DNA from: Cupriavidus pauculus
GTDB taxonomy: Bacteria; Pseudomonadota; Gammaproteobacteria; Burkholderiales; Burkholderiaceae
NCBI RefSeq assembly: GCF_022179805.1
Contig: NZ_BPUO01000003.1
Coordinates: 372,001-436,000 of the forward strand
Direction: 5' to 3'
Length of the DNA stretch: 64,000 nucleotides
The notes below the pieces were generated by a model. That model saw only the letters and a program-made list of their open reading frames with translations, searched no databases and was not told the DNA's origin. Of this stretch, positions 1-64,000 are shown in pieces. Numbering within the stretch: position 1 is the stretch's first letter; every line of letters begins with the position of its first letter. The position numbers and the translations under genes are program-made.

Positions 1-635
1 TGCGCCGAGCGCTGGCCCAGCTTCTCCTCGACACGGGTGACGGTATAGCCGGGCGCGCGTGGATCGACGATAAACAGGCTCGGCCCCTTCTTGCCTTCGG
101 GGGTTTCGGTGATGGCCGCAATGCAAATGCCGGCGCCGGCTTCATTGCCGTTCGAGATGAATTGCTTGCTGCCGTTCAGCACATAGTGGTCGCCTTCGCG
201 GCGCGCCGTGGTGCGGAAGGCGCCGGTATCCGAGCCCGCCTGCGGCTCGGTCAGCAGGCCGGCCACGATGGTCTCGCCCGATGCCATGCCGGGCAGGTAC
301 TTGCGTTTCTGTGCGTCGGAGCCCGCATGGGCCACCACGCCGGCCAACCCGTTGTGGACGTGCATGATGGTCGCAAAGCCTGCATCGGCGGCCGCGAATT
401 CGATGACCGCGAGGCAGTACTCCACGAAGGTCGCGCCAGAGCCGCCGTATTCCTCGGGCACGTGCATGCCGAGGAAGCCCAGCTCGCCAACCGCCTTCAG
501 TTCGCTGCGCGGCCACGCGCCCGTTCGGTCGCGCTCGGCGGCGGTGGCGGCCACCACCTCCTGGGCAACCTTGCGGGCGGCGTCGCGGATCATGACTTCC
601 TGCTCGCTCAGGAGCACGGACGATGTATCGCTCAT
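1..635 (-). CDS. Acyl-CoA dehydrogenase (3' end outside window)
   Basis: The reading frame starts with ATG at 635 and stays open to the window edge, giving about 211 residues of an enzyme that usually has about 380. The product would oxidise an acyl-CoA to the trans-2-enoyl-CoA with FAD. The N-terminal helical domain is followed by the substrate/FAD-binding signature near residue 120 (LLTEPQAGSD) and then the middle beta domain (NGSKQFISNGNEAG). The C-terminal catalytic domain lies off the window, so the active-site glutamate cannot be seen. The protein is very similar to the one encoded at 5992-7137, so the two are probably paralogues. It lies 59 bases after the MaoC gene on the same strand and is probably the last visible gene of that operon. 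Confidence 0.9.
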   Translation of the reverse strand, partial: MSDTSSVLLSEQEVMIRDAARKVAQEVVAATAAERDRTGAWPRSELKAVGELGFLGMHVPEEYGGSGATFVEYCLAVIEFAAADAGFATIMHVHNGLAGVVAHAGSDAQKRKYLPGMASGETIVAGLLTEPQAGSDTGAFRTTARREGDHYVLNGSKQFISNGNEAGAGICIAAITETPEGKKGPSLFIVDPRAPGYTVTRVEEKLGQRSA

Positions 636-694
636 TTTCTCTACCTCTTCTCGGATTCGTTCAGGCAATCGGCCAATCAGACCAATCAGGCCAT

Positions 695-1150
695 TCAGGC
701 AAACACGCGTACGATGGACTCCGCCACGCAGGCGGGCTTGTCGGCGCCTTCCATCTCGACGCTCATTTCATAGGTCAGCTGCGCACCGTTGTTGTCGAGC
801 TGCTCGAAGCTTGCCAGCCGGAAGTGCGCGCGCAGGCGGCCGTTGACCGGCACGGGGCTGAGGAAGCGCACCTTGTTCAGGCCGTAGTTGACGCCCATCC
901 TGACGTTCTGGATCGCGAACGCCTTCTGCGAAAAAATCGGCAACAGGCTAAGCGTCAGGAAGCCGTGCGCGATGGGCGCGCCAAAGGGGCCCTCGGCCGC
1001 GCGCTCCGGATCAACGTGGATCCATTGGTGGTCACCGGTCGCGTCGGCGAAAGTATTGATGCGCTGCTGGTCGATCAGGACCCAGTCGCTGGTGCCGACT
1101 ACCTCTCCCACCAGGGATTGCAGTTGGGCGATGGTTTCGTAGGTCTTCAT
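695..1150 (-). CDS. MaoC-family (R)-specific enoyl-CoA hydratase
   Basis: This is a 151-residue single-hotdog-domain protein of the MaoC/NodN type, which hydrates enoyl-CoA to 3-hydroxyacyl-CoA. The hydratase signature is visible around residues 33-60, with the catalytic Asp/His in FADATGDHQWIH and the following PFGAPIAHGFLTLSL. I chose ATG 1150 because it has a purine-rich stretch (GAGCGAGAC) just upstream. A start 15 codons further upstream is possible, but it adds residues the family normally lacks. It lies between two acyl-CoA dehydrogenase genes with about 58-base gaps, which suggests an operon for beta-oxidation of an unusual acyl chain. The substrate cannot be deduced. Confidence 0.88.
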   Translation of the reverse strand: MKTYETIAQLQSLVGEVVGTSDWVLIDQQRINTFADATGDHQWIHVDPERAAEGPFGAPIAHGFLTLSLLPIFSQKAFAIQNVRMGVNYGLNKVRFLSPVPVNGRLRAHFRLASFEQLDNNGAQLTYEMSVEMEGADKPACVAESIVRVFA

Positions 1151-1209
1151 GTTGTCTCGCTCGTCATGAGTGGGGGAAAGGTGGTGGCGTGGCACTTCGC
1201 CGCTTCGTA

Positions 1210-2358
1210 TCAGGCCGCGCCGGCGCGAAGCTGCGCTTGCAGGGCCGTCGCACAGGCCGCTTCGTGGCTGTCACTGCTGCCCAGTAGCAGGTCCGCCACC
1301 ACGGCGCGCTTGTAGTAATGGCCGACCGCGTACTCCTCGGTCATGCCGATGCCGCCATGCAGCTGGATGCCCTGGCCGCAGACGAACTTCGCGGCCCGGC
1401 CGATCAGCATCTTGGTGGCCGACAGCGTCTTGTGCCGTGCCGCGGCATCGTCATTGGCCAGCGATGCCAGCGCCGCATGCAGCATGGAGCGCGCCACCTC
1501 CAGCTCGGCGGCCATCTCGGCCATGCGGTGCTGCAGGGCCTGGAAGGACCCGATCGGCACGCCGAACTGCTGGCGGGTCCTGAGGTAGTCGGCGGTGAGC
1601 TCGATGGTCTTTTCCATCACGCCGATCAGTTCCGCGCACAGAACGACGGTGCCGCTTGCCAGGCCGGCACGCAGCGCAGGGAGTCCCTGCCCCGGCTCGC
1701 CCAGCACGGCTTGCGCCGATACCCGCACGCCATCGAACGCCAGTTCCTCGACCCAGCTGCCGTCGTGCAGCGGCAAAGCCCGCCGGTTCAGGCCCGGCGT
1801 GTCGGCCTCGACCTGCAACAGCGTGATGCCCTGCGTGCCCGGCACGACGGCGGAAACGATGAATGCGTGCGCGTCGACAGCACCCAGCACGAGCGACTTC
1901 GTGCCGTGCAGCACATAGCCGTCACCATCGCGCGCGGCGCGCAGCGACACCGGCTCCGGCATGCCGCGCGATGCCGGTTCGCTGTAGGCCAGCGCGATGC
2001 GCAGCGAGCCGGCGGCGAGCTGCGGCAGCTGGGCCGCCTTTTGCGCCTCCGTGCCGCCGGCCAGCAGGGTCTGCGCCGCCATGACGGCACAGCCGAGATA
2101 GGGCTCGACAACCAGTCCTCGCCCCATTTCCTGGGCGATGATCGCGGTATCGAGCAGCGTGCCGCCCAGGCCGCCATACGTCTCCGGCAGCGCGGCCATC
2201 AGCCAGCCGTTCTCCGCGAACAGGCGCCAGTTGCCGTCGCTGCCGCTACCGCCCGCCTTTAGCAGCGCGGTGCGCGCCTCGAAGGTGTACGCCTTGTCGA
2301 TGAAGCGGCGCACGCTGTCCTGCAGCAGTTGTTGTTCCGAAGTCAGATCGAAGTTCAT
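1210..2358 (-). CDS. Acyl-CoA dehydrogenase, PimD/FadE-like
   Basis: This is a complete 382-residue acyl-CoA dehydrogenase. The N-terminal part (FDLTSEQQLLQDSVRRFI) is typical. The central signature is divergent (IALAYSEPASRG), and the C-terminal flavin-binding part is GQGIQLHGGIGMTEEY. The segment where short-chain enzymes carry the catalytic Glu in a YEGT motif reads LLLGSSDSH, as in the small subunit of pimeloyl-CoA or sterol-type dehydrogenases. It may therefore work as a heteromer with the dehydrogenase encoded at 1-635; this is an inference from family knowledge. It is in the same orientation as the MaoC gene, 59 bases upstream of it. Confidence 0.88.
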   Translation of the reverse strand: MNFDLTSEQQLLQDSVRRFIDKAYTFEARTALLKAGGSGSDGNWRLFAENGWLMAALPETYGGLGGTLLDTAIIAQEMGRGLVVEPYLGCAVMAAQTLLAGGTEAQKAAQLPQLAAGSLRIALAYSEPASRGMPEPVSLRAARDGDGYVLHGTKSLVLGAVDAHAFIVSAVVPGTQGITLLQVEADTPGLNRRALPLHDGSWVEELAFDGVRVSAQAVLGEPGQGLPALRAGLASGTVVLCAELIGVMEKTIELTADYLRTRQQFGVPIGSFQALQHRMAEMAAELEVARSMLHAALASLANDDAAARHKTLSATKMLIGRAAKFVCGQGIQLHGGIGMTEEYAVGHYYKRAVVADLLLGSSDSHEAACATALQAQLRAGAA

Positions 2359-2543
2359 GCCATGTCCTTTGCGACGGACCCAGCGTCATCATCGCTGTCC
2401 TGCCAGTCGCTTAAATTTCGCTGCTGTCGCTCGCGCCGGGTTCTTCCGGAGGCCTCCGCGTACAGGCTTGCACGACCATCTTAGGGAGACAGGCCGGCTT
2501 TCCTCCCCTCCCTTTTTTGCGGGGGGGGGCGGTGCATCGGCGG

Positions 2544-3857
2544 CTACCCGCCAGGCACAGGGCGACGGCGACGCAGCCGCAAGCGCCCCAGCGCATCCAG
2601 TTCGCCTTGGTCCCGCGTCTTGAAGAAGCCGTCCGGCGTGAGGCTGTCGGCAGTCTTCTCGCTTGCCTTGTAGTAGCCCATCATCTGGCCCGGGCTCTTG
2701 ACCAGGACCTCCCCATTCCCGGCAATCCGGCATTCCACGCCCGGGTTGCACAAGCCGACATAGCCCTCGCAACCCTGCCCAGGAAGCGTCAGGTGCGAAT
2801 AGCCGAAGTTCTCCGGCAGGCCGTAGCCGACGATCAGCGTCAGCCCGGCCGCGCGGTACCACGCCTGCACTTCGCGCGGCACCGGCTCGCCGGCCACGAA
2901 GGCAACCCTGGCCTGGTCTAGCCCGATGCGGCGGCGCTGCAGCCGCCGCAGGCCACGCGACAAGCCGGGCACGGCGAGCAGCCAGCGATGCAGGCGCGGC
3001 GGCACGTAGCGGCTGAACGGCAGCCCGCACAACGCCCAGGCGCGCGGTATGACATGGAAGAGGGTCGGCCTGGCGCGGCTCAGGTCCTGCAGGATGGTGT
3101 CGGGCCGGTCGTAGAAGAACACGCGGTAGCCGAAGCACAGCGACGCGCATTCCACGACCAGCCTGCCGGCGCACTGCGACAGCGGCAGGTAGGCGAGCAA
3201 GCGGTCGGCGGACGTGCGCCGATGCTGCTGCGGCAGCAGGTCGTTGAGGGCGCGCGGCACCTCGCACAGGGTGCGGAAGCGGTGCATCACCCCTTTCAGG
3301 CGACCGGTGCTGCCCGGTACGTAGACGATCGTGGCGAGTGCGGCCGGGTCCGGCAACTTGACGGTCCGCAGCCGCGGCGTGGCCGCGACGATCGTGTACC
3401 ACGTCTTGCCCCGCCCCGGACCCGCCTGGGGCAAGCGGATGACCGGTATGTCCTGCGGCACCGCCGCTTCGGCTTCACGCCAGCGCGCGGCGTTCCCTGA
3501 AGGCCGGCCGACGAACACCAGGCGCGCCTCGCTGTGGCCCAGAACGTAGGCCACGCCGCTCCGGTCGGTGTCCGCGGACACGGTCACGCTGACATGGCCG
3601 GCGATCCAGATCGCCAGGTCCGCGATGATCCAGTGGGCGCTGTTCTCCCCGAGGATGGCGATCGCCGACCGGGGCGGCAGGTCCAGCGCCAGCAGGTGCG
3701 AGGCCATGCGCCTGGCCTCGTCCGCGACCTCGCACCAGCGGTAGTCGAGTACCGTGCCGTCCGGCTGGGGCTGTGTCAGGTACACCGCGAACGGTGACTC
3801 TTGCTCGCGTCGCAGCAGGCAATGCACGGGTGTCGGCAGGGATTGCGGATCAGGCAT
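2544..3857 (-). pseudogene. Acyl-CoA synthetase lacking its C-terminal domain
   Basis: The 437-residue frame matches long-chain acyl-CoA synthetases of the ANL superfamily through the whole large N-terminal domain. Visible parts are a degenerate P-loop (VPGSTGRLKG instead of TSGTTGxPKG), the A5-type motif YGLPENFGYS and the A8-hinge approach GELDALGRLRL. Just there it turns into Arg/Pro-rich residues and stops. The whole C-terminal subdomain of about 110 residues, including the A10 catalytic Lys, is missing, and I find no continuation in another frame. A homopolymer tract (six T, then G-C and nine G) lies at 2513-2530, right after the stop. The gene probably cannot form acyl-CoA. It lies upstream of the dehydrogenase operon and divergent from the intact synthetase at 4121. 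Confidence 0.72.
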
Positions 3858-4027
3858 GGCGGCGGTTCTTTTTCGACGGTCGATGGCGCAATGGCGGCGC
3901 GGCCCACGCGGGCCTGCATGCCGCAGGGTTTCGCTGACCCGAGGTTAGCGACGGCGGCGGGGACCGCGCCCCTCTCACGTCGGGAGGGATGCCGTGGCCC
4001 CCGCGCTCACCCGCTACCCCTGGCAGC

Positions 4028-4058
4028 CCCTTCCCCTCTCCTCAGGAGAGGGGAAGGG
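4028..4058. repeat. Intergenic hairpin repeat, CCCTCTCC type
   Basis: Two perfect 15-base arms (CCCTTCCCCTCTCCT and its complement) are separated by one base. The repeat lies in the intergenic space before the acyl-CoA synthetase start at 4121. Related hairpins with the same CCCCTCTCC core occur at 7277, 27108, 38362, 38460 and 60548. It is not followed by a T-run in the right sense, so it is not a standard rho-independent terminator. Confidence 0.8.
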
Positions 4059-4120
4059 CAAAAAAACGAGGCCCTACACTGCTCCGGCCAGATCACAGAA
4101 AGAAGATCACGGAGACAGCG

Positions 4121-5698
4121 ATGAAAATGGACTTCGCCCGCGTCATGGGGCAGATAGCCGTGCAGTTTGCCGACCAGGAGGCCTTGGTCAATATCGAGCG
4201 CGGACGGCGCTACACCTTCCGCGAACTTCACCGGTTGACCAACCGCATCGCCAACATGATGCATACCCGCCTTGGCCTGCGCCGCGGCGATGTCGCCCTG
4301 TGCATCCTCGAGAACGACAATCTCTCGCTGATGCACGCGTGGACGGCCTTCAAGAGTGATGTCGCGTTCGCCCACACCAACATCCGCGACGCTTTCGACG
4401 AACACCGCTGGCAGGTCGAGTTCATCCGACCCAGGGTTGCCTTTATCGAGACCGCGCTGCTGGACCGCTATGGCGACATGCTGCGCGAGCGAGGCGTGGT
4501 CGTGGTGTGCATGGATGCGCCACAGGTGCTGCGCGAAGGTATGCACCACTTCTGGGACCTGCTCGACGGTGTCGGCGACGTCGAGCCCGGCATCCAGTCC
4601 GATACCGGCACGGACCTGTTGATCTACCGTTTCACCGGCGGCACCACGGGACGGAGCAAGTGCGCGCAGTACACCATCGACAACTGGCTCGCGGCACGCG
4701 ACACCATGTACGCGGACCCCGAGCAGAGCGTGGCGCTGAACCACCGCACGCGCTATCTGCACATCGCGCCGGTCAGCCATGGCTCGGGCCTGTCCTTTCT
4801 GCCGACGCTGTTTCGCGGCGGTTGCACCCTGACGCAGAACGCCGCCGATCTGAAGGCCTGGTGCCGCAACGTCGAAGCGGAGAAGGTGACCACCACGCTG
4901 ATGGTCCCGACGCTGGTGAACGTCCTGCTCGAACTGCCCGAAGCCACGCAGCATGACCTGAGCAGTCTTCGTACGCTCTACTATGGCGCCGCGCCCATGA
5001 GTCCCGCCAAGCTGGGACAGGCGCAACAGCGCTTTGGCAATATCTTCTTCCAGCTCTATGGCGCAACCGAATGCGCGCAGGCGGTCTGCACCCTGACGCA
5101 GTCCGATCACCTGACCGCCGTCGAGACGGGCCGGCTCGCTTCGGCTGGCCGACCGACCATCGGCATCGAGATGCGCATCGTGGACGAAGCGGGCAACGAC
5201 GTCCCGCCCGGCGCCACCGGCGAGATCTGGCTGCGCGGCCGCGGCACGATCAGCGGCTACCACGGCAACCTGGAAGGCACGGCATCGGAGTTCACCGACG
5301 GCTTTTGGAAGTCAGGCGACCTGGGGTATATCGACGACGCCGGCTACGTGTTCATCGTCGACCGCAAGAAGGACATGATTATCAGCGGCGGGTTCAACGT
5401 GTACGCCGTGGAGGTGGAGGCATCACTGAACGCCCATCCCGCCGTTTCCATGTCGGCCGTCGTCGGGATTCCGCACGATAAATGGGGCGAGGCGGTGCAT
5501 GCGGAAGTCGTGCTGAAGCCCGGCTCCACGGTCAACGCCGACGCGTTGATCGAACACGTCAAGGACCGGCTCGGGCGTTTCAAGGCGCCCAAGACCATCG
5601 CCATGGTCGAGGCGCTGCCGGTCAGCGCGGTCGGCAAGGTGCTGCGCCGGCGCGTGCGGGAGAAATACTGGACGGACCAGCCCCGGCGGGTGTCCTGA
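4121..5698 (+). CDS. Acyl-CoA synthetase (AMP-forming), complete
   Basis: This 525-residue ANL-family ligase activates a carboxylic acid with ATP to acyl-AMP and then to acyl-CoA. Every core motif is present: the P-loop FTGGTTGRSK near residue 171, A5 YGATECAQ, the A7/A8 stretch SGDLGYIDD...VDRKKDMIISGGFN, and A10 LPVSAVGKVLRR with the catalytic Lys near the C-terminus. ATG 4121 is preferred because GGAGACAGCG lies directly upstream; the frame is open further upstream, but only through a hairpin repeat. It faces away from the truncated synthetase at 2544-3857 and probably supplies the activation step for this acyl-CoA island. The substrate is unknown. Confidence 0.93.
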   Translation: MKMDFARVMGQIAVQFADQEALVNIERGRRYTFRELHRLTNRIANMMHTRLGLRRGDVALCILENDNLSLMHAWTAFKSDVAFAHTNIRDAFDEHRWQVEFIRPRVAFIETALLDRYGDMLRERGVVVVCMDAPQVLREGMHHFWDLLDGVGDVEPGIQSDTGTDLLIYRFTGGTTGRSKCAQYTIDNWLAARDTMYADPEQSVALNHRTRYLHIAPVSHGSGLSFLPTLFRGGCTLTQNAADLKAWCRNVEAEKVTTTLMVPTLVNVLLELPEATQHDLSSLRTLYYGAAPMSPAKLGQAQQRFGNIFFQLYGATECAQAVCTLTQSDHLTAVETGRLASAGRPTIGIEMRIVDEAGNDVPPGATGEIWLRGRGTISGYHGNLEGTASEFTDGFWKSGDLGYIDDAGYVFIVDRKKDMIISGGFNVYAVEVEASLNAHPAVSMSAVVGIPHDKWGEAVHAEVVLKPGSTVNADALIEHVKDRLGRFKAPKTIAMVEALPVSAVGKVLRRRVREKYWTDQPRRVS

Positions 5699-5804
5699 CA
5701 AGCCACTGGCATCTGGCGGCACCCGCTTCGGGGGAGGTGCCGTGCCCGCCGGCCAGCCAGCCAGCGAAGACCGTCTTCGCGCTTGATCTCCGCGTTGCTT
5801 GACG

Positions 5805-5831
5805 CTCCGGCTTCTTGCCGGAGTCTTTTTT
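5805..5831 (+). terminator. Rho-independent terminator after acyl-CoA synthetase
   Basis: A 7-bp perfect stem (CTCCGGC / GCCGGAG) with a TTCTT loop is followed by TCTTTTTT. It lies about 105 bases downstream of the stop at 5698. Confidence 0.85.
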
Positions 5832-5879
5832 GCCTATCTTTCCAGGCCCGTGCCACCCGGTTCCCGCAGCACCCACGTC

Positions 5880-5973
5880 ACTCGTCTGAACTACTTCCAC
5901 TACCAGCCCGTCACCACGCGCTGGCTGGACAGCGACGCCAATGGCCAGGTCAACAGCGTGGTGCACTACGGCT
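5880..5973 (+). pseudogene. Remnant of 4HBT-type acyl-CoA thioesterase
   Basis: In one plus-strand frame the translation contains VTTRWLDSDANGQVNSVVHY. This closely resembles the N-terminal hotdog signature of 4-hydroxybenzoyl-CoA-type thioesterases (TRWxDxDxxGHVNNxxY). The similarity runs for only about 31 residues, then breaks into the 3' end of the convergent dehydrogenase gene. The usual catalytic-region Gly-His is Gly-Gln here. It is best read as the leftover 5' part of a thioesterase gene that once followed the synthetase. The match rests on recalled family consensus only. Confidence 0.6.
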
Positions 5974-5991
5974 ACGTCTCCTGCACGCCGG

Positions 5992-7137
5992 TCAGCCCAG
6001 GCTGCGCGCAATGATCAGCTTCTGGATATGACTCGTACCCTCGTAGATGCGGGTCACGCGCACGTCGCGCAGGTAGCGCTCCACCGGGAAATCCGTGAGG
6101 TAGCCATAGCCGCCATGGATCTGCAATGCGTCCGAGCAGACGTCTTCGGCCATATCGCTCGCGTACATCTTGGCCATCGCCGCCTCACGCGTGCAATCGA
6201 CGCCGGCATCGGCCAGACGCGCAGCGTGCAGGCAGTACTGGAATGCGGTCTCGACGCGGGTCGCCATATCGGCCAGGTCGAATGCCACACCTTGCAGCTG
6301 GTTGATCGGCGCACCGTAGGCCTCGCGCTCGGCGGCATAGGTAGTCGCGGCCTCCAGTGCTCCGCGCGCTGCGCCGGCGGCAATGAAGGCAATGCCGATG
6401 CGGCCGTCGGACAACGAACTCATCACCGTGCGATAGCCCTGCCCTTCCGCGCCCAAAAGGTCGCCCACTGGAGCGCGGTAGTTTTCCAGCGCGATCTGCG
6501 CGGTATGCGCGGTGTGCTGGCCAAGCTTTTCCTCGATGCGGGTCACCACGTACCCGGGCTGCTTCGGATCGACAAGGATCGTGCTCGCGCCCTTCTTGCC
6601 GGCCGTCTTGTCCGTCAGTACGAATGCGATGCCGACACCGGCTTCGTTGCCGTTCGAGATGAACTGCTTCGCGCCATTTAGCACATAGTGATCACCATCG
6701 CGCACGGCGGCGGCCCGCAGTGCAGCCGTGTCGGACCCCGCATGCGGCTCGCTCAGCAGGAAGGCGCCGATCGACTCCCCGCTCGCCATAGCGGGCAGGT
6801 AGCGCTGCTTCTGCGCCTCGGTAGCGTGTGCGGCGATGGTCGCGGCGACGAAGTTGTGCACGTGCACGATGGTGGCCAGTCCGGCATCCACCGAGGCGAA
6901 CTGATGCTGCGCCAGGCAAAATTCCAGCAGGCCAGCACCGGTGCCGCCATAAGCCTCGGGCACCAGCATTCCCATGAAGCCGAGTTCGCCAAGGACTTTC
7001 AGTTCGTCGCGCGGCCACGCGGATGCGCGGTCACGGGCCGCGGCCGTGGGGGCGATCAGTTCGGCGGCCAGCCGGCGCGCCGAATCGTTGATCAGGATCT
7101 GTTGCTCGGTAAGAAGTGCGGTATTGATGTCTGCCAT
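5992..7137 (-). CDS. Acyl-CoA dehydrogenase
   Basis: This is a complete 381-residue acyl-CoA dehydrogenase. The first signature is LLSEPHAGSD near residue 125, and the middle domain has NGAKQFISNGNEAG. The C-terminal part is GGYGYLTDFPVERYLRDVRV followed by TRIYEGTSHIQ, which holds the Glu that serves as catalytic base in short/medium-chain enzymes. ATG 7137 gives the usual family length; the frame is open for another 60 codons upstream with non-homologous residues. It is the closest relative in the window of the partial dehydrogenase at 1-635. It follows a small ORF that overlaps its start, downstream of the MBL hydrolase gene on the same strand. Confidence 0.92.
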   Translation of the reverse strand: MADINTALLTEQQILINDSARRLAAELIAPTAAARDRASAWPRDELKVLGELGFMGMLVPEAYGGTGAGLLEFCLAQHQFASVDAGLATIVHVHNFVAATIAAHATEAQKQRYLPAMASGESIGAFLLSEPHAGSDTAALRAAAVRDGDHYVLNGAKQFISNGNEAGVGIAFVLTDKTAGKKGASTILVDPKQPGYVVTRIEEKLGQHTAHTAQIALENYRAPVGDLLGAEGQGYRTVMSSLSDGRIGIAFIAAGAARGALEAATTYAAEREAYGAPINQLQGVAFDLADMATRVETAFQYCLHAARLADAGVDCTREAAMAKMYASDMAEDVCSDALQIHGGYGYLTDFPVERYLRDVRVTRIYEGTSHIQKLIIARSLG

Positions 7138-7547
7138 GGCGGTGATGGTTTGAAGTCCAGTCGTACAGTGGCGGTGCGCGGTGATACGGCCGCGCATTCC
7201 GCAGGAAATACAGGGTCCGGCGGGCTCGGTGCGGGACGCTTGCCCGGCGCGGCATAGAGCGCCGGAAGCGCCCTTTCCCCTCCTGTGAATGGAGGGGGGT
7301 GGCATACACGCGCCCACGGCACGGCGGCCGCCTCGCGAAGGTCCAGCGCACAGCGGGCGAGTTCCAGCAGCAGGCCGTGCCGGTCATGGATCAAGGCGTG
7401 CGCCGCGTGCCGTTTGACCCGCTCTAGCCGTTCGAGCCGCTCCAGCAGCAGGTCGCGCCATTGCCGCAACGCCAGAAGCGCCGGCGATGCGCCATCGGCG
7501 TCGGCCTCCGCGGCCAGGTACTCAGCGATGCCGGCGTCCTGCGTCAT
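7092..7547 (-). CDS. Small unknown protein, 3' part may be decayed
   Basis: The 151-codon frame begins at ATG 7547 with a strong Shine-Dalgarno (GGAGGGTGGC), which supports a real start. Residues 1-75 are a charged, probably helical stretch rich in Leu, Arg and Glu (LLALRQWRDLLLERLERLER). The second half is Pro-rich. It runs through a CCCCTCC hairpin repeat at 7277-7297 and overlaps the next gene's start by 46 bases, so the original stop may have been lost. I do not recognise a family. Its place between the MBL hydrolase and the acyl-CoA dehydrogenase suggests it was part of that operon. Confidence 0.45.
   Translation of the reverse strand: MTQDAGIAEYLAAEADADGASPALLALRQWRDLLLERLERLERVKRHAAHALIHDRHGLLLELARCALDLREAAAVPWARVCHPPPFTGGERALPALYAAPGKRPAPSPPDPVFPAECAAVSPRTATVRLDFKPSPPWQTSIPHFLPSNRS
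7277..7297. repeat. Short CCCCTCC hairpin
   Basis: Arms CCCCTCC and GGAGGGG flank a 7-base loop. It is a weak member of the intergenic hairpin group also seen at 4028 and 27108, and it lies inside the 3' half of the small unknown ORF. Confidence 0.55.
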
Positions 7548-7560
7548 GCCACCCTCCGTG

Positions 7561-7602
7561 CTGTTGCTGTTGCTGTTGCTGTTGCTGTCGCTGTTGCTGT
7601 TG
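7561..7602. repeat. Hexanucleotide tandem repeat (CTGTTG)7
   Basis: Seven tandem CTGTTG units, one of them changed to CTGTCG, lie between the MBL-hydrolase stop (7614) and the ribosome-binding site of the small downstream ORF. On the minus strand they would read as alternating Asn-Ser codons if translation began at the GTG at 7610. The unit length is a multiple of three, so a copy-number change would not shift a frame but would change spacing. Confidence 0.9.
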
Positions 7603-7613
7603 CCGCACACGGC

Positions 7614-8702
7614 TCAGGCGGACATTACGGGGCGCCTGGCGCGGTACCACGCCACACTGTCCGCATCGACCTGAACCTCGAGCTCGCCGAGCGCATCCAG
7701 GTAGTTCAGGTGGGCCATGGCTTCGCCTGTGGCGAGTGCGTACTGCAGCGCGTCGCAGCCCTTCACGGGAGTGGCGAACAGCACGGCGAACAGGTCGACA
7801 ACGCGCCGTGGTTCGCGCAGTGCCTCGCGCAACCGCGCGACGCCCCGCCACAGGGCCTGTTCCAGACGGTCGATGCGCGCGTGGAGCCCCTCGAACGGTT
7901 CATTGTGTGCTGGCAGCACCAGCGCCTCAGCCGGCACCCTGCCCCGGATGCGCGCGAGCGATGCCTGCCAGCCCGCAAGCGGATTGGCATCCGGCTCCAT
8001 CGGGTGCACCGATACATTGGACGAGATGCGCGGCAGGACCTGGTCGCCGGCAATCATCACACGCAGGTCGCGTGAATACAGGCACGCATGCTCGGGCGTA
8101 TGACCCTCCCCGATCACCACCTGCCAGTCGTGAGTGCCGATGCGCAAGATTGCGCCATCTTCTATCCGGCGAAAGCTGCCCGGCAGACGCGAGACCACCT
8201 TGCCCGCACGGCCAAAGCGGTTCCGGTAGCCGGCAAGCGCCGCTTCGCCCCAGCCGGCGCGCCGATAGAACGCAAGGCCTTCAGGCGGCGCTTCCTGTCC
8301 GACTTCCGCGACCATGGCGAGGCTGTGCAGGTATTCCAGCCGTGTCATCCACAGGCGGCACCCGAACCGCTCGGCAAGCCAACCGGCCATGCCGACGTGG
8401 TCCGGATGCTGGTGCGTGACAAACACGCGCGTGACCGGTCGCCCGCCGAGGGGGCCGGCCAGCAGCGTTTCCCACGCTTGTGCGGTTTCCGGCGACAGCA
8501 TGCCGGTATCGACGATCGCCCAGCCGTCGCCGTCCTCGATGGCCCAGACATTGATGTGCTTCAGCACATTGGGCAGTGACAGGCGCATCCACAGCACGCC
8601 GGGCGCGATCTCGATGGCCTGGCCGGGCCCCGGTGCGTCGCCGCATGGATAGTGCAGCCTGGTGACCGGCTGACCGAAGTGCTCGGAATCAGGGCGATAC
8701 AT
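7614..8702 (-). CDS. Metallo-beta-lactamase-fold hydrolase
   Basis: This 362-residue protein has the MBL-fold metal-binding motif THQHPDHVG. Further ligands are probable in GEGHTPEHACLY and in MIAGDQVLP. The N-terminal beta strands (IEIAPGVLWMRLSLP, then WAIVDTG) are typical of the fold. The family contains thioesterases, lactonases and glyoxalase-II-like hydrolases, and the neighbours make an acyl-thioester substrate plausible, but the sequence does not prove this. ATG 8702 (MYRPDSEHF) is the most likely start; longer upstream reading would pass through intergenic DNA. No signal peptide is seen, so it is probably cytoplasmic. The hexanucleotide repeat follows its stop. Confidence 0.85.
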   Translation of the reverse strand: MYRPDSEHFGQPVTRLHYPCGDAPGPGQAIEIAPGVLWMRLSLPNVLKHINVWAIEDGDGWAIVDTGMLSPETAQAWETLLAGPLGGRPVTRVFVTHQHPDHVGMAGWLAERFGCRLWMTRLEYLHSLAMVAEVGQEAPPEGLAFYRRAGWGEAALAGYRNRFGRAGKVVSRLPGSFRRIEDGAILRIGTHDWQVVIGEGHTPEHACLYSRDLRVMIAGDQVLPRISSNVSVHPMEPDANPLAGWQASLARIRGRVPAEALVLPAHNEPFEGLHARIDRLEQALWRGVARLREALREPRRVVDLFAVLFATPVKGCDALQYALATGEAMAHLNYLDALGELEVQVDADSVAWYRARRPVMSA

Positions 8703-9217
8703 GTGGGGACTTCCGCAGTAGAACCATCTCGGCGACCAGCGGGGCCGAATGGGTTCGGGGTGAACATTGCCGGTGGCCTTCACGTAGTGCGCAGCCACCC
8801 TCCTTCTGTGCTTACGATGAAAGGTAGCCGGCGGGCCGGTCGCCATGCCCCTCCCTTTCAGACAGGGGTGGAAGTCTCGTGCCTGATCATGCCCGCCGCA
8901 TTCGGGGCGTCTGTTGTTGTGTTCCGCTAACACACTGGTGAAATCCCTCAGCCCTGCGCACTTGGGACGCGCCATTCTGTGGGCATCGCGGTGCATGGCG
9001 ACATCGGGGCGACACACCTGGCCTCGCGTCCGCCGCCACCCACCCCTCCCCCCCCTTTTTGATAGGCGAAGGGCAACCGCGCCGTCTCTACTGTCAAAGC
9101 GCGCCGGTGGCCTGACTGACGGGCAGCGCCAATTGGCGTATCGCACGGCCGGCCCTAGACAGGCACAAGCCTGCGTCGACAAGACAGAGACCAAAGGAAA
9201 AAAGGAGACTTCCGAGC
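8703..9217. promoter_or_regulatory. Divergent intergenic region, MBL hydrolase / porin
   Basis: These 515 bases separate two divergent genes and must hold both promoters. I see no convincing gene. A pyrimidine run of C and T lies at about 9042-9060. A good Shine-Dalgarno (AAAGGAGACTT) lies just before the porin start. No clear operator was found. Confidence 0.5.
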
Positions 9218-10396
9218 ATGAAGACATCGCTTATCGCCCTGGCAGCGCTCAGCGCAGCGGCAGGGGCGGCGAATGCCCAGACGAGCGTGACGCTGTATGG
9301 GGTGATTGACACGGGTATCGAGTACATCAACCGGGTCGCCTCCGCGCCGAGCGCCCTGTCGCCGACGAACGCCCTAAGCGGCGTTGCTCCCGTTGGCTCG
9401 CGGGTCGCCATGAATGGCAACGGCGGCCTGTCGGCCTCACGCTGGGGCCTGCGCGGCGTGGAGAACCTCGGCGGCGGCCTGACGGCATCTTTCGTGCTGG
9501 AAAGCCAGTTCACGCCCGATACGGGCGCATTCGCAGGCAATACCGGTATCTTTAACCGGCAGGCGTTCGTCGCACTGGCCAACCAGTACGGCAAGATCGG
9601 CTTCGGCAAGCAGTACTCGAGCCTCGCTGAGGGCATGCTGAACTTTTCCCCGACCCGCGCCGCGCCGGCCTACGAGCCGGGCGTGTGGTGGCTGGGCGTG
9701 AACTACCGGCCTGCCAACACCATCAAGTACACGGGCAGCTTCGGGGCGCTTTCCGTCGCAGCCCACTACTCTTTCGGGACGGGGACCGCGCTGACGTCGC
9801 TCAGCGGCGGCGGCCTTCTTTACGGCGGCGGCCTCGGTGAAACGCCGGGGGCCTGGAAAGACAACACGGCCTGGGGCGCTTCGGCGATGTATCTGGGCGA
9901 GAACATCGGGGTTGGTGTCGGCTACGACGAGTGGCACCCCGCTGTCTCCATGGGCAGCCCCGGCAAGGTACGCAAGCTTGCCGCGGCCGGCAGCTATACC
10001 ACGGGTCCGCTGAAGTTCACCGCCGGCTATCGCTGGGGCGACCAGACCTACGCGAACGGCAACACCGGCATGCGCGACGATTACTGGTTCGGCGGCGTGA
10101 CCTACCGCTTCACTCCGGCGTTCGACGTCCAGCTCGCCTACTTCTACACGAACATCAAGCAGCTGGCCCTGACCAACACTTCCGCCCCCACCAACCCGGC
10201 GAACCCACAGCAAGTGAGCCTGGTGGCGGACTACGCTTTCAGCAAGCGGACCGACATCTACCTCACCACAGCTTGGGCGCACAATGGCAGCCTTGCCAAC
10301 GACGGCCCGTTCACCGGCTACCTGTTCAACTATGCCTCGGCGCCAGGCCAGAAGAACATGATCGGCGTGATGGCTGGTGTCCGTCATATCTTCTGA
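9218..10396 (+). CDS. Gram-negative porin
   Basis: This 392-residue outer-membrane protein has a signal peptide that ends at about residue 20 (GAANAQ|TSV). The mature start SVTLYGVIDTGIEYINRV is the hallmark of the betaproteobacterial trimeric porin family (OmpC/Omp32 type). The internal motif SASRWGLRGVENLGGGL and the C-terminal strand ending GVRHIF, with terminal Phe, are also typical. It is expected to form a 16-strand beta barrel for passive uptake of small anionic solutes. The start is fixed by AAAGGAGA 10 bases upstream. It is a paralogue of the porin at 59385. It marks the left edge of the accessory region. Confidence 0.95.
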   Translation: MKTSLIALAALSAAAGAANAQTSVTLYGVIDTGIEYINRVASAPSALSPTNALSGVAPVGSRVAMNGNGGLSASRWGLRGVENLGGGLTASFVLESQFTPDTGAFAGNTGIFNRQAFVALANQYGKIGFGKQYSSLAEGMLNFSPTRAAPAYEPGVWWLGVNYRPANTIKYTGSFGALSVAAHYSFGTGTALTSLSGGGLLYGGGLGETPGAWKDNTAWGASAMYLGENIGVGVGYDEWHPAVSMGSPGKVRKLAAAGSYTTGPLKFTAGYRWGDQTYANGNTGMRDDYWFGGVTYRFTPAFDVQLAYFYTNIKQLALTNTSAPTNPANPQQVSLVADYAFSKRTDIYLTTAWAHNGSLANDGPFTGYLFNYASAPGQKNMIGVMAGVRHIF

Positions 10397-10765
10397 GTCC
10401 CACGACATGACACGGTCGCCGCCGGTATGCTGCGGCGACAGTGTTCCGATAGCATTTCAGATCTCAATGATCCTGCAAAAAGCCATGGTACTCAACCGTA
10501 TGTCACGTACTGCACAGCCTTCGGTCCGCAACCGGCGCACCTTCCCCTCGAACTCCACGCGCCTGGCCGTCGAGTGCGGCTTCGGCGCCAGCATTATCGC
10601 GGTAGTCCATTTGTAGATCGTGGACATCACGGTATCTGTTGGACAGACCGCTTTGGTGAAGACTTCGGCCTTTCGGAACCGAGGCTAGAACGGCGGCTAA
10701 GGGTCGGTCAGCGACCGCTGGCCGACGCGCACACTGGATCTCCCTCCAACTGGAAGGAGATCGTC
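10397..10765. other. Intergenic region before recombinase, with inverted repeat
   Basis: No supported gene lies in these 369 bases. An almost perfect 10-base inverted repeat (GTCGGTCAGC / GCTGGCCGAC, 4-base loop) lies at 10703-10726, about 40 bases before the recombinase start. A GC-rich hairpin (10415-10439) without a T-run follows the porin. The inverted repeat could be a regulator site or recombinase site, or only a transcript hairpin. Confidence 0.45.
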
Positions 10766-11392
10766 ATGAAGACGTCGAATGGTCACGCCGGCGGCCGCAC
10801 GCCGTGGAACAAAGGCAAGCTTACCGGACAGAAGCCACCGTTGAAGCTTCCTGAAATCTGGGCAATCCGTACTAGGTTGCAAATGGCATCGAACATTCGC
10901 GAGCTTGCTATGTTCAATCTCGCGATTGATAGCAAACTGCGCGCTTGCGACCTAACCCGGTTGCTCGTTCGAGACATCTGTCAGGGTAGCCACGTCGGGT
11001 CGAGAGCGGTGGTCACGCAACAGAAGACGCAACGGCCGGTGCGATTCGAAATCACGGAGCAGACTCGTCAGAGTGTAGAAGCCTGGATCAAGGCCCGCGA
11101 ACTGACTCTCGCCGACTATCTGTTCCCAAGTCGACTGCATGCGTCGCCGCATATTTCTACGCGCCAATATGCGCGCATGGTCCACAGATGGATCGCCTCC
11201 ATCGGACTCGACGATACGGCGTACGGCACCCACACGCTGCGCCGCACAAAGGCTTCATTGATTTATCGTCGAACGAAAAACCTTCGGGCAGTGCAATTGT
11301 TGCTCGGCCATACCAAACTCGAGAGCACTGTTCGCTACCTCGGCATAGAGGTAGATGACGTCCTCGAAATGGCAGAACAAACGGAGGTGTAA
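10766..11392 (+). CDS. Short tyrosine recombinase (phage-type integrase)
   Basis: This 208-residue protein is a nearly minimal catalytic domain of the tyrosine recombinase family. The catalytic residues are visible in order: Arg I in KLRACDLTR, Lys in QQKTQRPV, the HxxR box in THTLRRTKAS, the second His in LLGHTKLEST and the nucleophile Tyr in VRYLG. The usual N-terminal arm/core-binding domain is reduced to about 30 residues starting TPWNKGKLTGQKPP. ATG 10766 is preceded by AAGGAGATCGTC. It would cut and rejoin DNA, but no attachment site pair was recognised. It opens the accessory region next to the porin. Confidence 0.9.
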   Translation: MKTSNGHAGGRTPWNKGKLTGQKPPLKLPEIWAIRTRLQMASNIRELAMFNLAIDSKLRACDLTRLLVRDICQGSHVGSRAVVTQQKTQRPVRFEITEQTRQSVEAWIKARELTLADYLFPSRLHASPHISTRQYARMVHRWIASIGLDDTAYGTHTLRRTKASLIYRRTKNLRAVQLLLGHTKLESTVRYLGIEVDDVLEMAEQTEV

Positions 11393-11413
11393 GGGCGATT
11401 AGCCGGCGAGCCG

Positions 11414-11545
11414 ATGGCCAATGATTTCGGCGTCTCCACGCCGACGACCTTTGCCGCATTCAGCGTCGCCCTGGTGGTGTCGGCATTGCTGGGACCCGCC
11501 CCCCGCATGAGCTATGGTTCGATTGCTTTCGAACGACCGCACTGA
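11414..11545 (+). pseudogene. Remnant of an MFS transporter (N-terminal helix)
   Basis: The frame from 11414 reads DFGVSTPTTFAAFSVALVV, then SALLGPAPR, which looks like the first-helix and loop region of a 12-helix major facilitator protein. Similarity stops after about 30 residues and the frame ends at 11543-11545. The rest of the gene is absent, and DNA from 11546 to 11747 shows nothing I recognise. This suggests a deletion or insertion junction just right of the recombinase gene. The assignment is by eye. Confidence 0.45.
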
Positions 11546-11747
11546 GACGGTTCCCTGCCACTCGAAGCGAAGTCGCTGACTGGCGGAGATGGGTCGGCTA
11601 CGGAAGTCCGGCCCGGCAGTGACGCCTGGTGGCCGCCAGACTTCCGGATTCGGCCAATCAAAGCCGCTGGCTCCTCCTGCCGTAGGCGGCCGAGCCACAA
11701 ACGAGAGCGGACTTCGGCGACGGCGTCGACAAGTAAGTGTTGCGCTT

Positions 11748-12425
11748 CTATATGCGTCCCCATGATCGCACTAATTCCGCTGCAGCCTCGAAACAAGAAA
11801 CTAGATCTGGATCGAACTGCCCCCCAGACTCGTCACGAATTCGCCGCATTGCCTCTCGCCCGTCGAGGCCATCTTTGTAGGGACGTGCACTGACCAGTGC
11901 ATCGTAGGTGTCGGCTAACGTGACCAAGCGCGCTACAAGTGGGATCTCGCTGCCCTTGATGCCTAGAGGGTAGCCGCCGCCGTCCCAACGTTCATGGTGG
12001 TGAAGAACGGCCATTCTAATCATGCTCAGATGCGCCGAAAGCGGCTCATTTTCACGTTCCGCGCATCGCACAATCGCGCTGCCTATTGCCGAGTGAAGTT
12101 TGACTACCTCATATTCTGCAAGGTCAAGTCTTTCGCACTTATGAAGAATTTCCGGCGGAATGCAAAATTTACCGATATCGTGATATCTGGCACCTGCCAC
12201 AATCGATATTGAATCCGGCCCAGTACATATCGCTGCATGAACGCCAGCGTGCTCCATACAATGCAGCATGGCCTTGACGAGTCGCGCGGTTCGACAGCCA
12301 TGGCGGACGATCTCAATATCGTCCATACGGTATGTCTTGATGTCGAGGTCTTCACCAAGATTCCTGTGAAGGCTGGCCGAGAAAGACCTGGTTTGATTGA
12401 AGAGGATTCGATGAGCGGCATCCAC
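11748..12425 (-). CDS. HD-GYP-type phosphodiesterase, stand-alone
   Basis: This 225-residue protein has the HD motif (YHDIGKFCIP, near residue 81) and the HD-GYP-type HHHERWDGGGYPLGIKG, followed by VARLVTLADTYDAL. The family hydrolyses cyclic di-GMP to pGpG or GMP. No receiver, PAS or membrane segment is present, so the domain is stand-alone and cytoplasmic. The start is read as GTG 12425, with GGGAGGTAGGTC just upstream. The Cys-rich N-terminal part (CRTARLVKAMLHCMEH) is short compared with full family members. It may alter c-di-GMP levels, which also links to the GGDEF protein at 49012, but no direct connection is seen. Confidence 0.85.
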   Translation of the reverse strand: MDAAHRILFNQTRSFSASLHRNLGEDLDIKTYRMDDIEIVRHGCRTARLVKAMLHCMEHAGVHAAICTGPDSISIVAGARYHDIGKFCIPPEILHKCERLDLAEYEVVKLHSAIGSAIVRCAERENEPLSAHLSMIRMAVLHHHERWDGGGYPLGIKGSEIPLVARLVTLADTYDALVSARPYKDGLDGREAMRRIRDESGGQFDPDLVSCFEAAAELVRSWGRI

Positions 12426-12728
12426 GACCTACCTCCCTTATCAAGCCAACAAGGATGCACCCGATCCGCTTACGCTGTTGTTGTGGAAGCGGATCCGACA
12501 CACTGCTATTGCTGATAGTAGGAGAGCGAGGTGATCGCGCATTCGCAGCGGAGTGGCTGATCTGGCATGTCTTCACGAAAAGCATATGAAAATTTCGAAG
12601 ACGAGAATGTTAGAAAACTTACTTCGCTATCCCATAGATCTTTGATTGAATGATCTTCAGTCCTCAAGAGTTCATATGCCAGCACGTCCAACGCCCTGGC
12701 TAGAAACAAAAATTCCGAGGAGGCTGCC
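12426..12728. other. AT-richer intergenic region
   Basis: This stretch of 303 bases divides the divergent HD-GYP and Ivy-like genes. It is clearly more AT-rich than neighbouring coding DNA, for example around 12580-12660. No gene, hairpin or known operator was found. It presumably carries both promoters. Confidence 0.4.
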
Positions 12729-13322
12729 ATGTCAGCAAAGGGCGTTCAAGGCGCGCTATTCGCCTTCTGCTCGATCGTCGTCGCGACGACGGCAGCGCTC
12801 GGCGCGGAGCGCGCCGAAGATCGCCCACCGCGAGGCGCCTACATGGCCAGTCAATGCAAGGATGCTCGTGCATGCCCGTTATTCGATGATGTATATGCCA
12901 CTACTCCGCCTTTCCGGCATGCCCTCTCCTTAAGCCTGCGGCATGGAAGATTGCAAGTGCCAGATTGGGTGAAAGCTAAGCTGGAGCACAATCGCAATGG
13001 CCCTGCGGATGACGTCGCTGGCAGTCTAATGGATACCGCGTCGCCAATGCTGCCTCTGCGGATCGATGGACGCTCGTATCTGCTCGGCAGGATGATGGAC
13101 CCTGCCAATGCCCAGCATCGCATCGTCGCGCTGTACGACACAACGCGCGGTTCAATTACCGTCCGCTACTTCGATGAGAAAGGGAAGACCGCACTGTTTG
13201 GGGACACCACCGAGATCCTGGTCAAGGTAATCACCGACTACGTCAATCCGGATTCTCCGTTTTCCCGGTCCGCTAACCGCACCGATGTCTCCTTGCCCAT
13301 CCCCGTAAGCAGCAAGCAGTAA
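12729..13322 (+). CDS. Secreted protein with Ivy-like fold (putative)
   Basis: The 197-residue product has an N-terminal signal peptide (FAFCSIVVATTAALGAE, cleavage near residue 26). The mature part resembles Ivy, the inhibitor of vertebrate lysozyme: an early PLFDDVYATTPPFRHAL, a tryptophan in VPDWVKAKL, the central beta pair LRIDGRSYLLGRM and then HRIVALYDTTRGSITVRYF. The characteristic CKPHDC lysozyme-binding loop of Ivy is not present; a sequence around MMDPANAQH occupies that place. Two Cys (QCKDARAC) lie near the mature N-terminus. The product may be a periplasmic inhibitor that has diverged, or another protein of this fold. The autotransporter gene starts 97 bases downstream. Confidence 0.5.
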   Translation: MSAKGVQGALFAFCSIVVATTAALGAERAEDRPPRGAYMASQCKDARACPLFDDVYATTPPFRHALSLSLRHGRLQVPDWVKAKLEHNRNGPADDVAGSLMDTASPMLPLRIDGRSYLLGRMMDPANAQHRIVALYDTTRGSITVRYFDEKGKTALFGDTTEILVKVITDYVNPDSPFSRSANRTDVSLPIPVSSKQ

Positions 13323-13419
13323 CGCGTTGGAGTTACACCGAAGCGGATTGCGATTGAGCTTCCCGTTTTCGCGGTGCGATGAAGCTGTTGCTAGCGCGTC
13401 AAAAGGGAGGAGAAGCGCG

Positions 13420-16400
13420 ATGACGACTGTTCGCGAAAGAGCGGTAAAGAACACCAGGCGCTCGTCTGGGGCCGGGCGGCTTCCAAGACCCTGCTGTCTG
13501 GTGCTCGGTGTTGCCGTCGCGGGCTTGACCGCGGAAGCGGAAGCACAGACATGCGCGACGATCGGTACGGGCCAGGTTTCCGCCACGAATGTTTGCACTG
13601 TGGGCGCGCCGTCCATCACCAGTACTGTGGCAAATCCGGTTGACGTGACCGCCAGCGGCGCCGGTGCCAATGTCACTGCCAACAGCGTCACGCTGGGTCT
13701 GTCAGTGGCCAACGCCATTGGCGCAAACGCCGACTCCGGCGCCCGAATCAACTTCAATGGCGGCGCGATCAACACCACATCGAATACAGCCGCGCTTGCA
13801 AATGGTCAGATCGGACTACGCGCAAGCGGAAGCGGAAGCTCGATCTTCGCGGATGCCGTAGTGATCAACATGCGCCCTGCTGCGGGGGTCTCCTTGACCG
13901 CCGTCCGGGCAGAGGCTGGTGGCGCGATCACGCTGACGAATAGCACTGTCAATATCGGGGGCGTTGGCAGTGGCAGAAACTTTAATCATGGATTGATGGC
14001 AAGCGGAGCCGGCAGCAGCATCTTTGCCACCGGTGTGAATGTTACCGCTGCATCGACGTTCTCCGACGCAGCACGCGCTGAACTGGGCGGCACGGTGACA
14101 CTGATAAGCAGTACGCTTGCTGCAACGGGCGCAGGAAATGCCACAAACGGACCATCGGCCGCTGCCGCCGCGGTGTCGGGAGGAACGTTGGCGATCAGTG
14201 GGGCAAGCACCAGTCTGAGCGGGGGCGTCAACAATCAGTCTCACGGACTCTACGTCTCCGATGCCGGCTCATCGGCGACTGTATCGGACGCGATCATCAC
14301 GGCAATAGGCGGCAGTGGCTCGACCGGTGTTTTCGTGGAGAACGCGGGCAGCGCCACCATCTCGGATAGCTCGATTAGTTCTGCGACTTACCGCGGCGTT
14401 TGGGCAAACGGCAGAGCGACCGTCAGTCTGACGAATTCCACGGTCACTACGCTCATCGCCAATGCAGTCGCCGCCGGCGATGGCGCCAGCGTGACCATCA
14501 ACGGCGGCACCTTGGTAGGCAGCGGCCAGGTACCCACGCTCGCGGTCAGCGGCGTGAACTCGACGGTGACCACCAACAATGTCGCGATCCGCAGCAACGG
14601 CAACGCGAACGCGCCTGGGGTATATGTCGGGGGCGACGGCCTGGCGACAATCAATGGCGGCACGGTCGAGACGTTCGGCACGACCGAGCGCGCCCAGCGG
14701 GTCAAAGGCATCGCGGCCAATACCCCGAATGCGCGACTGGTCACCAACGATCTCATTATCCACACGCATGGGGGCGAAGCCATTGGTGTGGCTGCAGATG
14801 ATGGAGGAAGTGTCTTCATAAATCGAACGTCGGTGGTGACCGATGGACGCAACGCTATCGGTGTCTATGCCGGTGTGGACCCCACCAAACCAGGCCAGGC
14901 CATCGTCGTCGCCAATGCATCAAGAATTGAGACCTTCGGTGAAATTGCTCACGGTGCCCAGGCACAAGCCCAAACATCGCTTGCCATCCCCGCAACGGTC
15001 ACGCTAGGCGAAAACACGACTGTGCTCACCCATGACACTGGCGCGGTTGGCTTGCGTGCCATCCTTAAGGGGAAAGTCGAAGCCCTGCAAGGCAGCACGG
15101 TGACGACGGAAGGCGCGGCAGCGCATGGCATGTTCGCACTCGGCGAGCAGAGCTTAGTTCTGCTGAATAACGCTACCGTGACCACCGGGGGAATCTCGGC
15201 GCATGGTGGCCTCGCTCAGGATGGCGGACGGATCAGCGGAACGAGTGCTACTGTTACCGCGACAAACGCCAATGCCGCCGCCCTTTTCGTCGCCGGCGAT
15301 CTCGCTCCTACGGCGGCAGATTTCACATCGTCTACGCTGACCAATCGCAGTGGGCCCACCATCGCGTTGGCTGGTTCGGCGACGGTCACGCTGGCCAACT
15401 CAAGGGTATCAGGCAGTGGTGAATGGCTAAGGGTTGGCACGGCCGCTGATTTCCCGAGCCTGCCGGGAGCGGAGGACCCCGTTGGCAGGCCAGAGTCCGT
15501 GGCGCCCGGAGATGATCCCTCGACACCTCCAGCCCTGCTGTCGATTTCGGCAACGGGTACATCGTCGCTTGTCAAGAAGCCGCTTGCTTTACCCGGACTC
15601 GCTACCGTCGATGCGTCTGGCTCCACGTTGAGCGGCTCCGCCTTAACAGTCTCAGGCAGCACATCGAATGTCACCTTGCGCAATGGCTCCGAGTGGGACA
15701 TGACAGGAAGTTCGAACCTCACGAACCTTACCAATGATGCGAGTCGAATTCTTTTCTCCTCACCGCTTGCCGGCGCGTTCAAGACGCTTACGGTGAGCAA
15801 CTACACCGGTACCAATGGCGCATTGATCGGACTCAACACCGTGCTTGCGGCAGACAATTCACCTTCGGACAAGCTCGTCATGGATGGTGGAGTGGCCAGT
15901 GGCCTGACGGGCCTACGAATCACCAATGCGGGGGGCGCGGGAGCGGTGACGCAGGCAAACGGCATCATGGTGGTGGACGCCGTGAACGGTGCAACGACTA
16001 CAGCAGGCTCTTTTGCGCTATCGGGCCGGGCCGTGGCCGGCCCATATGAGTATCGGCTATTCCGCGGCAGCGTAGATGGTTCGAATTCTGATGCGTGGTA
16101 CTTGCGTTCGGAGCAAGCCGCACCGCCCACGCCTCCGGTTCCGCCAGCCCCGAATCCCAATGTCATCGTTCCGCTGTTTCGGCCAGAGGTAGGTGCATAC
16201 CTAGCCAACCTGCGGCTCGCCGCCGGTTTCCTTGTGCACAGCCTTCATGATCGACTCGGCGAGCCACAATGGACGGAACAGCAGACGTTCGAGAACGACG
16301 ATCAGCGCCGCGGCTCCGGCTGGGTACGCCTAGTGGGCAAGGACATCGGCTCCCGCACGAGTAGTGGCACCTTCGACGTGCAAAGCACGGCATGGATGCT

Positions 16401-17136
16401 GCAGTTGGGCACCGACGTGGCGCAGTGGTCAGTCTTTCGCGGAGACGACCGACTGCACGTGGGCGGCATGCTCGGCTATAACTGGGGATCGAGCACTGGC
16501 CGAGCCACCGGAAATCCCTTCAAAGCGGACAGCGACGTGCAAGGCGTGAACATCGGCGTCTATGGGACATGGTTTCAGAACGATAAATCGCGCCTCGGCT
16601 GGTACGCCGACCTGTGGGCGCAGTTCGGCTGGTTCACGAATCACGTCAATGGAGAGCTTCTGCCCTCCGCCAGCTATAGCTCGAAGGTTCTTGCGCTATC
16701 GGCGGAGGCAGGCTACGCATGGCTACCCAGTTTCACACGTGACTGGGTGATAGAACCGCAGGGGCAGATCATTTATGTTCACGGGTACCAGGGGACGTTC
16801 AACGAACCGACCGGCACGCAAGTGGGCGGTGCCGATTCGGATGGCGTCATCACCCGCCTGGGTGTGCGAATGCATCGCACCTGGATCGATGGCAAGGGCT
16901 ACCGCTACCAGCCATACGTCACCTTGAACTGGTGGCATGACTCCGTGAATAACCAAATCGCGCTCAACAGCGTTGCCATGGGCGACCTGTATCCGAGCAA
17001 CCGATACGAAGTGAAACTCGGCTTCGATTTGCAGGGAGGTCGCGGCTGGACAGGATGGAGCAACGTTGGCTGGCAATGGGGCTCCCAGTCCTATCACGCG
17101 CTTATTGGGCGGGTCGGTGTCAAGTACACATGGTGA
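13420..17136 (+). CDS. Autotransporter (type Va) with beta-helix passenger
   Basis: This 1238-residue type V secreted protein starts at ATG 13420, which has GGGAGGAGAAGCG upstream; the frame is open for 31 more codons. A long charged signal peptide ends near residue 45 (LTAEAEAQ). Residues of about 46-890 form a Gly/Asn/Ser/Thr-rich passenger with many repeated beta-helix rungs of the type ITLTNSTVNIGG or VTINGGTLVGSG, like pertactin/AIDA proteins. A proline-rich linker near residue 905 (PPTPPVPPAPNP) is followed by a roughly 310-residue beta-barrel translocator (GSGWVRLVGKDIGSR onward) that ends in KYTW. It is probably displayed at the cell surface, possibly in adhesion. No protease motif was seen. 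Confidence 0.93.
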   Translation: MTTVRERAVKNTRRSSGAGRLPRPCCLVLGVAVAGLTAEAEAQTCATIGTGQVSATNVCTVGAPSITSTVANPVDVTASGAGANVTANSVTLGLSVANAIGANADSGARINFNGGAINTTSNTAALANGQIGLRASGSGSSIFADAVVINMRPAAGVSLTAVRAEAGGAITLTNSTVNIGGVGSGRNFNHGLMASGAGSSIFATGVNVTAASTFSDAARAELGGTVTLISSTLAATGAGNATNGPSAAAAAVSGGTLAISGASTSLSGGVNNQSHGLYVSDAGSSATVSDAIITAIGGSGSTGVFVENAGSATISDSSISSATYRGVWANGRATVSLTNSTVTTLIANAVAAGDGASVTINGGTLVGSGQVPTLAVSGVNSTVTTNNVAIRSNGNANAPGVYVGGDGLATINGGTVETFGTTERAQRVKGIAANTPNARLVTNDLIIHTHGGEAIGVAADDGGSVFINRTSVVTDGRNAIGVYAGVDPTKPGQAIVVANASRIETFGEIAHGAQAQAQTSLAIPATVTLGENTTVLTHDTGAVGLRAILKGKVEALQGSTVTTEGAAAHGMFALGEQSLVLLNNATVTTGGISAHGGLAQDGGRISGTSATVTATNANAAALFVAGDLAPTAADFTSSTLTNRSGPTIALAGSATVTLANSRVSGSGEWLRVGTAADFPSLPGAEDPVGRPESVAPGDDPSTPPALLSISATGTSSLVKKPLALPGLATVDASGSTLSGSALTVSGSTSNVTLRNGSEWDMTGSSNLTNLTNDASRILFSSPLAGAFKTLTVSNYTGTNGALIGLNTVLAADNSPSDKLVMDGGVASGLTGLRITNAGGAGAVTQANGIMVVDAVNGATTTAGSFALSGRAVAGPYEYRLFRGSVDGSNSDAWYLRSEQAAPPTPPVPPAPNPNVIVPLFRPEVGAYLANLRLAAGFLVHSLHDRLGEPQWTEQQTFENDDQRRGSGWVRLVGKDIGSRTSSGTFDVQSTAWMLQLGTDVAQWSVFRGDDRLHVGGMLGYNWGSSTGRATGNPFKADSDVQGVNIGVYGTWFQNDKSRLGWYADLWAQFGWFTNHVNGELLPSASYSSKVLALSAEAGYAWLPSFTRDWVIEPQGQIIYVHGYQGTFNEPTGTQVGGADSDGVITRLGVRMHRTWIDGKGYRYQPYVTLNWWHDSVNNQIALNSVAMGDLYPSNRYEVKLGFDLQGGRGWTGWSNVGWQWGSQSYHALIGRVGVKYTW

Positions 17137-17266
17137 CGAAATTTTCCTCCGGTCGAAATGGCAATCGAGTTCTAGACGACGTCGCTCCCCCCGAGGCGAG
17201 CATCGGATCGCTGATAAAGACGCATCGAGAAATAGAGTGGCCAGCGATGGTGACTTGCAGCGAGGG

Positions 17267-17651
17267 CTATTCTTCGTTGGCCGCTTTACCTCCAAGAGAA
17301 GTCATAACTTTGAAGGGCCGCGAATGGCTGAGTAGGGTCGGTTCCTGCCCGCTGACCTCGGCAGGGCGGATCTCCGGATCGCCATACGCGCAGGCGCCTG
17401 ATGCCAATCGAGCGTCCGCCAAGTCCGCGCATGTTTCTCCGCCTGAAGCGCTGCAGCCTCTGCATTTCTCGTGGGTAGGCCTCGTCGTTGCAGCAAACGG
17501 GCCATGCGCTTGCCGATATGGTTCTCAAGGCGACCAAGCAGTGTAGCGCGGCCGCACTTTCTTCAAACTGCTCTGCCAGAACAAGGAAGAAGCGCTGGCC
17601 TGCGACCTCGCCTAGGTAGGCCGCTTGAAGGGCTTCATTGTTCAGGCTCAT
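17267..17651 (-). pseudogene. Frameshifted small gene coupled to acid phosphatase
   Basis: The ATG at 17651 overlaps the acid phosphatase stop as ATGA, a sign of translational coupling. The first frame gives EVAGQRFFLVLAEQFEESAA and LHCLVAL. Restoring one base at about 17535 continues sensibly in the next frame as ENHIGKRMARLLQRRGLPTR and EKHARTWRTLDW. A second break near 17400 may lead to a third frame (GDPEIRPAEVSGQEP). The intact product would be a mostly helical protein of roughly 125 residues. I do not recognise a named family. It is most likely a pseudogene. Confidence 0.5.
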
Positions 17652-18490
17652 TTTTCGCCGAGCTTGTCACTTTTGATGATTCTTGCCGCTGCTTTCGTGT
17701 CGGCGCTACAGCCTTTCTCCAGCACCGGCCGGGTTTCGGCCGCCTCGACCAACTCGTGTCTTGCAGCCTGCAAATCAGCTTGAAATGTGGCATCCGCATG
17801 GAGGCGTGCGACCACGCCTGCGGCGATCGATTGTCCTGCCTGGATATCGCTTTGCCAATGCACGCCGCAAACCGACCGACTCTGTGCAAAATCCCGGCCT
17901 CGATCGAGGAGCAAGTCCGTACGGGCGGGAGCCAGTTCGACCAACAGGAGAGCCCATGTCCACCCAATGGCCGCGTGGCCGGACGGATAGGAGCCTTCCT
18001 TGGCCAAGGCGCCCTCTTCATCTGGCGTGCAGCTCGCCTCCTTGTTCGCGACGAAGGGCCGGACACGCCCCCAGTGGTTTTTAGCAGCATAAGTGGCAAG
18101 ACCAGCGTCAATCATGCTCCTTCGCAGCAGCAGATATAGCCGCGGCGTGGCCTTCTCACTGACTGAAGCGCCCAGGGCGCACACAAACGCCCCCGCTGCG
18201 GCCGGAAAGCGCAAGTTGCTGTCAGCGATCGCCTGGTCCCAACGCGGTGCGCCTTTGAAGTTCCGGCCCGACCGGTACGCCTCCTCGTCTGCCGCTAGTG
18301 CTACCGATCCTGAGGCAGGCGGCGGGGGCAAGAGCGCGAGGCTGTCAGGCAATGCGTCACGAGACAAATAGCCGGCCGGGATACCCGGACGAAATTCCGG
18401 AACAGGACTAGCACTATGCGTGGCCGCTGGGCCCGAACAGGCCACAAGCACAATGGCGGGCAAAACAGAAATCAGGCGAATGCAATTCAT
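17648..18490 (-). CDS. Class A acid phosphatase, lipoprotein (PAP2 superfamily)
   Basis: This 280-residue protein belongs to the bacterial non-specific acid phosphatase class A/PAP2 family. All three motif blocks are present: KNHWGRVRP (K-x6-RP), YPSGHA, and SRSVCGVHWQSD (SR-x5-H-x3-D), with the nucleophilic and acid/base His residues. The N-terminus has a hydrophobic stretch followed by a lipobox-like VACS, so the protein is probably anchored in a membrane and faces the periplasm. It would release phosphate from organic phosphomonoesters. Its start (ATG 18490) is divergent from the first DUF1254 gene. Confidence 0.9.
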   Translation of the reverse strand: MNCIRLISVLPAIVLVACSGPAATHSASPVPEFRPGIPAGYLSRDALPDSLALLPPPPASGSVALAADEEAYRSGRNFKGAPRWDQAIADSNLRFPAAAGAFVCALGASVSEKATPRLYLLLRRSMIDAGLATYAAKNHWGRVRPFVANKEASCTPDEEGALAKEGSYPSGHAAIGWTWALLLVELAPARTDLLLDRGRDFAQSRSVCGVHWQSDIQAGQSIAAGVVARLHADATFQADLQAARHELVEAAETRPVLEKGCSADTKAAARIIKSDKLGEK

Positions 18491-18757
18491 GAATGTCAGC
18501 CGATACAGATGTCGAGTCGGACCGCTCCAATGCCTGGAGTCGGCTCTCCCCCGCTTGTATATCGGATCGCCCTGCATTGAATCCCCTCTCTTTTCGAGAG
18601 GGTTCCCTGCCACGATCGGAGAGCTCCAATTCGTGAAATGCATGCTACTCTTTCGACTCGGACGAGTGAGACGGCACAGTGCAAACAAGCGGGTGACTGC
18701 GCCGCGAGTTGGCGCAGTCGCCGCAAATAATTTGATATTCCTAGCGAGGAATTTTTC

Positions 18758-20065
18758 ATGAGACGAATGCTTGCCGCGATCATTGCCGCCTTGACGCTGG
18801 TGCCTGTAGCGCAGGCTCAGCCTGCACGGCTCGGCGATCAGGAAATCACGGACACGTATATCTATCTGCTTTCCCGTCTGTTGGTCCTGCGGCAACAGCA
18901 ACTCGACTTTAAGGGTGGTTTTCAGTGGAACAAGTTGATCCACCGGGAGCCCGGCGATGTCCAGTGGCCGAATCCCAATCTCGATGTCGCCTATTCCGAG
19001 GCCTGGGTTGCCGTAGATGAAAAGAGTTGCCTGCTTGTCTCTGTGCCGAAGATCACGGGCCGCTACTACACGGTGCAGTTCCTCAACGGCTGGGGTGAAA
19101 CCGCGGCCAACATCAATGAGCGCGTATTCCCGCGACATCCGAGCGGGGATTTCGCTGTCTGCCTGAAAGGAAGCGCAGTGAAGCTCCCACGCGGAACGCA
19201 GCGCGTGGATGTGCCGGTAAAGACCATGCGCGTGTTATCGCGCGTTGAGCTTGGTGCCGACTGGAAAAAGGCCGTGGCGCTGCAAAGGCAGTTCAAGCTC
19301 CGCCCCACGGGTAAGCCGGTGCTCCCCACGGTGCCGGAAATCCCGATGTTCGATATGGATAATTTGCCTGGCGCCGAGGCCTTCGATTCCGCCGAACTCG
19401 CGCTCGAAAGCGAGGCCGACATCAATCCGGGCATGCAAGCATTGCAGAAGAATGCGCGCGCTATTGCCATGGCGGTCAAGGAACCGGCCGAGCGCCAGCG
19501 CGTTGACCAGGTGATCCGCACCAAGGCATTTGCCGATATCAAGAAAGCGCTGCCCAATCTCGGTCACGGCACCGTGAGGAATAACTGGGCGCTGCCTTCG
19601 ACCTCCGGCGTCTATGGCGATGACTGGCTGGTACGTACGCTGATCAACTATGGCGGCATCTGGGCCAACACGCCCGAAGAGGTCATCTATTTTAAAGCCT
19701 TTGTTGACGCCGTCGGCGCGCCGCTGTCGGGGGACCATGCCTATACGCTGCATTTCACCAAGGACCAGTTGCCCGCGCGGTACGCGACCTACTTCTGGTC
19801 GGTAATCGCGGTCGATTCGGTTAACAGGCAGGTGCTACCCAATCCGCTGAAACGCTACCTGATCAACAAGGAATCGAAGCTGCAGTACGGCTCGGATGGC
19901 TCGCTGACCTTGTATTTTGCCGATGCGTTGCCGAAGGATGCACCAGAAGGCAACTGGCTGCCGACGCCCAAGGGACAACGCTACAGTCTGACCTTCCGTT
20001 ACTATCGCCCGCAGGGTGCGGTCGCAGAGAAGGCGTACTTTCCGCCGCCGCTCATGAAAAACTAG
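18758..20065 (+). CDS. DUF1254/DUF1214 periplasmic protein
   Basis: This 435-residue protein has a cleavable signal peptide (LTLVPVAQAQ|PAR). The N-terminal DUF1254 part includes the Asn-rich WPNPNLDVAYSEAWVAVD followed by GRYYTVQFLNGWGE. The C-terminal DUF1214 part includes DHAYTLHFTKDQLPA and YFWSVIAVDSVNRQ and ends with GSLTLYFAD and a P-rich WLPTPKGQRYSLTFRYYRP. The function of the family is not established; related proteins are found in the periplasm. The start is supported by GCGAGGA 8 bases upstream. A second family member follows 67 bases later, probably in the same operon. Confidence 0.9.
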   Translation: MRRMLAAIIAALTLVPVAQAQPARLGDQEITDTYIYLLSRLLVLRQQQLDFKGGFQWNKLIHREPGDVQWPNPNLDVAYSEAWVAVDEKSCLLVSVPKITGRYYTVQFLNGWGETAANINERVFPRHPSGDFAVCLKGSAVKLPRGTQRVDVPVKTMRVLSRVELGADWKKAVALQRQFKLRPTGKPVLPTVPEIPMFDMDNLPGAEAFDSAELALESEADINPGMQALQKNARAIAMAVKEPAERQRVDQVIRTKAFADIKKALPNLGHGTVRNNWALPSTSGVYGDDWLVRTLINYGGIWANTPEEVIYFKAFVDAVGAPLSGDHAYTLHFTKDQLPARYATYFWSVIAVDSVNRQVLPNPLKRYLINKESKLQYGSDGSLTLYFADALPKDAPEGNWLPTPKGQRYSLTFRYYRPQGAVAEKAYFPPPLMKN

Positions 20066-20132
20066 GACGCCGCACCGCTGTCCGGATGGGAAATGCCCGC
20101 AGACTTCAACGTTCACCCGGGAGGCATGACGT

Positions 20133-21605
20133 ATGAAATCCAGGAAGTCCTTCTCGACCTGCCATCTGGCCCTGATGACTGTCCTTGCTATCGGAAGTAC
20201 AGCCTATGCGCAGATTCCGGAAAGCAAGCCGACTCCATCCTCTGGCATTGCGGGTACGCCTGCGGGTACCGTGATGAGTAAGGAGTACGTGGCAACGGTT
20301 GGACGGATGGCCTACATCTGGGGCTGGCCACTGGTCAACAACCTGAATCGCTCCCTCGCCATGAAGGACTTGCCCGAGCCGGGCCGTATCGGGGGCATCG
20401 TCCCGGTGTCGCCGCCGGGCTATGTGTCCATGCTCACCGACTACATCGACGCCGCAGAGAGATTCGTCACTTGCCCGAACCAGGACACTGTATATGGCGC
20501 GGGCTTCCAGCGACTGAACAGCAAGCCAGTCATCGTGCAGGTGCCCGACTTCGGCAAGCGCTTTTGGGTCTACCAACTCTCGGACGCGCGAACAAATTCC
20601 TTTGGCAAGCTGGGTAGGCAGTACGGCACCAAGCCAGGCCTCTACCTGCTGGTGGGGCCCGACTGGAAGGGAGAGGTGCCCAAAGGTGTACAGGCAGTTA
20701 TTCGTTCGCCCACCGATCTGGCGACGGTATTGCCGCGCATCTTTCAAGACGACACGCCGCAGGACAAACACGCGATTCAGGCGGCCCTGAGCCAGGTAAT
20801 GGTCTATCCGTTATTGGAGTACACCGGCAAGATGAAGACGAAAGACTGGAGCACCACGCCATCCTTTCCTGCGCCACCGGGCCAAGGCGCGGGAGAGACC
20901 AAGTGGGTCGTGCCAGAGAAGTTCTGGGACGAACTGCCCGTCGTAATGAGTGAGGTACCACCGCTGCCAGGTGAGGAGGCCGTGTACTCGACCATCCGGT
21001 CGGTATTGGATGCGGCCGCTAGGAATCCGGACCTTAAGACAGTGCTCGTGGAGACGGCCGTGGCCGCTGAAGAAGGGCTCATCAAGCCGCTCTTCGAGTT
21101 CCGCAACAACGGGCGGCCCATTGGCAACGGCTGGAACTCACCATCGAATGGCGCGCGTTGGGGGTACGACTACCTTTCACGCGCCGCCACGGCGCGCTCC
21201 AACATGTATGACAACGCGCCGGAGGAAACCCGCTACATCTACACCGACGTTGACAAGACAGGCCAGCGACTTCATGGCAGCAAGCGCTACAGCGTGACCT
21301 TCGCCGCCGGGCAAACGCCACCGGTCAACGGCTTCTGGTCACTCACGGTCTACAACAAGGAGCACCTGTTCGAGCCCAATGCCCTCAACCGCTTCTCTTT
21401 AGGCACCAAGAGCAAGGATTTGAAGAAAAATGCCGATGGATCATTGACGCTGTACTTCCAGCACCAGTCGCCAGGCAAGGACAAGGAGAGCAACTGGGTT
21501 CCGACGCCGGTCGACGAGTTCTCTTTGTATATCCGCGCTTATTGGCCCAAGGCGAACATCCTGGAAGGGCGCTGGGTGCCGCCGCCGGCAGAACAGATGA
21601 ACTAG
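20133..21605 (+). CDS. DUF1254/DUF1214 periplasmic protein, second copy
   Basis: This 490-residue relative of the preceding gene product also has a signal peptide (LAIGSTAYAQ|IPE). The DUF1254 part is recognisable in MAYIWGWPLVNNLNRSLAM and CPNQDTVYGAGFQRLNSKPV. The DUF1214 part is seen in RYSVTFAAGQTPPVNGFWSL, then NKEHLFEPNALNRFSLGTKS and GSLTLYFQHQSPGKDKESNW. ATG 20133 follows GGGAGGCATGACGT. The two copies differ strongly, so the pair is an old duplication or two separately acquired members rather than a recent one. Function unknown. Confidence 0.9.
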   Translation: MKSRKSFSTCHLALMTVLAIGSTAYAQIPESKPTPSSGIAGTPAGTVMSKEYVATVGRMAYIWGWPLVNNLNRSLAMKDLPEPGRIGGIVPVSPPGYVSMLTDYIDAAERFVTCPNQDTVYGAGFQRLNSKPVIVQVPDFGKRFWVYQLSDARTNSFGKLGRQYGTKPGLYLLVGPDWKGEVPKGVQAVIRSPTDLATVLPRIFQDDTPQDKHAIQAALSQVMVYPLLEYTGKMKTKDWSTTPSFPAPPGQGAGETKWVVPEKFWDELPVVMSEVPPLPGEEAVYSTIRSVLDAAARNPDLKTVLVETAVAAEEGLIKPLFEFRNNGRPIGNGWNSPSNGARWGYDYLSRAATARSNMYDNAPEETRYIYTDVDKTGQRLHGSKRYSVTFAAGQTPPVNGFWSLTVYNKEHLFEPNALNRFSLGTKSKDLKKNADGSLTLYFQHQSPGKDKESNWVPTPVDEFSLYIRAYWPKANILEGRWVPPPAEQMN

Positions 21606-22059
21606 CGCAGCCGTTGCACCGGAGCGGGAGCAGGCTCGGGGGCGATCTCCTGGACGGTCACAGGTAAGATCGCTGCCCGACTGAAGCGATTCTGTGCAAT
21701 GGCTTCACGGGTGTCCGGCTCCCCTCGATTTATTGTTGGCATCAAGGCATAGCTGCCGGCAGTTCTCGGTAGTTCGGTGTGGGCAACCCAAGGCCGACAA
21801 AGATCTGCGGATACTTTCACGTATCAACACTCTTTCAGTGGCTAGCCGACGAATGACTGCTTGTTCTTGGGTACAGCCAAAGAGCATCCCGCGATTAAAT
21901 GGCAGTTCAGGGTCGGTAACGGTCTAAGGGAGAACTGAAGTACGGGCTGCACTTCATACCGTGAAGCCTGTGGAATGTGCAACCATAGGCTGAAGAGTTA
22001 TCAGCCCAAGACCTCCATTGCCGCACAACTCATGCGCTGTACGTTGTTGGAACGATAGT
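21606..22059. other. Intergenic region without recognised gene
   Basis: These 454 bases lie between the second DUF1254 gene and the convergent XRE gene. They are AT-richer than average. The minus-strand frame 21602-21820 is open but shows no recognisable domain. No terminator with a clear T-run was found. Confidence 0.4.
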
Positions 22060-22362
22060 TCAATCTCGCGTATTACTTTCAAACTCCCGTAGTTCCCGGA
22101 GTTGCGATTCAACGTTCGCAAGGATGCTCTGCTGCTCAGTCTGCGAACGAGTTCTCAAATAGGCAAGCGCTACCAACGTAAGCGGATGTACGTTAAGAGC
22201 ATCGGCAATGGAGTCGATCTTGTCGAGTGTCGGGCTTTTCAGTCCCCGCTCCAGGCTGCTGACATACGTCCGACTGGAGACCACATCTAGCGCCTCTTGC
22301 GGAACTTTACGAAATCGCCTCACAGTGCGCAGCGCACTACCAAAATTCTGTCTCAGCGTCAT
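22060..22362 (-). CDS. XRE-family HTH regulator
   Basis: This 100-residue protein has a lambda-repressor-like helix-turn-helix over residues 5-62 (NFGSALRTVRRFRKVPQEAL ... RTYVSSLERGLKSPTLDKID). It is followed by a hydrophobic stretch (LNVHPLTLVALAYL) and a C-terminal coiled-coil-like tail (QQSILANVESQLRELREFES) that may dimerise. It is divergently transcribed from the two-gene operon at 22520-23497. Its promoter is contained in the perfect inverted repeat at 22400-22430, so it very probably represses its own gene and perhaps the other side. No toxin-antitoxin partner of a known type is next to it. Confidence 0.88.
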   Translation of the reverse strand: MTLRQNFGSALRTVRRFRKVPQEALDVVSSRTYVSSLERGLKSPTLDKIDSIADALNVHPLTLVALAYLRTRSQTEQQSILANVESQLRELREFESNTRD

Positions 22363-22397
22363 GGGAAGAGCAGCGCAAATCCCACAATCTCGCTTCG

Positions 22398-22432
22398 ATG
22401 AACACTATAGGGCTACAATCTATAGTGTTCAA
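22398..22432. promoter_or_regulatory. Operator palindrome with overlapping divergent promoters
   Basis: A perfect 11-base inverted repeat, GAACACTATAG and CTATAGTGTTC with a 9-base spacer, occupies 22400-22430. On the minus strand TTGAAC (22432-22427), 17 bases and TATAGT (22409-22404) make a good sigma-70 promoter for the XRE gene. On the plus strand ATGAAC (22398-22403), 17 bases and TATAGT (22421-22426) make a similar one toward 22520. One dimeric repressor bound here would cover the -35 to -10 of both promoters. Confidence 0.82.
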
Positions 22433-22519
22433 TACGTGATGGTCACCGGATGACGGCTACTTTGGCGAGGGTGCTCTAGGAAGCCCCCTTAAAAAAGTGG
22501 CCTATTCGTTTTAAGGCAT

Positions 22520-22966
22520 ATGTTTCTGATTCAGGATGAAAATCGGTTGCCGCTTCCGTCGGCGTTGGCCGGCGACGGTGCAGGTGTGTGGGCAGTAATG
22601 GAGCAATGGACCCCCGGCGACTTACTGGTTCTCCGAGTGTCGAAGAAACGAGCTCGGGGCTTACCACGAATCGTTTGGATGGATCTCAACCGCGGCGCCG
22701 TCTCCTTACAACAGTTCCTTGATGGCACAGAGGTGTTGCGCGGCGCCGCAGTGGTAAGCACCGGTGGCGCCCGTCAGTGTGAGAACTGGTATTTGGATCC
22801 GTTGCGGGAGATACGAGTCGGCGTAAGTGAATACAGCGAAGCCCACGAGGCATTCTTAACCGCCACCTATTTCACGACAACGGCCGGCCGAGAATTTTCA
22901 GTACCGCACGGCTTTGCAACGCGCTATGCGCGGGGTCGGCGCGTCTGGCAGGCCCCGCAAACCTAG
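22520..22966 (+). CDS. Unknown protein in XRE-linked cassette
   Basis: This 148-residue soluble protein has no signal peptide or membrane helix. I do not recognise a family. Visible traits are MFLIQDENRLPLPSALAGDG at the start, a basic stretch (RVSKKRARGLPRIV), a WMDLNRGAVSLQQFLDGTEV segment and a C-terminal FATRYARGRRVWQAP. Only one Cys is present. The spacing to the exonuclease gene is 12 bases, so the two are probably co-transcribed from the promoter inside the palindrome. ATG 22520 has only a weak ribosome-binding site (TAAGGC). Base composition is less GC-rich than the flagellar genes, pointing to acquired DNA. Confidence 0.75.
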   Translation: MFLIQDENRLPLPSALAGDGAGVWAVMEQWTPGDLLVLRVSKKRARGLPRIVWMDLNRGAVSLQQFLDGTEVLRGAAVVSTGGARQCENWYLDPLREIRVGVSEYSEAHEAFLTATYFTTTAGREFSVPHGFATRYARGRRVWQAPQT

Positions 22967-22978
22967 TGCGCGAATGCG

Positions 22979-23497
22979 ATGACTGATACGCGATTTCATG
23001 ATGCGATGAACTGGTCAATGTCGCCCGAGAGCCACTATGGGTGGGGCAACCGCTACTTTATTGACACAGAATTCAGCGACTTTCAGGACCCTGAATTGCT
23101 CAGCATCGCTCTCGTTGGGGAGAGCGGGATTGAGTTCTACGGTGAGCGCACGGATTTTAATCCGGAGTGCTGTAGTGACTTCGTTCGAGCGATTGTGCTC
23201 CCGCAATTCGGTCAAATCGACGGCAGGGCGATGGCTGTAAGCAGCCTAAGACAGGAACTGCGTGAGTGGGTTGCAGCCATCCCGCCCAAATTCAAGCCTG
23301 TGATCTGCTACGACCATGCCGTGGACCTCGTCATGCTGCAATTTCTACTCGATGGTCAGTTGCCCCATCATTGGGCGTTCGAGAGTATCCGCGGGCGGCT
23401 CAACGCAGCACGCCGGGCGGCATACTTTCGAAAAAACGGCGGCGAACATCACGCGCTGCATGACGCCCGGGCAAATGCCTACGCCTGCGCTTTCTAG
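22979..23497 (+). CDS. DEDDh 3'-5' exonuclease, RNase AS-like
   Basis: This 172-residue protein resembles the Rv2179c/RNase AS branch of DEDDh exonucleases. ExoI is RYFIDTEFSDFQDPELLSIA (Asp and Glu metal ligands). ExoII is probably in YDHAVDLVML (Asp). ExoIII is HHALHDARANAYA, with the general-base His and the last Asp. All four acidic residues and the His are thus in place, so it should be active on RNA or DNA 3' ends with two metal ions. It is the second gene of the XRE-regulated cassette. ATG 22979 is used; later in-frame Met codons (MNWSM) are possible, as no strong ribosome-binding site is seen. Confidence 0.8.
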   Translation: MTDTRFHDAMNWSMSPESHYGWGNRYFIDTEFSDFQDPELLSIALVGESGIEFYGERTDFNPECCSDFVRAIVLPQFGQIDGRAMAVSSLRQELREWVAAIPPKFKPVICYDHAVDLVMLQFLLDGQLPHHWAFESIRGRLNAARRAAYFRKNGGEHHALHDARANAYACAF

Positions 23498-23561
23498 TAT
23501 CTTTGAGGATACTTATACGGTGCAGCCCAAGTCTCAGCTACCCGAAACGCAAAGTAATGCG

Positions 23562-23673
23562 TGTAGTGACAAAAAAGTCTGAGAACCAAGCCAGACAAAG
23601 CAAACCAAGCTTTCCAGGCCAAGGTTCTCAGATTTTAATGTCACGATTTCTCGGACTTTTTTGTTCAGTCACA
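23562..23673. repeat. Cluster of three related repeats, transposon-end-like
   Basis: Three copies of a motif of about 22 bases occur. Copy A (plus, from 23566) reads GTGAC, AAAAAAG, TCTGAGAACC. Copy B (minus, from 23644) reads GTGACATTAAAATCTGAGAA, then CC. Copy C (minus, from 23672) reads GTGACTGAAC, AAAAAAGTCCGAGAA. B and C are in tandem at 28-base pitch and A faces them. Outer bases are TGT at both ends (23562 and 23673). This resembles the repeated transposase-binding sites at the ends of Tn7/Tn5053-like elements. No transposase gene is present, and 5-base flanking duplication was not seen. Confidence 0.6.
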
Positions 23674-23691
23674 GCGGCATTCCCATGCCGC
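23674..23691 (-). terminator. Hairpin downstream of flgL, no T-run
   Basis: A perfect 7-bp stem GCGGCAT / ATGCCGC with a 4-base loop starts 11 bases after the flgL stop (23702). It lacks a U-tract in the flgL sense, so it may stabilise the 3' end rather than terminate. Confidence 0.35.
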
Positions 23692-23701
23692 CTCACTGCA
23701 A

Positions 23702-24937
23702 TCAAAGGAACCTGAACAGGTTCATTTGCTGGATCTGCATGAACGATTGCTGCGCGCCCTGCAGTGCAGTCTGGCGCTGGTAGTACTCGGTGATGGCCGA
23801 GGCGTAGTCCAGTTCGGTCAGGTCGGACAGCGACTTGGCGCTGCTCAGGTCGCGGTTCTCGCCGATGGTGTCCAGCGCGTCGAGTTCGTTCATGCGCGAA
23901 CCGACCGACGAACGCACGGTCAGCACGTTGTCCAGCGAGTTGTTGTTCTGGCGCAGGCCCGTGGCGATCACGTTCTGCAGGTTGGCCTGGGCCGCGGCCT
24001 GCGACGTGCCCGAGTTGATCGGCTGGCGCAGCGCGGTGATCACGTCCTTCAGGTTGGCGAACATGTCGGCGCCCGCCTGCTGGGCCGGTTGCACGGTGAA
24101 CGAATCGGCGTCGGCCGGGGTGCCCTTGATCGAGAACGACACGCCTGCCACGTTGATGGCGCCGCCGTCGACGTAGTCCGTCGCGGTGCCCACCGGGTTG
24201 CCGGTGGTCTGGTCGTTGATCACGTACTGCTTGTTGCCGGAAACCGCGTCGGTCTGGAACGTCACCTTCAGCGAATGGCCGTACAGCGGGTTGGTCGGGT
24301 CAGTTACCGAGATCGCGCTGAACACGCCCGTGCCAGCGTTGGCGGTGTTGCCCTTGATCACGTAGCCGGCGTTGGCGGTCACCGACTGGAAGACCTCGGC
24401 GCCGTTGTTGCCCGCTTCCATCTGGCGGGCCACGTCCACCTGCAGCAGCTGGTGTCCGGTGTCGCCCAGGTAGGTGATGTTGCCCGCGGCGTTGGCCGCG
24501 AACGGTGCCGAGCCGGACTTCAGGCCCGCGAACAGGTAGTTGCCGTTGCCGTCGTCGGCGTTTGCCAGGCCCACGAGCTGGTCGTACTGGCCTTGCAGGG
24601 CCGTTGCCAGCGATGCGCGGTCGTTGTCGCTCAGCGTGCCGTTACCGGCGTTCACCAGCAGCGTCTTGATGTTCTGCAGCGTGGTAGTCACCGTCGACAG
24701 CGTGTTTTCGGTCAGGCCCAGCGATGCGTTGGCCTGCTCGCGCGACTTGGTGTACTGGCCGTTCACGGCGAGCGACTGCGACACGCCCAGCGCGCGCGTG
24801 GCGGCGACGGGGTCGTCCGACGGCGTCAGCACGCGACGGCCCGTGGCGAGCTGCTGCTGCACGTGCAGCAGGCTCGACTGCTGGTTGTTCATCGAGTTCA
24901 GGCCCTGGTGATACAGGGTGGAGGTTGCTACGCGCAT
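23702..24937 (-). CDS. flgL: Flagellar hook-filament junction protein FlgL (HAP3)
   Basis: This 411-residue structural protein joins the hook, through FlgK, to the flagellin filament. The N-terminal flagellin-like coiled coil (RVATSTLYHQGLNSMNNQQS) with LATGRRVLTPSDDPVAA is diagnostic. The C-terminal coiled coil with DYASAITEYYQRQTALQGAQ and IQQMNLFRFL is also present. The middle is a variable domain. ATG 24937 has AAGGAATCACGCC upstream. It is the last gene of the minus-strand flg cluster, directly after flgK, and is probably transcribed with it as a late gene. Confidence 0.96.
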   Translation of the reverse strand: MRVATSTLYHQGLNSMNNQQSSLLHVQQQLATGRRVLTPSDDPVAATRALGVSQSLAVNGQYTKSREQANASLGLTENTLSTVTTTLQNIKTLLVNAGNGTLSDNDRASLATALQGQYDQLVGLANADDGNGNYLFAGLKSGSAPFAANAAGNITYLGDTGHQLLQVDVARQMEAGNNGAEVFQSVTANAGYVIKGNTANAGTGVFSAISVTDPTNPLYGHSLKVTFQTDAVSGNKQYVINDQTTGNPVGTATDYVDGGAINVAGVSFSIKGTPADADSFTVQPAQQAGADMFANLKDVITALRQPINSGTSQAAAQANLQNVIATGLRQNNNSLDNVLTVRSSVGSRMNELDALDTIGENRDLSSAKSLSDLTELDYASAITEYYQRQTALQGAQQSFMQIQQMNLFRFL

Positions 24938-24979
24938 GGCGTGATTCCTTCTTGTCCGGTGGTATCAGGGGGTCTGCAA

Positions 24980-26899
24980 TCAGGCGATGCTGACCAGCGT
25001 GTCGAAGATCGTGCTGGCCGCCTGGATGACCTTGGCATTGGCCTGGTACAACTGCTGGAACTTCAGCAGGTTCACGGTTTCCTCGTCCATGTTCACGCCC
25101 GACACCGATTGCTGGGCCGTGTAGATCTGGTTCGTGATGCTGTCCTGCGACGTCGATGCGATATCGGTCGACTTGGCCTTGCTGCCCACGTCGTTGACCA
25201 GCTGCGCGTACGCGTCGTTGAAGCTCGACGTGCCGTTGATGGTCTTGGCGGTCTGCAGCTTGGCCAGCTTGAGCATGTTGCCGTTGTCCGACACCGCGCC
25301 CGTGTTGTTCGACAGCGTGAACGTATCGCCATTCTGCGGCGTCCCGTTGAAGCTGAACGTCATGCCGCCGATCGTGAAGTCCACGCCGTTGGCCGTGGTC
25401 GTCGGGGCCGGCTGCGGTGCCAGCGGCGTGCCGGCTGCGTCCGAGAACACATACGCCGACGTTGCCGAGTTGTACTTCACCGTCAGCGGGCCGGTCAGCA
25501 GCGTGAACGGCGACGACACGTTGGACATCGAAGCCTTGACCGTACCGGTGTTCTGCGTGCTGGCATCGGCGCGAGCCGGCGACGATGCCGCGATCTTGGC
25601 AGGGTCGGTGATCAGCGAGTTGAAGCCGGCGGCGGCATTGCGCGTGGGCTGGATCTCGAACGAATCGTTGGCGTTCATCGCCACGTTGACGCTGACCGTG
25701 AAGCCATCGGCCGTCAGCGACATCGGGAACGTGGCCGAACCGGCCGCCTGGGAACCCACAACCTTGTTGTCCGACTGGCGAATCAGGTTGTAGTTGGTGC
25801 CGTCGAACTTCAGCGTGTAGTCGCTGGTGGTCAGGCTGCCGGCGTTGTCGATGGTTGCGGTGGCAATGGCGGCCGAGGTGTTCTTGTCGTTCTTGAACAC
25901 GGTAGCCGTACCCAGCGCGAATACGTCGCCGCCGATTGCGCCGTTCAGGTCGATACCGAGCTTGTGCTGGGCGTTGACGGTCTGGCCGATGGCCAGCGAC
26001 AGGCGGCCAATGGCGTTCTGCGCCGTATCGAGGGATTCCGAGCGGAAGCGCAGCAGGCCACCGATCGAACCGCCGGTCAGCGTGCTTTCCTCGGCTTCGA
26101 TCGAGTTGCCGTTCGGCAGCGTGTAGGCGATGGTGGTACGGCTCGGATCGGCCGACGATGGCACGGCCTTGATGTCGTACGAATCGGAGCCCATCACCAG
26201 CGGCTGGCCGTTGCCGACGAACACGTTGTACGTGCCGCCGTCCTGCACCACCACCTTGGCGCCAACCAGTTCGGTCAGCTTGCTCACTGCCTGGTCGCGC
26301 TGGTCCAGCAGGTCGTTCGGCGCGTGGCCGCCCGACGCGGCGGTCATGCGCGAGATTTCCTTGTTCAGGCTGGCGATCTGCTTGGTGTAGTCGTTGACTT
26401 GCGTCACCGTCGACGTCAGCTGCGTGTTGATGCCGTCCTGCAGTTGCTTGAAGTAGTCGCTCGACGACTTGATCTGGCCCGCCAGCGCCTGCGTGGCGGA
26501 GATCATGCCCTGGCGCGTGGCCGGGTCAGCCGGCGTATCGGACACAGCCTGCACGGCCGCGAAGAACTTCTGCATCAACGGTGCCAGGCCGCCCTTCTCG
26601 TCGGCCAGCAGGTTGTCGACCTGGCGAATCTGGTCCGCGTACGTCGACAGGTCGAAGCTTGCCGACGTGGCACCGCGCAACTGGCCGGTCAGGAAGCCGT
26701 CGTACACGCGCTGCACGGTGATGGTGTTCGAGCCCTGGCCGTAGAAGCCTGCGCCGGTAGCCTGGCCGCCAGCCGACGCGATGATCGTGTTCTGGCGCGT
26801 ATAGCCAACGGTGGCCGCGTTGCTGAAGTTGTGGCCGACCGTGGTAAGCCCGTTCTGGGCAACGTTCAGGCCCGAAAGACCAATATTAAACAGAGACAT
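24980..26899 (-). CDS. flgK: Flagellar hook-associated protein FlgK (HAP1)
   Basis: This 639-residue protein starts at ATG 26899 with the classical MSLFNIGLSGLNVAQNGLTT and a flagellar rod-type motif (VGHNFSNAATVGYTRQ). The C-terminus (VNMDEETVNLLKFQQLYQAN followed by AKVIQAASTIFDTLVSIA) is the axial-protein signature. It caps the hook and connects it to FlgL. A sigma-28-type promoter lies 66 bases upstream (26965-26992), so flgKL can be expressed late, separately from flgB-J. A long hairpin repeat lies between flgJ and this promoter. Confidence 0.97.
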   Translation of the reverse strand: MSLFNIGLSGLNVAQNGLTTVGHNFSNAATVGYTRQNTIIASAGGQATGAGFYGQGSNTITVQRVYDGFLTGQLRGATSASFDLSTYADQIRQVDNLLADEKGGLAPLMQKFFAAVQAVSDTPADPATRQGMISATQALAGQIKSSSDYFKQLQDGINTQLTSTVTQVNDYTKQIASLNKEISRMTAASGGHAPNDLLDQRDQAVSKLTELVGAKVVVQDGGTYNVFVGNGQPLVMGSDSYDIKAVPSSADPSRTTIAYTLPNGNSIEAEESTLTGGSIGGLLRFRSESLDTAQNAIGRLSLAIGQTVNAQHKLGIDLNGAIGGDVFALGTATVFKNDKNTSAAIATATIDNAGSLTTSDYTLKFDGTNYNLIRQSDNKVVGSQAAGSATFPMSLTADGFTVSVNVAMNANDSFEIQPTRNAAAGFNSLITDPAKIAASSPARADASTQNTGTVKASMSNVSSPFTLLTGPLTVKYNSATSAYVFSDAAGTPLAPQPAPTTTANGVDFTIGGMTFSFNGTPQNGDTFTLSNNTGAVSDNGNMLKLAKLQTAKTINGTSSFNDAYAQLVNDVGSKAKSTDIASTSQDSITNQIYTAQQSVSGVNMDEETVNLLKFQQLYQANAKVIQAASTIFDTLVSIA

Positions 26900-26964
26900 G
26901 TTCGTCTGACTCCGGATCGAATGGCTGGCCAGCGGCAAACGGCCGACGGCGGTGGATGTGTTGG

Positions 26965-26992
26965 TTATCGGCGTGAAGGGGGCACGACTTTA
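26965..26992 (-). promoter_or_regulatory. Sigma-28 (FliA) promoter for flgKL
   Basis: The minus strand carries TAAAG (26992-26988), 15 bases, and a perfect GCCGATAA (26972-26965), matching the FliA consensus TAAAGTTT-N11-GCCGATAA apart from the TTT and one extra spacer base. It is about 66 bases before the flgK start. Confidence 0.82.
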
Positions 26993-27107
26993 GCGCCGCA
27001 ATGGCCACGAATGCATCCAGATTGTGAGCATGCACTTTCATGAAAAGCCTCATCACAAAGCCGAACAGCGCGACGGTTGGCGGTCGCGCGTGGGGTGAAA
27101 TCTGTAG

Positions 27108-27150
27108 GGTGTTCTCCCCTCTCCCGCGACGCGGCAGAGGGGAGAACACC
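27108..27150. repeat. Long intergenic hairpin between flgJ and flgK
   Basis: There are perfect 15-base arms (GGTGTTCTCCCCTCT and its complement), with an inner CCGC/GCGG stem. It belongs to the CCCCTCTCC hairpin group. In the minus-strand transcript it follows the flgJ stop (27168) within 20 bases but has no T-run, so it could slow 3' decay or weakly separate flgJ from flgK. Confidence 0.85.
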
Positions 27151-27167
27151 AAATCAAACGGCAAAAA

Positions 27168-28190
27168 CTATGCCGACACCTTCTTCATGATCCGTACCAG
27201 CTTCTCGCCATACGCCGGATCCGTGGCATACCCTGCCCGCTGCAGCCCGTGGGCGGCTTCCTCGGCGTTCGAGGCGCTCACCACGCCGGCGTAGCGCGGG
27301 TTGTTGGTGATCAGGTTGGCGTAGTCACGGCAGGCTTCGTCATACGAGCCATAGGCCCGGAACTTCGCGCGTACCTTCTGCGGCTGGCCGTCCACGTATT
27401 CGGTGGTCAGGATCTCGGTGGTCGGGCCCTTCCAGTTGGCGCCGGCCTTGATGCCGAACACGTTGAAGGACGTCGTGCCATCGGGATTGCGGATCTCGCG
27501 GCGACCCCAGCCCGACTCCAGCGCGGCCTGGCCCACGATCAGCTTGGCAGGCACGCCCGAAGCGCGCGATGCGGCCATGGCGGGTTCGGCCAGGCGGTTG
27601 ACGAAGTTGCTGATGTGCTCGGGCGAATCGTCCGGCAACTGGCCCAGCTGGTTCTGGCCATTGCCTTGCCAGTCGGCCTGATTCTGGTACTGGCGTACGC
27701 CTGCGGTCGGGTTCCATGCGCCGCCCGGCAGCGTCGTGCCCACGGGAGGTGGGCCATCGGCATCGGTAGCACCGCGGCTGTCCAGCATCTGCGCCATCTG
27801 CGCGTCACGTGCGCTGGCGCCAGTGATGCCACCGGCCGCGTTCATGCCGGCCGGCAGTTGCGTGCCCGTGGCGCGCGCCAGCTGGCGGATCATCACATCG
27901 GCCAGGCCGATGCCGCGCGACGACAGCTGCTGCGACATCTGCTGGTCCATCATCGACATGTAGAGCTTGGTCTGCTCGTTGTCGAAGAGTCCGTCCGATG
28001 GCGTGGCGTCGCGCATGCTCTTGAGCACCATCTGCGTGAACACCGCCTCGAACTGCTTGGCGGCTGCCTGCAGCGTCGTGGAGTTGTTGCCCGCGCGGGC
28101 CTGGTTCTTCAGCGCTTCGAACCCCTGGGTGTCCAGGGCGAAACGCTGCGATACATCGGCCTGCGCGCCAAGCGTGGTACCCGCCGCCAT
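27168..28190 (-). CDS. flgJ: Rod-assembly protein / peptidoglycan hydrolase FlgJ
   Basis: This 340-residue protein has the two domains of proteobacterial FlgJ. The N-terminal rod-capping part (AAAKQFEAVFTQMVLKSMRD, with FDNEQTKLYMSMMDQQMSQQ) is followed by a Gly/Pro-rich linker. The C-terminal glucosaminidase-type muramidase (LIVGQAALESGWGRREI, with the catalytic Glu) follows from about residue 190. It opens the peptidoglycan layer so the rod can pass. Its start overlaps the flgI stop by a base, which is typical of tight flg operon organisation. Confidence 0.96.
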   Translation of the reverse strand: MAAGTTLGAQADVSQRFALDTQGFEALKNQARAGNNSTTLQAAAKQFEAVFTQMVLKSMRDATPSDGLFDNEQTKLYMSMMDQQMSQQLSSRGIGLADVMIRQLARATGTQLPAGMNAAGGITGASARDAQMAQMLDSRGATDADGPPPVGTTLPGGAWNPTAGVRQYQNQADWQGNGQNQLGQLPDDSPEHISNFVNRLAEPAMAASRASGVPAKLIVGQAALESGWGRREIRNPDGTTSFNVFGIKAGANWKGPTTEILTTEYVDGQPQKVRAKFRAYGSYDEACRDYANLITNNPRYAGVVSASNAEEAAHGLQRAGYATDPAYGEKLVRIMKKVSA

Positions 28191-29374
28191 CAGATGATCT
28201 CCAGTTCGGCGCGCAGCGCGCCAGCGGCACGCATGGCTTCCAGGATGGTCTGCAGGTCGGCCGGCGTGGCGCCGAGCGCGTTCAGGCCTTTGACCACGGC
28301 GGCCAGCGATGCGCCTGCCTTCACGATCTGCAGTGATCCACCGTCGCGCTTCAGGTCGATCTGCGACACCGGCGCCACCACGGTCTGGCCCTGGCTGAAC
28401 GGCGCCGGCTGGCTGATCACCGGCTGGGTGTTGATCACCACCGACAGGTTGCCGTGCGCAATCGCGCAGTCTTCCACGGTCACGGTCTGGTTCATCACGA
28501 TCGACCCGGTACGGGCGTTCAGGATGACCTTGGCAGCGGCCTTGGCCGGCGTGACGTCGATGTTCTCCACGCGGGCCATGAAGCCCACGCGAGCCGTCGG
28601 CGTCTGCGGCGTGCGTACCTGCACCACGCGGCCGTCCATGGCGGCGGCAGTGCCCGGGCCAAGATTGCGGTTGATCGCTTCGACCACGCGCTCGGCGGTG
28701 CCGAAATCGGTGTCCTTCAGCTCCAGGTTCATGTAGCCGCCTTCGGGCTGGAACGACGGCACCGCGCGCTCGACGATGGCGCCGTTGGCGATGCGGCCCA
28801 CGGCGAGCTGGTTGATCTGGACCTTGCTGCCGTTGGCCGACGCACCCGCGCCGCCCACCAGCATGTTGCCCTGCGCGATGGCGTACACCTGGCCGTCGGC
28901 GCCCTTGAGCGGCGTCATCAGCAGCGTGCCGCCGCGCAGGCTCTTGGCGTTACCCATCGACGAGACCACCACGTCCATCTGGCTGCCCGGCTGGGCGTAG
29001 GCCGGCAGCGAGGCGGTCACCATCACGGCGGCCACGTTCTTGAGCTGCATGTTCTTGCCGGCCGGCAGCGTGATTCCAAGCTGCGACAGCATGTTGCTCA
29101 AGCTCTGCGTGGTGAACGGCGTCTGCATGGTCTGGTCGCCGGTGTTGTCCAGGCCGACGACCAGGCCGTAGCCCACCAGCGGGTTGTCGCGCACGCCCTG
29201 GAACGTGGCCAGGTTCTTCAGGCGTTCCGCATGCGCGGCGCCCGCGCCCAGGCCCAGTACGAGCAGGAGCAGCAGGCAGGCAAAAGATACCGCGCGACCT
29301 GAGCGGGAAATGCGGCCGGGCGGGGTGCCAAAAAACGAGCCTGGCTTTTGGAAAGGCATCGGAGGCAGAAACAT
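28190..29374 (-). CDS. flgI: Flagellar P-ring protein FlgI
   Basis: This 394-residue periplasmic protein forms the P ring around the rod in the peptidoglycan. It has a long N-terminal region with a signal peptide ([20 protein letters not shown], cleaved after HA). The mature start is [20 protein letters not shown], highly conserved, and [13 protein letters not shown] follows. The C-terminus is [20 protein letters not shown]. The start is uncertain: ATG 29374, which I list, overlaps flgH; ATG 29359 is also possible, and neither has a strong ribosome-binding site. The frame is open to 29476 through flgH codons. Confidence 0.95.
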
Positions 29375-29381
29375 GGCGGGA

Positions 29382-30086
29382 TCAGAACGGTAAGACATTG
29401 AGGAAGAAGCGCTGCAGCCAGCCCATGTTCTGCGCCTCGTCGATATACCCCTTTGCGGTGTATTCGATGCGCGCATCCGCCACCTGGGTGGACGGCACTG
29501 CGTTGTCGCCGGTAATCGTGCGCGGATTGACCACGCCAGAGAAGCGAATGAACTCCGCGCCCTGGTTGATGGCCATCTGCTTTTCGCCGGACACCACCAG
29601 GTTGCCGTTCGGCAGCACCTCCAGCACCGTGACGGTGATGGTGCCGTTGAAGGTGTTGGCAGCGGTGGCGCCGCCGCCGGCCTTCAACGAATTGGTGCCG
29701 TTCACGTCGGCGTTCTGGCTGGTGCCGAACAATCCGGCCAGCGCACGCGGCACCGCATTGAACGCCAGCGTGGTGCTGCCGGTGCGGTTGGCGTTGGTGG
29801 CGGAGTTCTTGCTCGCGTTGACGTTCTCACTGATCACGATGGTGAGAATGTCGCCAACGTTACGCGGCCGCCGATCCTCGAACAGCGGATTACCCGCGTA
29901 CGAGGATGCGTAGATCGAGCCCGTTGCAGGGCCCATCGCGCGCGGCTCGGCGCGTGCGGTGGTGGGCATCTGCACCAGCGGCTCCTTGGGCATCATGGCG
30001 CAGCCGCCGCTTGCCAGCGCGGCCAGGCCGACGATGACACGAACGACGATTGCACCGATGCGATACTGCGTGGCGGCCATGATCAT
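29382..30086 (-). CDS. flgH: Flagellar L-ring lipoprotein FlgH
   Basis: This 234-residue outer-membrane lipoprotein has a lipobox at residues 25-28 region (LASGGC). Typical features are [40 protein letters not shown] and the C-terminal [20 protein letters not shown] followed by [14 protein letters not shown]. It forms the L ring in the outer membrane. ATG 30086 (AAGGACGGGA upstream) is used; ATG 30080 is an alternative. It is followed directly by flgI. Confidence 0.97.
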
Positions 30087-30094
30087 TCCCGTCC

Positions 30095-30880
30095 TTAACC
30101 CATCTGGCTCAGGCGCTGCAGCATCTGGTCGGACGTCTGCACCGCCTTGCTGTTGATTTCGTAAGCGCGCTGGGTCTGGATCATGCTGACCAGTTCTTCC
30201 ACCACGTTCACGTTCGACGCTTCGACGTAGTTGTTCTGCAGCGTGCCGGCGCCGTTCAGGCCAGGCACCGAGGTGTTCGGCGCGCCCGAGGCATCGGTCT
30301 GCACGTACAGGTTCTCGCCCAGGCTTTCCAGGCCGGCCGGGTTCGGGAACGTGGCGAGCTGGATCTGGCCGACGGTGGCGGCGTTGGTCGAGCCCGGCTG
30401 CATCACGGTCACCGTGCCGTCGCGTGCCACGTTCACCGACGTGTAGTTGGCCGGCAGCGTGATGGCCGGGTTCAGCACGAAGCCGCTCGACGTCACGAGC
30501 TGGCCGTTCGGATCCACCTGGAACGAGCCGTCACGCGTGTACGAGGTGGTGCCGTCGGGCATCGTCACCTGGAAGAAGCCCTGGCCGATGATGGCCACGT
30601 CGCGCGAGTTGCCCGTCTGCGTCGGGTTGCCTTGCGTATGGATGCGTTCCGTGGCCACGGGGCGCACGCCGGTACCCAGCTGCATGCCCGACGGCAGCAC
30701 GGTCTGGTCCGACGACAGCGCGCCAGGCTGGCGGATCGTCTGGTACATCAGTTCCTCGAACACCGCGCGGCTGCGCTTGAAGCCCGTGGTCGACACGTTG
30801 GCCAGGTTGTTCGAGATCACGTCCATCTGCGTCTGCTGCGCATCGAGGCCGGTCTTGGCGATCCAGAGAGAGCGAATCAT
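30095..30880 (-). CDS. flgG: Distal rod protein FlgG
   Basis: This 261-residue axial protein starts at ATG 30880 with [20 protein letters not shown], followed by [20 protein letters not shown], the flagellar basal-body rod signature. The C-terminus is [20 protein letters not shown]. It builds the distal rod that passes the P and L rings. The frame is open another 30 codons upstream, but FlgG family members begin at this Met and AGGACAACTCC lies just before it. It lies 8 bases from flgH. Confidence 0.97.
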
Positions 30881-30932
30881 GGAGTTGTCCTGGTTCGAAA
30901 ATTCGTTGTGCGTGCGATCGATACCGCGCGCG

Positions 30933-31676
30933 TCAGTTGTTCGACAGCAGCGCGTTGGCGCGCTGGTCATTGGTATCGGCGCCCGAGATCATCTTCATCT
31001 GCATCTCGAAGCGGCGCGCGTTGGCGATCATGTCCACCATGGCCTCGACCGGGTTGACGTTACTGCCTTCGAGCGCGCCGGAGATCACGCGCACATTGGG
31101 GTCCTGCTGCAGCGCGTCCACGCCGGGACGCAGCCGGAAGTAGCCGTCGTCGCCACGTGCCAGCCCTTCGGGCGGCGGCGTGACCACGCGCAGCTTGCCA
31201 ACCTGCGCCAGCCCGTTGGCGGCTTCGCCCGGACCACGCACCACGACGCTGCCGTCCGTGCCGATCGACACGGACGAGCCCGGCGGGATGGCCACGGGGC
31301 CACCGTCGCCCAGCACCGGACGTCCGTTCGACGTCTGGAGCTGGCCGTCGGCCGACACCTGCAGCGAACCCGCGCGGGTGTAGGCCTCGGAGCCGTCGGG
31401 CATCTGCACCGCCAGCCAGCCGTTGCCCTGCAGGGCCACGTCGAGATCGCGGCCGGTGTAGGTCAGCGGACCGGCCTTCATGTCGGCGCCGGGCGTGGAC
31501 GCGAGCGTGTAGGCACGCGTCTGCGTTTCCTGGCCCTGCACCGGCACTGCGCGGTACAGGTTCACCTGCGCCTTGAAGGCCGGCGTGGAGGCGTTGGCCA
31601 GGTTGTTCGATACCGCGGCCTGCTGGTCGAGTATCTGTTTGGCGCCCGACAGGGCGGTGTAGATCATGCGGTCCAT
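30933..31676 (-). CDS. flgF: Proximal rod protein FlgF
   Basis: This 247-residue rod protein begins [20 protein letters not shown] and has [20 protein letters not shown] as rod signature. The [20 protein letters not shown] middle part is typical of FlgF. The C-terminal [20 protein letters not shown] is the axial coiled-coil end. It forms part of the proximal rod. It lies between flgE and flgG with short gaps in the same orientation. Confidence 0.97.
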
Positions 31677-31704
31677 GGCGAATGCTCAGGGCTTGGCGCG
31701 TCGA

Positions 31705-32949
31705 TCAGATGTTCACCAGGGTCTGCAGGACGGTGTCCTGCGCCTTGATGGTCTGGGCGTTGGCCTGGTAGTTGCGCTGTGCCACGATCAGGTTCACCAG
31801 CTGGCCGGACAGGTCGACGTTCGACTCTTCCACGGCATTCGACTTCAGCTTGCCCATCGCGCCGCCGGCCGTGCCCAGCAGTTCCTGGCCCGACGCACCG
31901 GTGGCGGACCACACGTTGTCGCCTTCGGGCTTCAGGCCTTCGACGTTGCCGAACGAAGCCATCGCGATCTGGCCCAGCGACATCGTCTTCTCGTTCGAGT
32001 ACGAGCCCGTGATCGTGCCGTCTTCGTTCACCGAGAAGCCGGTCAGCGCGCCCGACGTGTAGCCGTTCTGCACGATGCTCTTCGGGTCGTTGTCGGCGCC
32101 GAACTGCGTGGAGCCCGTCAGGTTCAGCTGGGCCGTCATCGGCAGCGCGCCGTTCTGGGCCGGCAGCGTGATATTCGGCATGGTGGCGTTGGTCGGCGCA
32201 GCCAGCTTGCCGCTGGAGTCGAACGACAGCGTGACCGTCTGCAGCACGGTGCCGTTGGGGTCGGTGACGTTCATCGTCCAGTCGTTACCGCCGAATGCAT
32301 TGGTCGGTGCCGGTGCAACGGGCGGGCCCGCCACCACCGACTTGCCGAAGTACGCGGTCAGCTGCTGCTTGTTGCCCAGCGAGTCGTACGCGGTCATCGA
32401 CGTGCTGTAGCTGAACATCGTCGAATCGGGCTTAACGGTGGCGGTGCTGTTGAACACGCTGGTCGGCACGGCGCTGCGCGAGTCGAGCTGGAACTGGGCC
32501 GCGATGTTCGTGGTGGCTTGGGGCGGCATCTGCGCGTTGCTGATCACGATCGGCTGCGGTGCCACGCCGCCGGCGGTGGAGCCCGCCGGGTAGCCGGTGA
32601 CCTGCAGGCCGGTGGCGTTCACCAGGCGGCCGTCGTCCAGGCGGTTGAGCTGGCCGTTACGCGAGTAGAACACCTGGCCGTCCGGGTTGGTCAGGCGGAA
32701 GAAGCCATTGCCGTTGCTGATGGCCACGTCGAGATTGCGGCCCGACGTCGAGACGTTGCCGTTGGTGAAAGACTGCACCACCGCGTTCACGCGCGTGCCC
32801 AGGCCGATCTTCGAGCCTGCGTACACGTCCGCGAACTGCGCGGTCGATTGCTTGAACCCAACGGTGTTCGCGTTGGCGATGTTGTTACCGATCACGTCCA
32901 GGTTGGACGCCGCGGCATTGAGGCCGCTTACCCCTTGACCAAAACCCAT
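31705..32949 (-). CDS. flgE: Flagellar hook protein FlgE
   Basis: This 414-residue protein starts GFGQGVSGLNAAASNLDVIG followed by NNIANANTVGFKQSTAQFAD, the axial-protein motif, and ends VDLSGQLVNLIVAQRNYQAN then AQTIKAQDTVLQTLVNI. The centre contains the hook domains with a GNDWTMNVTDPNG segment. It polymerises into the universal-joint hook, exported by the flagellar type III apparatus. GGGGAAACATC lies before ATG 32949. It follows flgD by 81 bases. Confidence 0.97.
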   Translation of the reverse strand: MGFGQGVSGLNAAASNLDVIGNNIANANTVGFKQSTAQFADVYAGSKIGLGTRVNAVVQSFTNGNVSTSGRNLDVAISNGNGFFRLTNPDGQVFYSRNGQLNRLDDGRLVNATGLQVTGYPAGSTAGGVAPQPIVISNAQMPPQATTNIAAQFQLDSRSAVPTSVFNSTATVKPDSTMFSYSTSMTAYDSLGNKQQLTAYFGKSVVAGPPVAPAPTNAFGGNDWTMNVTDPNGTVLQTVTLSFDSSGKLAAPTNATMPNITLPAQNGALPMTAQLNLTGSTQFGADNDPKSIVQNGYTSGALTGFSVNEDGTITGSYSNEKTMSLGQIAMASFGNVEGLKPEGDNVWSATGASGQELLGTAGGAMGKLKSNAVEESNVDLSGQLVNLIVAQRNYQANAQTIKAQDTVLQTLVNI

Positions 32950-33030
32950 GATGTTTCCCCTAAGTAGGCTGTCGTTCGTGAAATGCCCGCGCGTATGCCC
33001 GGACCGGGTGTTTCGTTATCTGTCTGTCGA

Positions 33031-33699
33031 TCAGGAAATACGGCGCACGTCGTCGACGTTGGCCTTCTTGCCGTCGCCCAGCTCCACCAGCACGCCCGTG
33101 CTGTCGCCGCTGATGGCCTGCACCTTGCCGTAGACCAGCGCGATCGGCGCGACGTCCTTGCCGTCGGCGGTGGCGGTGACCTTGAAGGTGTAGTCGCCGT
33201 TGTCCACCAGGTTGCCCTGGTCGTTCTTGCCGTCCCATGCCACGTCGTGCACGCCGGCTGTCTGGCCCTTCATGTCGATGTTGCGCACCACGTTGCCGTT
33301 CTTGTCCAGCACCTGCACGGTCACGCTGTCGGCCGTCGACGGGATGTCCACGCCGATCTTGCCTGCCACGCCGTCGGTCACGCTCACGTCGGAGCCCGGC
33401 ACCATCACGGTCTTGCCGATCAGGGCGGCGGAGTCCATGGCGCGGCTGGCGGCGGTCTGCGTCAGCAGCTGCGTCATGGTTTCGTTCATGGTCTGCAGGC
33501 CGCTCACGGTGCTGATCTGCGCCAGTTGCGAGGTCAGCTGCGCGTTGTCCATCGGGTTGAGCGGGTCCTGGTTGTTCATCTGCGTGACCAGCATCGTCAG
33601 GAAGTTGCTCTGCAGGTCTGCCGCGCTGGCGCTGCCGCTTTGCAGGGCCTGGTTCACGGCGGCGTTGGAGGTGCTGCTGCCTACGTTCGAAGTTGCCAT
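33031..33699 (-). CDS. flgD: Hook-capping / scaffolding protein FlgD
   Basis: This 222-residue protein has the FlgD N-terminal region (QSNFLTMLVTQMNNQDPLNP, then MDNAQLTSQLAQISTVSGLQ). The C-terminal part has an Ig-like/tudor domain (DMKGQTAGVHDVAWDGKNDQ, then VDNGDYTFKVTATADGK). It caps the growing hook and is then discarded. It is in the conserved order flgB-C-D-E. Confidence 0.96.
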   Translation of the reverse strand: MATSNVGSSTSNAAVNQALQSGSASAADLQSNFLTMLVTQMNNQDPLNPMDNAQLTSQLAQISTVSGLQTMNETMTQLLTQTAASRAMDSAALIGKTVMVPGSDVSVTDGVAGKIGVDIPSTADSVTVQVLDKNGNVVRNIDMKGQTAGVHDVAWDGKNDQGNLVDNGDYTFKVTATADGKDVAPIALVYGKVQAISGDSTGVLVELGDGKKANVDDVRRIS

Positions 33700-33746
33700 G
33701 GTGTTCGGTATGTCCGGGAAGAAGGGTTCGTCGGTATGGGTTGCCG

Positions 33747-34154
33747 TTACTGACCGATGGTCAGCGTCTTGAGCATCATGCTTTTGGCGGTGTTCAGCAC
33801 CTCCACGTTGGCCTGGTACGAACGCGACGCCGAGATCATGTTGACCATCTCTTCCACCGGGTTCACGTTGGGCATCGTCACGTAGCCGTTGGCGTCTGCC
33901 AGCGGATGCGTGGGGTTGTGGATCATGCGTGCGGGCGCGGTGTCTTCCATCACGCCGGCCACCTGCACGCCGCCCACGTCGGTCTGGCCCGGTGTGGGGG
34001 CCATCTCGAAGATCACCTGCTTGGCGCGATACGGCTGGCCGTTCGGCGCCACGGCGCTGTCGGCATTGGCCAGGTTCGACGCGGTCACGTTCATGCGTTG
34101 CGACTGCGCGGCCATGGCCGAGCCGGCCACGTCGAAAATGTTCATGGAGCCCAT
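33747..34154 (-). CDS. flgC: Proximal rod protein FlgC
   Basis: This 135-residue protein begins [20 protein letters not shown] and continues with [20 protein letters not shown], the rod-protein signature. The C-terminal [20 protein letters not shown] and [20 protein letters not shown] are typical. It forms part of the proximal rod with FlgB and FlgF. A second Met three codons in (34145) is a possible start. It lies 22 bases after flgB. Confidence 0.97.
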
Positions 34155-34176
34155 GGCTTGTCCCTTGTGTCAGCGA

Positions 34177-34590
34177 TCAGTTCTGGATCGCGGACAGCAT
34201 CGTCCGGATCTTGCTGGTCATCACGGTCAAACCCGCTTCGTAGTGCACCGTGTTGTCGGCGAATGCCACGCGCTCGGTGTCCATTTCCACGGTGTTGCCG
34301 TCGATGCTCGACTGCAGCGGAATGCGGTATTGCAGGTCGCGGTCGCTCGTGCTCATGGCAGGCGCCTGCGCGGGCAGGTGACGCGAGGACGTGGTGGACA
34401 GCGAGACGCCGTCGCGCTGCTGGTTGCCGCGCTCCACCGACTGCGACAGCGTGCTGGCGAAGTCGAAGTCGCGGGCCTTGTAGCCCGGCGTATCAGCGTG
34501 GGCGATGTTCGAGGCAATCACCGATTGCCGCTGGGTCCGCAGGCCCAGTGCTTCCTGCTGGAAGCGAAATGCCGCATCGAGTCTGTCCAT
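34177..34590 (-). CDS. flgB: Proximal rod protein FlgB
   Basis: This 137-residue protein has the FlgB features LDAAFRFQQEALGLRTQRQS and VIASNIAHADTPGYKARDFD. The C-terminal VAFADNTVHYEAGLTVMTSK ends in IRTMLSAIQN. It is the first gene of the minus-strand flgB-L cluster, so the main promoter must be in the 34591-35023 divergent gap. AGGAAAGGCAGACACG lies before ATG 34590. Confidence 0.97.
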   Translation of the reverse strand: MDRLDAAFRFQQEALGLRTQRQSVIASNIAHADTPGYKARDFDFASTLSQSVERGNQQRDGVSLSTTSSRHLPAQAPAMSTSDRDLQYRIPLQSSIDGNTVEMDTERVAFADNTVHYEAGLTVMTSKIRTMLSAIQN

Positions 34591-35023
34591 CGTGTCTGCC
34601 TTTCCTGCTATGGCTTCATTTCGGGGAGAGAGCTGCCGTAGACCTGGGTATACGTTCCATATACCGCCCGGCCGGGCTTCTTCAGGGTTGCCATCTTAGG
34701 GGCCGGGTTGTCACGCCAATCGCGCGAATAAGCACGAGAAACCCTTGCATTTCCGGTTCGGTTTCTCGCGCGACGCTGCCTACAATGGCTTCCACTGACT
34801 GGCCCGGGCGACCCGCTTTCCGGCGTGCCCAGGCAGGCCCCACAAGGCTTGCAGGTCAGCGTGCGGCATGGCTTTCGTTCACGGGGAGCGCACGGTCCGC
34901 ACGGTGTGCAGATGTCCAACTGTTGTGCGACGGCAGCGTGCGCCGACCGGGTATACGGGTATACAGAAACAACACCCGCCCGCGAGGTACGCGCCGCCGT
35001 CTCGTCCTTGCTGGGATGACCCT
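34591..35023. promoter_or_regulatory. Divergent flgB / flgA control region
   Basis: These 433 bases carry promoters for flgB (minus) and flgA (plus). A perfect 9-base inverted repeat, CGAGAAACC (34735-34743) and GGTTTCTCG (34760-34768) with 16-base spacer, is a candidate operator, perhaps for the flagellar master regulator. It does not fit the enterobacterial FlhDC consensus well. No gene is seen in the gap. Confidence 0.55.
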
Positions 35024-35773
35024 ATGAATTTCCATCGCCAGGCCGCCGCGCTGATGGCGCTGGCCAGCATTGCGCTGGCTGGCCCCGCCGCGGCCGCCGC
35101 ACAGGTCTCGCCGGTGACGCCCCCGGGCGCCAACCAGGCCCAGGCCCAGAATCCATTTGCCAACGATGACCCCGCACGCGTGGCCGTCGAACAATTCCTG
35201 CTGCGCCAGTCCAACGGGCTGCCGGGCAAGGTCAGCGTGCAGGTGGTGCCGCCGTCGGGCGGCCGCGCGCCCGAATGTCTGAATCCCGAACCGTTCCTGC
35301 CCACCGGCGCGGCGCCGTATGGCCGCGTGAACGTGGGGCTGCGCTGTGGCGGCGACCGTCCCTGGACGCGCTACATGCAGGCCCGCGTATCGGTGCTGAC
35401 CGACTACTACGTGGCCGCCCGCGCCATGTCGCCCGGCGAAACCATCACCGCGGCCGACCTGGAAATGCGCCAGGGCGACCTGGGGTCGCTGCCGCGCGCC
35501 GTGGTGACGGATCCGTCTCAGGTGGATGGTTCGGTGATAGCCAACCGCATCGCCGCCGGGTCGCCGATGCGCACCGACCTGATCAAGAAGCAGATCGCCG
35601 TGAAATCGGGCCAGACCGTCAATGTGACGGTTGAAGGCGACTCGTTCCAGTTGAGCAGCGAAGGCAAGGTGCTGACCGACGCCGCCACGGGCAATTCCGT
35701 GCAGGTGCGGCTGCGCAACGGGCAGGTGGTCAGCGGCATCGTGCGCAGTGGCGACACGGTAGCGCTGCAGTAA
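35024..35773 (+). CDS. flgA: P-ring chaperone FlgA
   Basis: This 249-residue periplasmic protein has a signal peptide (LASIALAGPAAAAAQ). After a low-complexity linker, the SAF/ChapFlgA domain appears from about residue 120 (VSVLTDYYVAARAMSPGETI, with TAADLEMRQGDLGSLPRAVV). The C-terminal stretch GQTVNVTVEGDSFQLSSEGK ends SGDTVALQ. It helps the P ring to form. ATG 35024 is chosen because the signal peptide follows directly; the open frame upstream is GC-rich non-coding DNA. It is transcribed away from flgB. Confidence 0.95.
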   Translation: MNFHRQAAALMALASIALAGPAAAAAQVSPVTPPGANQAQAQNPFANDDPARVAVEQFLLRQSNGLPGKVSVQVVPPSGGRAPECLNPEPFLPTGAAPYGRVNVGLRCGGDRPWTRYMQARVSVLTDYYVAARAMSPGETITAADLEMRQGDLGSLPRAVVTDPSQVDGSVIANRIAAGSPMRTDLIKKQIAVKSGQTVNVTVEGDSFQLSSEGKVLTDAATGNSVQVRLRNGQVVSGIVRSGDTVALQ

Positions 35774-35956
35774 GCCCGCAAGCACCTGATAAGTCACTTT
35801 TTTTCGTTGTTTTGCAGTATCCGGAAGTTAGTCATCACACGGGCTGGGATCCCCGGAACAGCAGCAGGCAGGCAGCCGTACCCACCGGCACAGGCGGACC
35901 GTGCGAGAATGCGGGCCACTTGTGCCGGAATCGACCGGAAAACCATGTGAAACGCC

Positions 35957-35983
35957 TAAAGTTTCCCGTGGCCTGGTCGATAA
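35957..35983 (+). promoter_or_regulatory. Sigma-28 (FliA) promoter for flgMN
   Basis: TAAAGTTT (35957-35964), 11 bases, and GTCGATAA (35976-35983) match the FliA consensus TAAAGTTT-N11-GCCGATAA at 15 of 16 positions. It is 28 bases before the flgM GTG start. Confidence 0.9.
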
Positions 35984-36011
35984 ACCAGACGAACCCAGCA
36001 AGGATTTCACC

Positions 36012-36329
36012 GTGAAGATCAACAACTCCACTCCGTCCCGGCCCGCCGACACTGCGGCTACCGAAGGCAACGCCCGTGCGGGCGCCAACGGTGCCTCGTC
36101 GATGGATCCTTCCGCCCTGACCGGTGTGCGCGTCAGCCCGTTGGCCGCGCAGGTTCGCGACATCCAGTCGCGCCTGCTGCAGGACAGCGACAGCGATATC
36201 GACGCCGCCAAGGTGGCAGAAGTCCGTCAGGCCATTGCGGAAGGCCGGATCAAGATCGATCCAAGCAAGATCGCCGATGGCCTGCTCGCGTCACTGCACG
36301 AGCTGAGCCAGGGCGGAAGCCAATCCTGA
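36012..36329 (+). CDS. flgM: Anti-sigma-28 factor FlgM
   Basis: This 105-residue protein starts at GTG 36012 (AAGGATTTCACC upstream). The N-terminal KINNSTPSRPADTAATEG is disordered. The C-terminal part, LTGVRVSPLAAQVRDIQSRL followed by AKVAEVRQAIAEGRIKIDPS KIADGLLASLHEL in two helices, is the sigma-28-binding region. It holds FliA inactive until the hook is complete and FlgM is exported. A FliA promoter directly upstream gives the usual negative feedback loop. The flgN gene follows after 7 bases. Confidence 0.93.
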   Translation: MKINNSTPSRPADTAATEGNARAGANGASSMDPSALTGVRVSPLAAQVRDIQSRLLQDSDSDIDAAKVAEVRQAIAEGRIKIDPSKIADGLLASLHELSQGGSQS

Positions 36330-36336
36330 ACCTGAA

Positions 36337-36801
36337 ATGAGCCAAGCAGCCCTGATCCAGTCCCTTTCGGTTGAAGCCAGCGCCATTGCCGCCTTTGGAC
36401 GCGCCCTTGCTGAGGAGCGCGAAGCCATCAAGCGGCAGGATTTCCAGGCGCTGAGCGACCTGCTCAACAAGAAGATGGAACTGGCCCAGGCGCTGACCCG
36501 CGCCTCGGCGACGCGCGAGGCGCAGATGATTGCGCTGGGCCTGCGTGTGGGCGACGGCGGCCTGCTGGTGGGCCGCCAGGTGGAACCGAACGTGGCCGAA
36601 GCATGGCGCAAGGTGGTGTTCTTTGCCCACAAGGCCAAGGACGCCAACACGCTCAACGGCGAGATCGTCAACGCCCACCTGGAATTCACGCAGGAAGCCA
36701 TCCAGGTACTGCGCCAGGGCGGCATGGTCCCGAACGAGATGTACGGCCGCGACGGCAAGGCCCAGGCGGCCGCCGGCGGCGTCAGCCTGGCCGCTGGCTG
36801 A
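36337..36801 (+). CDS. flgN: FlgK/FlgL export chaperone FlgN
   Basis: This 154-residue, mainly helical cytoplasmic protein has the FlgN pattern: AAFGRALAEEREAIKRQDFQ, then ALSDLLNKKMELAQALTRAS, with a variable C-terminus (NGEIVNAHLEFTQEAIQVLR). It keeps FlgK and FlgL soluble before export. The order flgM-flgN with a 7-base gap fits the family context. It is probably expressed from the FliA promoter before flgM, so it would rise together with flgKL. Confidence 0.93.
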   Translation: MSQAALIQSLSVEASAIAAFGRALAEEREAIKRQDFQALSDLLNKKMELAQALTRASATREAQMIALGLRVGDGGLLVGRQVEPNVAEAWRKVVFFAHKAKDANTLNGEIVNAHLEFTQEAIQVLRQGGMVPNEMYGRDGKAQAAAGGVSLAAG

Positions 36802-36903
36802 ACCGGGCGCGGCAGCCTGCCGCGTCAGAGCCGGCCTACGTCAGGCTCGGCCATTGCCCGATCGCGCGCGACGGGCATCCTCCCTACATTGACATTGAGC
36901 CAC

Positions 36904-36921
36904 CCGCCGCACGCGCGGCGG
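36904..36921. terminator. GC hairpin after flgN
   Basis: A perfect 7-bp stem CCGCCGC / GCGGCGG with loop ACGC lies about 100 bases after the flgN stop. No T-run follows, so termination is uncertain. Confidence 0.35.
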
Positions 36922-36962
36922 TGTGACGTCCGGTAACCACAACAATGCCCGGAGGTAACGCC

Positions 36963-37133
36963 ATGTCATTCGCGCTCTATGTGATCGGTCTCTTGCTGCT
37001 GGTTGGCGGCATCGCGTGGGGCATGTCGGTGGCGGGCCTGGCGCCCGTCTACATCGGCATCGCCTGCGTGATCGTGCTCGGCATCGGCATCATGTCGGCC
37101 GTGTCGCGCACCCGCACCAAGGACCCCTCCTGA
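36963..37133 (+). CDS. Small membrane protein, two helices
   Basis: This 56-residue protein starts at ATG 36963 (GGAGGTAACGCC upstream, a strong site). Two hydrophobic helices are visible (YVIGLLLLVGGIAWG and VYIGIACVIVLGIGI), joined by a short loop (MSVAGLAP), with a basic C-terminus (SRTRTKDPS). It is expected in the inner membrane. No named family is recognised, though similar small proteins are common in this lineage. Its own ribosome-binding site supports it as a real gene. Confidence 0.8.
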   Translation: MSFALYVIGLLLLVGGIAWGMSVAGLAPVYIGIACVIVLGIGIMSAVSRTRTKDPS

Positions 37134-37301
37134 TCGCCACGGGGGCGCGCCACCGTGGCATCGAATCCACCTAGCAATCACATCGCGCCGGGCCTGGCCC
37201 GGCAGCCTCTTTCGCCCAATCCGCCAGATGTAAACATTGCGGAACATGGGGCCCGCTCTATACACTCGAAGCGTTCAGATCTCCGCACGGTGATCGCCGC
37301 C

Positions 37302-38330
37302 ATGTTCGAGGCACTGCGAAAAACAACCAACGCGCTGTTCGACCCCGACCGACGATTCCGGCAGGCCCGCATCTTCCACGCCACGCGCGTGGCGCTGGCC
37401 TTGCTGGTGTCGATAGCGCTGACCACCGGCATCAACATCCCCCACGGCGAATGGGCCACCATTACCGTGCTGGTGGTGATCGGCGGGCTGCAGCATCACG
37501 GCAATATCCGACGGCGGGCCGCCGAGCGCGGCGCCGGCACGGTGATTGGCGCGCTGATCGGTCTGTTCCTGATCATCCAGGAGAACTATTTCGGCATCCC
37601 GATGCTGACCTGGGGCCTGATGGCCGTGATCTGCGGCTATTGCGCCTACCACGCGGTGGGCAAGGGCGGCTACATCGCGCTGCTGGCCGCGGTGACCGTG
37701 GTGATCACGGCGGGCCATGGCGAGCAGAACGTCTATGACGCGCTGTGGCGCACCGTCGACGTGCTGATCGGCACCGCCATCGCGCTGGTGTTCTCGTTTG
37801 CCTTCCCGGCCTATGCATCGTATTCCTGGCGCTTCAAGCTGGCCGGCCTGCTGCGCGGCTGTGCGGCGGTGCACGCCAAGATCGAGCGCGGCCAGCGCGA
37901 CGAGAAGGAACGCCAGCAGGACATGATGAAGCTGTCGAACCTGCTGGTGCAGATGCGCAGCCTGATCCCGTCGGTGGCCAAGGAAACCAATGTGGCCGCC
38001 ACCGACCTGGAAGAGGTGCAGCACAGCGCCCGCGTCTGCATCAGCGCGCTGGAAATGCTGGCCGCCATCGATCCCGATGCCACGGACGACGACGGCAGCG
38101 AGCGCAACATCCGCGACCTGCTGCTGGAAATGGCATCGGCGCTCGAAGCCGCCGACGAAACGATGGTGCACCAGCACGCGTCGCTCCCCTCTCCGCACCC
38201 CGACGACCCATCGATCGGCCACAGCTCGCATGCATTCCTGACGCTGCAACTGTCGGCGGAGCTGGCGCACCTGCGCGACCACCTGTCCCAAATGGCGGCG
38301 AAGACGAAGTTTCCGTACGGGGTGCGGTGA
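37302..38330 (+). CDS. FUSC-family inner-membrane protein
   Basis: This 342-residue protein resembles the fusaric-acid-resistance/YccS-like family. The N-terminal half has several transmembrane helices (VALALLVSIALTTG, TVLVVIGGLQHHG, GALIGLFLIIQENY, YIALLAAVTVVITAG and VLIGTAIALVFSFAFPAY). The C-terminal half is cytoplasmic and helical (KIERGQRDEKERQQDMMKLS). Such proteins are thought to export aromatic acids, but the substrate is not shown here. The frame is open 49 codons upstream; ATG 37302 (MFEALRKTTN) gives the usual N-terminus. No membrane-fusion partner gene is near. Confidence 0.85.
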   Translation: MFEALRKTTNALFDPDRRFRQARIFHATRVALALLVSIALTTGINIPHGEWATITVLVVIGGLQHHGNIRRRAAERGAGTVIGALIGLFLIIQENYFGIPMLTWGLMAVICGYCAYHAVGKGGYIALLAAVTVVITAGHGEQNVYDALWRTVDVLIGTAIALVFSFAFPAYASYSWRFKLAGLLRGCAAVHAKIERGQRDEKERQQDMMKLSNLLVQMRSLIPSVAKETNVAATDLEEVQHSARVCISALEMLAAIDPDATDDDGSERNIRDLLLEMASALEAADETMVHQHASLPSPHPDDPSIGHSSHAFLTLQLSAELAHLRDHLSQMAAKTKFPYGVR

Positions 38331-38361
38331 GGGGTTGATGCCGGTATCCCCGGTTTTTGCT

Positions 38362-38388
38362 CCCCTCTCCCGCACGGCGGGAGAGGGG
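38362..38388. repeat. Intergenic hairpin repeat, copy 1
   Basis: Perfect 12-base arms CCCCTCTCCCGC / GCGGGAGAGGGG have a 3-base loop. This is the first of two copies between the FUSC and YihY genes. Confidence 0.85.
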
Positions 38389-38459
38389 CGGGGGGTGAGG
38401 GCCGGGAGTCTCTGCTTGCCGACAGGTCGCAATTTGAACCGCCGCACCCTCACCCCCAA

Positions 38460-38486
38460 CCCCTCTCCCACGATGTGGGAGAGGGG
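38460..38486. repeat. Intergenic hairpin repeat, copy 2
   Basis: Perfect 12-base arms CCCCTCTCCCAC / GTGGGAGAGGGG have a GAT loop. It is nearly the same as the repeat at 60548-60598 (both end in GGGGAGCAAAA), which suggests a dispersed family. Confidence 0.85.
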
Positions 38487-38521
38487 AGCAAAACTTGGAA
38501 GAGACGAGGGACAGAACCTCC

Positions 38522-39421
38522 ATGCAATTCCTCGATGCCCGCATCCGGCTGGTGCTTCGACATCCGGGCCGGTTCCTGCTCGATGCGCTGAGCCACTTCC
38601 GCGCCAACCAGGGCCTGTTGCTGGCCGGCGCGGTGGCCTATTACGCGCTGCTGTCGATCGTGCCGTTGCTGATCCTGATGCTGATCGGGTTGTCGCAGGT
38701 GGTCGACCCCATCGAACTGCTCGAAACCCTTGAGCGTTACCTGGAATGGCTGCTGCCGGGGCAGGCCCACGGACTGGTCACCGAACTGGCGCGCTTTCTG
38801 AATAATCGCGGCGTGATCGGCTGGGTGCTGGCCATCACGATGATCTTCTTCAGTTCGCTAGCGTTCACGGTGCTGGAAAACGCGATGTCGGTGATCTTCG
38901 TCCACCGCGTGGCCATCCGCCGGCGGCACTTCCTAGTGTCCGCAATCCTGCCCTACTGCTACATCCTGGTCCTGAGCGTGGGGCTGCTGGTGGTGACTGT
39001 GGTGGCGGGCGGCCTGCAGACCATCGCCGCCCGGTACCTGGAAGTGCTGGGACACGACTGGTCGCTCGACCGGCTGTCGGGCTGGCTGCTATACCTGTTG
39101 GGGTTCCTGGGGGAAATCCTGCTGCTGACGTCGATCTACCTGGTCATGCCGGTTGGCCGGCTGTCGGTGCGGCACGCGTTGATCGGCGCCATGTTCGCCG
39201 CCGTGCTCTGGGAGATCTCGCGCCACCTGCTGGTCTGGTACTTCTCGACGCTCTCCCAGGTAGGCCGGGTCTACGGGTCATTGACCACGGCCATCATCGT
39301 GCTGCTGAGCCTGGAGATCGGCGCCACGCTGCTGCTGTTCGGCGCGCAGATTATTGCGGATTTCGAGCGCGGCGGAGAAGCGCCCCGCTCCGCCACAGGC
39401 GAACGGGCCTTCCATACCTGA
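38522..39421 (+). CDS. YihY/UPF0761-family inner-membrane protein
   Basis: This 299-residue protein has about six transmembrane helices. The family signature is visible in LLLAGAVAYYALLSIVPLLI, in FTVLENAMSVIFVHRV and in YGSLTTAIIVLLSLEIGATL. Members were once called ribonuclease BN by mistake; the true role is not known. ATG 38522 (MQFLDARIRL) is preferred over the TTG at 38495. It lies right after two hairpin repeats and is the last gene before the icd promoter region. Confidence 0.88.
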   Translation: MQFLDARIRLVLRHPGRFLLDALSHFRANQGLLLAGAVAYYALLSIVPLLILMLIGLSQVVDPIELLETLERYLEWLLPGQAHGLVTELARFLNNRGVIGWVLAITMIFFSSLAFTVLENAMSVIFVHRVAIRRRHFLVSAILPYCYILVLSVGLLVVTVVAGGLQTIAARYLEVLGHDWSLDRLSGWLLYLLGFLGEILLLTSIYLVMPVGRLSVRHALIGAMFAAVLWEISRHLLVWYFSTLSQVGRVYGSLTTAIIVLLSLEIGATLLLFGAQIIADFERGGEAPRSATGERAFHT

Positions 39422-39751
39422 GCTGGCGCCGCGAGGAAACCAAAAAAGATATGTAATAGGCACATGACATCGGCGTGACTACGCCAACCGTTTCCGAACT
39501 CTTCTATAAGACATAAGAATCGAGAATTTTGCAGGATCCCGAATCCGGCCTAAATTAGTGATCTTGAGCGCTATTGCCTGACGAAGCCCGAAAGATGCAG
39601 TCAGCGGCGCTGGATGCTGCTGCATACAGCGCACAAATTTCACATGAAGGATCACACCTCCGCCATGCAAAATCAGGCAAAATTCGAAGCTTGCCTCGAA
39701 CCGCGACCCGGGCGGGGCATTTCCTAACCCGAATTTGATGCGAGATAAGCG
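39422..39751 (+). promoter_or_regulatory. icd upstream region
   Basis: This 330-base AT-richer region lies before icd. It contains CTTCTATAAGACATAAGA at about 39501-39518, an AT-rich direct-repeat-like motif (TATAAGA / CATAAGA) of a kind I associate with promoters of central-carbon genes in betaproteobacteria. No gene is seen. The mapping of -35 and -10 is not certain. Confidence 0.4.
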
Positions 39752-41995
<2,244 letters not shown>

Positions 41996-42062
41996 TAGCA
42001 CCCTGCCCCATGCCTGAAGCGAACTGCATGCGGTCCGCCTCAGGCAAAGGCACCATGAAAAA

Positions 42063-42096
42063 CGCCCCGGGGCATCGCTGCCCCGGGGCGTTTTTA
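42063..42096 (+). terminator. Rho-independent terminator of icd
   Basis: A perfect 12-bp stem CGCCCCGGGGCA / TGCCCCGGGGCG with a TCGC loop is followed by TTTTTATTTT. It lies 67 bases after the icd stop. A-rich bases on the other side make it possibly bidirectional for the convergent peptidase gene. Confidence 0.95.
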
Positions 42097-42112
42097 TTTT
42101 CTACCGGACGTT

Positions 42113-43624
42113 TCAGCCGCTGAACGTCATCGTCATGCCGGCCGGTCCGATCGCCCGGATATCGAGCTCCGACGCCGATCCGTCCCACCACACGCTGCGT
42201 GGCGTCGTGGCAATGCCAAAGCCGTCGTTCCCACCCTGGAAGAACAGGTCCGTGGCATCGCCCAGGTTGGCAGGATTGTTTTCCAGATCATGCCGTCCGT
42301 CCGCCTGTATCAGTGCGCACTCGTAATGCTTCACCGCCGTCATCTGCTCGTTCGAATTGTCCCCAAGCTCATCGATATGCCAGATGGCCAGTCCCGACCC
42401 GGGTAGCCCGGCATCGCGCCCGCTCTGATGCCGGTTCTCGACGATGTAGTACTCGGTCGACCCATTGCGCAGGAAGAAGAATTCGTTGGTACCGGCGGCG
42501 GCCACCAGCGGCTGCCCTGGCTCGATCCTTTGCATCGACCTCGCCCAGCCGGCCTTGAACTTCAGATACGCACCCACATGCGCGGGGTTCTTCTCGGTGG
42601 CATACATGCCCATGCACATCAGGCAGAAGTGCCCCACCCCGGCGGATTCGTTGCCATAATCATAGAGGTCGGGGAAGTCGCAGACCATGTGGCCGTTCTC
42701 GTGGCAGAACGTACCCAGCGTCAGGCCTTCGCCCATGTGCGTGATCTGGTAGTCGTTGGCCATGCGGTCGGGCGCCAGCTGGACAGGCGTCTGCAGGAAA
42801 TGGGAATGCGGCCAGAGACCCTTGCACCAGCTATTGACCAGCCCGCCCGCGTAAAACACATTCACGGCCCGCACGAACTGCTGCCCATCCACGGTAAGCG
42901 CCGAGAAGTCGAAGCCGTTGGCCTGGTGGAACTCCAGCGCTTCCTTGATCAACTCGCGCGTCCGCTCCGGAAACGGTATCTCTTCCTTGGTGTAGTAGTC
43001 CTTGGGATGCCTGGCGGTGTAATACGGGGCCACGATATTGCGGTAGCGCAGCTTGCCGCCCGATATCTCGCTAAAGTAATCGAAGACCGACCCGTTGTTG
43101 CCAAACCCGCTATAGCCCACCTGATTGCAGAAGCGATCCACCTCCTCGACCGCAATCGTTGCGGGCTCATCGGGGAACTGGATCAACAAGCACAGCCCAA
43201 GGTAATCGCCGACGCTCTCCTGCTTGGGTGGCGCAAGCATCGGCTGGTTGCCCGACGCAATGAATCGCTCGCGCTGCAGCCGAACCGAACGCCGCCGCTG
43301 CTGCCAACGGGCGTTGCCCGGCGTCAGCCCGGGCGCCTCGATGGCCTTGGCTCTTGCAGCCGCCATCGAAATCCGCACACCGCGCCCGATACCAAGCTTT
43401 GTGGGGTCCACGATGCGCGGCCGGCCGCCGGTGGGCACCAGCTCGTCACCATCCTTCGTCACATCGGCATATTGAAAGAACCCCGTGACGGGGTCCCTGA
43501 CCAGCGTGTACCCGTTCAGCGCCTCGAACACCGCGTAGTGCTGGTCACCCCATCCACGGACAAACAGCTCGCTACCGTCCGGCTGACGAAATGTGAATGG
43601 CTTTCCACTGAATGGCACCGACAT
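42113..43624 (-). CDS. M6-family metallopeptidase (immune-inhibitor-A-like)
   Basis: This 503-residue protein carries the zinc site HENGHMVCDFPDLYDY (HExxH followed by the M6-type PDLYD). The N-terminal part (GSELFVRGWGDQHYAVFEAL, GYTLVRDPVTGFFQYAD) is the usual M6 propeptide-like region. The C-terminal part is a beta-rich domain (GIATTPRSVWWDGSASELDI). No signal peptide is seen at ATG 43624, which has AGGGAGACGATC upstream. Secretion, usual for M6 peptidases, must therefore use another route or be absent. Convergent with icd, single gene. Confidence 0.88.
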   Translation of the reverse strand: MSVPFSGKPFTFRQPDGSELFVRGWGDQHYAVFEALNGYTLVRDPVTGFFQYADVTKDGDELVPTGGRPRIVDPTKLGIGRGVRISMAAARAKAIEAPGLTPGNARWQQRRRSVRLQRERFIASGNQPMLAPPKQESVGDYLGLCLLIQFPDEPATIAVEEVDRFCNQVGYSGFGNNGSVFDYFSEISGGKLRYRNIVAPYYTARHPKDYYTKEEIPFPERTRELIKEALEFHQANGFDFSALTVDGQQFVRAVNVFYAGGLVNSWCKGLWPHSHFLQTPVQLAPDRMANDYQITHMGEGLTLGTFCHENGHMVCDFPDLYDYGNESAGVGHFCLMCMGMYATEKNPAHVGAYLKFKAGWARSMQRIEPGQPLVAAAGTNEFFFLRNGSTEYYIVENRHQSGRDAGLPGSGLAIWHIDELGDNSNEQMTAVKHYECALIQADGRHDLENNPANLGDATDLFFQGGNDGFGIATTPRSVWWDGSASELDIRAIGPAGMTMTFSG

Positions 43625-43744
43625 GATCGTCTCCCTGCACTGCCACGGCACCCATCCCGCAGGCTGGAGCCGTTGCATTAGCTGAGCATATATCGACTAG
43701 ATCGGTTTTCTCACTTCTCATACTTCTGGATGAGATGGCCGCCT

Positions 43745-44269
43745 TCAGCGCTGATCGTGCGAATGCACCTGCAGTGCCTCCAGGAAGCGCGACACCATGT
43801 TGTACGCCGCCACTGTGGCCGTCAGTTCGATCAGGTGTCGATGCGAGAAGCGCTGGCGCACGGCGTCGAACACCGATGCTTCCACCTGGATATTGCGCGT
43901 CATGGCGTCGGTATAGGCCAGCACCGCGCGTTCCGTGTCGTCGAACAGCTTGCTGTCCTGCCACGTCGCCAGTTCGTCGAGTTGTGCCTGCGTCACGCCT
44001 TCGCGCAGCGCGATCGGTGCGTGCTGGTCGGCTTCGTACGGTGCGCCGTTCAGGATGGCCACGCGCATGATCACCAGTTCGCGCAGCGCGCCCGGCAGCG
44101 TCGATTTCTGACGGATGGCGGTCAGGTAGGTCAGCCAGCCTTCGGCCACGGGCGGCGCGTGCAGCAGCATCTGGTAGAGATGCAGCACGCCGCCGCGCTC
44201 GGCGGTGATGCGGTCCACCAGCGGACGCACTGCCGCGTCGGAAAGGTCGGCATAGGGAATGTTTGCCAT
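43745..44269 (-). CDS. Carboxymuconolactone-decarboxylase-like (AhpD fold) protein
   Basis: This 174-residue helical protein has the CMD core GALRELVIMRVAILNGAPYE followed by ADQHAPIALREGVTQAQLDE. The Cys pair of peroxidase-type AhpD members is absent, so it is closer to decarboxylase-like or unknown-function members. ACAGGAGACAGAATCGCG precedes ATG 44269. It lies 34 bases after the Bug-type protein on the same strand and belongs to the SDR-Bug-CMD cluster, which points to breakdown of one organic acid. Confidence 0.85.
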   Translation of the reverse strand: MANIPYADLSDAAVRPLVDRITAERGGVLHLYQMLLHAPPVAEGWLTYLTAIRQKSTLPGALRELVIMRVAILNGAPYEADQHAPIALREGVTQAQLDELATWQDSKLFDDTERAVLAYTDAMTRNIQVEASVFDAVRQRFSHRHLIELTATVAAYNMVSRFLEALQVHSHDQR

Positions 44270-44303
44270 CGCGATTCTGTCTCCTGTATTTCTGTAGGCC
44301 GGC

Positions 44304-45302
44304 TTATTCCGAGACGATGATCTTGCGCTTGACCAGTTCGGCCATCACGTCCGAATCCTTCTTAACGCGCGCGGAAAACGCCTCGGGGCTGTTGTTGACG
44401 ATATCGAATGCATTCTCGGCGAAGCGCTTCGACACCTCGGGATCATGCATGACCTCGCGCGTCGCCGCCAGAAGCTTCTCACGCACGTCCGCCGGCAGGC
44501 CCTTCGGTGCCACCAGGCCGATCCAGGTCGGATACTCGAAGCCCGGAATCGTTTCGCTCATGGTCGGCACATCGGGCAGCATGGCCGAGCGCTTGGGCGA
44601 ACTCACGGCCAGCGCGCGAATCTTGCCGGCCTGGATATGCGGCAGCATCACCGACAGCCCGGCAAACGCATACTGGATATGCCCGCCGAGCAGGTCGGTC
44701 AGCAGCGGCGCGGCACCCTTGTACGGAATATGGGTGGTCGAAAGCTGCCGGGCGATGTTGAGTTGCGCACTGTTGACGTGACCGGCCGATGCGGTGCCCG
44801 CCGATCCGTACGACGTCTCGGGATGGGTCTTCAGGTAGGCCACCAGTTGATCGAGATTCTTCACCGGCATGTCACTGCGCACCACCAGCACCTGCGGCGT
44901 GGTCACCAGCAGGCTCAGGTAGTCGAACGAGGTGAACGTGTCGAAGCGCAGGTTCTTCACTGTGTAGTGGTTCACGGCCTGCGAATCGAGCGCCAGCATC
45001 AGCGTGTAGCCATCCGGCTTGGCACGTGCCAGATCGCCGGCGCCCAGCGATCCGCTTGCGCCCGGCTTGTTCTCGATCACCACGGTCTGGCCCAATTGCT
45101 TGCCCAGCGCGTTGGAGATGGTGCGCGCAGTCTGGTCGACGGCGCCGCCTGGCGCGAATGGCACGATCAGGCGGATCGGCTGGTTCGGATACGCCTGCTG
45201 CGCGGCGGCAGGCGCGCTGCCAAGCAGCGCCGCTGCCAGCGTCACGGCCGTCGCCATCATATGCGCGGCCACGCCGCGCAAACCCCGGGTCATGCGTTTC
45301 AT
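44304..45302 (-). CDS. Bug-type (TTT family) periplasmic binding protein
   Basis: This 332-residue protein has a signal peptide (ALLGSAPAAAQQAYPNQP). Bug-family motifs are YPNQPIRLIVPFAPGGAVDQ at the mature start, VVIENKPGASGSLGAGDLAR and the ligand loop YGSAGTASAGHVNSAQLNIA. Bug proteins bind carboxylates in the periplasm for tripartite tricarboxylate transporters, but many are orphans without TctA/TctB, as here. ACAGGAGACAACA lies before ATG 45302. It is between the SDR and CMD genes in a likely operon. Confidence 0.93.
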   Translation of the reverse strand: MKRMTRGLRGVAAHMMATAVTLAAALLGSAPAAAQQAYPNQPIRLIVPFAPGGAVDQTARTISNALGKQLGQTVVIENKPGASGSLGAGDLARAKPDGYTLMLALDSQAVNHYTVKNLRFDTFTSFDYLSLLVTTPQVLVVRSDMPVKNLDQLVAYLKTHPETSYGSAGTASAGHVNSAQLNIARQLSTTHIPYKGAAPLLTDLLGGHIQYAFAGLSVMLPHIQAGKIRALAVSSPKRSAMLPDVPTMSETIPGFEYPTWIGLVAPKGLPADVREKLLAATREVMHDPEVSKRFAENAFDIVNNSPEAFSARVKKDSDVMAELVKRKIIVSE

Positions 45303-45381
45303 TGTTGTCTCCTGTTGTTATCGCCTGGTGTCCGGCGGACTCTGCGGTCCGTCCGTGCAAATCGAATGCGGCGGAAGCCGC

Positions 45382-46176
45382 TCAGCGCGTCGCAGCGACT
45401 AGCCCGCCGTCGACCACGATCTCGGTGCCGGTCACGTAGCGGCTTTCGTCCGCTGCCAGGAACAGCACTGCGTGCGCGGTATCCCATCCGTCGCCCATGC
45501 GCTTCATCGGCACCTGGTTGTTGCGATGGGCGATGAAGCCGTCGGTATCGCCCTTGGCGTACTTGGCGGCCAGCCCTTCGATCAGCGGCGTATGCATCAG
45601 CCCAGGCACCACGCAGTTCAGCCGGATGTTGTCGGGCGCGTGGATCACGGCCGTGGTGTGCGTGAAATGCAGGAGCCCAGCCTTGGCGGCGGCATAGGCC
45701 ACCTGCGGCTTGCCCACGTAGCGCAGGCCCGCCACCGATGCCACATTGATCACTGATCCGCCGCCCTGCCGCTGCATGATGGGCAGTACATGCTTGCAGC
45801 CCAGGAACGCACTCTTGAGGTTGACCTGCATCTGCGCGTCCCAGACGGCCTCGTCCATGTCGACCGGGCCGCCCGGCTGGGACAGCCCAACGTTGTTCAC
45901 CAGGATGTCGATCCGGCCATGGCGTGCCATGCACGCCTCCACGGCCTGCTGTACCTGCTCGGATTTGGTGCTGTCGCACGCCACGACGTCGGCCCCGAAG
46001 CCTTCTGCCCGGATCAGCTCACGGGTTTCCTCGGCATGCCCGAGATGCAGGTCCGTTCCGAACACGCTGGCACCCTGACGCGCCATCAGTACCGCCGTGG
46101 CGCGGCCGTTGCCCCAACCGCTTGCCACCGCGCCGCAGCCCATCACCAGCGCTACCTTGCCATTCAGATCCAGCAT
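45382..46176 (-). CDS. Short-chain dehydrogenase/reductase (SDR)
   Basis: This 264-residue classical SDR has the catalytic Ser in NVASVAGLRYVG and the YxxxK motif in AYAAAKAGLLHF. The NNVG motif (DILVNNVGLSQPGG) is also present. The nucleotide-binding motif is unusual: GCGAVASGWGNGRA instead of TGxxxGIG. It oxidises or reduces a hydroxyl/keto group with NAD(P). It is the first gene of a minus-strand cluster with Bug and CMD genes and is divergent from a LysR regulator gene. Confidence 0.9.
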   Translation of the reverse strand: MLDLNGKVALVMGCGAVASGWGNGRATAVLMARQGASVFGTDLHLGHAEETRELIRAEGFGADVVACDSTKSEQVQQAVEACMARHGRIDILVNNVGLSQPGGPVDMDEAVWDAQMQVNLKSAFLGCKHVLPIMQRQGGGSVINVASVAGLRYVGKPQVAYAAAKAGLLHFTHTTAVIHAPDNIRLNCVVPGLMHTPLIEGLAAKYAKGDTDGFIAHRNNQVPMKRMGDGWDTAHAVLFLAADESRYVTGTEIVVDGGLVAATR

Positions 46177-46244
46177 CCCGCGTCTCCGTCCTGATTATTG
46201 AGTGTGAAATTTGCCGAGCCATTCTAGGCAGGCTACATTTATTG

Positions 46245-46255
46245 CGGAAATTCCG
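46245..46255. promoter_or_regulatory. Candidate LysR operator CGGAAATTCCG
   Basis: An 11-base perfect palindrome lies in the 107-base divergent gap between the SDR and LysR genes, 29 bases before the LysR start. It could be a site for the LysR protein, but no T-N11-A match was proven. Confidence 0.4.
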
Positions 46256-46283
46256 ATTTTCGATAAATTGATAGGTTGCCGGA

Positions 46284-47219
46284 ATGAATGTCACACCGCG
46301 CCAGTTGCGCATCTTCCTTGCGCTGGCCCAATCGCTGAACTTCAGCCGCACGGCCGAGCAGTTCTTTGTCACGCAGCCATCGCTGAGCAAGACGGTGAAG
46401 GATCTGGAGGACGAACTCGGCGTGGCGCTGTTCGAGCGCTCCACGCGCAGCGTGCGGCTGACGCCCGCTGGCGAACAGCTCGTGCCGATGGCACGCCGTG
46501 TAGTGGGCGAATTCGATACCGGCCTGCAACGGATGCAAAGCCGCGCCGAGCAGGAAGCGCACCGGCTATCGGTGGCCGCGTTGCCGTCGCTGGCCAATGT
46601 GTTGCTGCCCGGCGTCTGCGCCGCGCTGGAACGGCGCTACGCGCAGCCGCAGATCACCGTGCATGACTGCGCGGACCAGGCTGCGGTGCGCCGCGTGGTC
46701 AACTATCAGGTGGATTTTGCGCTGGCGTCGGCGTCGCCTTCGAACCCCGAATTGCATTACGAGGAAATCCTGCGCGATCGCTTCGTGCTGCTGGCGCCGG
46801 CCGCCTGGCGGCACCGGCTGGATGCACGCGCCCGGATGGAAGACCTGAACGACCTGCCGCTGATCAGCATGACCGATGCCAGCACGGCCATGAAGTACAT
46901 GAGCGCGGCATTCCTGCAGCGTGGCGTGGTATTCCGCCCCAAGCTGCAGCTCGACCAGATCGGCACGATTGCCGGCTTCGTCAAGCAGGGCCTGGGGATT
47001 GCGGTGCTGCCTTACCTGGGCATCATGCCGCTGCTGTCGCTCAAGGGCATGTATGTGGCGGAGATCGTGGACGGCCCCGTGCGCTCGGTGGGCATCGTCA
47101 GCCGCAAGGCGTCCGCCGCGTCGGGCATCGCCACGCAGGCCATGGCCGAAGTGCGCGCGATAGCGGACCGGCTGATCGCGCAGCAGCCCGAATGGATCTG
47201 GCCGGCCGGCGCCGTCTGA
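46284..47219 (+). CDS. LysR-family transcriptional regulator
   Basis: This 311-residue protein has an N-terminal winged HTH (residues 1-60: TPRQLRIFLALAQSLNFSRT, then EQFFVTQPSLSKTVKDLEDE). A type-2 periplasmic-binding-like sensor domain follows. It is divergent from the SDR-Bug-CMD cluster and probably regulates it in response to an intermediate of that pathway. ATG 46284 has a GGTTGCCGGA upstream. The ligand is unknown. Confidence 0.93.
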   Translation: MNVTPRQLRIFLALAQSLNFSRTAEQFFVTQPSLSKTVKDLEDELGVALFERSTRSVRLTPAGEQLVPMARRVVGEFDTGLQRMQSRAEQEAHRLSVAALPSLANVLLPGVCAALERRYAQPQITVHDCADQAAVRRVVNYQVDFALASASPSNPELHYEEILRDRFVLLAPAAWRHRLDARARMEDLNDLPLISMTDASTAMKYMSAAFLQRGVVFRPKLQLDQIGTIAGFVKQGLGIAVLPYLGIMPLLSLKGMYVAEIVDGPVRSVGIVSRKASAASGIATQAMAEVRAIADRLIAQQPEWIWPAGAV

Positions 47220-47227
47220 GGCGCCAC

Positions 47228-48271
47228 CTATCTGAAAGTCGACAGCCAGTACGCGCGTATCTGCTGTACCACCGGCTCCGGCAGGGCCACGTAGTTCTCG
47301 GCCGACACGTCGGCCTGCCCTTCCATCAGCGCCCACTGGAAGAACGCCAGCGCATCGCGCGTGGCGGCCGGCGTACCGGGGCCGCGTGGCATCAGCACGA
47401 ACACCGTGCCCGTGATGGGCCACACCGTCTGTCCCGGCGGGTTGGTCAGCACCTGGTAGAAGTCCTGCTGCGGATCCCATTCCGCGGCCGCAGCGGCCGC
47501 GCTGAACGACTCGCGCGACGGCTGCACGTATTGCCCGTCGCGGTTGCGCACCGATGCATAGGGCAGCTTGCGTTGCAGCGCATACGTCAGCTCCACATAG
47601 CCGAGCGCGCCTTTCACGTTGCGGATGTAGACCGCCACCCCGTCGTTGCCGCTGGCGCCCACACCCATCGGCCATTTCACGGTGGTGCCCGCACCCACCA
47701 CACCCTGCCATTCCGGGCTGACCTTCGAGAGGAAATCGGTCCAGTTGAACGTGGTGCCCGAGCTGTCGCTGCGATGGACCACCGTGATGTTCATGTCCGG
47801 CAACGGTACGCCGGGATTGATCGCGACGATGGCCGGGTCATTCCACTTGCTAATACGGCCCTGGAAGATCGCCGCGAGCAACGGGCCGGTCAAGCGCAAC
47901 TGGCCAGGCTGCACGCCCGGCAGATTCAACACCGGCACCACGCCGCCCACCACGATCGGAAACTGCGCCAGTCCCGCGCGCTGCAATTCTTCGGGCTTGA
48001 GCGGCATGTCGGTGGCGCCGAACGTCACGTTGGCCGCCTTGATCTGCCGAATGCCATTGCCCGATCCCACGGGCTGATAGTTGACCTGCTGCCCCGTCTT
48101 TGCGTAGTACGTGGCGGCCCATTTGGACATCAGCGGATAGACGAACGTGGACCCGGCACCAGTGACATCGCCGGCGCTGGCAATGCCCGGCCATGCACCA
48201 CAGACCAGCATCATCGTCATGAACGCGCGCACCGCGCACTGGAAAGCCCTGGGCAGAGGCGACGAGTCCAT
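47228..48271 (-). CDS. PstS-like phosphate-binding protein, solitary
   Basis: This 347-residue periplasmic protein has a signal peptide (LVCGAWPGIASAGDVT). The PstS signature is GAGSTFVYPLMSKWAATYYA, with GSGNGIRQIKAANVTFGATD and the phosphate-loop VVHRSDSSGTTFNWTDFLSK. It would bind phosphate for an ABC importer, but no pstC, pstA or pstB is adjacent. It could thus be an alternative binding protein, for example used with a type II secretion or surface function known for some relatives. TAAGGAAGAACGATC precedes ATG 48271. Confidence 0.9.
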   Translation of the reverse strand: MDSSPLPRAFQCAVRAFMTMMLVCGAWPGIASAGDVTGAGSTFVYPLMSKWAATYYAKTGQQVNYQPVGSGNGIRQIKAANVTFGATDMPLKPEELQRAGLAQFPIVVGGVVPVLNLPGVQPGQLRLTGPLLAAIFQGRISKWNDPAIVAINPGVPLPDMNITVVHRSDSSGTTFNWTDFLSKVSPEWQGVVGAGTTVKWPMGVGASGNDGVAVYIRNVKGALGYVELTYALQRKLPYASVRNRDGQYVQPSRESFSAAAAAAEWDPQQDFYQVLTNPPGQTVWPITGTVFVLMPRGPGTPAATRDALAFFQWALMEGQADVSAENYVALPEPVVQQIRAYWLSTFR

Positions 48272-48439
48272 GATCGTTCTTCCTTATTTTTAGCGTGCGA
48301 CACGCGCGACGCTCAAGGACTCACACTAGCAGATGGTGTGCGAAGCGAAAGGACTTTCCGCCGCTTGCGGGCGGGCGCGCTACCGGTGTGATGCAAGCGC
48401 GCGAAACTGTCAAAAAAGCTTCATGTATGGCGCGACGAG

Positions 48440-49015
48440 TCACGCCAGCGTGGCCCACGCATCGCGCGAGATCCGGTACAGCACGTGCCGGGCGAGCCGG
48501 TCTCCCGGTGGAAGTGCCGGATGATTGAAATCGTCGGCGGGGTCGTGCCGCATGCCGAGCCGCTGCATCACGCGTTCAGACCGCTGATTGCACGCCGCCG
48601 TGAACGAGACGATCTCGTCGAGTTGCAGAACATCGAAACCGTAGGCCAGCGAAGCGCGGGCGGACTCGGTGGCAAGGCCGTGTCCCCAATGGTCATGGGC
48701 CAGCCGCCAGCCCACCTCCACACACGGTCCGAATGGCGGATGCCATGCCGGGATGCTTAGCCCGGTGAAGCCGATGAAGCTGTCAACGGTTGCGGCAGTG
48801 TCCCGCAGCGCCAGCGCCCACAGCCCAAACCCATGCTGCGCGTGATGCGCCATGATGCGGTCGAACAAGGCATCGCTTTGGGCGTCAGTCAGCGTGGAAG
48901 GAAAGCAGGCCATCACCCGCGCATCGGCGTTCATGGCGCGAAACGGCACGCGGTCCGCCTCGCACCAGGCGCGCAGCAGCAGCCGCGCCGTGGGCGCGGG
49001 CTGCTTGTCGCTCAT
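48440..49015 (-). CDS. GNAT N-acetyltransferase (RimJ/RimL type)
   Basis: This 191-residue protein has the GNAT pattern of the RimJ/L type: RLLLRAWCEADRVPFRAMNA at the N-terminus, then EVGWRLAHDHWGHGLATESA with the acetyl-CoA-binding G-HG-AT core, and ACNQRSERVMQRLGM. It transfers acetyl from acetyl-CoA to an amine or a protein N-terminus. Its start overlaps the stop of the diguanylate cyclase gene (ATGA), so the two are translationally coupled. The functional link is not clear. Confidence 0.9.
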   Translation of the reverse strand: MSDKQPAPTARLLLRAWCEADRVPFRAMNADARVMACFPSTLTDAQSDALFDRIMAHHAQHGFGLWALALRDTAATVDSFIGFTGLSIPAWHPPFGPCVEVGWRLAHDHWGHGLATESARASLAYGFDVLQLDEIVSFTAACNQRSERVMQRLGMRHDPADDFNHPALPPGDRLARHVLYRISRDAWATLA

Positions 49016-50070
49016 CGCGAATGCACCTTGAACGCGTCGCCCTGCATGCCCGCGCGATCCACGGCCGCGATGCGGTTACGGCCGTTGTCCTTAGCGTGGT
49101 AGAGCTGCGCGTCGATCAGGTTCAGGAAGGCCGTGGCATCGGCGCGGTCGCTCGGCACCATCGTGCCCACGCCAAAGCTCGCCGTCACGCGCTGGTCGTA
49201 CGGCGAGCGCAGATGAGGAATGGCCGCTGCCGCGATCAGCTCGCGGCAGCGTTCGGCAATCTTCACGGCCGTGTCGGCGTCGGTATTGCCCAGCACCATC
49301 GCGAACTCCTCGCCGCCGAAGCGGCCCAGGAAGTGATCGCCATCCAGCGCTTCACCCAGTACCGCCGCAATCTGCTTCAGGCACGCGTCGCCCTGCACGT
49401 GGCCGTAGTAGTCGTTGAAGGACTTGAAGAAATCAATGTCCATGATGATCAGCGACAGCGGCGTACCGGCCACGGCGGCCGCGTCCCACTGGGTCTGCAG
49501 CACGGCGTCGAAGCGGCGGCGGTTGCCCACGCCGGTCAGGCCATCGGTGTACGACAAGCGCTCCAGTTCGTGCTGCAGCTGCGCCAGCATCTCCTCGGTG
49601 CGCTTGCGTTCACTGATATCGAACATGAAGCCGATCAGCGATTCCACCTCGCCCTTGGCGTTGCGCGCCACGTGCACCACATCGCGCAGCCAGACGTAGC
49701 CGCCATCGCGCGTCAGGGCGCGGTAGTCCGCCTCGTGGTCGGTACCGGCCTGCGACTGCGCCACGCAGAAGTTCACCACCTGCTCGCGATCGTCGGGATG
49801 CATGCGCTCGGCCCAGTCGTTCACGGTCTTCCACGTCGACGGCGGCCACCCCAGCAACTTCTCGATCTGCGGGCCAATATAGGCAAACTCCATGGTCGCC
49901 CAGTCGATCTTCCACGGAATGGCCTTGGTCGATTCCAGCAGCGTGCGGTAGACCGCGTGATCGTCCTCGCCCGGCGCGTGTCCCGGCGGCGCCAGCGATT
50001 CCTCGTGCCGCAGGAACGCGGCCTTGAGCGGGCTGTTGGCGGGATCGTGGCGGTCGTCCTGATTGGTCAT
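49012..50070 (-). CDS. PAS-GGDEF diguanylate cyclase
   Basis: This 352-residue cytoplasmic protein has a PAS/PAC sensor domain (residues about 40-170, with HDPADDREQV-like WAERMHPDDREQVVNFCVA and GYVWLRDVVHVARNAKGEVE) and a GGDEF domain (DGLTGVGNRRRFD, IDFFKSFNDYYGHVQGDACL and active-site GRFGGEEFAMV). The RxxD inhibitory site before GGEEF is not present, so product inhibition through that site is unlikely. It makes c-di-GMP. ATG 50070 is used; the longer open frame upstream is antisense to the DUF1272 gene. No membrane segment is seen. Confidence 0.93.
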   Translation of the reverse strand: MTNQDDRHDPANSPLKAAFLRHEESLAPPGHAPGEDDHAVYRTLLESTKAIPWKIDWATMEFAYIGPQIEKLLGWPPSTWKTVNDWAERMHPDDREQVVNFCVAQSQAGTDHEADYRALTRDGGYVWLRDVVHVARNAKGEVESLIGFMFDISERKRTEEMLAQLQHELERLSYTDGLTGVGNRRRFDAVLQTQWDAAAVAGTPLSLIIMDIDFFKSFNDYYGHVQGDACLKQIAAVLGEALDGDHFLGRFGGEEFAMVLGNTDADTAVKIAERCRELIAAAAIPHLRSPYDQRVTASFGVGTMVPSDRADATAFLNLIDAQLYHAKDNGRNRIAAVDRAGMQGDAFKVHSR

Positions 50071-50142
50071 GGCGTGAGGGATAGTTGCCCGGTCTGGGAG
50101 ATGGCTATGATGGCATGAACCCAATGACGAATGGAGACAACC

Positions 50143-50451
50143 ATGCTGGAACTGCGCCCGACGTGTGAACACTGCAACATCGCCCTGCCGCCCGCCTCCA
50201 CGCGGGCCCGGATCTGCAGTTTCGAATGCACGTTCTGCGCGGACTGCGTCGACGACGTGCTCGGCAATGTCTGTCCGAACTGCGGCGGCGGCTTTGTGGC
50301 CCGCCCCATCCGCCCGTCGCGCGACTGGAAGAACGGCAACACGGTGGGCAAGTACCCGGCGTCCACCACCGTCAAGCACCGTGCGGTGGACGCCGCCGCC
50401 CATGCAGCGTTTGCGGCACCCATCCGCGCCGTGCCGCCGCAAGACCGTTAG
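50143..50451 (+). CDS. DUF1272 zinc-ribbon-like protein
   Basis: This 102-residue protein is of the DUF1272 family. Cys residues are in CEHCNIALPP, CSFECTFCADC and CPNCGG, and could bind two zinc ions. ATG 50143 (GGAGACAACC upstream) gives the usual family start MLELRPTCEHC. The function is not known. It is transcribed divergently from the diguanylate cyclase gene. Confidence 0.88.
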   Translation: MLELRPTCEHCNIALPPASTRARICSFECTFCADCVDDVLGNVCPNCGGGFVARPIRPSRDWKNGNTVGKYPASTTVKHRAVDAAAHAAFAAPIRAVPPQDR

Positions 50452-50552
50452 TACCGGCCCCGGCTTGACACTCCTGGCGCTTTGGCGCAGCATAAATGGA
50501 ACGATGTTCTGTCCTATAGAACTTCGGAATTCATAAAGACGCAGGAGACTCC

Positions 50553-51530
50553 ATGACACGCCGCACCTTCCTGGGTGCCATCACGCTGGCCGCTGCCAGC
50601 GCGATGGTGGCCCCCACCGCCCTGGCCGCCGATACGTTCCCATCCAAGCCGATCACCGTGATCGTGCCGTACGCCGTGGGCGGGTCCGCCGACCTGATCA
50701 CCCGCCTGGTCACCACGGGCATGAGCGCCAATGGCACCGCCACGGTGGTGGACAACCGCACTGGCGGGGGCGGCGTGATCGGCTGGAGCACCGCCGCGCG
50801 GGCCAACCCCGACGGCTACACGCTGCTGACGATGGAGATGTCGTACGCGATCGCGGCCACGCTGCAGCCCAAGCTGCTGCCGTTCGATCCCAAGACCGCC
50901 TTCAAGCATATTGCCGTGGTGGCGTCGGTGCCGCACGTACTGGTGGTGAATCCGAACGTGCCGGCCAAGACCGTGCAGGAGTTCGTCGCGCTGGCCAAGG
51001 CCAATCCGGGCAAGTACTACTACGGCTCGGGCGGCAATGGCACCAATACCCACCTTGGTGGGGCACTGTTCAACAGCGTGGCCGGCGTCAGCCTGGTTCA
51101 CGTGCCGTATCGCGGCGCCGGCGCGGCGTTGCAGGACGTGATGGGCGGCCAGATCCAGGCGCTGGTCACGTCGTTGCCCACCGCGCTGCAGTACATCAAG
51201 AGCGGCAAGCTGCGTGCGCTGATGCTGGCCAATGACGTGCGCTCGCCGGTGCTGCCGGACGTGCCCGCCGCGCCCGAGGTGGGCATGCCCAAGATGGTGA
51301 TGAAGTACTGGGTCGCTTTCTCCGCCCCGGCCAACACGCCGCAACCGGTGATCGACCGCCTGAACAAGGACATCGTCGCGGCCGTGAACACGCCGCAGGT
51401 GAAGCAGCAACTGCAGGCGCAAGGCCTGGACCCCGAAGGCAGCACGCCCGCGCAGGCCGCCAAGCTGGTCGACGACGAGACCAAACGCTGGGCCGGCGTG
51501 ATCAAGGCCGCCAACATCAAGGCAGACTGA
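50553..51530 (+). CDS. Bug-type (TTT family) periplasmic binding protein, second
   Basis: This 325-residue protein has a signal peptide (LAAASAMVAPTALAADTF). The Bug pattern is FPSKPITVIVPYAVGGSADL, TVVDNRTGGGGVIGWSTAAR and YGSGGNGTNTHLGGALFNSV. GCAGGAGACTCC lies before ATG 50553. It is paired with an SMP-30-type lactonase gene 5 bases downstream, which suggests a sugar-acid or lactone-derived carboxylate as ligand; this is an inference from context. Confidence 0.93.
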   Translation: MTRRTFLGAITLAAASAMVAPTALAADTFPSKPITVIVPYAVGGSADLITRLVTTGMSANGTATVVDNRTGGGGVIGWSTAARANPDGYTLLTMEMSYAIAATLQPKLLPFDPKTAFKHIAVVASVPHVLVVNPNVPAKTVQEFVALAKANPGKYYYGSGGNGTNTHLGGALFNSVAGVSLVHVPYRGAGAALQDVMGGQIQALVTSLPTALQYIKSGKLRALMLANDVRSPVLPDVPAAPEVGMPKMVMKYWVAFSAPANTPQPVIDRLNKDIVAAVNTPQVKQQLQAQGLDPEGSTPAQAAKLVDDETKRWAGVIKAANIKAD

Positions 51531-51535
51531 CAGCC

Positions 51536-52465
51536 ATGTGGAACGTCAATTTCACGGCACCGCAGATCATCGAGGCACGCGTACTGACCCGCATGCCCGA
51601 CGCGCTGCGGCTACCCCAGCGCAGCGCCTGGGCTGACGCGAACAAACCCGGGCAGATTGCCGACAGCTTCCTGGAAGGTCCCACCTTCGACGCGCACGGC
51701 AATCTCTACCTGACCGATATCCCGCACGGGCGGCTGTTTCGCGTCGATGCGGACTTGAATTGGGAAGCGGTTGGCGAGACAGGCGGCTGGCCCAACGGCA
51801 TCGCGCTGCATCGCGACGGCAGCCTGTGGATTGCCGACTATCGCGGCGGCATCCTGCGCATGCAGCCTGACAGCGGCGACATCGAGGTCGTGCTCGGCCA
51901 TCGCAATTCCGAGAGCTTCAAGGGCGTCAACGACCTGACGTTCGATGCTCAGGGCAACCTGTACTTCACGGACCAGGGCCAGACCGGCCTGCACGATCCG
52001 TCCGGCCGCGTCTACCGGCTGCGCGCATCGGGCCAGCTCGACCTGTTGCTGTCCAACGTGCCGAGCCCGAACGGCATCGTCATCGATCCGTCCGGCCGCT
52101 TTCTGTTCGTGGCGGCCACGCGCGGCAACGCCGTGTGGCGCATGCCGTTGCTGCCCGATGGATCGGTATCGAAGGCCGGCGCGTTCCAGACGTTCTTCGG
52201 CAACAGCGGCCCCGACGGCCTGGCGATGGACGTCGACGGCCGTCTTGTGGTGGCGCACGCCAGCCTGGGCGGCGCCTTCGTCATCGACGCGCACGGCTGG
52301 TGCACGCACTTCGTGCGTAGCCCGATGGGCGGCACGGTCACCAACGTCGCCTTCCGGCCCGGCACCAACAAGCTGGTGATGACCGAATCGGCCAGCGGTA
52401 CGGTGCTGGAAGCCGAACTGCCCGGCGTTGGCGCGCCGTTGTTTGGAGACGGCGCGGCGGCTTAA
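51536..52465 (+). CDS. SMP-30/gluconolactonase-like protein
   Basis: This 309-residue six-bladed beta-propeller has family repeats such as FLEGPTFDAHGNLYLTDIPH, VNDLTFDAQGNLYFTDQGQT and GPDGLAMDVDGRLVVAHASL. Metal ligands are expected at the Glu of LEGP, the Asn of PNGI and the Asp of PDGLAMD. Members hydrolyse lactones. The start at ATG 51536 is only 5 bases after the Bug gene stop, so they form an operon. No signal peptide is seen, so it acts in the cytoplasm. Confidence 0.92.
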   Translation: MWNVNFTAPQIIEARVLTRMPDALRLPQRSAWADANKPGQIADSFLEGPTFDAHGNLYLTDIPHGRLFRVDADLNWEAVGETGGWPNGIALHRDGSLWIADYRGGILRMQPDSGDIEVVLGHRNSESFKGVNDLTFDAQGNLYFTDQGQTGLHDPSGRVYRLRASGQLDLLLSNVPSPNGIVIDPSGRFLFVAATRGNAVWRMPLLPDGSVSKAGAFQTFFGNSGPDGLAMDVDGRLVVAHASLGGAFVIDAHGWCTHFVRSPMGGTVTNVAFRPGTNKLVMTESASGTVLEAELPGVGAPLFGDGAAA

Positions 52466-52487
52466 CGCGGGCTCGGGCTGGCTGGCC

Positions 52488-52910
52488 TCAGAACTCCACC
52501 ATTGCGAAGTCTTCCTTGCCCACGTCGCACTCGGGGCAGCGCCAGTCGTCAGGAATGTCTTCCCAGCGCGTGCCGGGCGCGATGCCGTCTTCGGGCAGGC
52601 CGGCGGCTTCGTCGTAGACCCAGCCGCAGATGATGCAGACCCACTGCTTGAATTCCTGCTCGACGGCCGGTGCTGCCGGTGCGGCATCCGCTGCACTCGC
52701 GGCCTTGGCCTCGGCGGCGGGCGGGCCATCGAGGCTGAACACCAGCGGTGCGGCCGTGCCTTCGGTGGCGCGCGCCAGATGCGACTGCAGGCGTTCGAGC
52801 AACGCCTGCGCCTCGTCGATCGACAGGTCCACCCAATACGGATCGCCAGCGGCGTCGTTCAGGCGTTGCGGGGGAAACTGGATCTCGACGGAAGTGCCTT
52901 TCGTGTACAT
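52488..52910 (-). CDS. Rubredoxin-domain protein with N-terminal extension
   Basis: This 140-residue protein has a C-terminal rubredoxin domain: two CxxC motifs ([12 protein letters not shown] and [13 protein letters not shown]) that bind one iron. The N-terminal 85 residues contain an unrecognised part ([40 protein letters not shown]) and an Ala-rich linker. Rubredoxins move electrons to oxygenases or peroxide-reducing enzymes. ATG 52910 is preferred. It follows gallate dioxygenase in orientation, but a terminator lies between, so independent expression is likely. Confidence 0.9.
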
Positions 52911-52925
52911 GCGGGGGCTTGGGTA

Positions 52926-52959
52926 TAAGAAAACAAACAGGCCCCAGATGGGGCCTGTT
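52926..52959 (-). terminator. Rho-independent terminator of the gallate operon
   Basis: A perfect 10-bp stem AACAGGCCCC / GGGGCCTGTT with a 4-base loop is followed on the minus strand by TGTTTTCTTAT. It is 29 bases after the dioxygenase stop. Confidence 0.88.
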
Positions 52960-52987
52960 CGCATGACTTCAAGGTTTGCGCGGTGCG

Positions 52988-54286
52988 TTACGGCTTGCCG
53001 CCCGACCACTGCGCGCCGCTGCCAGCACTGCCGGCCACGGAATACAGCGCGCCAGGTGCATTACGCGTCTTCTGGAAGTCCTCCAGCGACTGTCCGCGCA
53101 TGGCCGCATAGATGTGCAGGTTCGACACCCCGCTGACCGCGCCGAGCTTTTCCAGCAGGAAGAAGATCACACCGTAGTGGATCATGCCGCGCCAGTCACG
53201 CCGCGTGATCAGGTCGCGCTCTTCGTCGGTCAGCCCGGCCTCATCGTATGTCGTCACCGGGTCGGCACGGAAGCGTTCGCGGAACGCCGGGTCCACCAGC
53301 TGATGCAGGTAGCTGTTGATCCGGTATGCGCGCACGCTGCGCTCCAGCGTGAACGGGTACGTGCCTTCCAGTTCGTCGATGCCCTTGAGCTGATGGCCGA
53401 TCAGCTCGCGCTGCTGCGCGGCCCGTGCGGCCACCACGGCTTCGTCCTCCTGCGCCACGTTCTCGTAGACGGCCACGGCGATGCCGGTCATCGATGGCAG
53501 GTAGTAGTCGCGATGCAGGCAGCGCACGTCGCCCATCGCGCCGCGCATCACCATCCACATCACCACCTCGGCGCTCTCGAAGCCGCCGCGCCGCGCGAAT
53601 TCCGCATGCGTGATGTCCAGCAACTGCTGCGGGTCACGCTCGAACAAGTCCAGGAACTCGTGGTCCCAGGCCGTGTTGTTGAAGCCCGCGCGCTCGCCAT
53701 GCACCTGGTGCGACAGCCCGCCCGTGGCAACGATGGCCACCTTGATGTCCTCGGGGTAGCTTTCCACGGCGCGCCGGATGGCCTGGCCCAGCTTGTAGCA
53801 GCGCCGTGCGGAAGGCGCCGGAAACTGCAGCACGCCCACTTGCAGCGGCAGGATCTTGACCGGCCATTCGCCCTCGTGCGGCAGCATCACCGACATCGGC
53901 GAAAAGCAGCCGTGATCGAGCGCCTTGTCCTGGAAGAACGACATGTCGAACTCGTCGGCCACCAGCGATGCGCCCACATGCCGGGCGAGCGCCGTATCGC
54001 CGTAGGCCGGCGGCAGGTTGCGCGGGCCGCCGCCTTCATCGGCCGCTTGGTACTTCTCGCCGATGCCGAGTGCGAACGCCGAGTAGTGATCGAAGAAGAA
54101 CGACGTGACGTGATCGTTGTAGATCACCAGCAGCACGTCGGGCTTCTTGTCCTGCAGCCACTGGCTCACCGGCGCATACGCCGCGAAAATCGGAGCCCAT
54201 GCGGGGTCCTGCTGCTTGCCGGCGTCCAGCGCAAAGCCGATGGTGGGCGTATGGGATGAGGCGATTGCGCCGATGATGGTGGCCAT
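52988..54286 (-). CDS. galA: Gallate dioxygenase (LigAB-type extradiol)
   Basis: This 432-residue protein is a fusion of the catalytic LigB-type domain (residues 1-280) and a LigA-type small domain (residues about 300-400), as known for gallate dioxygenases GalA/DesB. Iron ligands are expected in [16 protein letters not shown] and [14 protein letters not shown]. The conserved [18 protein letters not shown] and [17 protein letters not shown] are visible. It opens the gallate ring between C4 and C5 to give 4-oxalomesaconate, using Fe(II) and O2. It is 21 bases downstream of the transporter gene in one operon. The terminator after it ends that operon. Confidence 0.93.
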
Positions 54287-54307
54287 AATTCAGGTGCGTC
54301 AGTTGCG

Positions 54308-55636
54308 TCAGGCGGTGACCGCGGCGGGCTGGGCCCGGCGCGTCGATACGATGGAAATGGCTGCCACGGTGGCGGGAATGGCCAGGATGGCGATCACCGC
54401 GCTGAAACTCCAGCCCATCGACAGCAGCACACCGCCCGCCATCGATCCCGTGATACTACCGAAGCGGCCGATGCCGAGCATCCAGCTCACGCCGGTGGCA
54501 CGCACCAGCGTCGGGTAGCACTGCGGCGCGAACGCGTTCAGGCCGGTCTGCGCACCGCTCATGCAGAAGCCCGCCAGCAGCACATAGGCCGCAAACGTCG
54601 ACGACATCACGCTGCCCGAGGCCAGCAGCAGGATGAACACCGCGCCGCCCACATACGCCGCGCCAATCACGCGATTTGGCGCCATGCGGTCCATGCAGTA
54701 TCCCACCACCAGTGCGCCCACGGTGCCGCCCAACTGGAACAGCGCGGTCAGGTTGGCAGCGCGTTCGATCGGCAGGCCGGCATCCTTGATCAGCGTCGGC
54801 AGCCATCCGCTCAGCAGGTAGATCACCAGCAGGCCCATGAAATACGTAACCCACAGCGCCAGCGTCATGCCACGGTAGCCCGGCGACAACAGCGTGCGTA
54901 CCGGCTGCTTGCCCGGCACGGGCGGCTCGCTGATCGTGAACGTCGTGCCAGGGGCAATGTCGCTGCCGATCACGCGGCGCAGCGTGCGTGCGATACGGTC
55001 GGGCGATGCATTGCGCGCCACCAGGAAGCGTGCCGACTCAGGAATCAGCCAGAGGTACAGCGGCAGGCAGATCAGCGGAATCAGGCCGCCGACGATCAGC
55101 ACGGCACGCCAGCCATGATCGGGCAGGATGGCAGCGGCACCAAAGCCCACCAGCGCGGAGCCCAGGTTGAAGCCCGTGAACATCGTGGCCAGCAGCATGC
55201 TGCGCGAGCGCTCCGGCACGTATTCGGAGAGCAGCGTGGTGGTGCTCGGCATCGCGGCGCCCAGGCCCAGGCCGGTCAGGAAGCGCAGCAGCGAAAGCTG
55301 CGTGGTGTTCTCGGCAAACGCGCACAGCAGATTGAACACGCCGAACAGGAAGACCGATCCGATCAGCAGCTTCTTGCGGCCAAAGCGGTCGGACATCGGG
55401 CCTACCAACAGCGCGCCAATCGCCAGGCCGATCGGTGCGGCGCTCATCACCACGCCAAACGCGGCCTTGGAGATGCCCCACTCCTTGGTGATGCCCGGGG
55501 CCAGAAAGCCCATGATGGCAACGTCGATGCCATCGGTGGCCACGATCATGAAACACAGCACCAGCAGCAGCCACTGGTAGCCGGACATCTTTCGGTCGTT
55601 GATATGGGCTCGGATATCGAGCCGTTGGGTGGTCAT
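54308..55636 (-). CDS. galT: Aromatic acid:H+ symporter (AAHS/MFS), probable gallate uptake
   Basis: This 442-residue, 12-helix MFS protein has the AAHS motif ATDGIDVAIMGFLAPGITKE in helix 1, the loop 2-3 motif GPMSDRFGRKKLLIG and LRFLTGLGLGAAMPSTTTLL in helix 4. The family takes up aromatic acids with protons; the gene order with gallate dioxygenase makes gallate the likely substrate. CCAGGAGACGGCACC precedes ATG 55636. A candidate regulator site lies 53 bases before the start. Confidence 0.88.
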   Translation of the reverse strand: MTTQRLDIRAHINDRKMSGYQWLLLVLCFMIVATDGIDVAIMGFLAPGITKEWGISKAAFGVVMSAAPIGLAIGALLVGPMSDRFGRKKLLIGSVFLFGVFNLLCAFAENTTQLSLLRFLTGLGLGAAMPSTTTLLSEYVPERSRSMLLATMFTGFNLGSALVGFGAAAILPDHGWRAVLIVGGLIPLICLPLYLWLIPESARFLVARNASPDRIARTLRRVIGSDIAPGTTFTISEPPVPGKQPVRTLLSPGYRGMTLALWVTYFMGLLVIYLLSGWLPTLIKDAGLPIERAANLTALFQLGGTVGALVVGYCMDRMAPNRVIGAAYVGGAVFILLLASGSVMSSTFAAYVLLAGFCMSGAQTGLNAFAPQCYPTLVRATGVSWMLGIGRFGSITGSMAGGVLLSMGWSFSAVIAILAIPATVAAISIVSTRRAQPAAVTA

Positions 55637-55688
55637 GGTGCCGTCTCCTGGCAGTTCCGCCGTGCAGTCCGCAGCGGGATCTAGTTAT

Positions 55689-55704
55689 CAATAAGCTAAT
55701 CGCC
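55689..55704 (-). promoter_or_regulatory. Shared gallate-locus motif, copy 1
   Basis: On the minus strand the sequence is GGCGATTAGCTTATTG, 53 bases before the transporter start. It matches copy 2 (57064-57079) at 12 of 16 positions. It is a candidate binding site of the adjacent LysR regulator. Confidence 0.5.
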
Positions 55705-55804
55705 GCAGGCGCGGCCCAGCCGTGCACCCCCTGTACACGGCAACGGCAGTCTACGTTTGGGTAGCGTTTGCAGTATTGCTTTGTGGCGCGGCCCGCGTTG
55801 CCTT

Positions 55805-57025
55805 TTACTTATCGGACGAGGCTTCCATGGACGCGCTGGCCTGGCGCAGCGCGGCAATCAGCGCATCGGCCCCGGGCGACAGCCGTGCGCCGGCGCGGGT
55901 GGTGATGCCGATGCTGCGCGTGGTGTCCGGCAGCGGCAGGTTCAGCTCGACCAGCCAGCCCGCATCGATCTCGTGCCTGAGCTGGTGGGCCGACAGCGCG
56001 GTGACAAGATCGCCCTGCAGCAGCATGCCGCGCACCAGCGCCAGGTCGCCGGTTTCCACCAACGGCTGGGGCAACGGCAGGTCGCGTGACGCAAACACGC
56101 CATCGAGCGCCTGGCGCGAGGGCGAGGCGGCGCGCGACAACACCCACGGATAGGGTTCCAGGTCGGCCAGCGCCAGGCGCTTGCGGCCGGCCAGCGGATG
56201 CGACGCCCGCGCGATCAGCGCGATGCGGTCGGCAAACAGCACCTCGGTGGCCAGCCCTTGCGACGGATGCGGCCGCAATGCGCCCAGGATGAAGTCGATG
56301 CGCCCGCTCAGCAGGCCGGCCGTCAGTTCCTCGTACGGGCTTTCCAGCGTCCGGAACCGCAGCCGGGGATGGCGATGGTGGACATCGGCAATAGCCATTG
56401 GCAGCAGCAGCGTGCGGCCCAGTGGCAGCGCCCCGATGGTGACGGCGCCTTCCAGCACGCCTTGCAGCGCAGCAATATCGGCGCGGATATGGCGCAGATC
56501 GGCCAGCGCCCGTTCGAACAGCACCACCCAGCGGCTGCCCGGATCAGTGGGCACCATGCCGCGCGCGGTGCGCGTGAACACGGGATGGCCCAGCGCGTCT
56601 TCGAGTCGGGCGATGGCCTGGCTCACGGCCGATTGCGATACGCCCACCGACGCCGCCACGCTGGGCATGTGGTGCACTTCGGCCAGCATCACCGCCACCT
56701 CAAGCCGCCGCTCGTTGTGCAGCGCCTCCAGGCTGGCCACGGCCACGCCGGGCCGCGTGCGCAGCCGCACGGCGTCCTCGCGCACCTCGCGCAATGCCGC
56801 CTCGATATGGCGCGCCCGCTCCAGCACAATCTCGCCGGCGCGCGTCAGCAGCATGCCGCGTCCCTTGCGTTCGAACAGCGCCACGCCGAGCGTCTGCTCC
56901 AATGCCGCCACGGACCGGGCGATGGCCGACGAGGCGCGGTGCAGCGATTCGGACGAGCGGCGCACGCCGCCGGCCGCGGCCACGCCGGCGAATACGTGCA
57001 GGTGATGCAGGCTGACTGTCTCCAT
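55805..57025 (-). CDS. LysR-type regulator with two HTH domains, GalR-like
   Basis: This 406-residue protein is about 100 residues longer than usual LysR regulators because it has two HTH regions. The first is at residues 3-65 (LHHLHVFAGVAAAGGVRRSS, then SSAIARSVAALEQTLGVALF). The second is at about residues 100-165 (RLEVAVMLAEVHHMPSVAAS, then QSAVSQAIARLEDALGHPVF). The effector-binding domain follows (LLPMAIADVHHRHPRLRFRT). It is located between the galT-galA operon and the galD-ligJ operon and probably controls both. ATG 57025 is used; TTG 57046 is an alternative. Confidence 0.9.
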   Translation of the reverse strand: METVSLHHLHVFAGVAAAGGVRRSSESLHRASSAIARSVAALEQTLGVALFERKGRGMLLTRAGEIVLERARHIEAALREVREDAVRLRTRPGVAVASLEALHNERRLEVAVMLAEVHHMPSVAASVGVSQSAVSQAIARLEDALGHPVFTRTARGMVPTDPGSRWVVLFERALADLRHIRADIAALQGVLEGAVTIGALPLGRTLLLPMAIADVHHRHPRLRFRTLESPYEELTAGLLSGRIDFILGALRPHPSQGLATEVLFADRIALIARASHPLAGRKRLALADLEPYPWVLSRAASPSRQALDGVFASRDLPLPQPLVETGDLALVRGMLLQGDLVTALSAHQLRHEIDAGWLVELNLPLPDTTRSIGITTRAGARLSPGADALIAALRQASASMEASSDK

Positions 57026-57063
57026 GTCGCGATTGTCGTCTGGCAAGGGCCTCGCCGCCTACG

Positions 57064-57079
57064 GGCGATAAGCAGATTA
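57064..57079 (+). promoter_or_regulatory. Shared gallate-locus motif, copy 2
   Basis: The plus strand reads GGCGATAAGCAGATTA, 39 bases from the LysR start and 93 bases before the tautomerase start. With copy 1 it gives the consensus GGCGATWAGCWKATTR. Confidence 0.5.
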
Positions 57080-57172
57080 GAACAATTGTCCCGCGACATC
57101 GCAACCAAGGACTTGTACCAGACGCGGATACTGCGGGCACCTGACGTACCCCAACCCTGCCCGCCCATCGCC

Positions 57173-58306
57173 ATGACGCCAAGCCTTGATTCCGACCTGC
57201 GCGCCATCCCCTGCACCCTCATGCGGGGCGGCACGTCGCGCGGGCCGTTTTTCCTGGCGAGCGATCTGCCGGCCGACACGCCCACGCGCGACCGCGTGCT
57301 GCTGGCCGCCATGGGCAGCCCCGATCCGCGCCAGATCGACGGACTCGGCGGCGCGCATCCGCTGACCAGCAAGGCTGGCATCGTGGCGCGCGGCACGCCG
57401 GGCCAGGCCGATCTCGACTTCACGTTCGCGCAACTGCAGCCCAACGCCGACACCGTGGACACCACGCCGAACTGCGGCAACATGCTGGCCGCCGTGCTGC
57501 CGTTTGCCATCGCACGCGGGCTGGTGACGCCGCAGGGCGATGTCACCCGCGCCCGCGTGCTGACGCGCAACACCGGCATGCTGTGCGACATCACGATGCA
57601 GACGCCGAACGGCGTGCCCCGCTTCAGGGGCGATGCGCGCATCGACGGCGTGCCCGGCACCGCCGCGCCAATCGTGATCGACTTCCTGGACACCGCCGGG
57701 TCGGTGTGCCACGCGATGCTGCCAACCGGCAACGCCACCGACGCACTGACCATCGTCGACCCCATGAGCGGCAAGCCGCTGACCATCGCCGCCACGCTGA
57801 TCGACAACGGCATGCCGATGGTGCTGATGCGCGCGGCCGACCTTGACCGCACCGCGCGAGAAAGCGTGGCCGACCTCAACGCCGACACGGCGCTGAAGCA
57901 GCGCATCGAAGCGCTGCGGCTGGTGGCAGGCGAACTCATGGGCCTTGGCAACGTGGCGCAGAAGAGCTACCCGAAGATGTGCCTGATCGCTGCGCCAGCG
58001 GCGGGCGGCAGCGTCGCCACGCGATGCTTCATCCCGCGCGTGTGCCACGACGCCATCGGCGTGCTGGCGGCCATCACGGTCGGCACGGCATGCGTGCTGC
58101 CTGGCACCGTCGCGACGGGTGTGGCCGTCGTCGATGCCGGGCCGGTGCACGCGATCAGCGTCGAACATCCGACCGGCGCTTTCTCCGTCGAACTCGAAAC
58201 CGATCCGGCCCACCCCGGCTCCATTCTTCGCAGCGCGCTGATCCGTACGGCGCGTCCCATCATGCGCGGCGAGGTACTGGTTCCGGCCAGCGCTTGGCCC
58301 CTCTGA
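57173..58306 (+). CDS. galD: 4-Oxalomesaconate tautomerase (PrpF family)
   Basis: This 377-residue protein is of the PrpF/diaminopimelate-epimerase-like fold: IPCTLMRGGTSRGPFFLASD at the start, then IDGLGGAHPLTSKAGIVARG and VDTTPNCGNMLAAVLPFAIA with the conserved CGN. In the gallate pathway GalD interconverts keto and enol forms of 4-oxalomesaconate. The Cys of NCGNM matches the conserved active-site Cys position of that fold. The open frame extends far upstream in antisense DNA of the LysR gene, so ATG 57173 is chosen. The hydratase gene follows after 3 bases. Confidence 0.88.
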   Translation: MTPSLDSDLRAIPCTLMRGGTSRGPFFLASDLPADTPTRDRVLLAAMGSPDPRQIDGLGGAHPLTSKAGIVARGTPGQADLDFTFAQLQPNADTVDTTPNCGNMLAAVLPFAIARGLVTPQGDVTRARVLTRNTGMLCDITMQTPNGVPRFRGDARIDGVPGTAAPIVIDFLDTAGSVCHAMLPTGNATDALTIVDPMSGKPLTIAATLIDNGMPMVLMRAADLDRTARESVADLNADTALKQRIEALRLVAGELMGLGNVAQKSYPKMCLIAAPAAGGSVATRCFIPRVCHDAIGVLAAITVGTACVLPGTVATGVAVVDAGPVHAISVEHPTGAFSVELETDPAHPGSILRSALIRTARPIMRGEVLVPASAWPL

Positions 58307-58309
58307 GCA

Positions 58310-59341
58310 ATGTTCATGATCATCGATTGCCACGGGCACTTCACCACCGCCCCGAAATCCCTGGAAGCTTGGCGCCAACGCCAGATCGCCAGCCTGGAAG
58401 ACCCCGCGCTGACGCCGTCCGCCAGCGACCTGCACATTAGCGACGACGAACTGCGCGACGCCGTGGAGGGCAACCAGCTACGCCTGATGCGCGAGCGCGG
58501 TGCCGACCTGACGATCTTCTCGCCGCGCGCCTCGTTCATGGCGCACCACATCGGCAACTTCGAAACCAGCGCCACCTGGGCCGCCATCTGCAACACGCTC
58601 TGCCATCGCGTGAGCGAGCTGTATCCCGACCACTTCGTCGGCGCCGCCATGCTGCCGCAGTCGCCCGGCGTGGACATCCGCACCTGCGTCGACGAACTGG
58701 AGCGCTGCGTGCGCGACTATGGCTTTGTCGGCGTGAACCTGAATCCCGATCCGTCCGGCGGCCACTGGACGTCACCGCCGCTGTCTGACCCGTACTGGTT
58801 CCCGATCTACGAGAAGATGGTCGAGCTTGACGTGCCGGCCATGATTCACGTCAGCACAAGCTGCAATGCCTGCTTCCACACCACCGGCGCGCACTACCTC
58901 AACGCGGACACCACCGCGTTCATGCAGGTGCTGACCAGCGACCTGTTCCGCCGCTTTCCGACGCTGAAGTTCGTGATTCCGCACGGCGGTGGCGCCGTGC
59001 CCTATCACTGGGGCCGTTTCCGCGGGCTGGCTCAGGAACTGAAGTTGCCGCCGCTGCAGGAACACCTGCTGAACAACGTGTTCTTCGATACCTGCGTCTA
59101 TCACCAGCCCGGCATCGACCTGCTCACGCGCGTGATCCCGGTGCGCAACGTGCTGTTTGCCTCGGAAATGATCGGCGCCGTGCGCGGCATCGATCCCGAG
59201 ACTGGCCACTACTACGACGACACGCGCCGCTACATCGAACACGCGGCACTGAGCGATGCCGACCGGCACCAGATCTTCGAAGGCAACGCGCGACGCGTGT
59301 ACCCGCGCCTCGACGCGCGGCTGCGCGCACGCGGCAAGTAG
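58310..59341 (+). CDS. ligJ: 4-Oxalomesaconate hydratase, LigJ-type amidohydrolase
   Basis: This 343-residue amidohydrolase-superfamily protein starts with IIDCHGHFTTAPKSLEAWRQ (HxH metal ligands) and has MIHVSTSCNACFHTTGAHYL and FVIPHGGGAVPYHWGRFRGL (His ligands). NVLFASEMIGAVRGIDPETG is near the end. This corresponds to LigJ, about 340 residues long, which hydrates 4-oxalomesaconate to 4-carboxy-4-hydroxy-2-oxoadipate. It differs from the Pseudomonas GalB, which belongs to another fold. It is tightly coupled to galD. Confidence 0.85.
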   Translation: MFMIIDCHGHFTTAPKSLEAWRQRQIASLEDPALTPSASDLHISDDELRDAVEGNQLRLMRERGADLTIFSPRASFMAHHIGNFETSATWAAICNTLCHRVSELYPDHFVGAAMLPQSPGVDIRTCVDELERCVRDYGFVGVNLNPDPSGGHWTSPPLSDPYWFPIYEKMVELDVPAMIHVSTSCNACFHTTGAHYLNADTTAFMQVLTSDLFRRFPTLKFVIPHGGGAVPYHWGRFRGLAQELKLPPLQEHLLNNVFFDTCVYHQPGIDLLTRVIPVRNVLFASEMIGAVRGIDPETGHYYDDTRRYIEHAALSDADRHQIFEGNARRVYPRLDARLRARGK

Positions 59342-59384
59342 CACTGGCAGTGACCCAAGAAAAACATCAACGGAGGAGAAAACG

Positions 59385-60476
59385 ATGAAACTGCGCCACC
59401 TGGCGTTATCGATAGCGCTTGGCCTGCCCGCCATCGCGCAGGCCCAGTCCGTGACGCTCTACGGCGTCATCGACACGGGCATCGAGTACCTGAACCACGT
59501 TGGCACCGCCAACAACTCGGTCGTGAAGATGGCCAATCTCAGCGGCACCGTGCCCTCGCGCTGGGGCCTGCGCGGCACCGAGGACCTGGGCGGCGGTCTG
59601 AAGGCCAACTTCGTGCTGGAATCGGGCTTCGCGCCCGACAGCGGCGTCACCAACCAGGGCGGCCGCCTGTTCGGCCGGCAGGCCTGGGTGGGCCTGAGCG
59701 GCAACTGGGGCCAGGTGAGCCTGGGCCGCCAGTACACGATGATGTTCTGGGCGATGCTCGATTCCGACATCCTCGGCCCCAACGCCTACGGCTCCAGCTC
59801 GCTCGACAACTACCTGCCCAATGCCCGCGCCGACAACGCCATCGGCTACAAGGGCAAGTTCGGCGGCTTCACCGTCGGCGCGACGTACAGCTTCGGCCGC
59901 GACTCGGTCAACGCCGGCCCGAGCCCATCGGGCACCAACTGCGCGGGCGAGAATCCCGCCGACAAATCCGCCTGCCGCGAATGGTCGGCCATGCTCGGCT
60001 ACGAGACCAACTGGTGGGGTGTGCTGGGCGCCTACGATTCGCTGCGCGGTGGCCCGGGCGCCTTCGGCGGCCTGACGTCAAGCCAGCTCAAGGACGACCG
60101 CGCCACACTAGGCGGCTACATGCTGGTAGGCCACGCCAAGATCGGCGCCGGCTGGCTGGCCCGCCGCAACGGCGCGCTGACCACGCCGCGCAGCAACATG
60201 TACTACGCGGGCGTCGCCTACGACATCACCCCGCAGGTCACGCTGTCCGGCGAGGCGTTCTACCTCGACTATCGCCATAGCTCGGACCGTGCATGGCTGG
60301 GTGCGGTGCGCGCGAGCTATGCGTTCTCGAAACGCACGTCGGTGTACACCACGGTGGGGTATATCGATAACAGCGGCAAGCTGGCGCTTTCGGTTGATAG
60401 CGCGTCGACGGGTGCGAGTCCGGTGGCTGGGGCTAGCCAGTTGGGCGCGATGGTTGGGGTCAAGCACATCTTCTGA
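59385..60476 (+). CDS. Gram-negative porin of the gallate locus
   Basis: This 363-residue porin has a signal peptide (LALSIALGLPAIAQAQ). The mature N-terminus SVTLYGVIDTGIEYLNHVGT is that of the trimeric betaproteobacterial porins, and it ends GVKHIF. CGGAGGAGAAAACG precedes ATG 59385. It lies 43 bases downstream of ligJ and is probably co-transcribed, so it may let gallate or related acids pass the outer membrane. A strong terminator follows. Confidence 0.94.
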   Translation: MKLRHLALSIALGLPAIAQAQSVTLYGVIDTGIEYLNHVGTANNSVVKMANLSGTVPSRWGLRGTEDLGGGLKANFVLESGFAPDSGVTNQGGRLFGRQAWVGLSGNWGQVSLGRQYTMMFWAMLDSDILGPNAYGSSSLDNYLPNARADNAIGYKGKFGGFTVGATYSFGRDSVNAGPSPSGTNCAGENPADKSACREWSAMLGYETNWWGVLGAYDSLRGGPGAFGGLTSSQLKDDRATLGGYMLVGHAKIGAGWLARRNGALTTPRSNMYYAGVAYDITPQVTLSGEAFYLDYRHSSDRAWLGAVRASYAFSKRTSVYTTVGYIDNSGKLALSVDSASTGASPVAGASQLGAMVGVKHIF

Positions 60477-60507
60477 CCCTGTCGCGACTCACAGGGTGCT
60501 TCAGCTT

Positions 60508-60546
60508 CCCACGCACCGTCAGTGCTGACGGTGTGTGGGTTTTTTT
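60508..60546 (+). terminator. Rho-independent terminator of galD-ligJ-porin operon
   Basis: The stem CCCACGCACCGTCA / TGACGGTGTGTGGG (13 of 14 paired, including one G-T pair) has a GTGC loop and is followed by seven T. It lies 31 bases after the porin stop. Confidence 0.93.
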
Positions 60547-60547
60547 C

Positions 60548-60598
60548 TTGCTCCCCTCTCCCCCAACCCCTCTCCCACGCTGTGGGAGAGGGGAGCAA
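60548..60598. repeat. Intergenic hairpin repeat, CCCCTCTCCC type
   Basis: Outer 15-base arms TTGCTCCCCTCTCCC / GGGAGAGGGGAGCAA enclose a second CCCCTCTCCCAC segment that can pair alternatively. It is almost identical to the segment at 38447-38491. It lies between two convergent operons. Confidence 0.85.
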
Positions 60599-60609
60599 AA
60601 TGCAGGCTC

Positions 60610-61035
60610 CTACGACAAATCAGGCCGCTGTACCCCCTCCGGCAAACCCAGGCACGCCACCCGAAACACATTCCCCTCCGGGTCCTGCAGCACAACCTGC
60701 CACTGCCCGTAGTAAGTCGCAAACGGCCCCTTGACGGCAGCACCGCCAAGCGTGGTCGCCTGCAACGCAGCCGCATCGACCGAATCAGGTACATCCACCA
60801 TGAACGTGGCATACGCCACCACGGGCACCGCCCCCTCACCCACAGGCTGGCGATCCACGAACCCCAGCAACTCATACGCCCGCGCCGCATTGAATCCAAA
60901 CTGGAATGCCGACGTCTCCAACGCACGATAGATTGGCGATCGGCTGTGCTCGGCTTCCGGCAGGTCCAGCAATTGTCGATAGAACGCGAACTGCGCCTCG
61001 ATATCGCGGCAGAGCAGATTGAACCACAGCTTCAT
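60610..61035 (-). CDS. VOC-family (glyoxalase/bleomycin-resistance fold) protein
   Basis: This 141-residue protein has one VOC-type module pair: MKLWFNLLCRDIEAQFAFYR at the start and GQWQVVLQDPEGNVFRVACL near the end. The ending pattern DPEGN is typical. ATG 61035 overlaps the stop of the dioxygenase gene (ATGA). VOC proteins include lyases, dioxygenases and binding proteins; the reaction here cannot be told. It is the third gene of the binding protein-dioxygenase-VOC operon. Confidence 0.87.
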   Translation of the reverse strand: MKLWFNLLCRDIEAQFAFYRQLLDLPEAEHSRSPIYRALETSAFQFGFNAARAYELLGFVDRQPVGEGAVPVVAYATFMVDVPDSVDAAALQATTLGGAAVKGPFATYYGQWQVVLQDPEGNVFRVACLGLPEGVQRPDLS

Positions 61036-61994
61036 GCGGAAGCCCCCTGCACATAGGTCTTGCGGTACATCTCCGTCAGGTGTTCGCCGGCCGTGCACGG
61101 CGCGAAGCGCGGCACCTCGCCATCGGCCACCGTGCCGGGCACGGGCTCGATGCGCGCCAGGTAGTCGGGCTCATAGAAGAACGGGATCGAGTAGCGCGGT
61201 GCGCCACCGGAGTGAACATTGCGCACGCGATGCGGATTCGAGTGGTAGCGGCCATTGGTCCAGCGCGGCACCATGTCGCCGAGGTTGACGACGAAGCAGC
61301 CCGGCATCGGCGTGGCCGCTACCCATTCACCATCGGGCATCTGCACTTCGAGTCCGCCATGCGCGTCCTGCGCCAGGATCGTTACCGCGCCCCAGTCCGT
61401 ATGCGCACCCGCGCCGAAGGTCCGGTCGTCGGCATCAGCCGGATGCGCGGGATAGCGGATCATGCGCAGCGTCACCATCGGGCTTTCGCTCGTGTGGTCG
61501 AAGTAGTGCTCGGGTAGATCGAGCGACAACGCCATCAGTTGCATCAGGCGCCGCGACAGCACCAGCATGGCGTCGATATACGCCTGGCATTGCGCCGATG
61601 CCTGCGGCAGTTCGGCGGGCCACTGATTGTGGCCGTAGGTCTGGTATCCCGCCCGCACATAGGGATGGTCATTGGGATAGGCCATGCCGCAGTAGAAGCT
61701 CTCCTTCAGGTCCGGACGCGCGTCGGCATCGAGACGTTGATCGCCAAGATTCTCGAAGCCGCGCATCGTGGGCGAATTGCCCATGGCCAGCGCATGTCGC
61801 GTGGCGGAAGGCAGGTCGAGCAGTGCCTGCGTCAGCGCGAACTGCCGCGCCACCATCTCCGCCGCCACACCGTGATTACGCACGTAGAAGAAGCCTGACG
61901 ACATCGCCGCCGCGCGAAATACGCTGGCGACCTCGGCGCTGCGAGGCGCGCCTGGCACGAGGGCATCGACCAGATTGATAACCGGAATGGACAT
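61032..61994 (-). CDS. Isopenicillin-N-synthase-like 2OG/Fe(II) dioxygenase
   Basis: This 320-residue oxygenase has the DIOX_N part (SIPVINLVDALVPGAPRSAE, SSGFFYVRNHGV) and the 2OG-Fe(II) core with HxD in GAHTDWGAVTILAQD, the distal His in YHSNPHRVRNV and the RYSIPFF motif for co-substrate binding. It hydroxylates or otherwise oxidises a small molecule with O2. The gene starts 11 bases after the binding-protein gene. Its substrate is probably taken up by the linked ABC system. Confidence 0.92.
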   Translation of the reverse strand: MSIPVINLVDALVPGAPRSAEVASVFRAAAMSSGFFYVRNHGVAAEMVARQFALTQALLDLPSATRHALAMGNSPTMRGFENLGDQRLDADARPDLKESFYCGMAYPNDHPYVRAGYQTYGHNQWPAELPQASAQCQAYIDAMLVLSRRLMQLMALSLDLPEHYFDHTSESPMVTLRMIRYPAHPADADDRTFGAGAHTDWGAVTILAQDAHGGLEVQMPDGEWVAATPMPGCFVVNLGDMVPRWTNGRYHSNPHRVRNVHSGGAPRYSIPFFYEPDYLARIEPVPGTVADGEVPRFAPCTAGEHLTEMYRKTYVQGASA

Positions 61995-62005
61995 GTGCGC
62001 TCCCG

Positions 62006-63043
62006 TCAAGCCTTGAGCTTGCGATCGGCCGCCGAAGGCAGGAACTGGTCGGTCCAGATGTCGGCCACGGTCATCCCCGACTTGATGCCGAAGGCACCCA
62101 CCGTCTCGTCCACCGTGGCCTGCAGGCGCGCCTGCGTGGCCGCGCCCCATCCATCGCGCCGCGTGTCGGGCGTGCGCATCGCACCGTCGACGATCAGCTT
62201 CAGCCGCTCGAACTCCAGGCCCTGGTCGGCCAGCGGCTCACGCGTCTTGACCGCTGTGGCACCGGCCTTCGGATCGGCCATGGCCTCGATCCAGCCGCGC
62301 GTCGATGCCTTGACGAATGCCTTCATCGCTTCGGGCTGTTCCGCCATGCTCTTGCGGTTAGCCACCAGCCCGTTGCCGTACGACTTCATGCCGTAGTCGG
62401 AAAAGCGGAACACGGTGAGCTTCTCAGGCCCCATACCCCGCGCCTTCAGGTTGAGCAGGCCGGTGAAGTAGAAGTAGGCCGCCGCGTCGAAATCGCCCTT
62501 TACGAAGCGCGTGTCGCCAATGTCGGGCGTCACGCTTTCCCATTTGACCGTCGACGGATCGAAGCCCTGCGCCTTGGCGAACACCGGAAACAGCTTGCGC
62601 GATGCGTTGAACGGCTGGCCCAGGATCGACTTGCCGGCCAGGTTGCCCGGCTTCACGATGCCGCCGCCCTTGCGCACGATCACCGCATTGGGGTTCAGGT
62701 CGTACTGGATGGCCACCGCCTTGAGCGACGACGCCGGATTGGCAGCATTGAATTCGATCATCGCGGCCAGGTCCGCCGATGCGCAATCGTATGCGCCGCC
62801 AGCCACCAGGCTGATGGCTGACGCGGAGCCGTTGCCGGTGTCGATCACGACGTCGAGCCCAGCATCCTTGTAGTAGCCGCGCTGCAGCGCCAGCAGAAAA
62901 CCCGCACCGGAGGCTTCGACCTTCCAGCCGAGATTGAACTTGAATTTCTGCAGCGAGCCGGTGGCACGAACGAAGGCCGGCGCGGCAAGCAGGGACGAAA
63001 AGGCGGTGGCGCCAGTGGCGCGCAAGAAGGAACGGCGGCGCAT
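62006..63043 (-). CDS. ABC transporter substrate-binding protein, NMT1/SsuA type
   Basis: This 345-residue protein starts at ATG 63043 with a twin-arginine-like signal (MRRRSFLRATGATAFSSLLA, then APAFVRA). The NMT1/THI5-like core includes FNLGWKVEASGAGFLLALQR, GYYKDAGLDVVIDTGNGSAS and GAYDCASADLAAMIEF. Relatives bind pyrimidines, taurine, nitrate or sulfonates. No permease or ATPase gene is visible in the window; these may lie past 64000 or elsewhere. It is first in an operon with the dioxygenase and VOC genes. Confidence 0.9.
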   Translation of the reverse strand: MRRRSFLRATGATAFSSLLAAPAFVRATGSLQKFKFNLGWKVEASGAGFLLALQRGYYKDAGLDVVIDTGNGSASAISLVAGGAYDCASADLAAMIEFNAANPASSLKAVAIQYDLNPNAVIVRKGGGIVKPGNLAGKSILGQPFNASRKLFPVFAKAQGFDPSTVKWESVTPDIGDTRFVKGDFDAAAYFYFTGLLNLKARGMGPEKLTVFRFSDYGMKSYGNGLVANRKSMAEQPEAMKAFVKASTRGWIEAMADPKAGATAVKTREPLADQGLEFERLKLIVDGAMRTPDTRRDGWGAATQARLQATVDETVGAFGIKSGMTVADIWTDQFLPSAADRKLKA

Positions 63044-63271
63044 GGAGAGCTCCGGAAACAGATGTAGGGGCACGATGGCGAGCAATTTCCGGGCGGCAGG
63101 TGCCGCTGAACGCTTCTACTCTCCGAACGTTGGTCCTGCAGATTCCATGCCACCTGTTTTCACGGATTCGGCGCGGTGCACGCACCGGTTTGCGGCACGG
63201 CCGCCGCCACCATGCGCCAGGACGGCGCAACCTCTTGCCGCGCACGCCGATCCGGATTAACGTGTGCCGCC

Positions 63272-64000
63272 ATGACCACCTCATCCCACTCCACGTCGGC
63301 CCCGCGTGTGGCCGTCATCGGCGCCGGCATCGTCGGCAGTTGCATCGCGCTGACGCTGCAGAAGCGCGGTGCCGATGTCACCCTGTTCGACCGCGAGGGC
63401 GCCGCCAGTGGCTGCAGCTTTGGCAATTCCGGCGCGATCAGCGAGTGTTCGATAGCGCCGCTGGCCATGCCGGGTGTGCTGGCGTCCGTGCCAAAAATGC
63501 TGCTGGACCCCGACAGCCCGTTGCGCCTGCCGCTGAACTACCTGCCCGCCGCCGCACCGTGGCTGACGCGCTTCGTGCTGTCCGCCACGCCCGAGCGCGT
63601 GGATCGTGCGGCAGCAGCGCTGGCCGCACTGCACGCCGGCGCCATCGACAAGCATGAAGCGCTGACACGCGAAGTGGGTGTTCCCGAGCTGTTCATGCGG
63701 CGCGGACACCTGCACCTCTACCCCGACGCCGCCGCGCTGGCCGCCGACGACGCGGTATGGCGGCTGCGCGAACGCTTCGGTATCCGCTTCGAACGGCTCG
63801 ACCGCGCCGGTATCGACGCGCTGGAGCCAGGCGTCGCACCGCGCTACCAGGCGGCGGCGTTCCTGGCCGACCACGGCACGATAGTGAATCCCGCGCGCTA
63901 CACACGGGCCATTGCCGATGCCTTCGTCGCGCGTGGCGGCCGGTTTGTGCGCGATGACATCCATGGCCTGCAGCGCGATGGCAACGCATGGACCCTGCGC
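63272..64000 (+). CDS. FAD-dependent oxidoreductase, DAO/DadA type (3' end outside window)
   Basis: The first 243 codons are present. The N-terminal dinucleotide-binding motif is VAVIGAGIVGSCIALTLQKR, followed by GADVTLFDREGAASGCSFGN and SGAIS, as in D-amino-acid dehydrogenase/glycine oxidase-like enzymes. The Glu of DRE binds the FAD ribose. The substrate domain is started but incomplete. It is divergent (228 bases) from the ABC-binding-protein operon and may act on the same compound. Confidence 0.9.
   Translation, partial: MTTSSHSTSAPRVAVIGAGIVGSCIALTLQKRGADVTLFDREGAASGCSFGNSGAISECSIAPLAMPGVLASVPKMLLDPDSPLRLPLNYLPAAAPWLTRFVLSATPERVDRAAAALAALHAGAIDKHEALTREVGVPELFMRRGHLHLYPDAAALAADDAVWRLRERFGIRFERLDRAGIDALEPGVAPRYQAAAFLADHGTIVNPARYTRAIADAFVARGGRFVRDDIHGLQRDGNAWTLR

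Follow-up and report, generated by a model that had tools for sequence, protein, structure and literature searches.

A recurring p148–exonuclease gene pair of Burkholderiaceae and the apparent exchange of its XRE repressor

A 148-residue protein (p148) and a DEDDh exonuclease form a recurring, real and mobile gene pair, one copy of which lies in the 64,000 nt stretch of Cupriavidus pauculus DNA analysed here (the window). Sequence comparisons give good support to the view that the repressor of this pair has been swapped while p148 and the exonuclease mostly stayed together, since the four XRE types found beside p148 do not cluster on the p148 tree and a relic of a type-A control region is still visible in the window, which carries a type-B XRE gene. 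The initial annotation described a small XRE gene divergent from a compact two-gene unit, and all three ORFs were recovered (Table 1). The exonuclease gene starts 12 nt past the p148 stop codon.

Table 1. Features of the cassette in the window and of its immediate context.
Feature	Position	Strand	Evidence
XRE (Cro/C1-type HTH) regulator, "type B", 100 aa	22060..22362	-	Pfam HTH_3, 30.5 bits; 74-79% identity to the G050, G009 and G053 XREs
Probable operator; 12-9-12 palindrome, both arms perfect (12 bp), spacer 9 bp	22399..22431	.	Pattern counts; core beside type-B XRE gene
Relic of type-A XRE control region	22436..22466	+	Alignment to type-A copies; type-B cassette similarity ends at 22431-22435
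p148, 148-aa protein, first of gene pair	22520..22966	+	22-member family alignment (A5); dN/dS <0.2 where finite
DEDDh 3'-5' exonuclease, PF16473, RNase-AS-like, 172 aa	22979..23497	+	Profile matches, conserved residues, confident model
Inverted 19-mer repeats, probable transposable-element end, between cassette and flgL	23566..23664	.	Similar repeats near flgL in L138, L139/L185
flgL (named by eye); cassette sits at its 3' end; context, outside cassette	23702..24937	-	

The second gene of the pair matches the Pfam family Rv2179c-like (PF16473; 28.8 bits, cut-off 27), PHROG 2259 (57.1 bits) and the NCBIfam model of RNase AS (NF033638), the last at 47.4 bits against an equivalog cut-off of 200, so that it does not qualify as an equivalog. 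The catalytic residues noted as visible in the initial annotation are indeed conserved (D29, E31, D112, H157/H158 and D162) and, with the gathering score, place the protein in PF16473. Among solved structures, those nearest to the exonuclease profile are of mycobacterial Rv2179c (PDB 4oke, 6s0m and 4hec; E about 1e-13), and the structure model is confident (mean pLDDT 86.8). The window enzyme is thus like RNase AS (Rv2179c) in its PF16473 domain and DEDDh residues, but unlike it in its low score against NF033638, its accessory distribution and its pairing with p148. RNase AS-like genes had been taken to be usually single housekeeping genes, which does not fit this branch: the exonuclease is patchy, being present in 46 of 299 family genomes (E 1e-20), and relatives occur in 43 plasmid records, 2 phage records and 18 viral contigs. 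In the plasmid, phage and viral sequences its settings vary, following a HigA-type gene and a 68-aa gene, following HipA-type genes, or lying near a relaxase gene. In L111 and L112 the exonuclease is found between DNA-binding-like and transposase-like genes (named by eye).

Small DEDD nucleases have also been described from Actinomycetes and Clostridia as diDNases, which are DEDDy and NrnC-like; according to the accessible part of that account (PMC11706625), their genes belong to genomic islands, have HTH or HipA genes as neighbours and are often close to defence systems. The gene context resembles that of the window exonuclease, but the active site does not: the latter is PF16473-like and has a conserved HHALxDA motif, i.e. 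DEDDh rather than DEDDy. In the searches made, p148 showed no resemblance to the diDNase partners as given in that part of the account (PMC11706625).

The first gene of the pair had been left without a family in the initial annotation, and the sensitive profile check likewise gave no known family, housekeeping or other. There was no match to p148 in Pfam, PADLOC or NCBIfam and one PHROG at E 0.15; the 22 family members gave only stray matches to Pfam (best E 0.076). The p148 profile matched one chain among the solved structures at E 0.5, which was rejected, and a structure prediction from four sequences failed (pLDDT 31.7), so that no claim is made about its fold. In alignment A5, from which L025, L036, L076 and L077 were left out, no histidine is invariant or nearly so, and an HExxH-like site is therefore absent. 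The family is accessory, being present in 22 of 398 family genomes. It was found in 4 of 399 order genomes, two of which are weak matches from outside the family and were not counted as p148 (G607 at E 7.5e-4 and G527 at E 5.7e-5, the latter within a frame of 642 aa). Of 369 class genomes, none matched except that of the window. Three plasmid records carry p148; none was found in phage records or in viral contigs, where 44 stretches matched a pattern in one search and none encoded a relative. A match in G034 was dropped as a frame shadow, as judged by eye. P. caribensis has a second p148-like place.

Both p148 and the exonuclease are under purifying selection and are not chance ORFs. In 21 pairs of seven copies, dN/dS was 0.05-0.19 for p148 (dS saturated in two pairs) and 0.06-0.21 for the exonuclease (dS saturated in one pair); many of the other dS estimates exceed 1 and are rough. 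Of the 22 genomes with p148, 19 have an exonuclease gene, intact or broken, after it in the same orientation. In two of these 19 the exonuclease gene is broken (G008, and both copies of G052), and in the remaining three (G212, G377, G423) p148 stands without an exonuclease in the stretch examined; counted by copy, those that lack it there are L032, L033, L066, L076 and L077. Pairwise distances of the two proteins are correlated (r 0.645, 18 loci; none of 2000 permutations as high), which shared host descent would also produce. Viewed from the exonuclease, 13 of the 29 loci that were read are p148 loci, and the other 16 have no p148 within 1.5 kb on either side. The initial annotation had named independent scatter of the genes, or a known housekeeping family for p148, as observations that would speak against its reading, and the 16 exonuclease loci without p148 go half way towards this. 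The exonuclease also decays, with broken copies in L023, L025 and L027/L036 and remnants in L020, L138 and L139; the L020 remnant, of 27 residues, lies elsewhere in the window's genome (G000:C9:3984-4064). A duplicated housekeeping RNase AS brought next to an unrelated gene by chance would agree with the nearest family names, Rv2179c-like and RNase AS, but is very improbable in view of the NF033638 score, the patchy distribution and the adjacency to p148 in 19 of 22 genomes.

In one genus, g20, all ten loci with both genes have a HAD_SAK_2 gene, or a remnant of one, between p148 and the exonuclease; the 11 p148-exonuclease loci outside this genus, among them that of the window, all lack one. 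In L116 a HAD_SAK_2 gene immediately precedes an exonuclease that has no p148. The Pfam name refers to RNA-repair proteins. The layout of two short adjacent genes beside a divergent XRE gene is also that of a toxin-antitoxin unit, in which p148 or the exonuclease would be toxic, the other would neutralise it and the XRE protein would regulate both, and exonuclease relatives do occur beside HipA-type and HigA-type genes. Neither gene of the pair matched a recognised type II toxin family in Pfam, PHROG, PADLOC or NCBIfam. In L023 the exonuclease is broken beside an intact p148 frame, a truncated exonuclease stands without p148 in the stretch examined of L138, and ten loci have a HAD gene inside the unit, all of which make such a unit improbable. 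A double-ribonuclease toxin-antitoxin system (PMC10714953) was considered as an analogue from the available part of its description only.

Control of the cassette by the XRE protein is very likely, judging from the intergenic sequence. The control site mentioned in the initial annotation was confirmed, between the XRE gene and p148, as a perfect 12-9-12 palindrome with arms TGAACACTATAG-9-CTATAGTGTTCA. The pattern CACTATAG-9-CTATAGTG, with up to 3 mismatches, occurs once in the window against 0.02 expected, and CTATAG-9-CTATAG has a single site genome-wide, against 4 per strand for the backward control pattern. Three promoter-like hexamers overlie the palindrome where 1.1 are expected, which is weak evidence. 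Of 267 family genomes searched for the 18-base core CTACAATCTATAGTGTTC, 11 contain it, with 13 sites between them (backward control: none). At all 13 a type-B XRE frame, the same type as in the window, reads away from the core; taken in its longest form, this frame starts 10 to 52 bases ahead of the site. The proteins of L165 and L166 are identical, so the 13 sites are not all independent, two being near-copies. The palindrome is therefore very probably the operator of the type-B XRE gene itself, and the presence of a conserved palindrome next to the XRE gene at every core site is as expected of a self-regulating XRE protein with a divergent target.

The gene on the opposite side of this operator differs from site to site. 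It is p148 only in the window, a 150-aa protein at three sites (L162, L165 and L166, in genomes G050, G009 and G053), a DUF2958 protein at six (L159, L161, L167, L169, L170 and L171; PF11171 was confirmed by Pfam in two of these loci, and the other four were named by eye), an HTH-containing 235-aa protein at one and a transporter, named by eye, at another. The last site has no frame of at least 60 aa starting within 260 bases on the other side. A type-B XRE gene with a near-identical operator, GAACACTAAAGAACTACAATCTATAGTGTTC, is also found beside p148 copies L033 and L077. The type-B XRE gene and the site to which its product presumably binds thus form a unit of their own, which also serves unrelated genes. 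The 150-aa proteins score 7.2-8.6 bits against the p148 profile, compared with 2.6 for the best of 200 shuffles and 6.2 for the best of 111 other proteins. This weak, full-length similarity is suggestive rather than established, and they were not counted as p148; with the same XRE type and operator, they are possibly a second branch of the p148 family.

A divergent XRE gene accompanies 23 of the 26 p148 copies, and is of type A in 13, type B in 3, type C in 4 and type D in 3. There is none in reach of L066, L076 (where the contig holds about 420 bases upstream) or L036; L027 and L036, which have an identical degenerate fused frame, were counted once. When the XRE types were placed on a p148 tree of 23 copies (without L036, L076 and L077; L033 and L032 on long branches, and 8 of the 20 inner branches open), 9 changes were required, against a mean of 9.6 for shuffled types, and 75 of 200 shuffles were as low. 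Regulator type thus does not follow p148 descent. The p148 genes of L073 and L074 are 94% identical in DNA, yet their upstream sequences are only 23-45% identical; L074 and L026, conversely, have an upstream block that is 83-96% identical and p148 genes that are 72% identical. The XRE gene and its leader can be swapped together, as one segment that extends to the start codon of p148.

In the window, similarity to the type-B cassettes of other Cupriavidus genomes spans the XRE gene and the palindrome, and similarity to the type-A control region starts where this ends. One of these genomes, G050, has a type-B cassette with the 150-aa protein at the same place, the 3' end of flgL, and a cassette of this kind is a plausible donor of the XRE gene and operator now found in the window. 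As the XRE type changes among p148 copies, a fixed three-gene system was rejected. The grouping of three genes in the initial annotation stands insofar as p148 and the exonuclease are a recurring two-gene unit with a divergent XRE gene; the XRE gene is no fixed member, for four types serve p148, and the type and operator seen in the window also serve unrelated genes.

The cassette is accessory and mobile, as the initial annotation had proposed for its setting, although the neighbours of the window copy are flgL, flgK (both named by eye) and two DUF1254/DUF1214 genes (Pfam), and no defence island is evident. The latter two genes adjoin each other to the left of the cassette (18758-21605), and each has both domains. 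Transposon-end-like repeats had also been noted, and were verified: a 19-mer of the type GTGACAAAAAAGTCTGAGA is present in inverted copies, at a distance of 37 bases from the flgL end. The genome of the window has a second cassette (C3:328621-329601; exonuclease 72% and p148 77% identical, type-A XRE), which is flanked on its XRE side by a DUF3701 integrase gene and by two genes of TnsD type that score 48.8 and 38.8 bits against a cut-off of 32.4. Genes for TnsD/TniQ, TniA, TniB or a DUF3701-type integrase adjoin 7 of the 26 p148 copies, in stretches of unequal length: TnsD/TniQ-type genes in the window's genome (G000) and in G006, TniA/TniB-type genes in G010, and integrase genes beside L032 and L063-L065. 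The 16 kb of the window around the cassette (14520-30519) gave no match to those transposition genes. In their position beside TnsD/TniQ or TniA/TniB genes these cassettes are like the cargo of Tn7-like transposons, as characterised in the portion of the literature source available (PMC8649781), whereas the window copy has end-like repeats only; a position between element ends and beside transposition genes was found in part for L019, L021 and L022.

Exonuclease DNA lies downstream of flgL in 3 of 30 flgL loci, namely in the window, in G011 (truncated) and in G006 (a short remnant). The G011 and G006 loci have 19-mer repeats like those of the window, and in G006 the element lies on the same contig as flgL. 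We infer that the window copy was left at an element insertion site at the flgL 3' end. In G006, a stretch downstream of flgL without long frames (L139, within 1-1150) contains short interspersed repeats of the kind CGCTAGAAGCACGAT. In G053 and G009 (L180 and L181), a few kb separate a type-B cassette from a short piece that resembles the 3' end of flgL (87% over 53 bases), as if the piece had been carried along.

The initial annotation likened the cassette to a defence or stress module. Its mobility, its pairing and its control site agree with this; a defence role would be a reasonable interpretation, as some relatives lie beside defence genes, but neither p148 nor the exonuclease matched a defence model in PADLOC. 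The scan for defence neighbours covered a selection of loci and had no control set. A Pfam scan of five neighbouring or cassette proteins revealed no defence gene beside the window copy. Downstream of the exonuclease of the second cassette are an LmuA-like gene (41 bits), a 176-aa gene, a gene for an SMC-type ATPase and then an AAA_21 gene, the first three resembling Lamassu in their arrangement; HNH-type and Septu-like labels given by eye to neighbours of this copy were not borne out by Pfam. On the Burkholderia plasmid of L033, a divergent p148 is followed by a cytosine methyltransferase gene, whose best-scoring model is that of a generic type II enzyme, by a gene for a DrmA-like protein (50 bits) and, further on, by a DUF1998 gene (from the annotation). 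In G377 (L077, 8898-13741) an HTH gene, a type VI retron reverse transcriptase gene (238.8 bits) and LmuA-like and LmuB-like genes lie downstream of XRE-p148, and a Ppl-like gene (86 bits) is found near L071.

That divergent copies of p148 head other genes in this way, L033 with its methyltransferase and DrmA-like genes and L077 with its retron and Lamassu genes, could be read differently, p148 being a co-regulator that forms with the XRE protein a controller head like CapH+CapP, and the genes after it being cargo. p148 is the first gene past the XRE gene in 23 of 26 copies, and the 150-aa protein of weak p148 similarity shares its XRE type and operator in G050, G009 and G053. A specific contact between p148 and the XRE protein is nevertheless argued against by nearly identical p148 proteins that stand beside different XRE types, and the lack of a conserved histidine argues against a CapP-like HExxH site; we regard a co-regulator as improbable. 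In the parts of the text that were available (PMC13373217), CapH+CapP, CapW/BrxR and CapK+CapS are alike in that a repressor heads exchangeable downstream genes. The window XRE protein, when compared with PADLOC, matches capH at 28 bits, below Control_protein (33 bits) and HTH_VI (39 bits); p148 has no peptidase, kinase or WYL match, and in the present cassettes the HTH part is swapped without p148. The Control_protein match and the intergenic palindrome also recall the control (C) proteins of restriction-modification systems, but the ORF list and PADLOC revealed no restriction-modification gene in the window cassette. Another defence island has a small repressor, RptR, as presented in the available part of its description (PMC12255303). 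No published description of an XRE-p148-exonuclease cassette was found among the titles and abstract openings listed, which covered part of the matches, the subscription literature lying outside this scope.

Alternatively, the beneficiary of the cassette might be the mobile element and not the cell. The exonuclease would then aid the element's transfer or help it to become established, perhaps by removing RNA or nucleotide signals of the host's defence, and the XRE protein would be an ordinary element repressor. The varied settings of the exonuclease relatives on plasmids, phages and viral contigs, and the transposition or integrase genes that adjoin 7 of 26 p148 copies, are in keeping with this. 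Some p148 relatives, however, lie with defence genes, and we consider such a putative transfer role unlikely.

To the reading that we prefer we give an even chance, namely that of a mobile accessory module in which an XRE-repressed p148 and exonuclease are released for the processing of 3' ends, with a likely benefit in conflict with phages or other elements. The XRE protein would bind the palindrome as an autorepressor and silence the genes on either side. Once repression fails, be it on arrival in a cell without the repressor, after DNA damage or under phage attack, synthesis of p148 and the exonuclease would begin; the exonuclease would shorten RNA or single-stranded DNA from 3'-OH ends, with p148 perhaps as a partner that targets or restrains it. 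In genus g20 the HAD phosphatase may first dephosphorylate damaged 3' ends, which the exonuclease would then trim, a pathway that the position of the HAD_SAK_2 gene between the other two would fit. The copy in the window would be a module left at the flgL 3' end that has taken its XRE gene and operator from another cassette.

A bolder proposal, which we hold as tentative and doubtful, is that p148 and the exonuclease, with or without the HAD phosphatase, are an undescribed conflict system of the Burkholderiaceae. It would be spread by Tn7-like elements and integrases, would process the 3' ends of damaged or foreign nucleic acid, and would have a plug-in repressor-leader that is swapped by recombination at the p148 start codon, making the system rewirable to different signals.

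Discussions of immune-operon regulators usually treat them as partners of the genes that they head. In the present case four repressor types occur beside a single recurring gene pair, and the junction can be seen at a start codon. Should the pair act in defence, this would be a natural experiment in the rewiring of mobile effector genes, and p148 would be a new protein family there; otherwise, the cassettes still show a repressor and its operator that move together from one unrelated gene to another.
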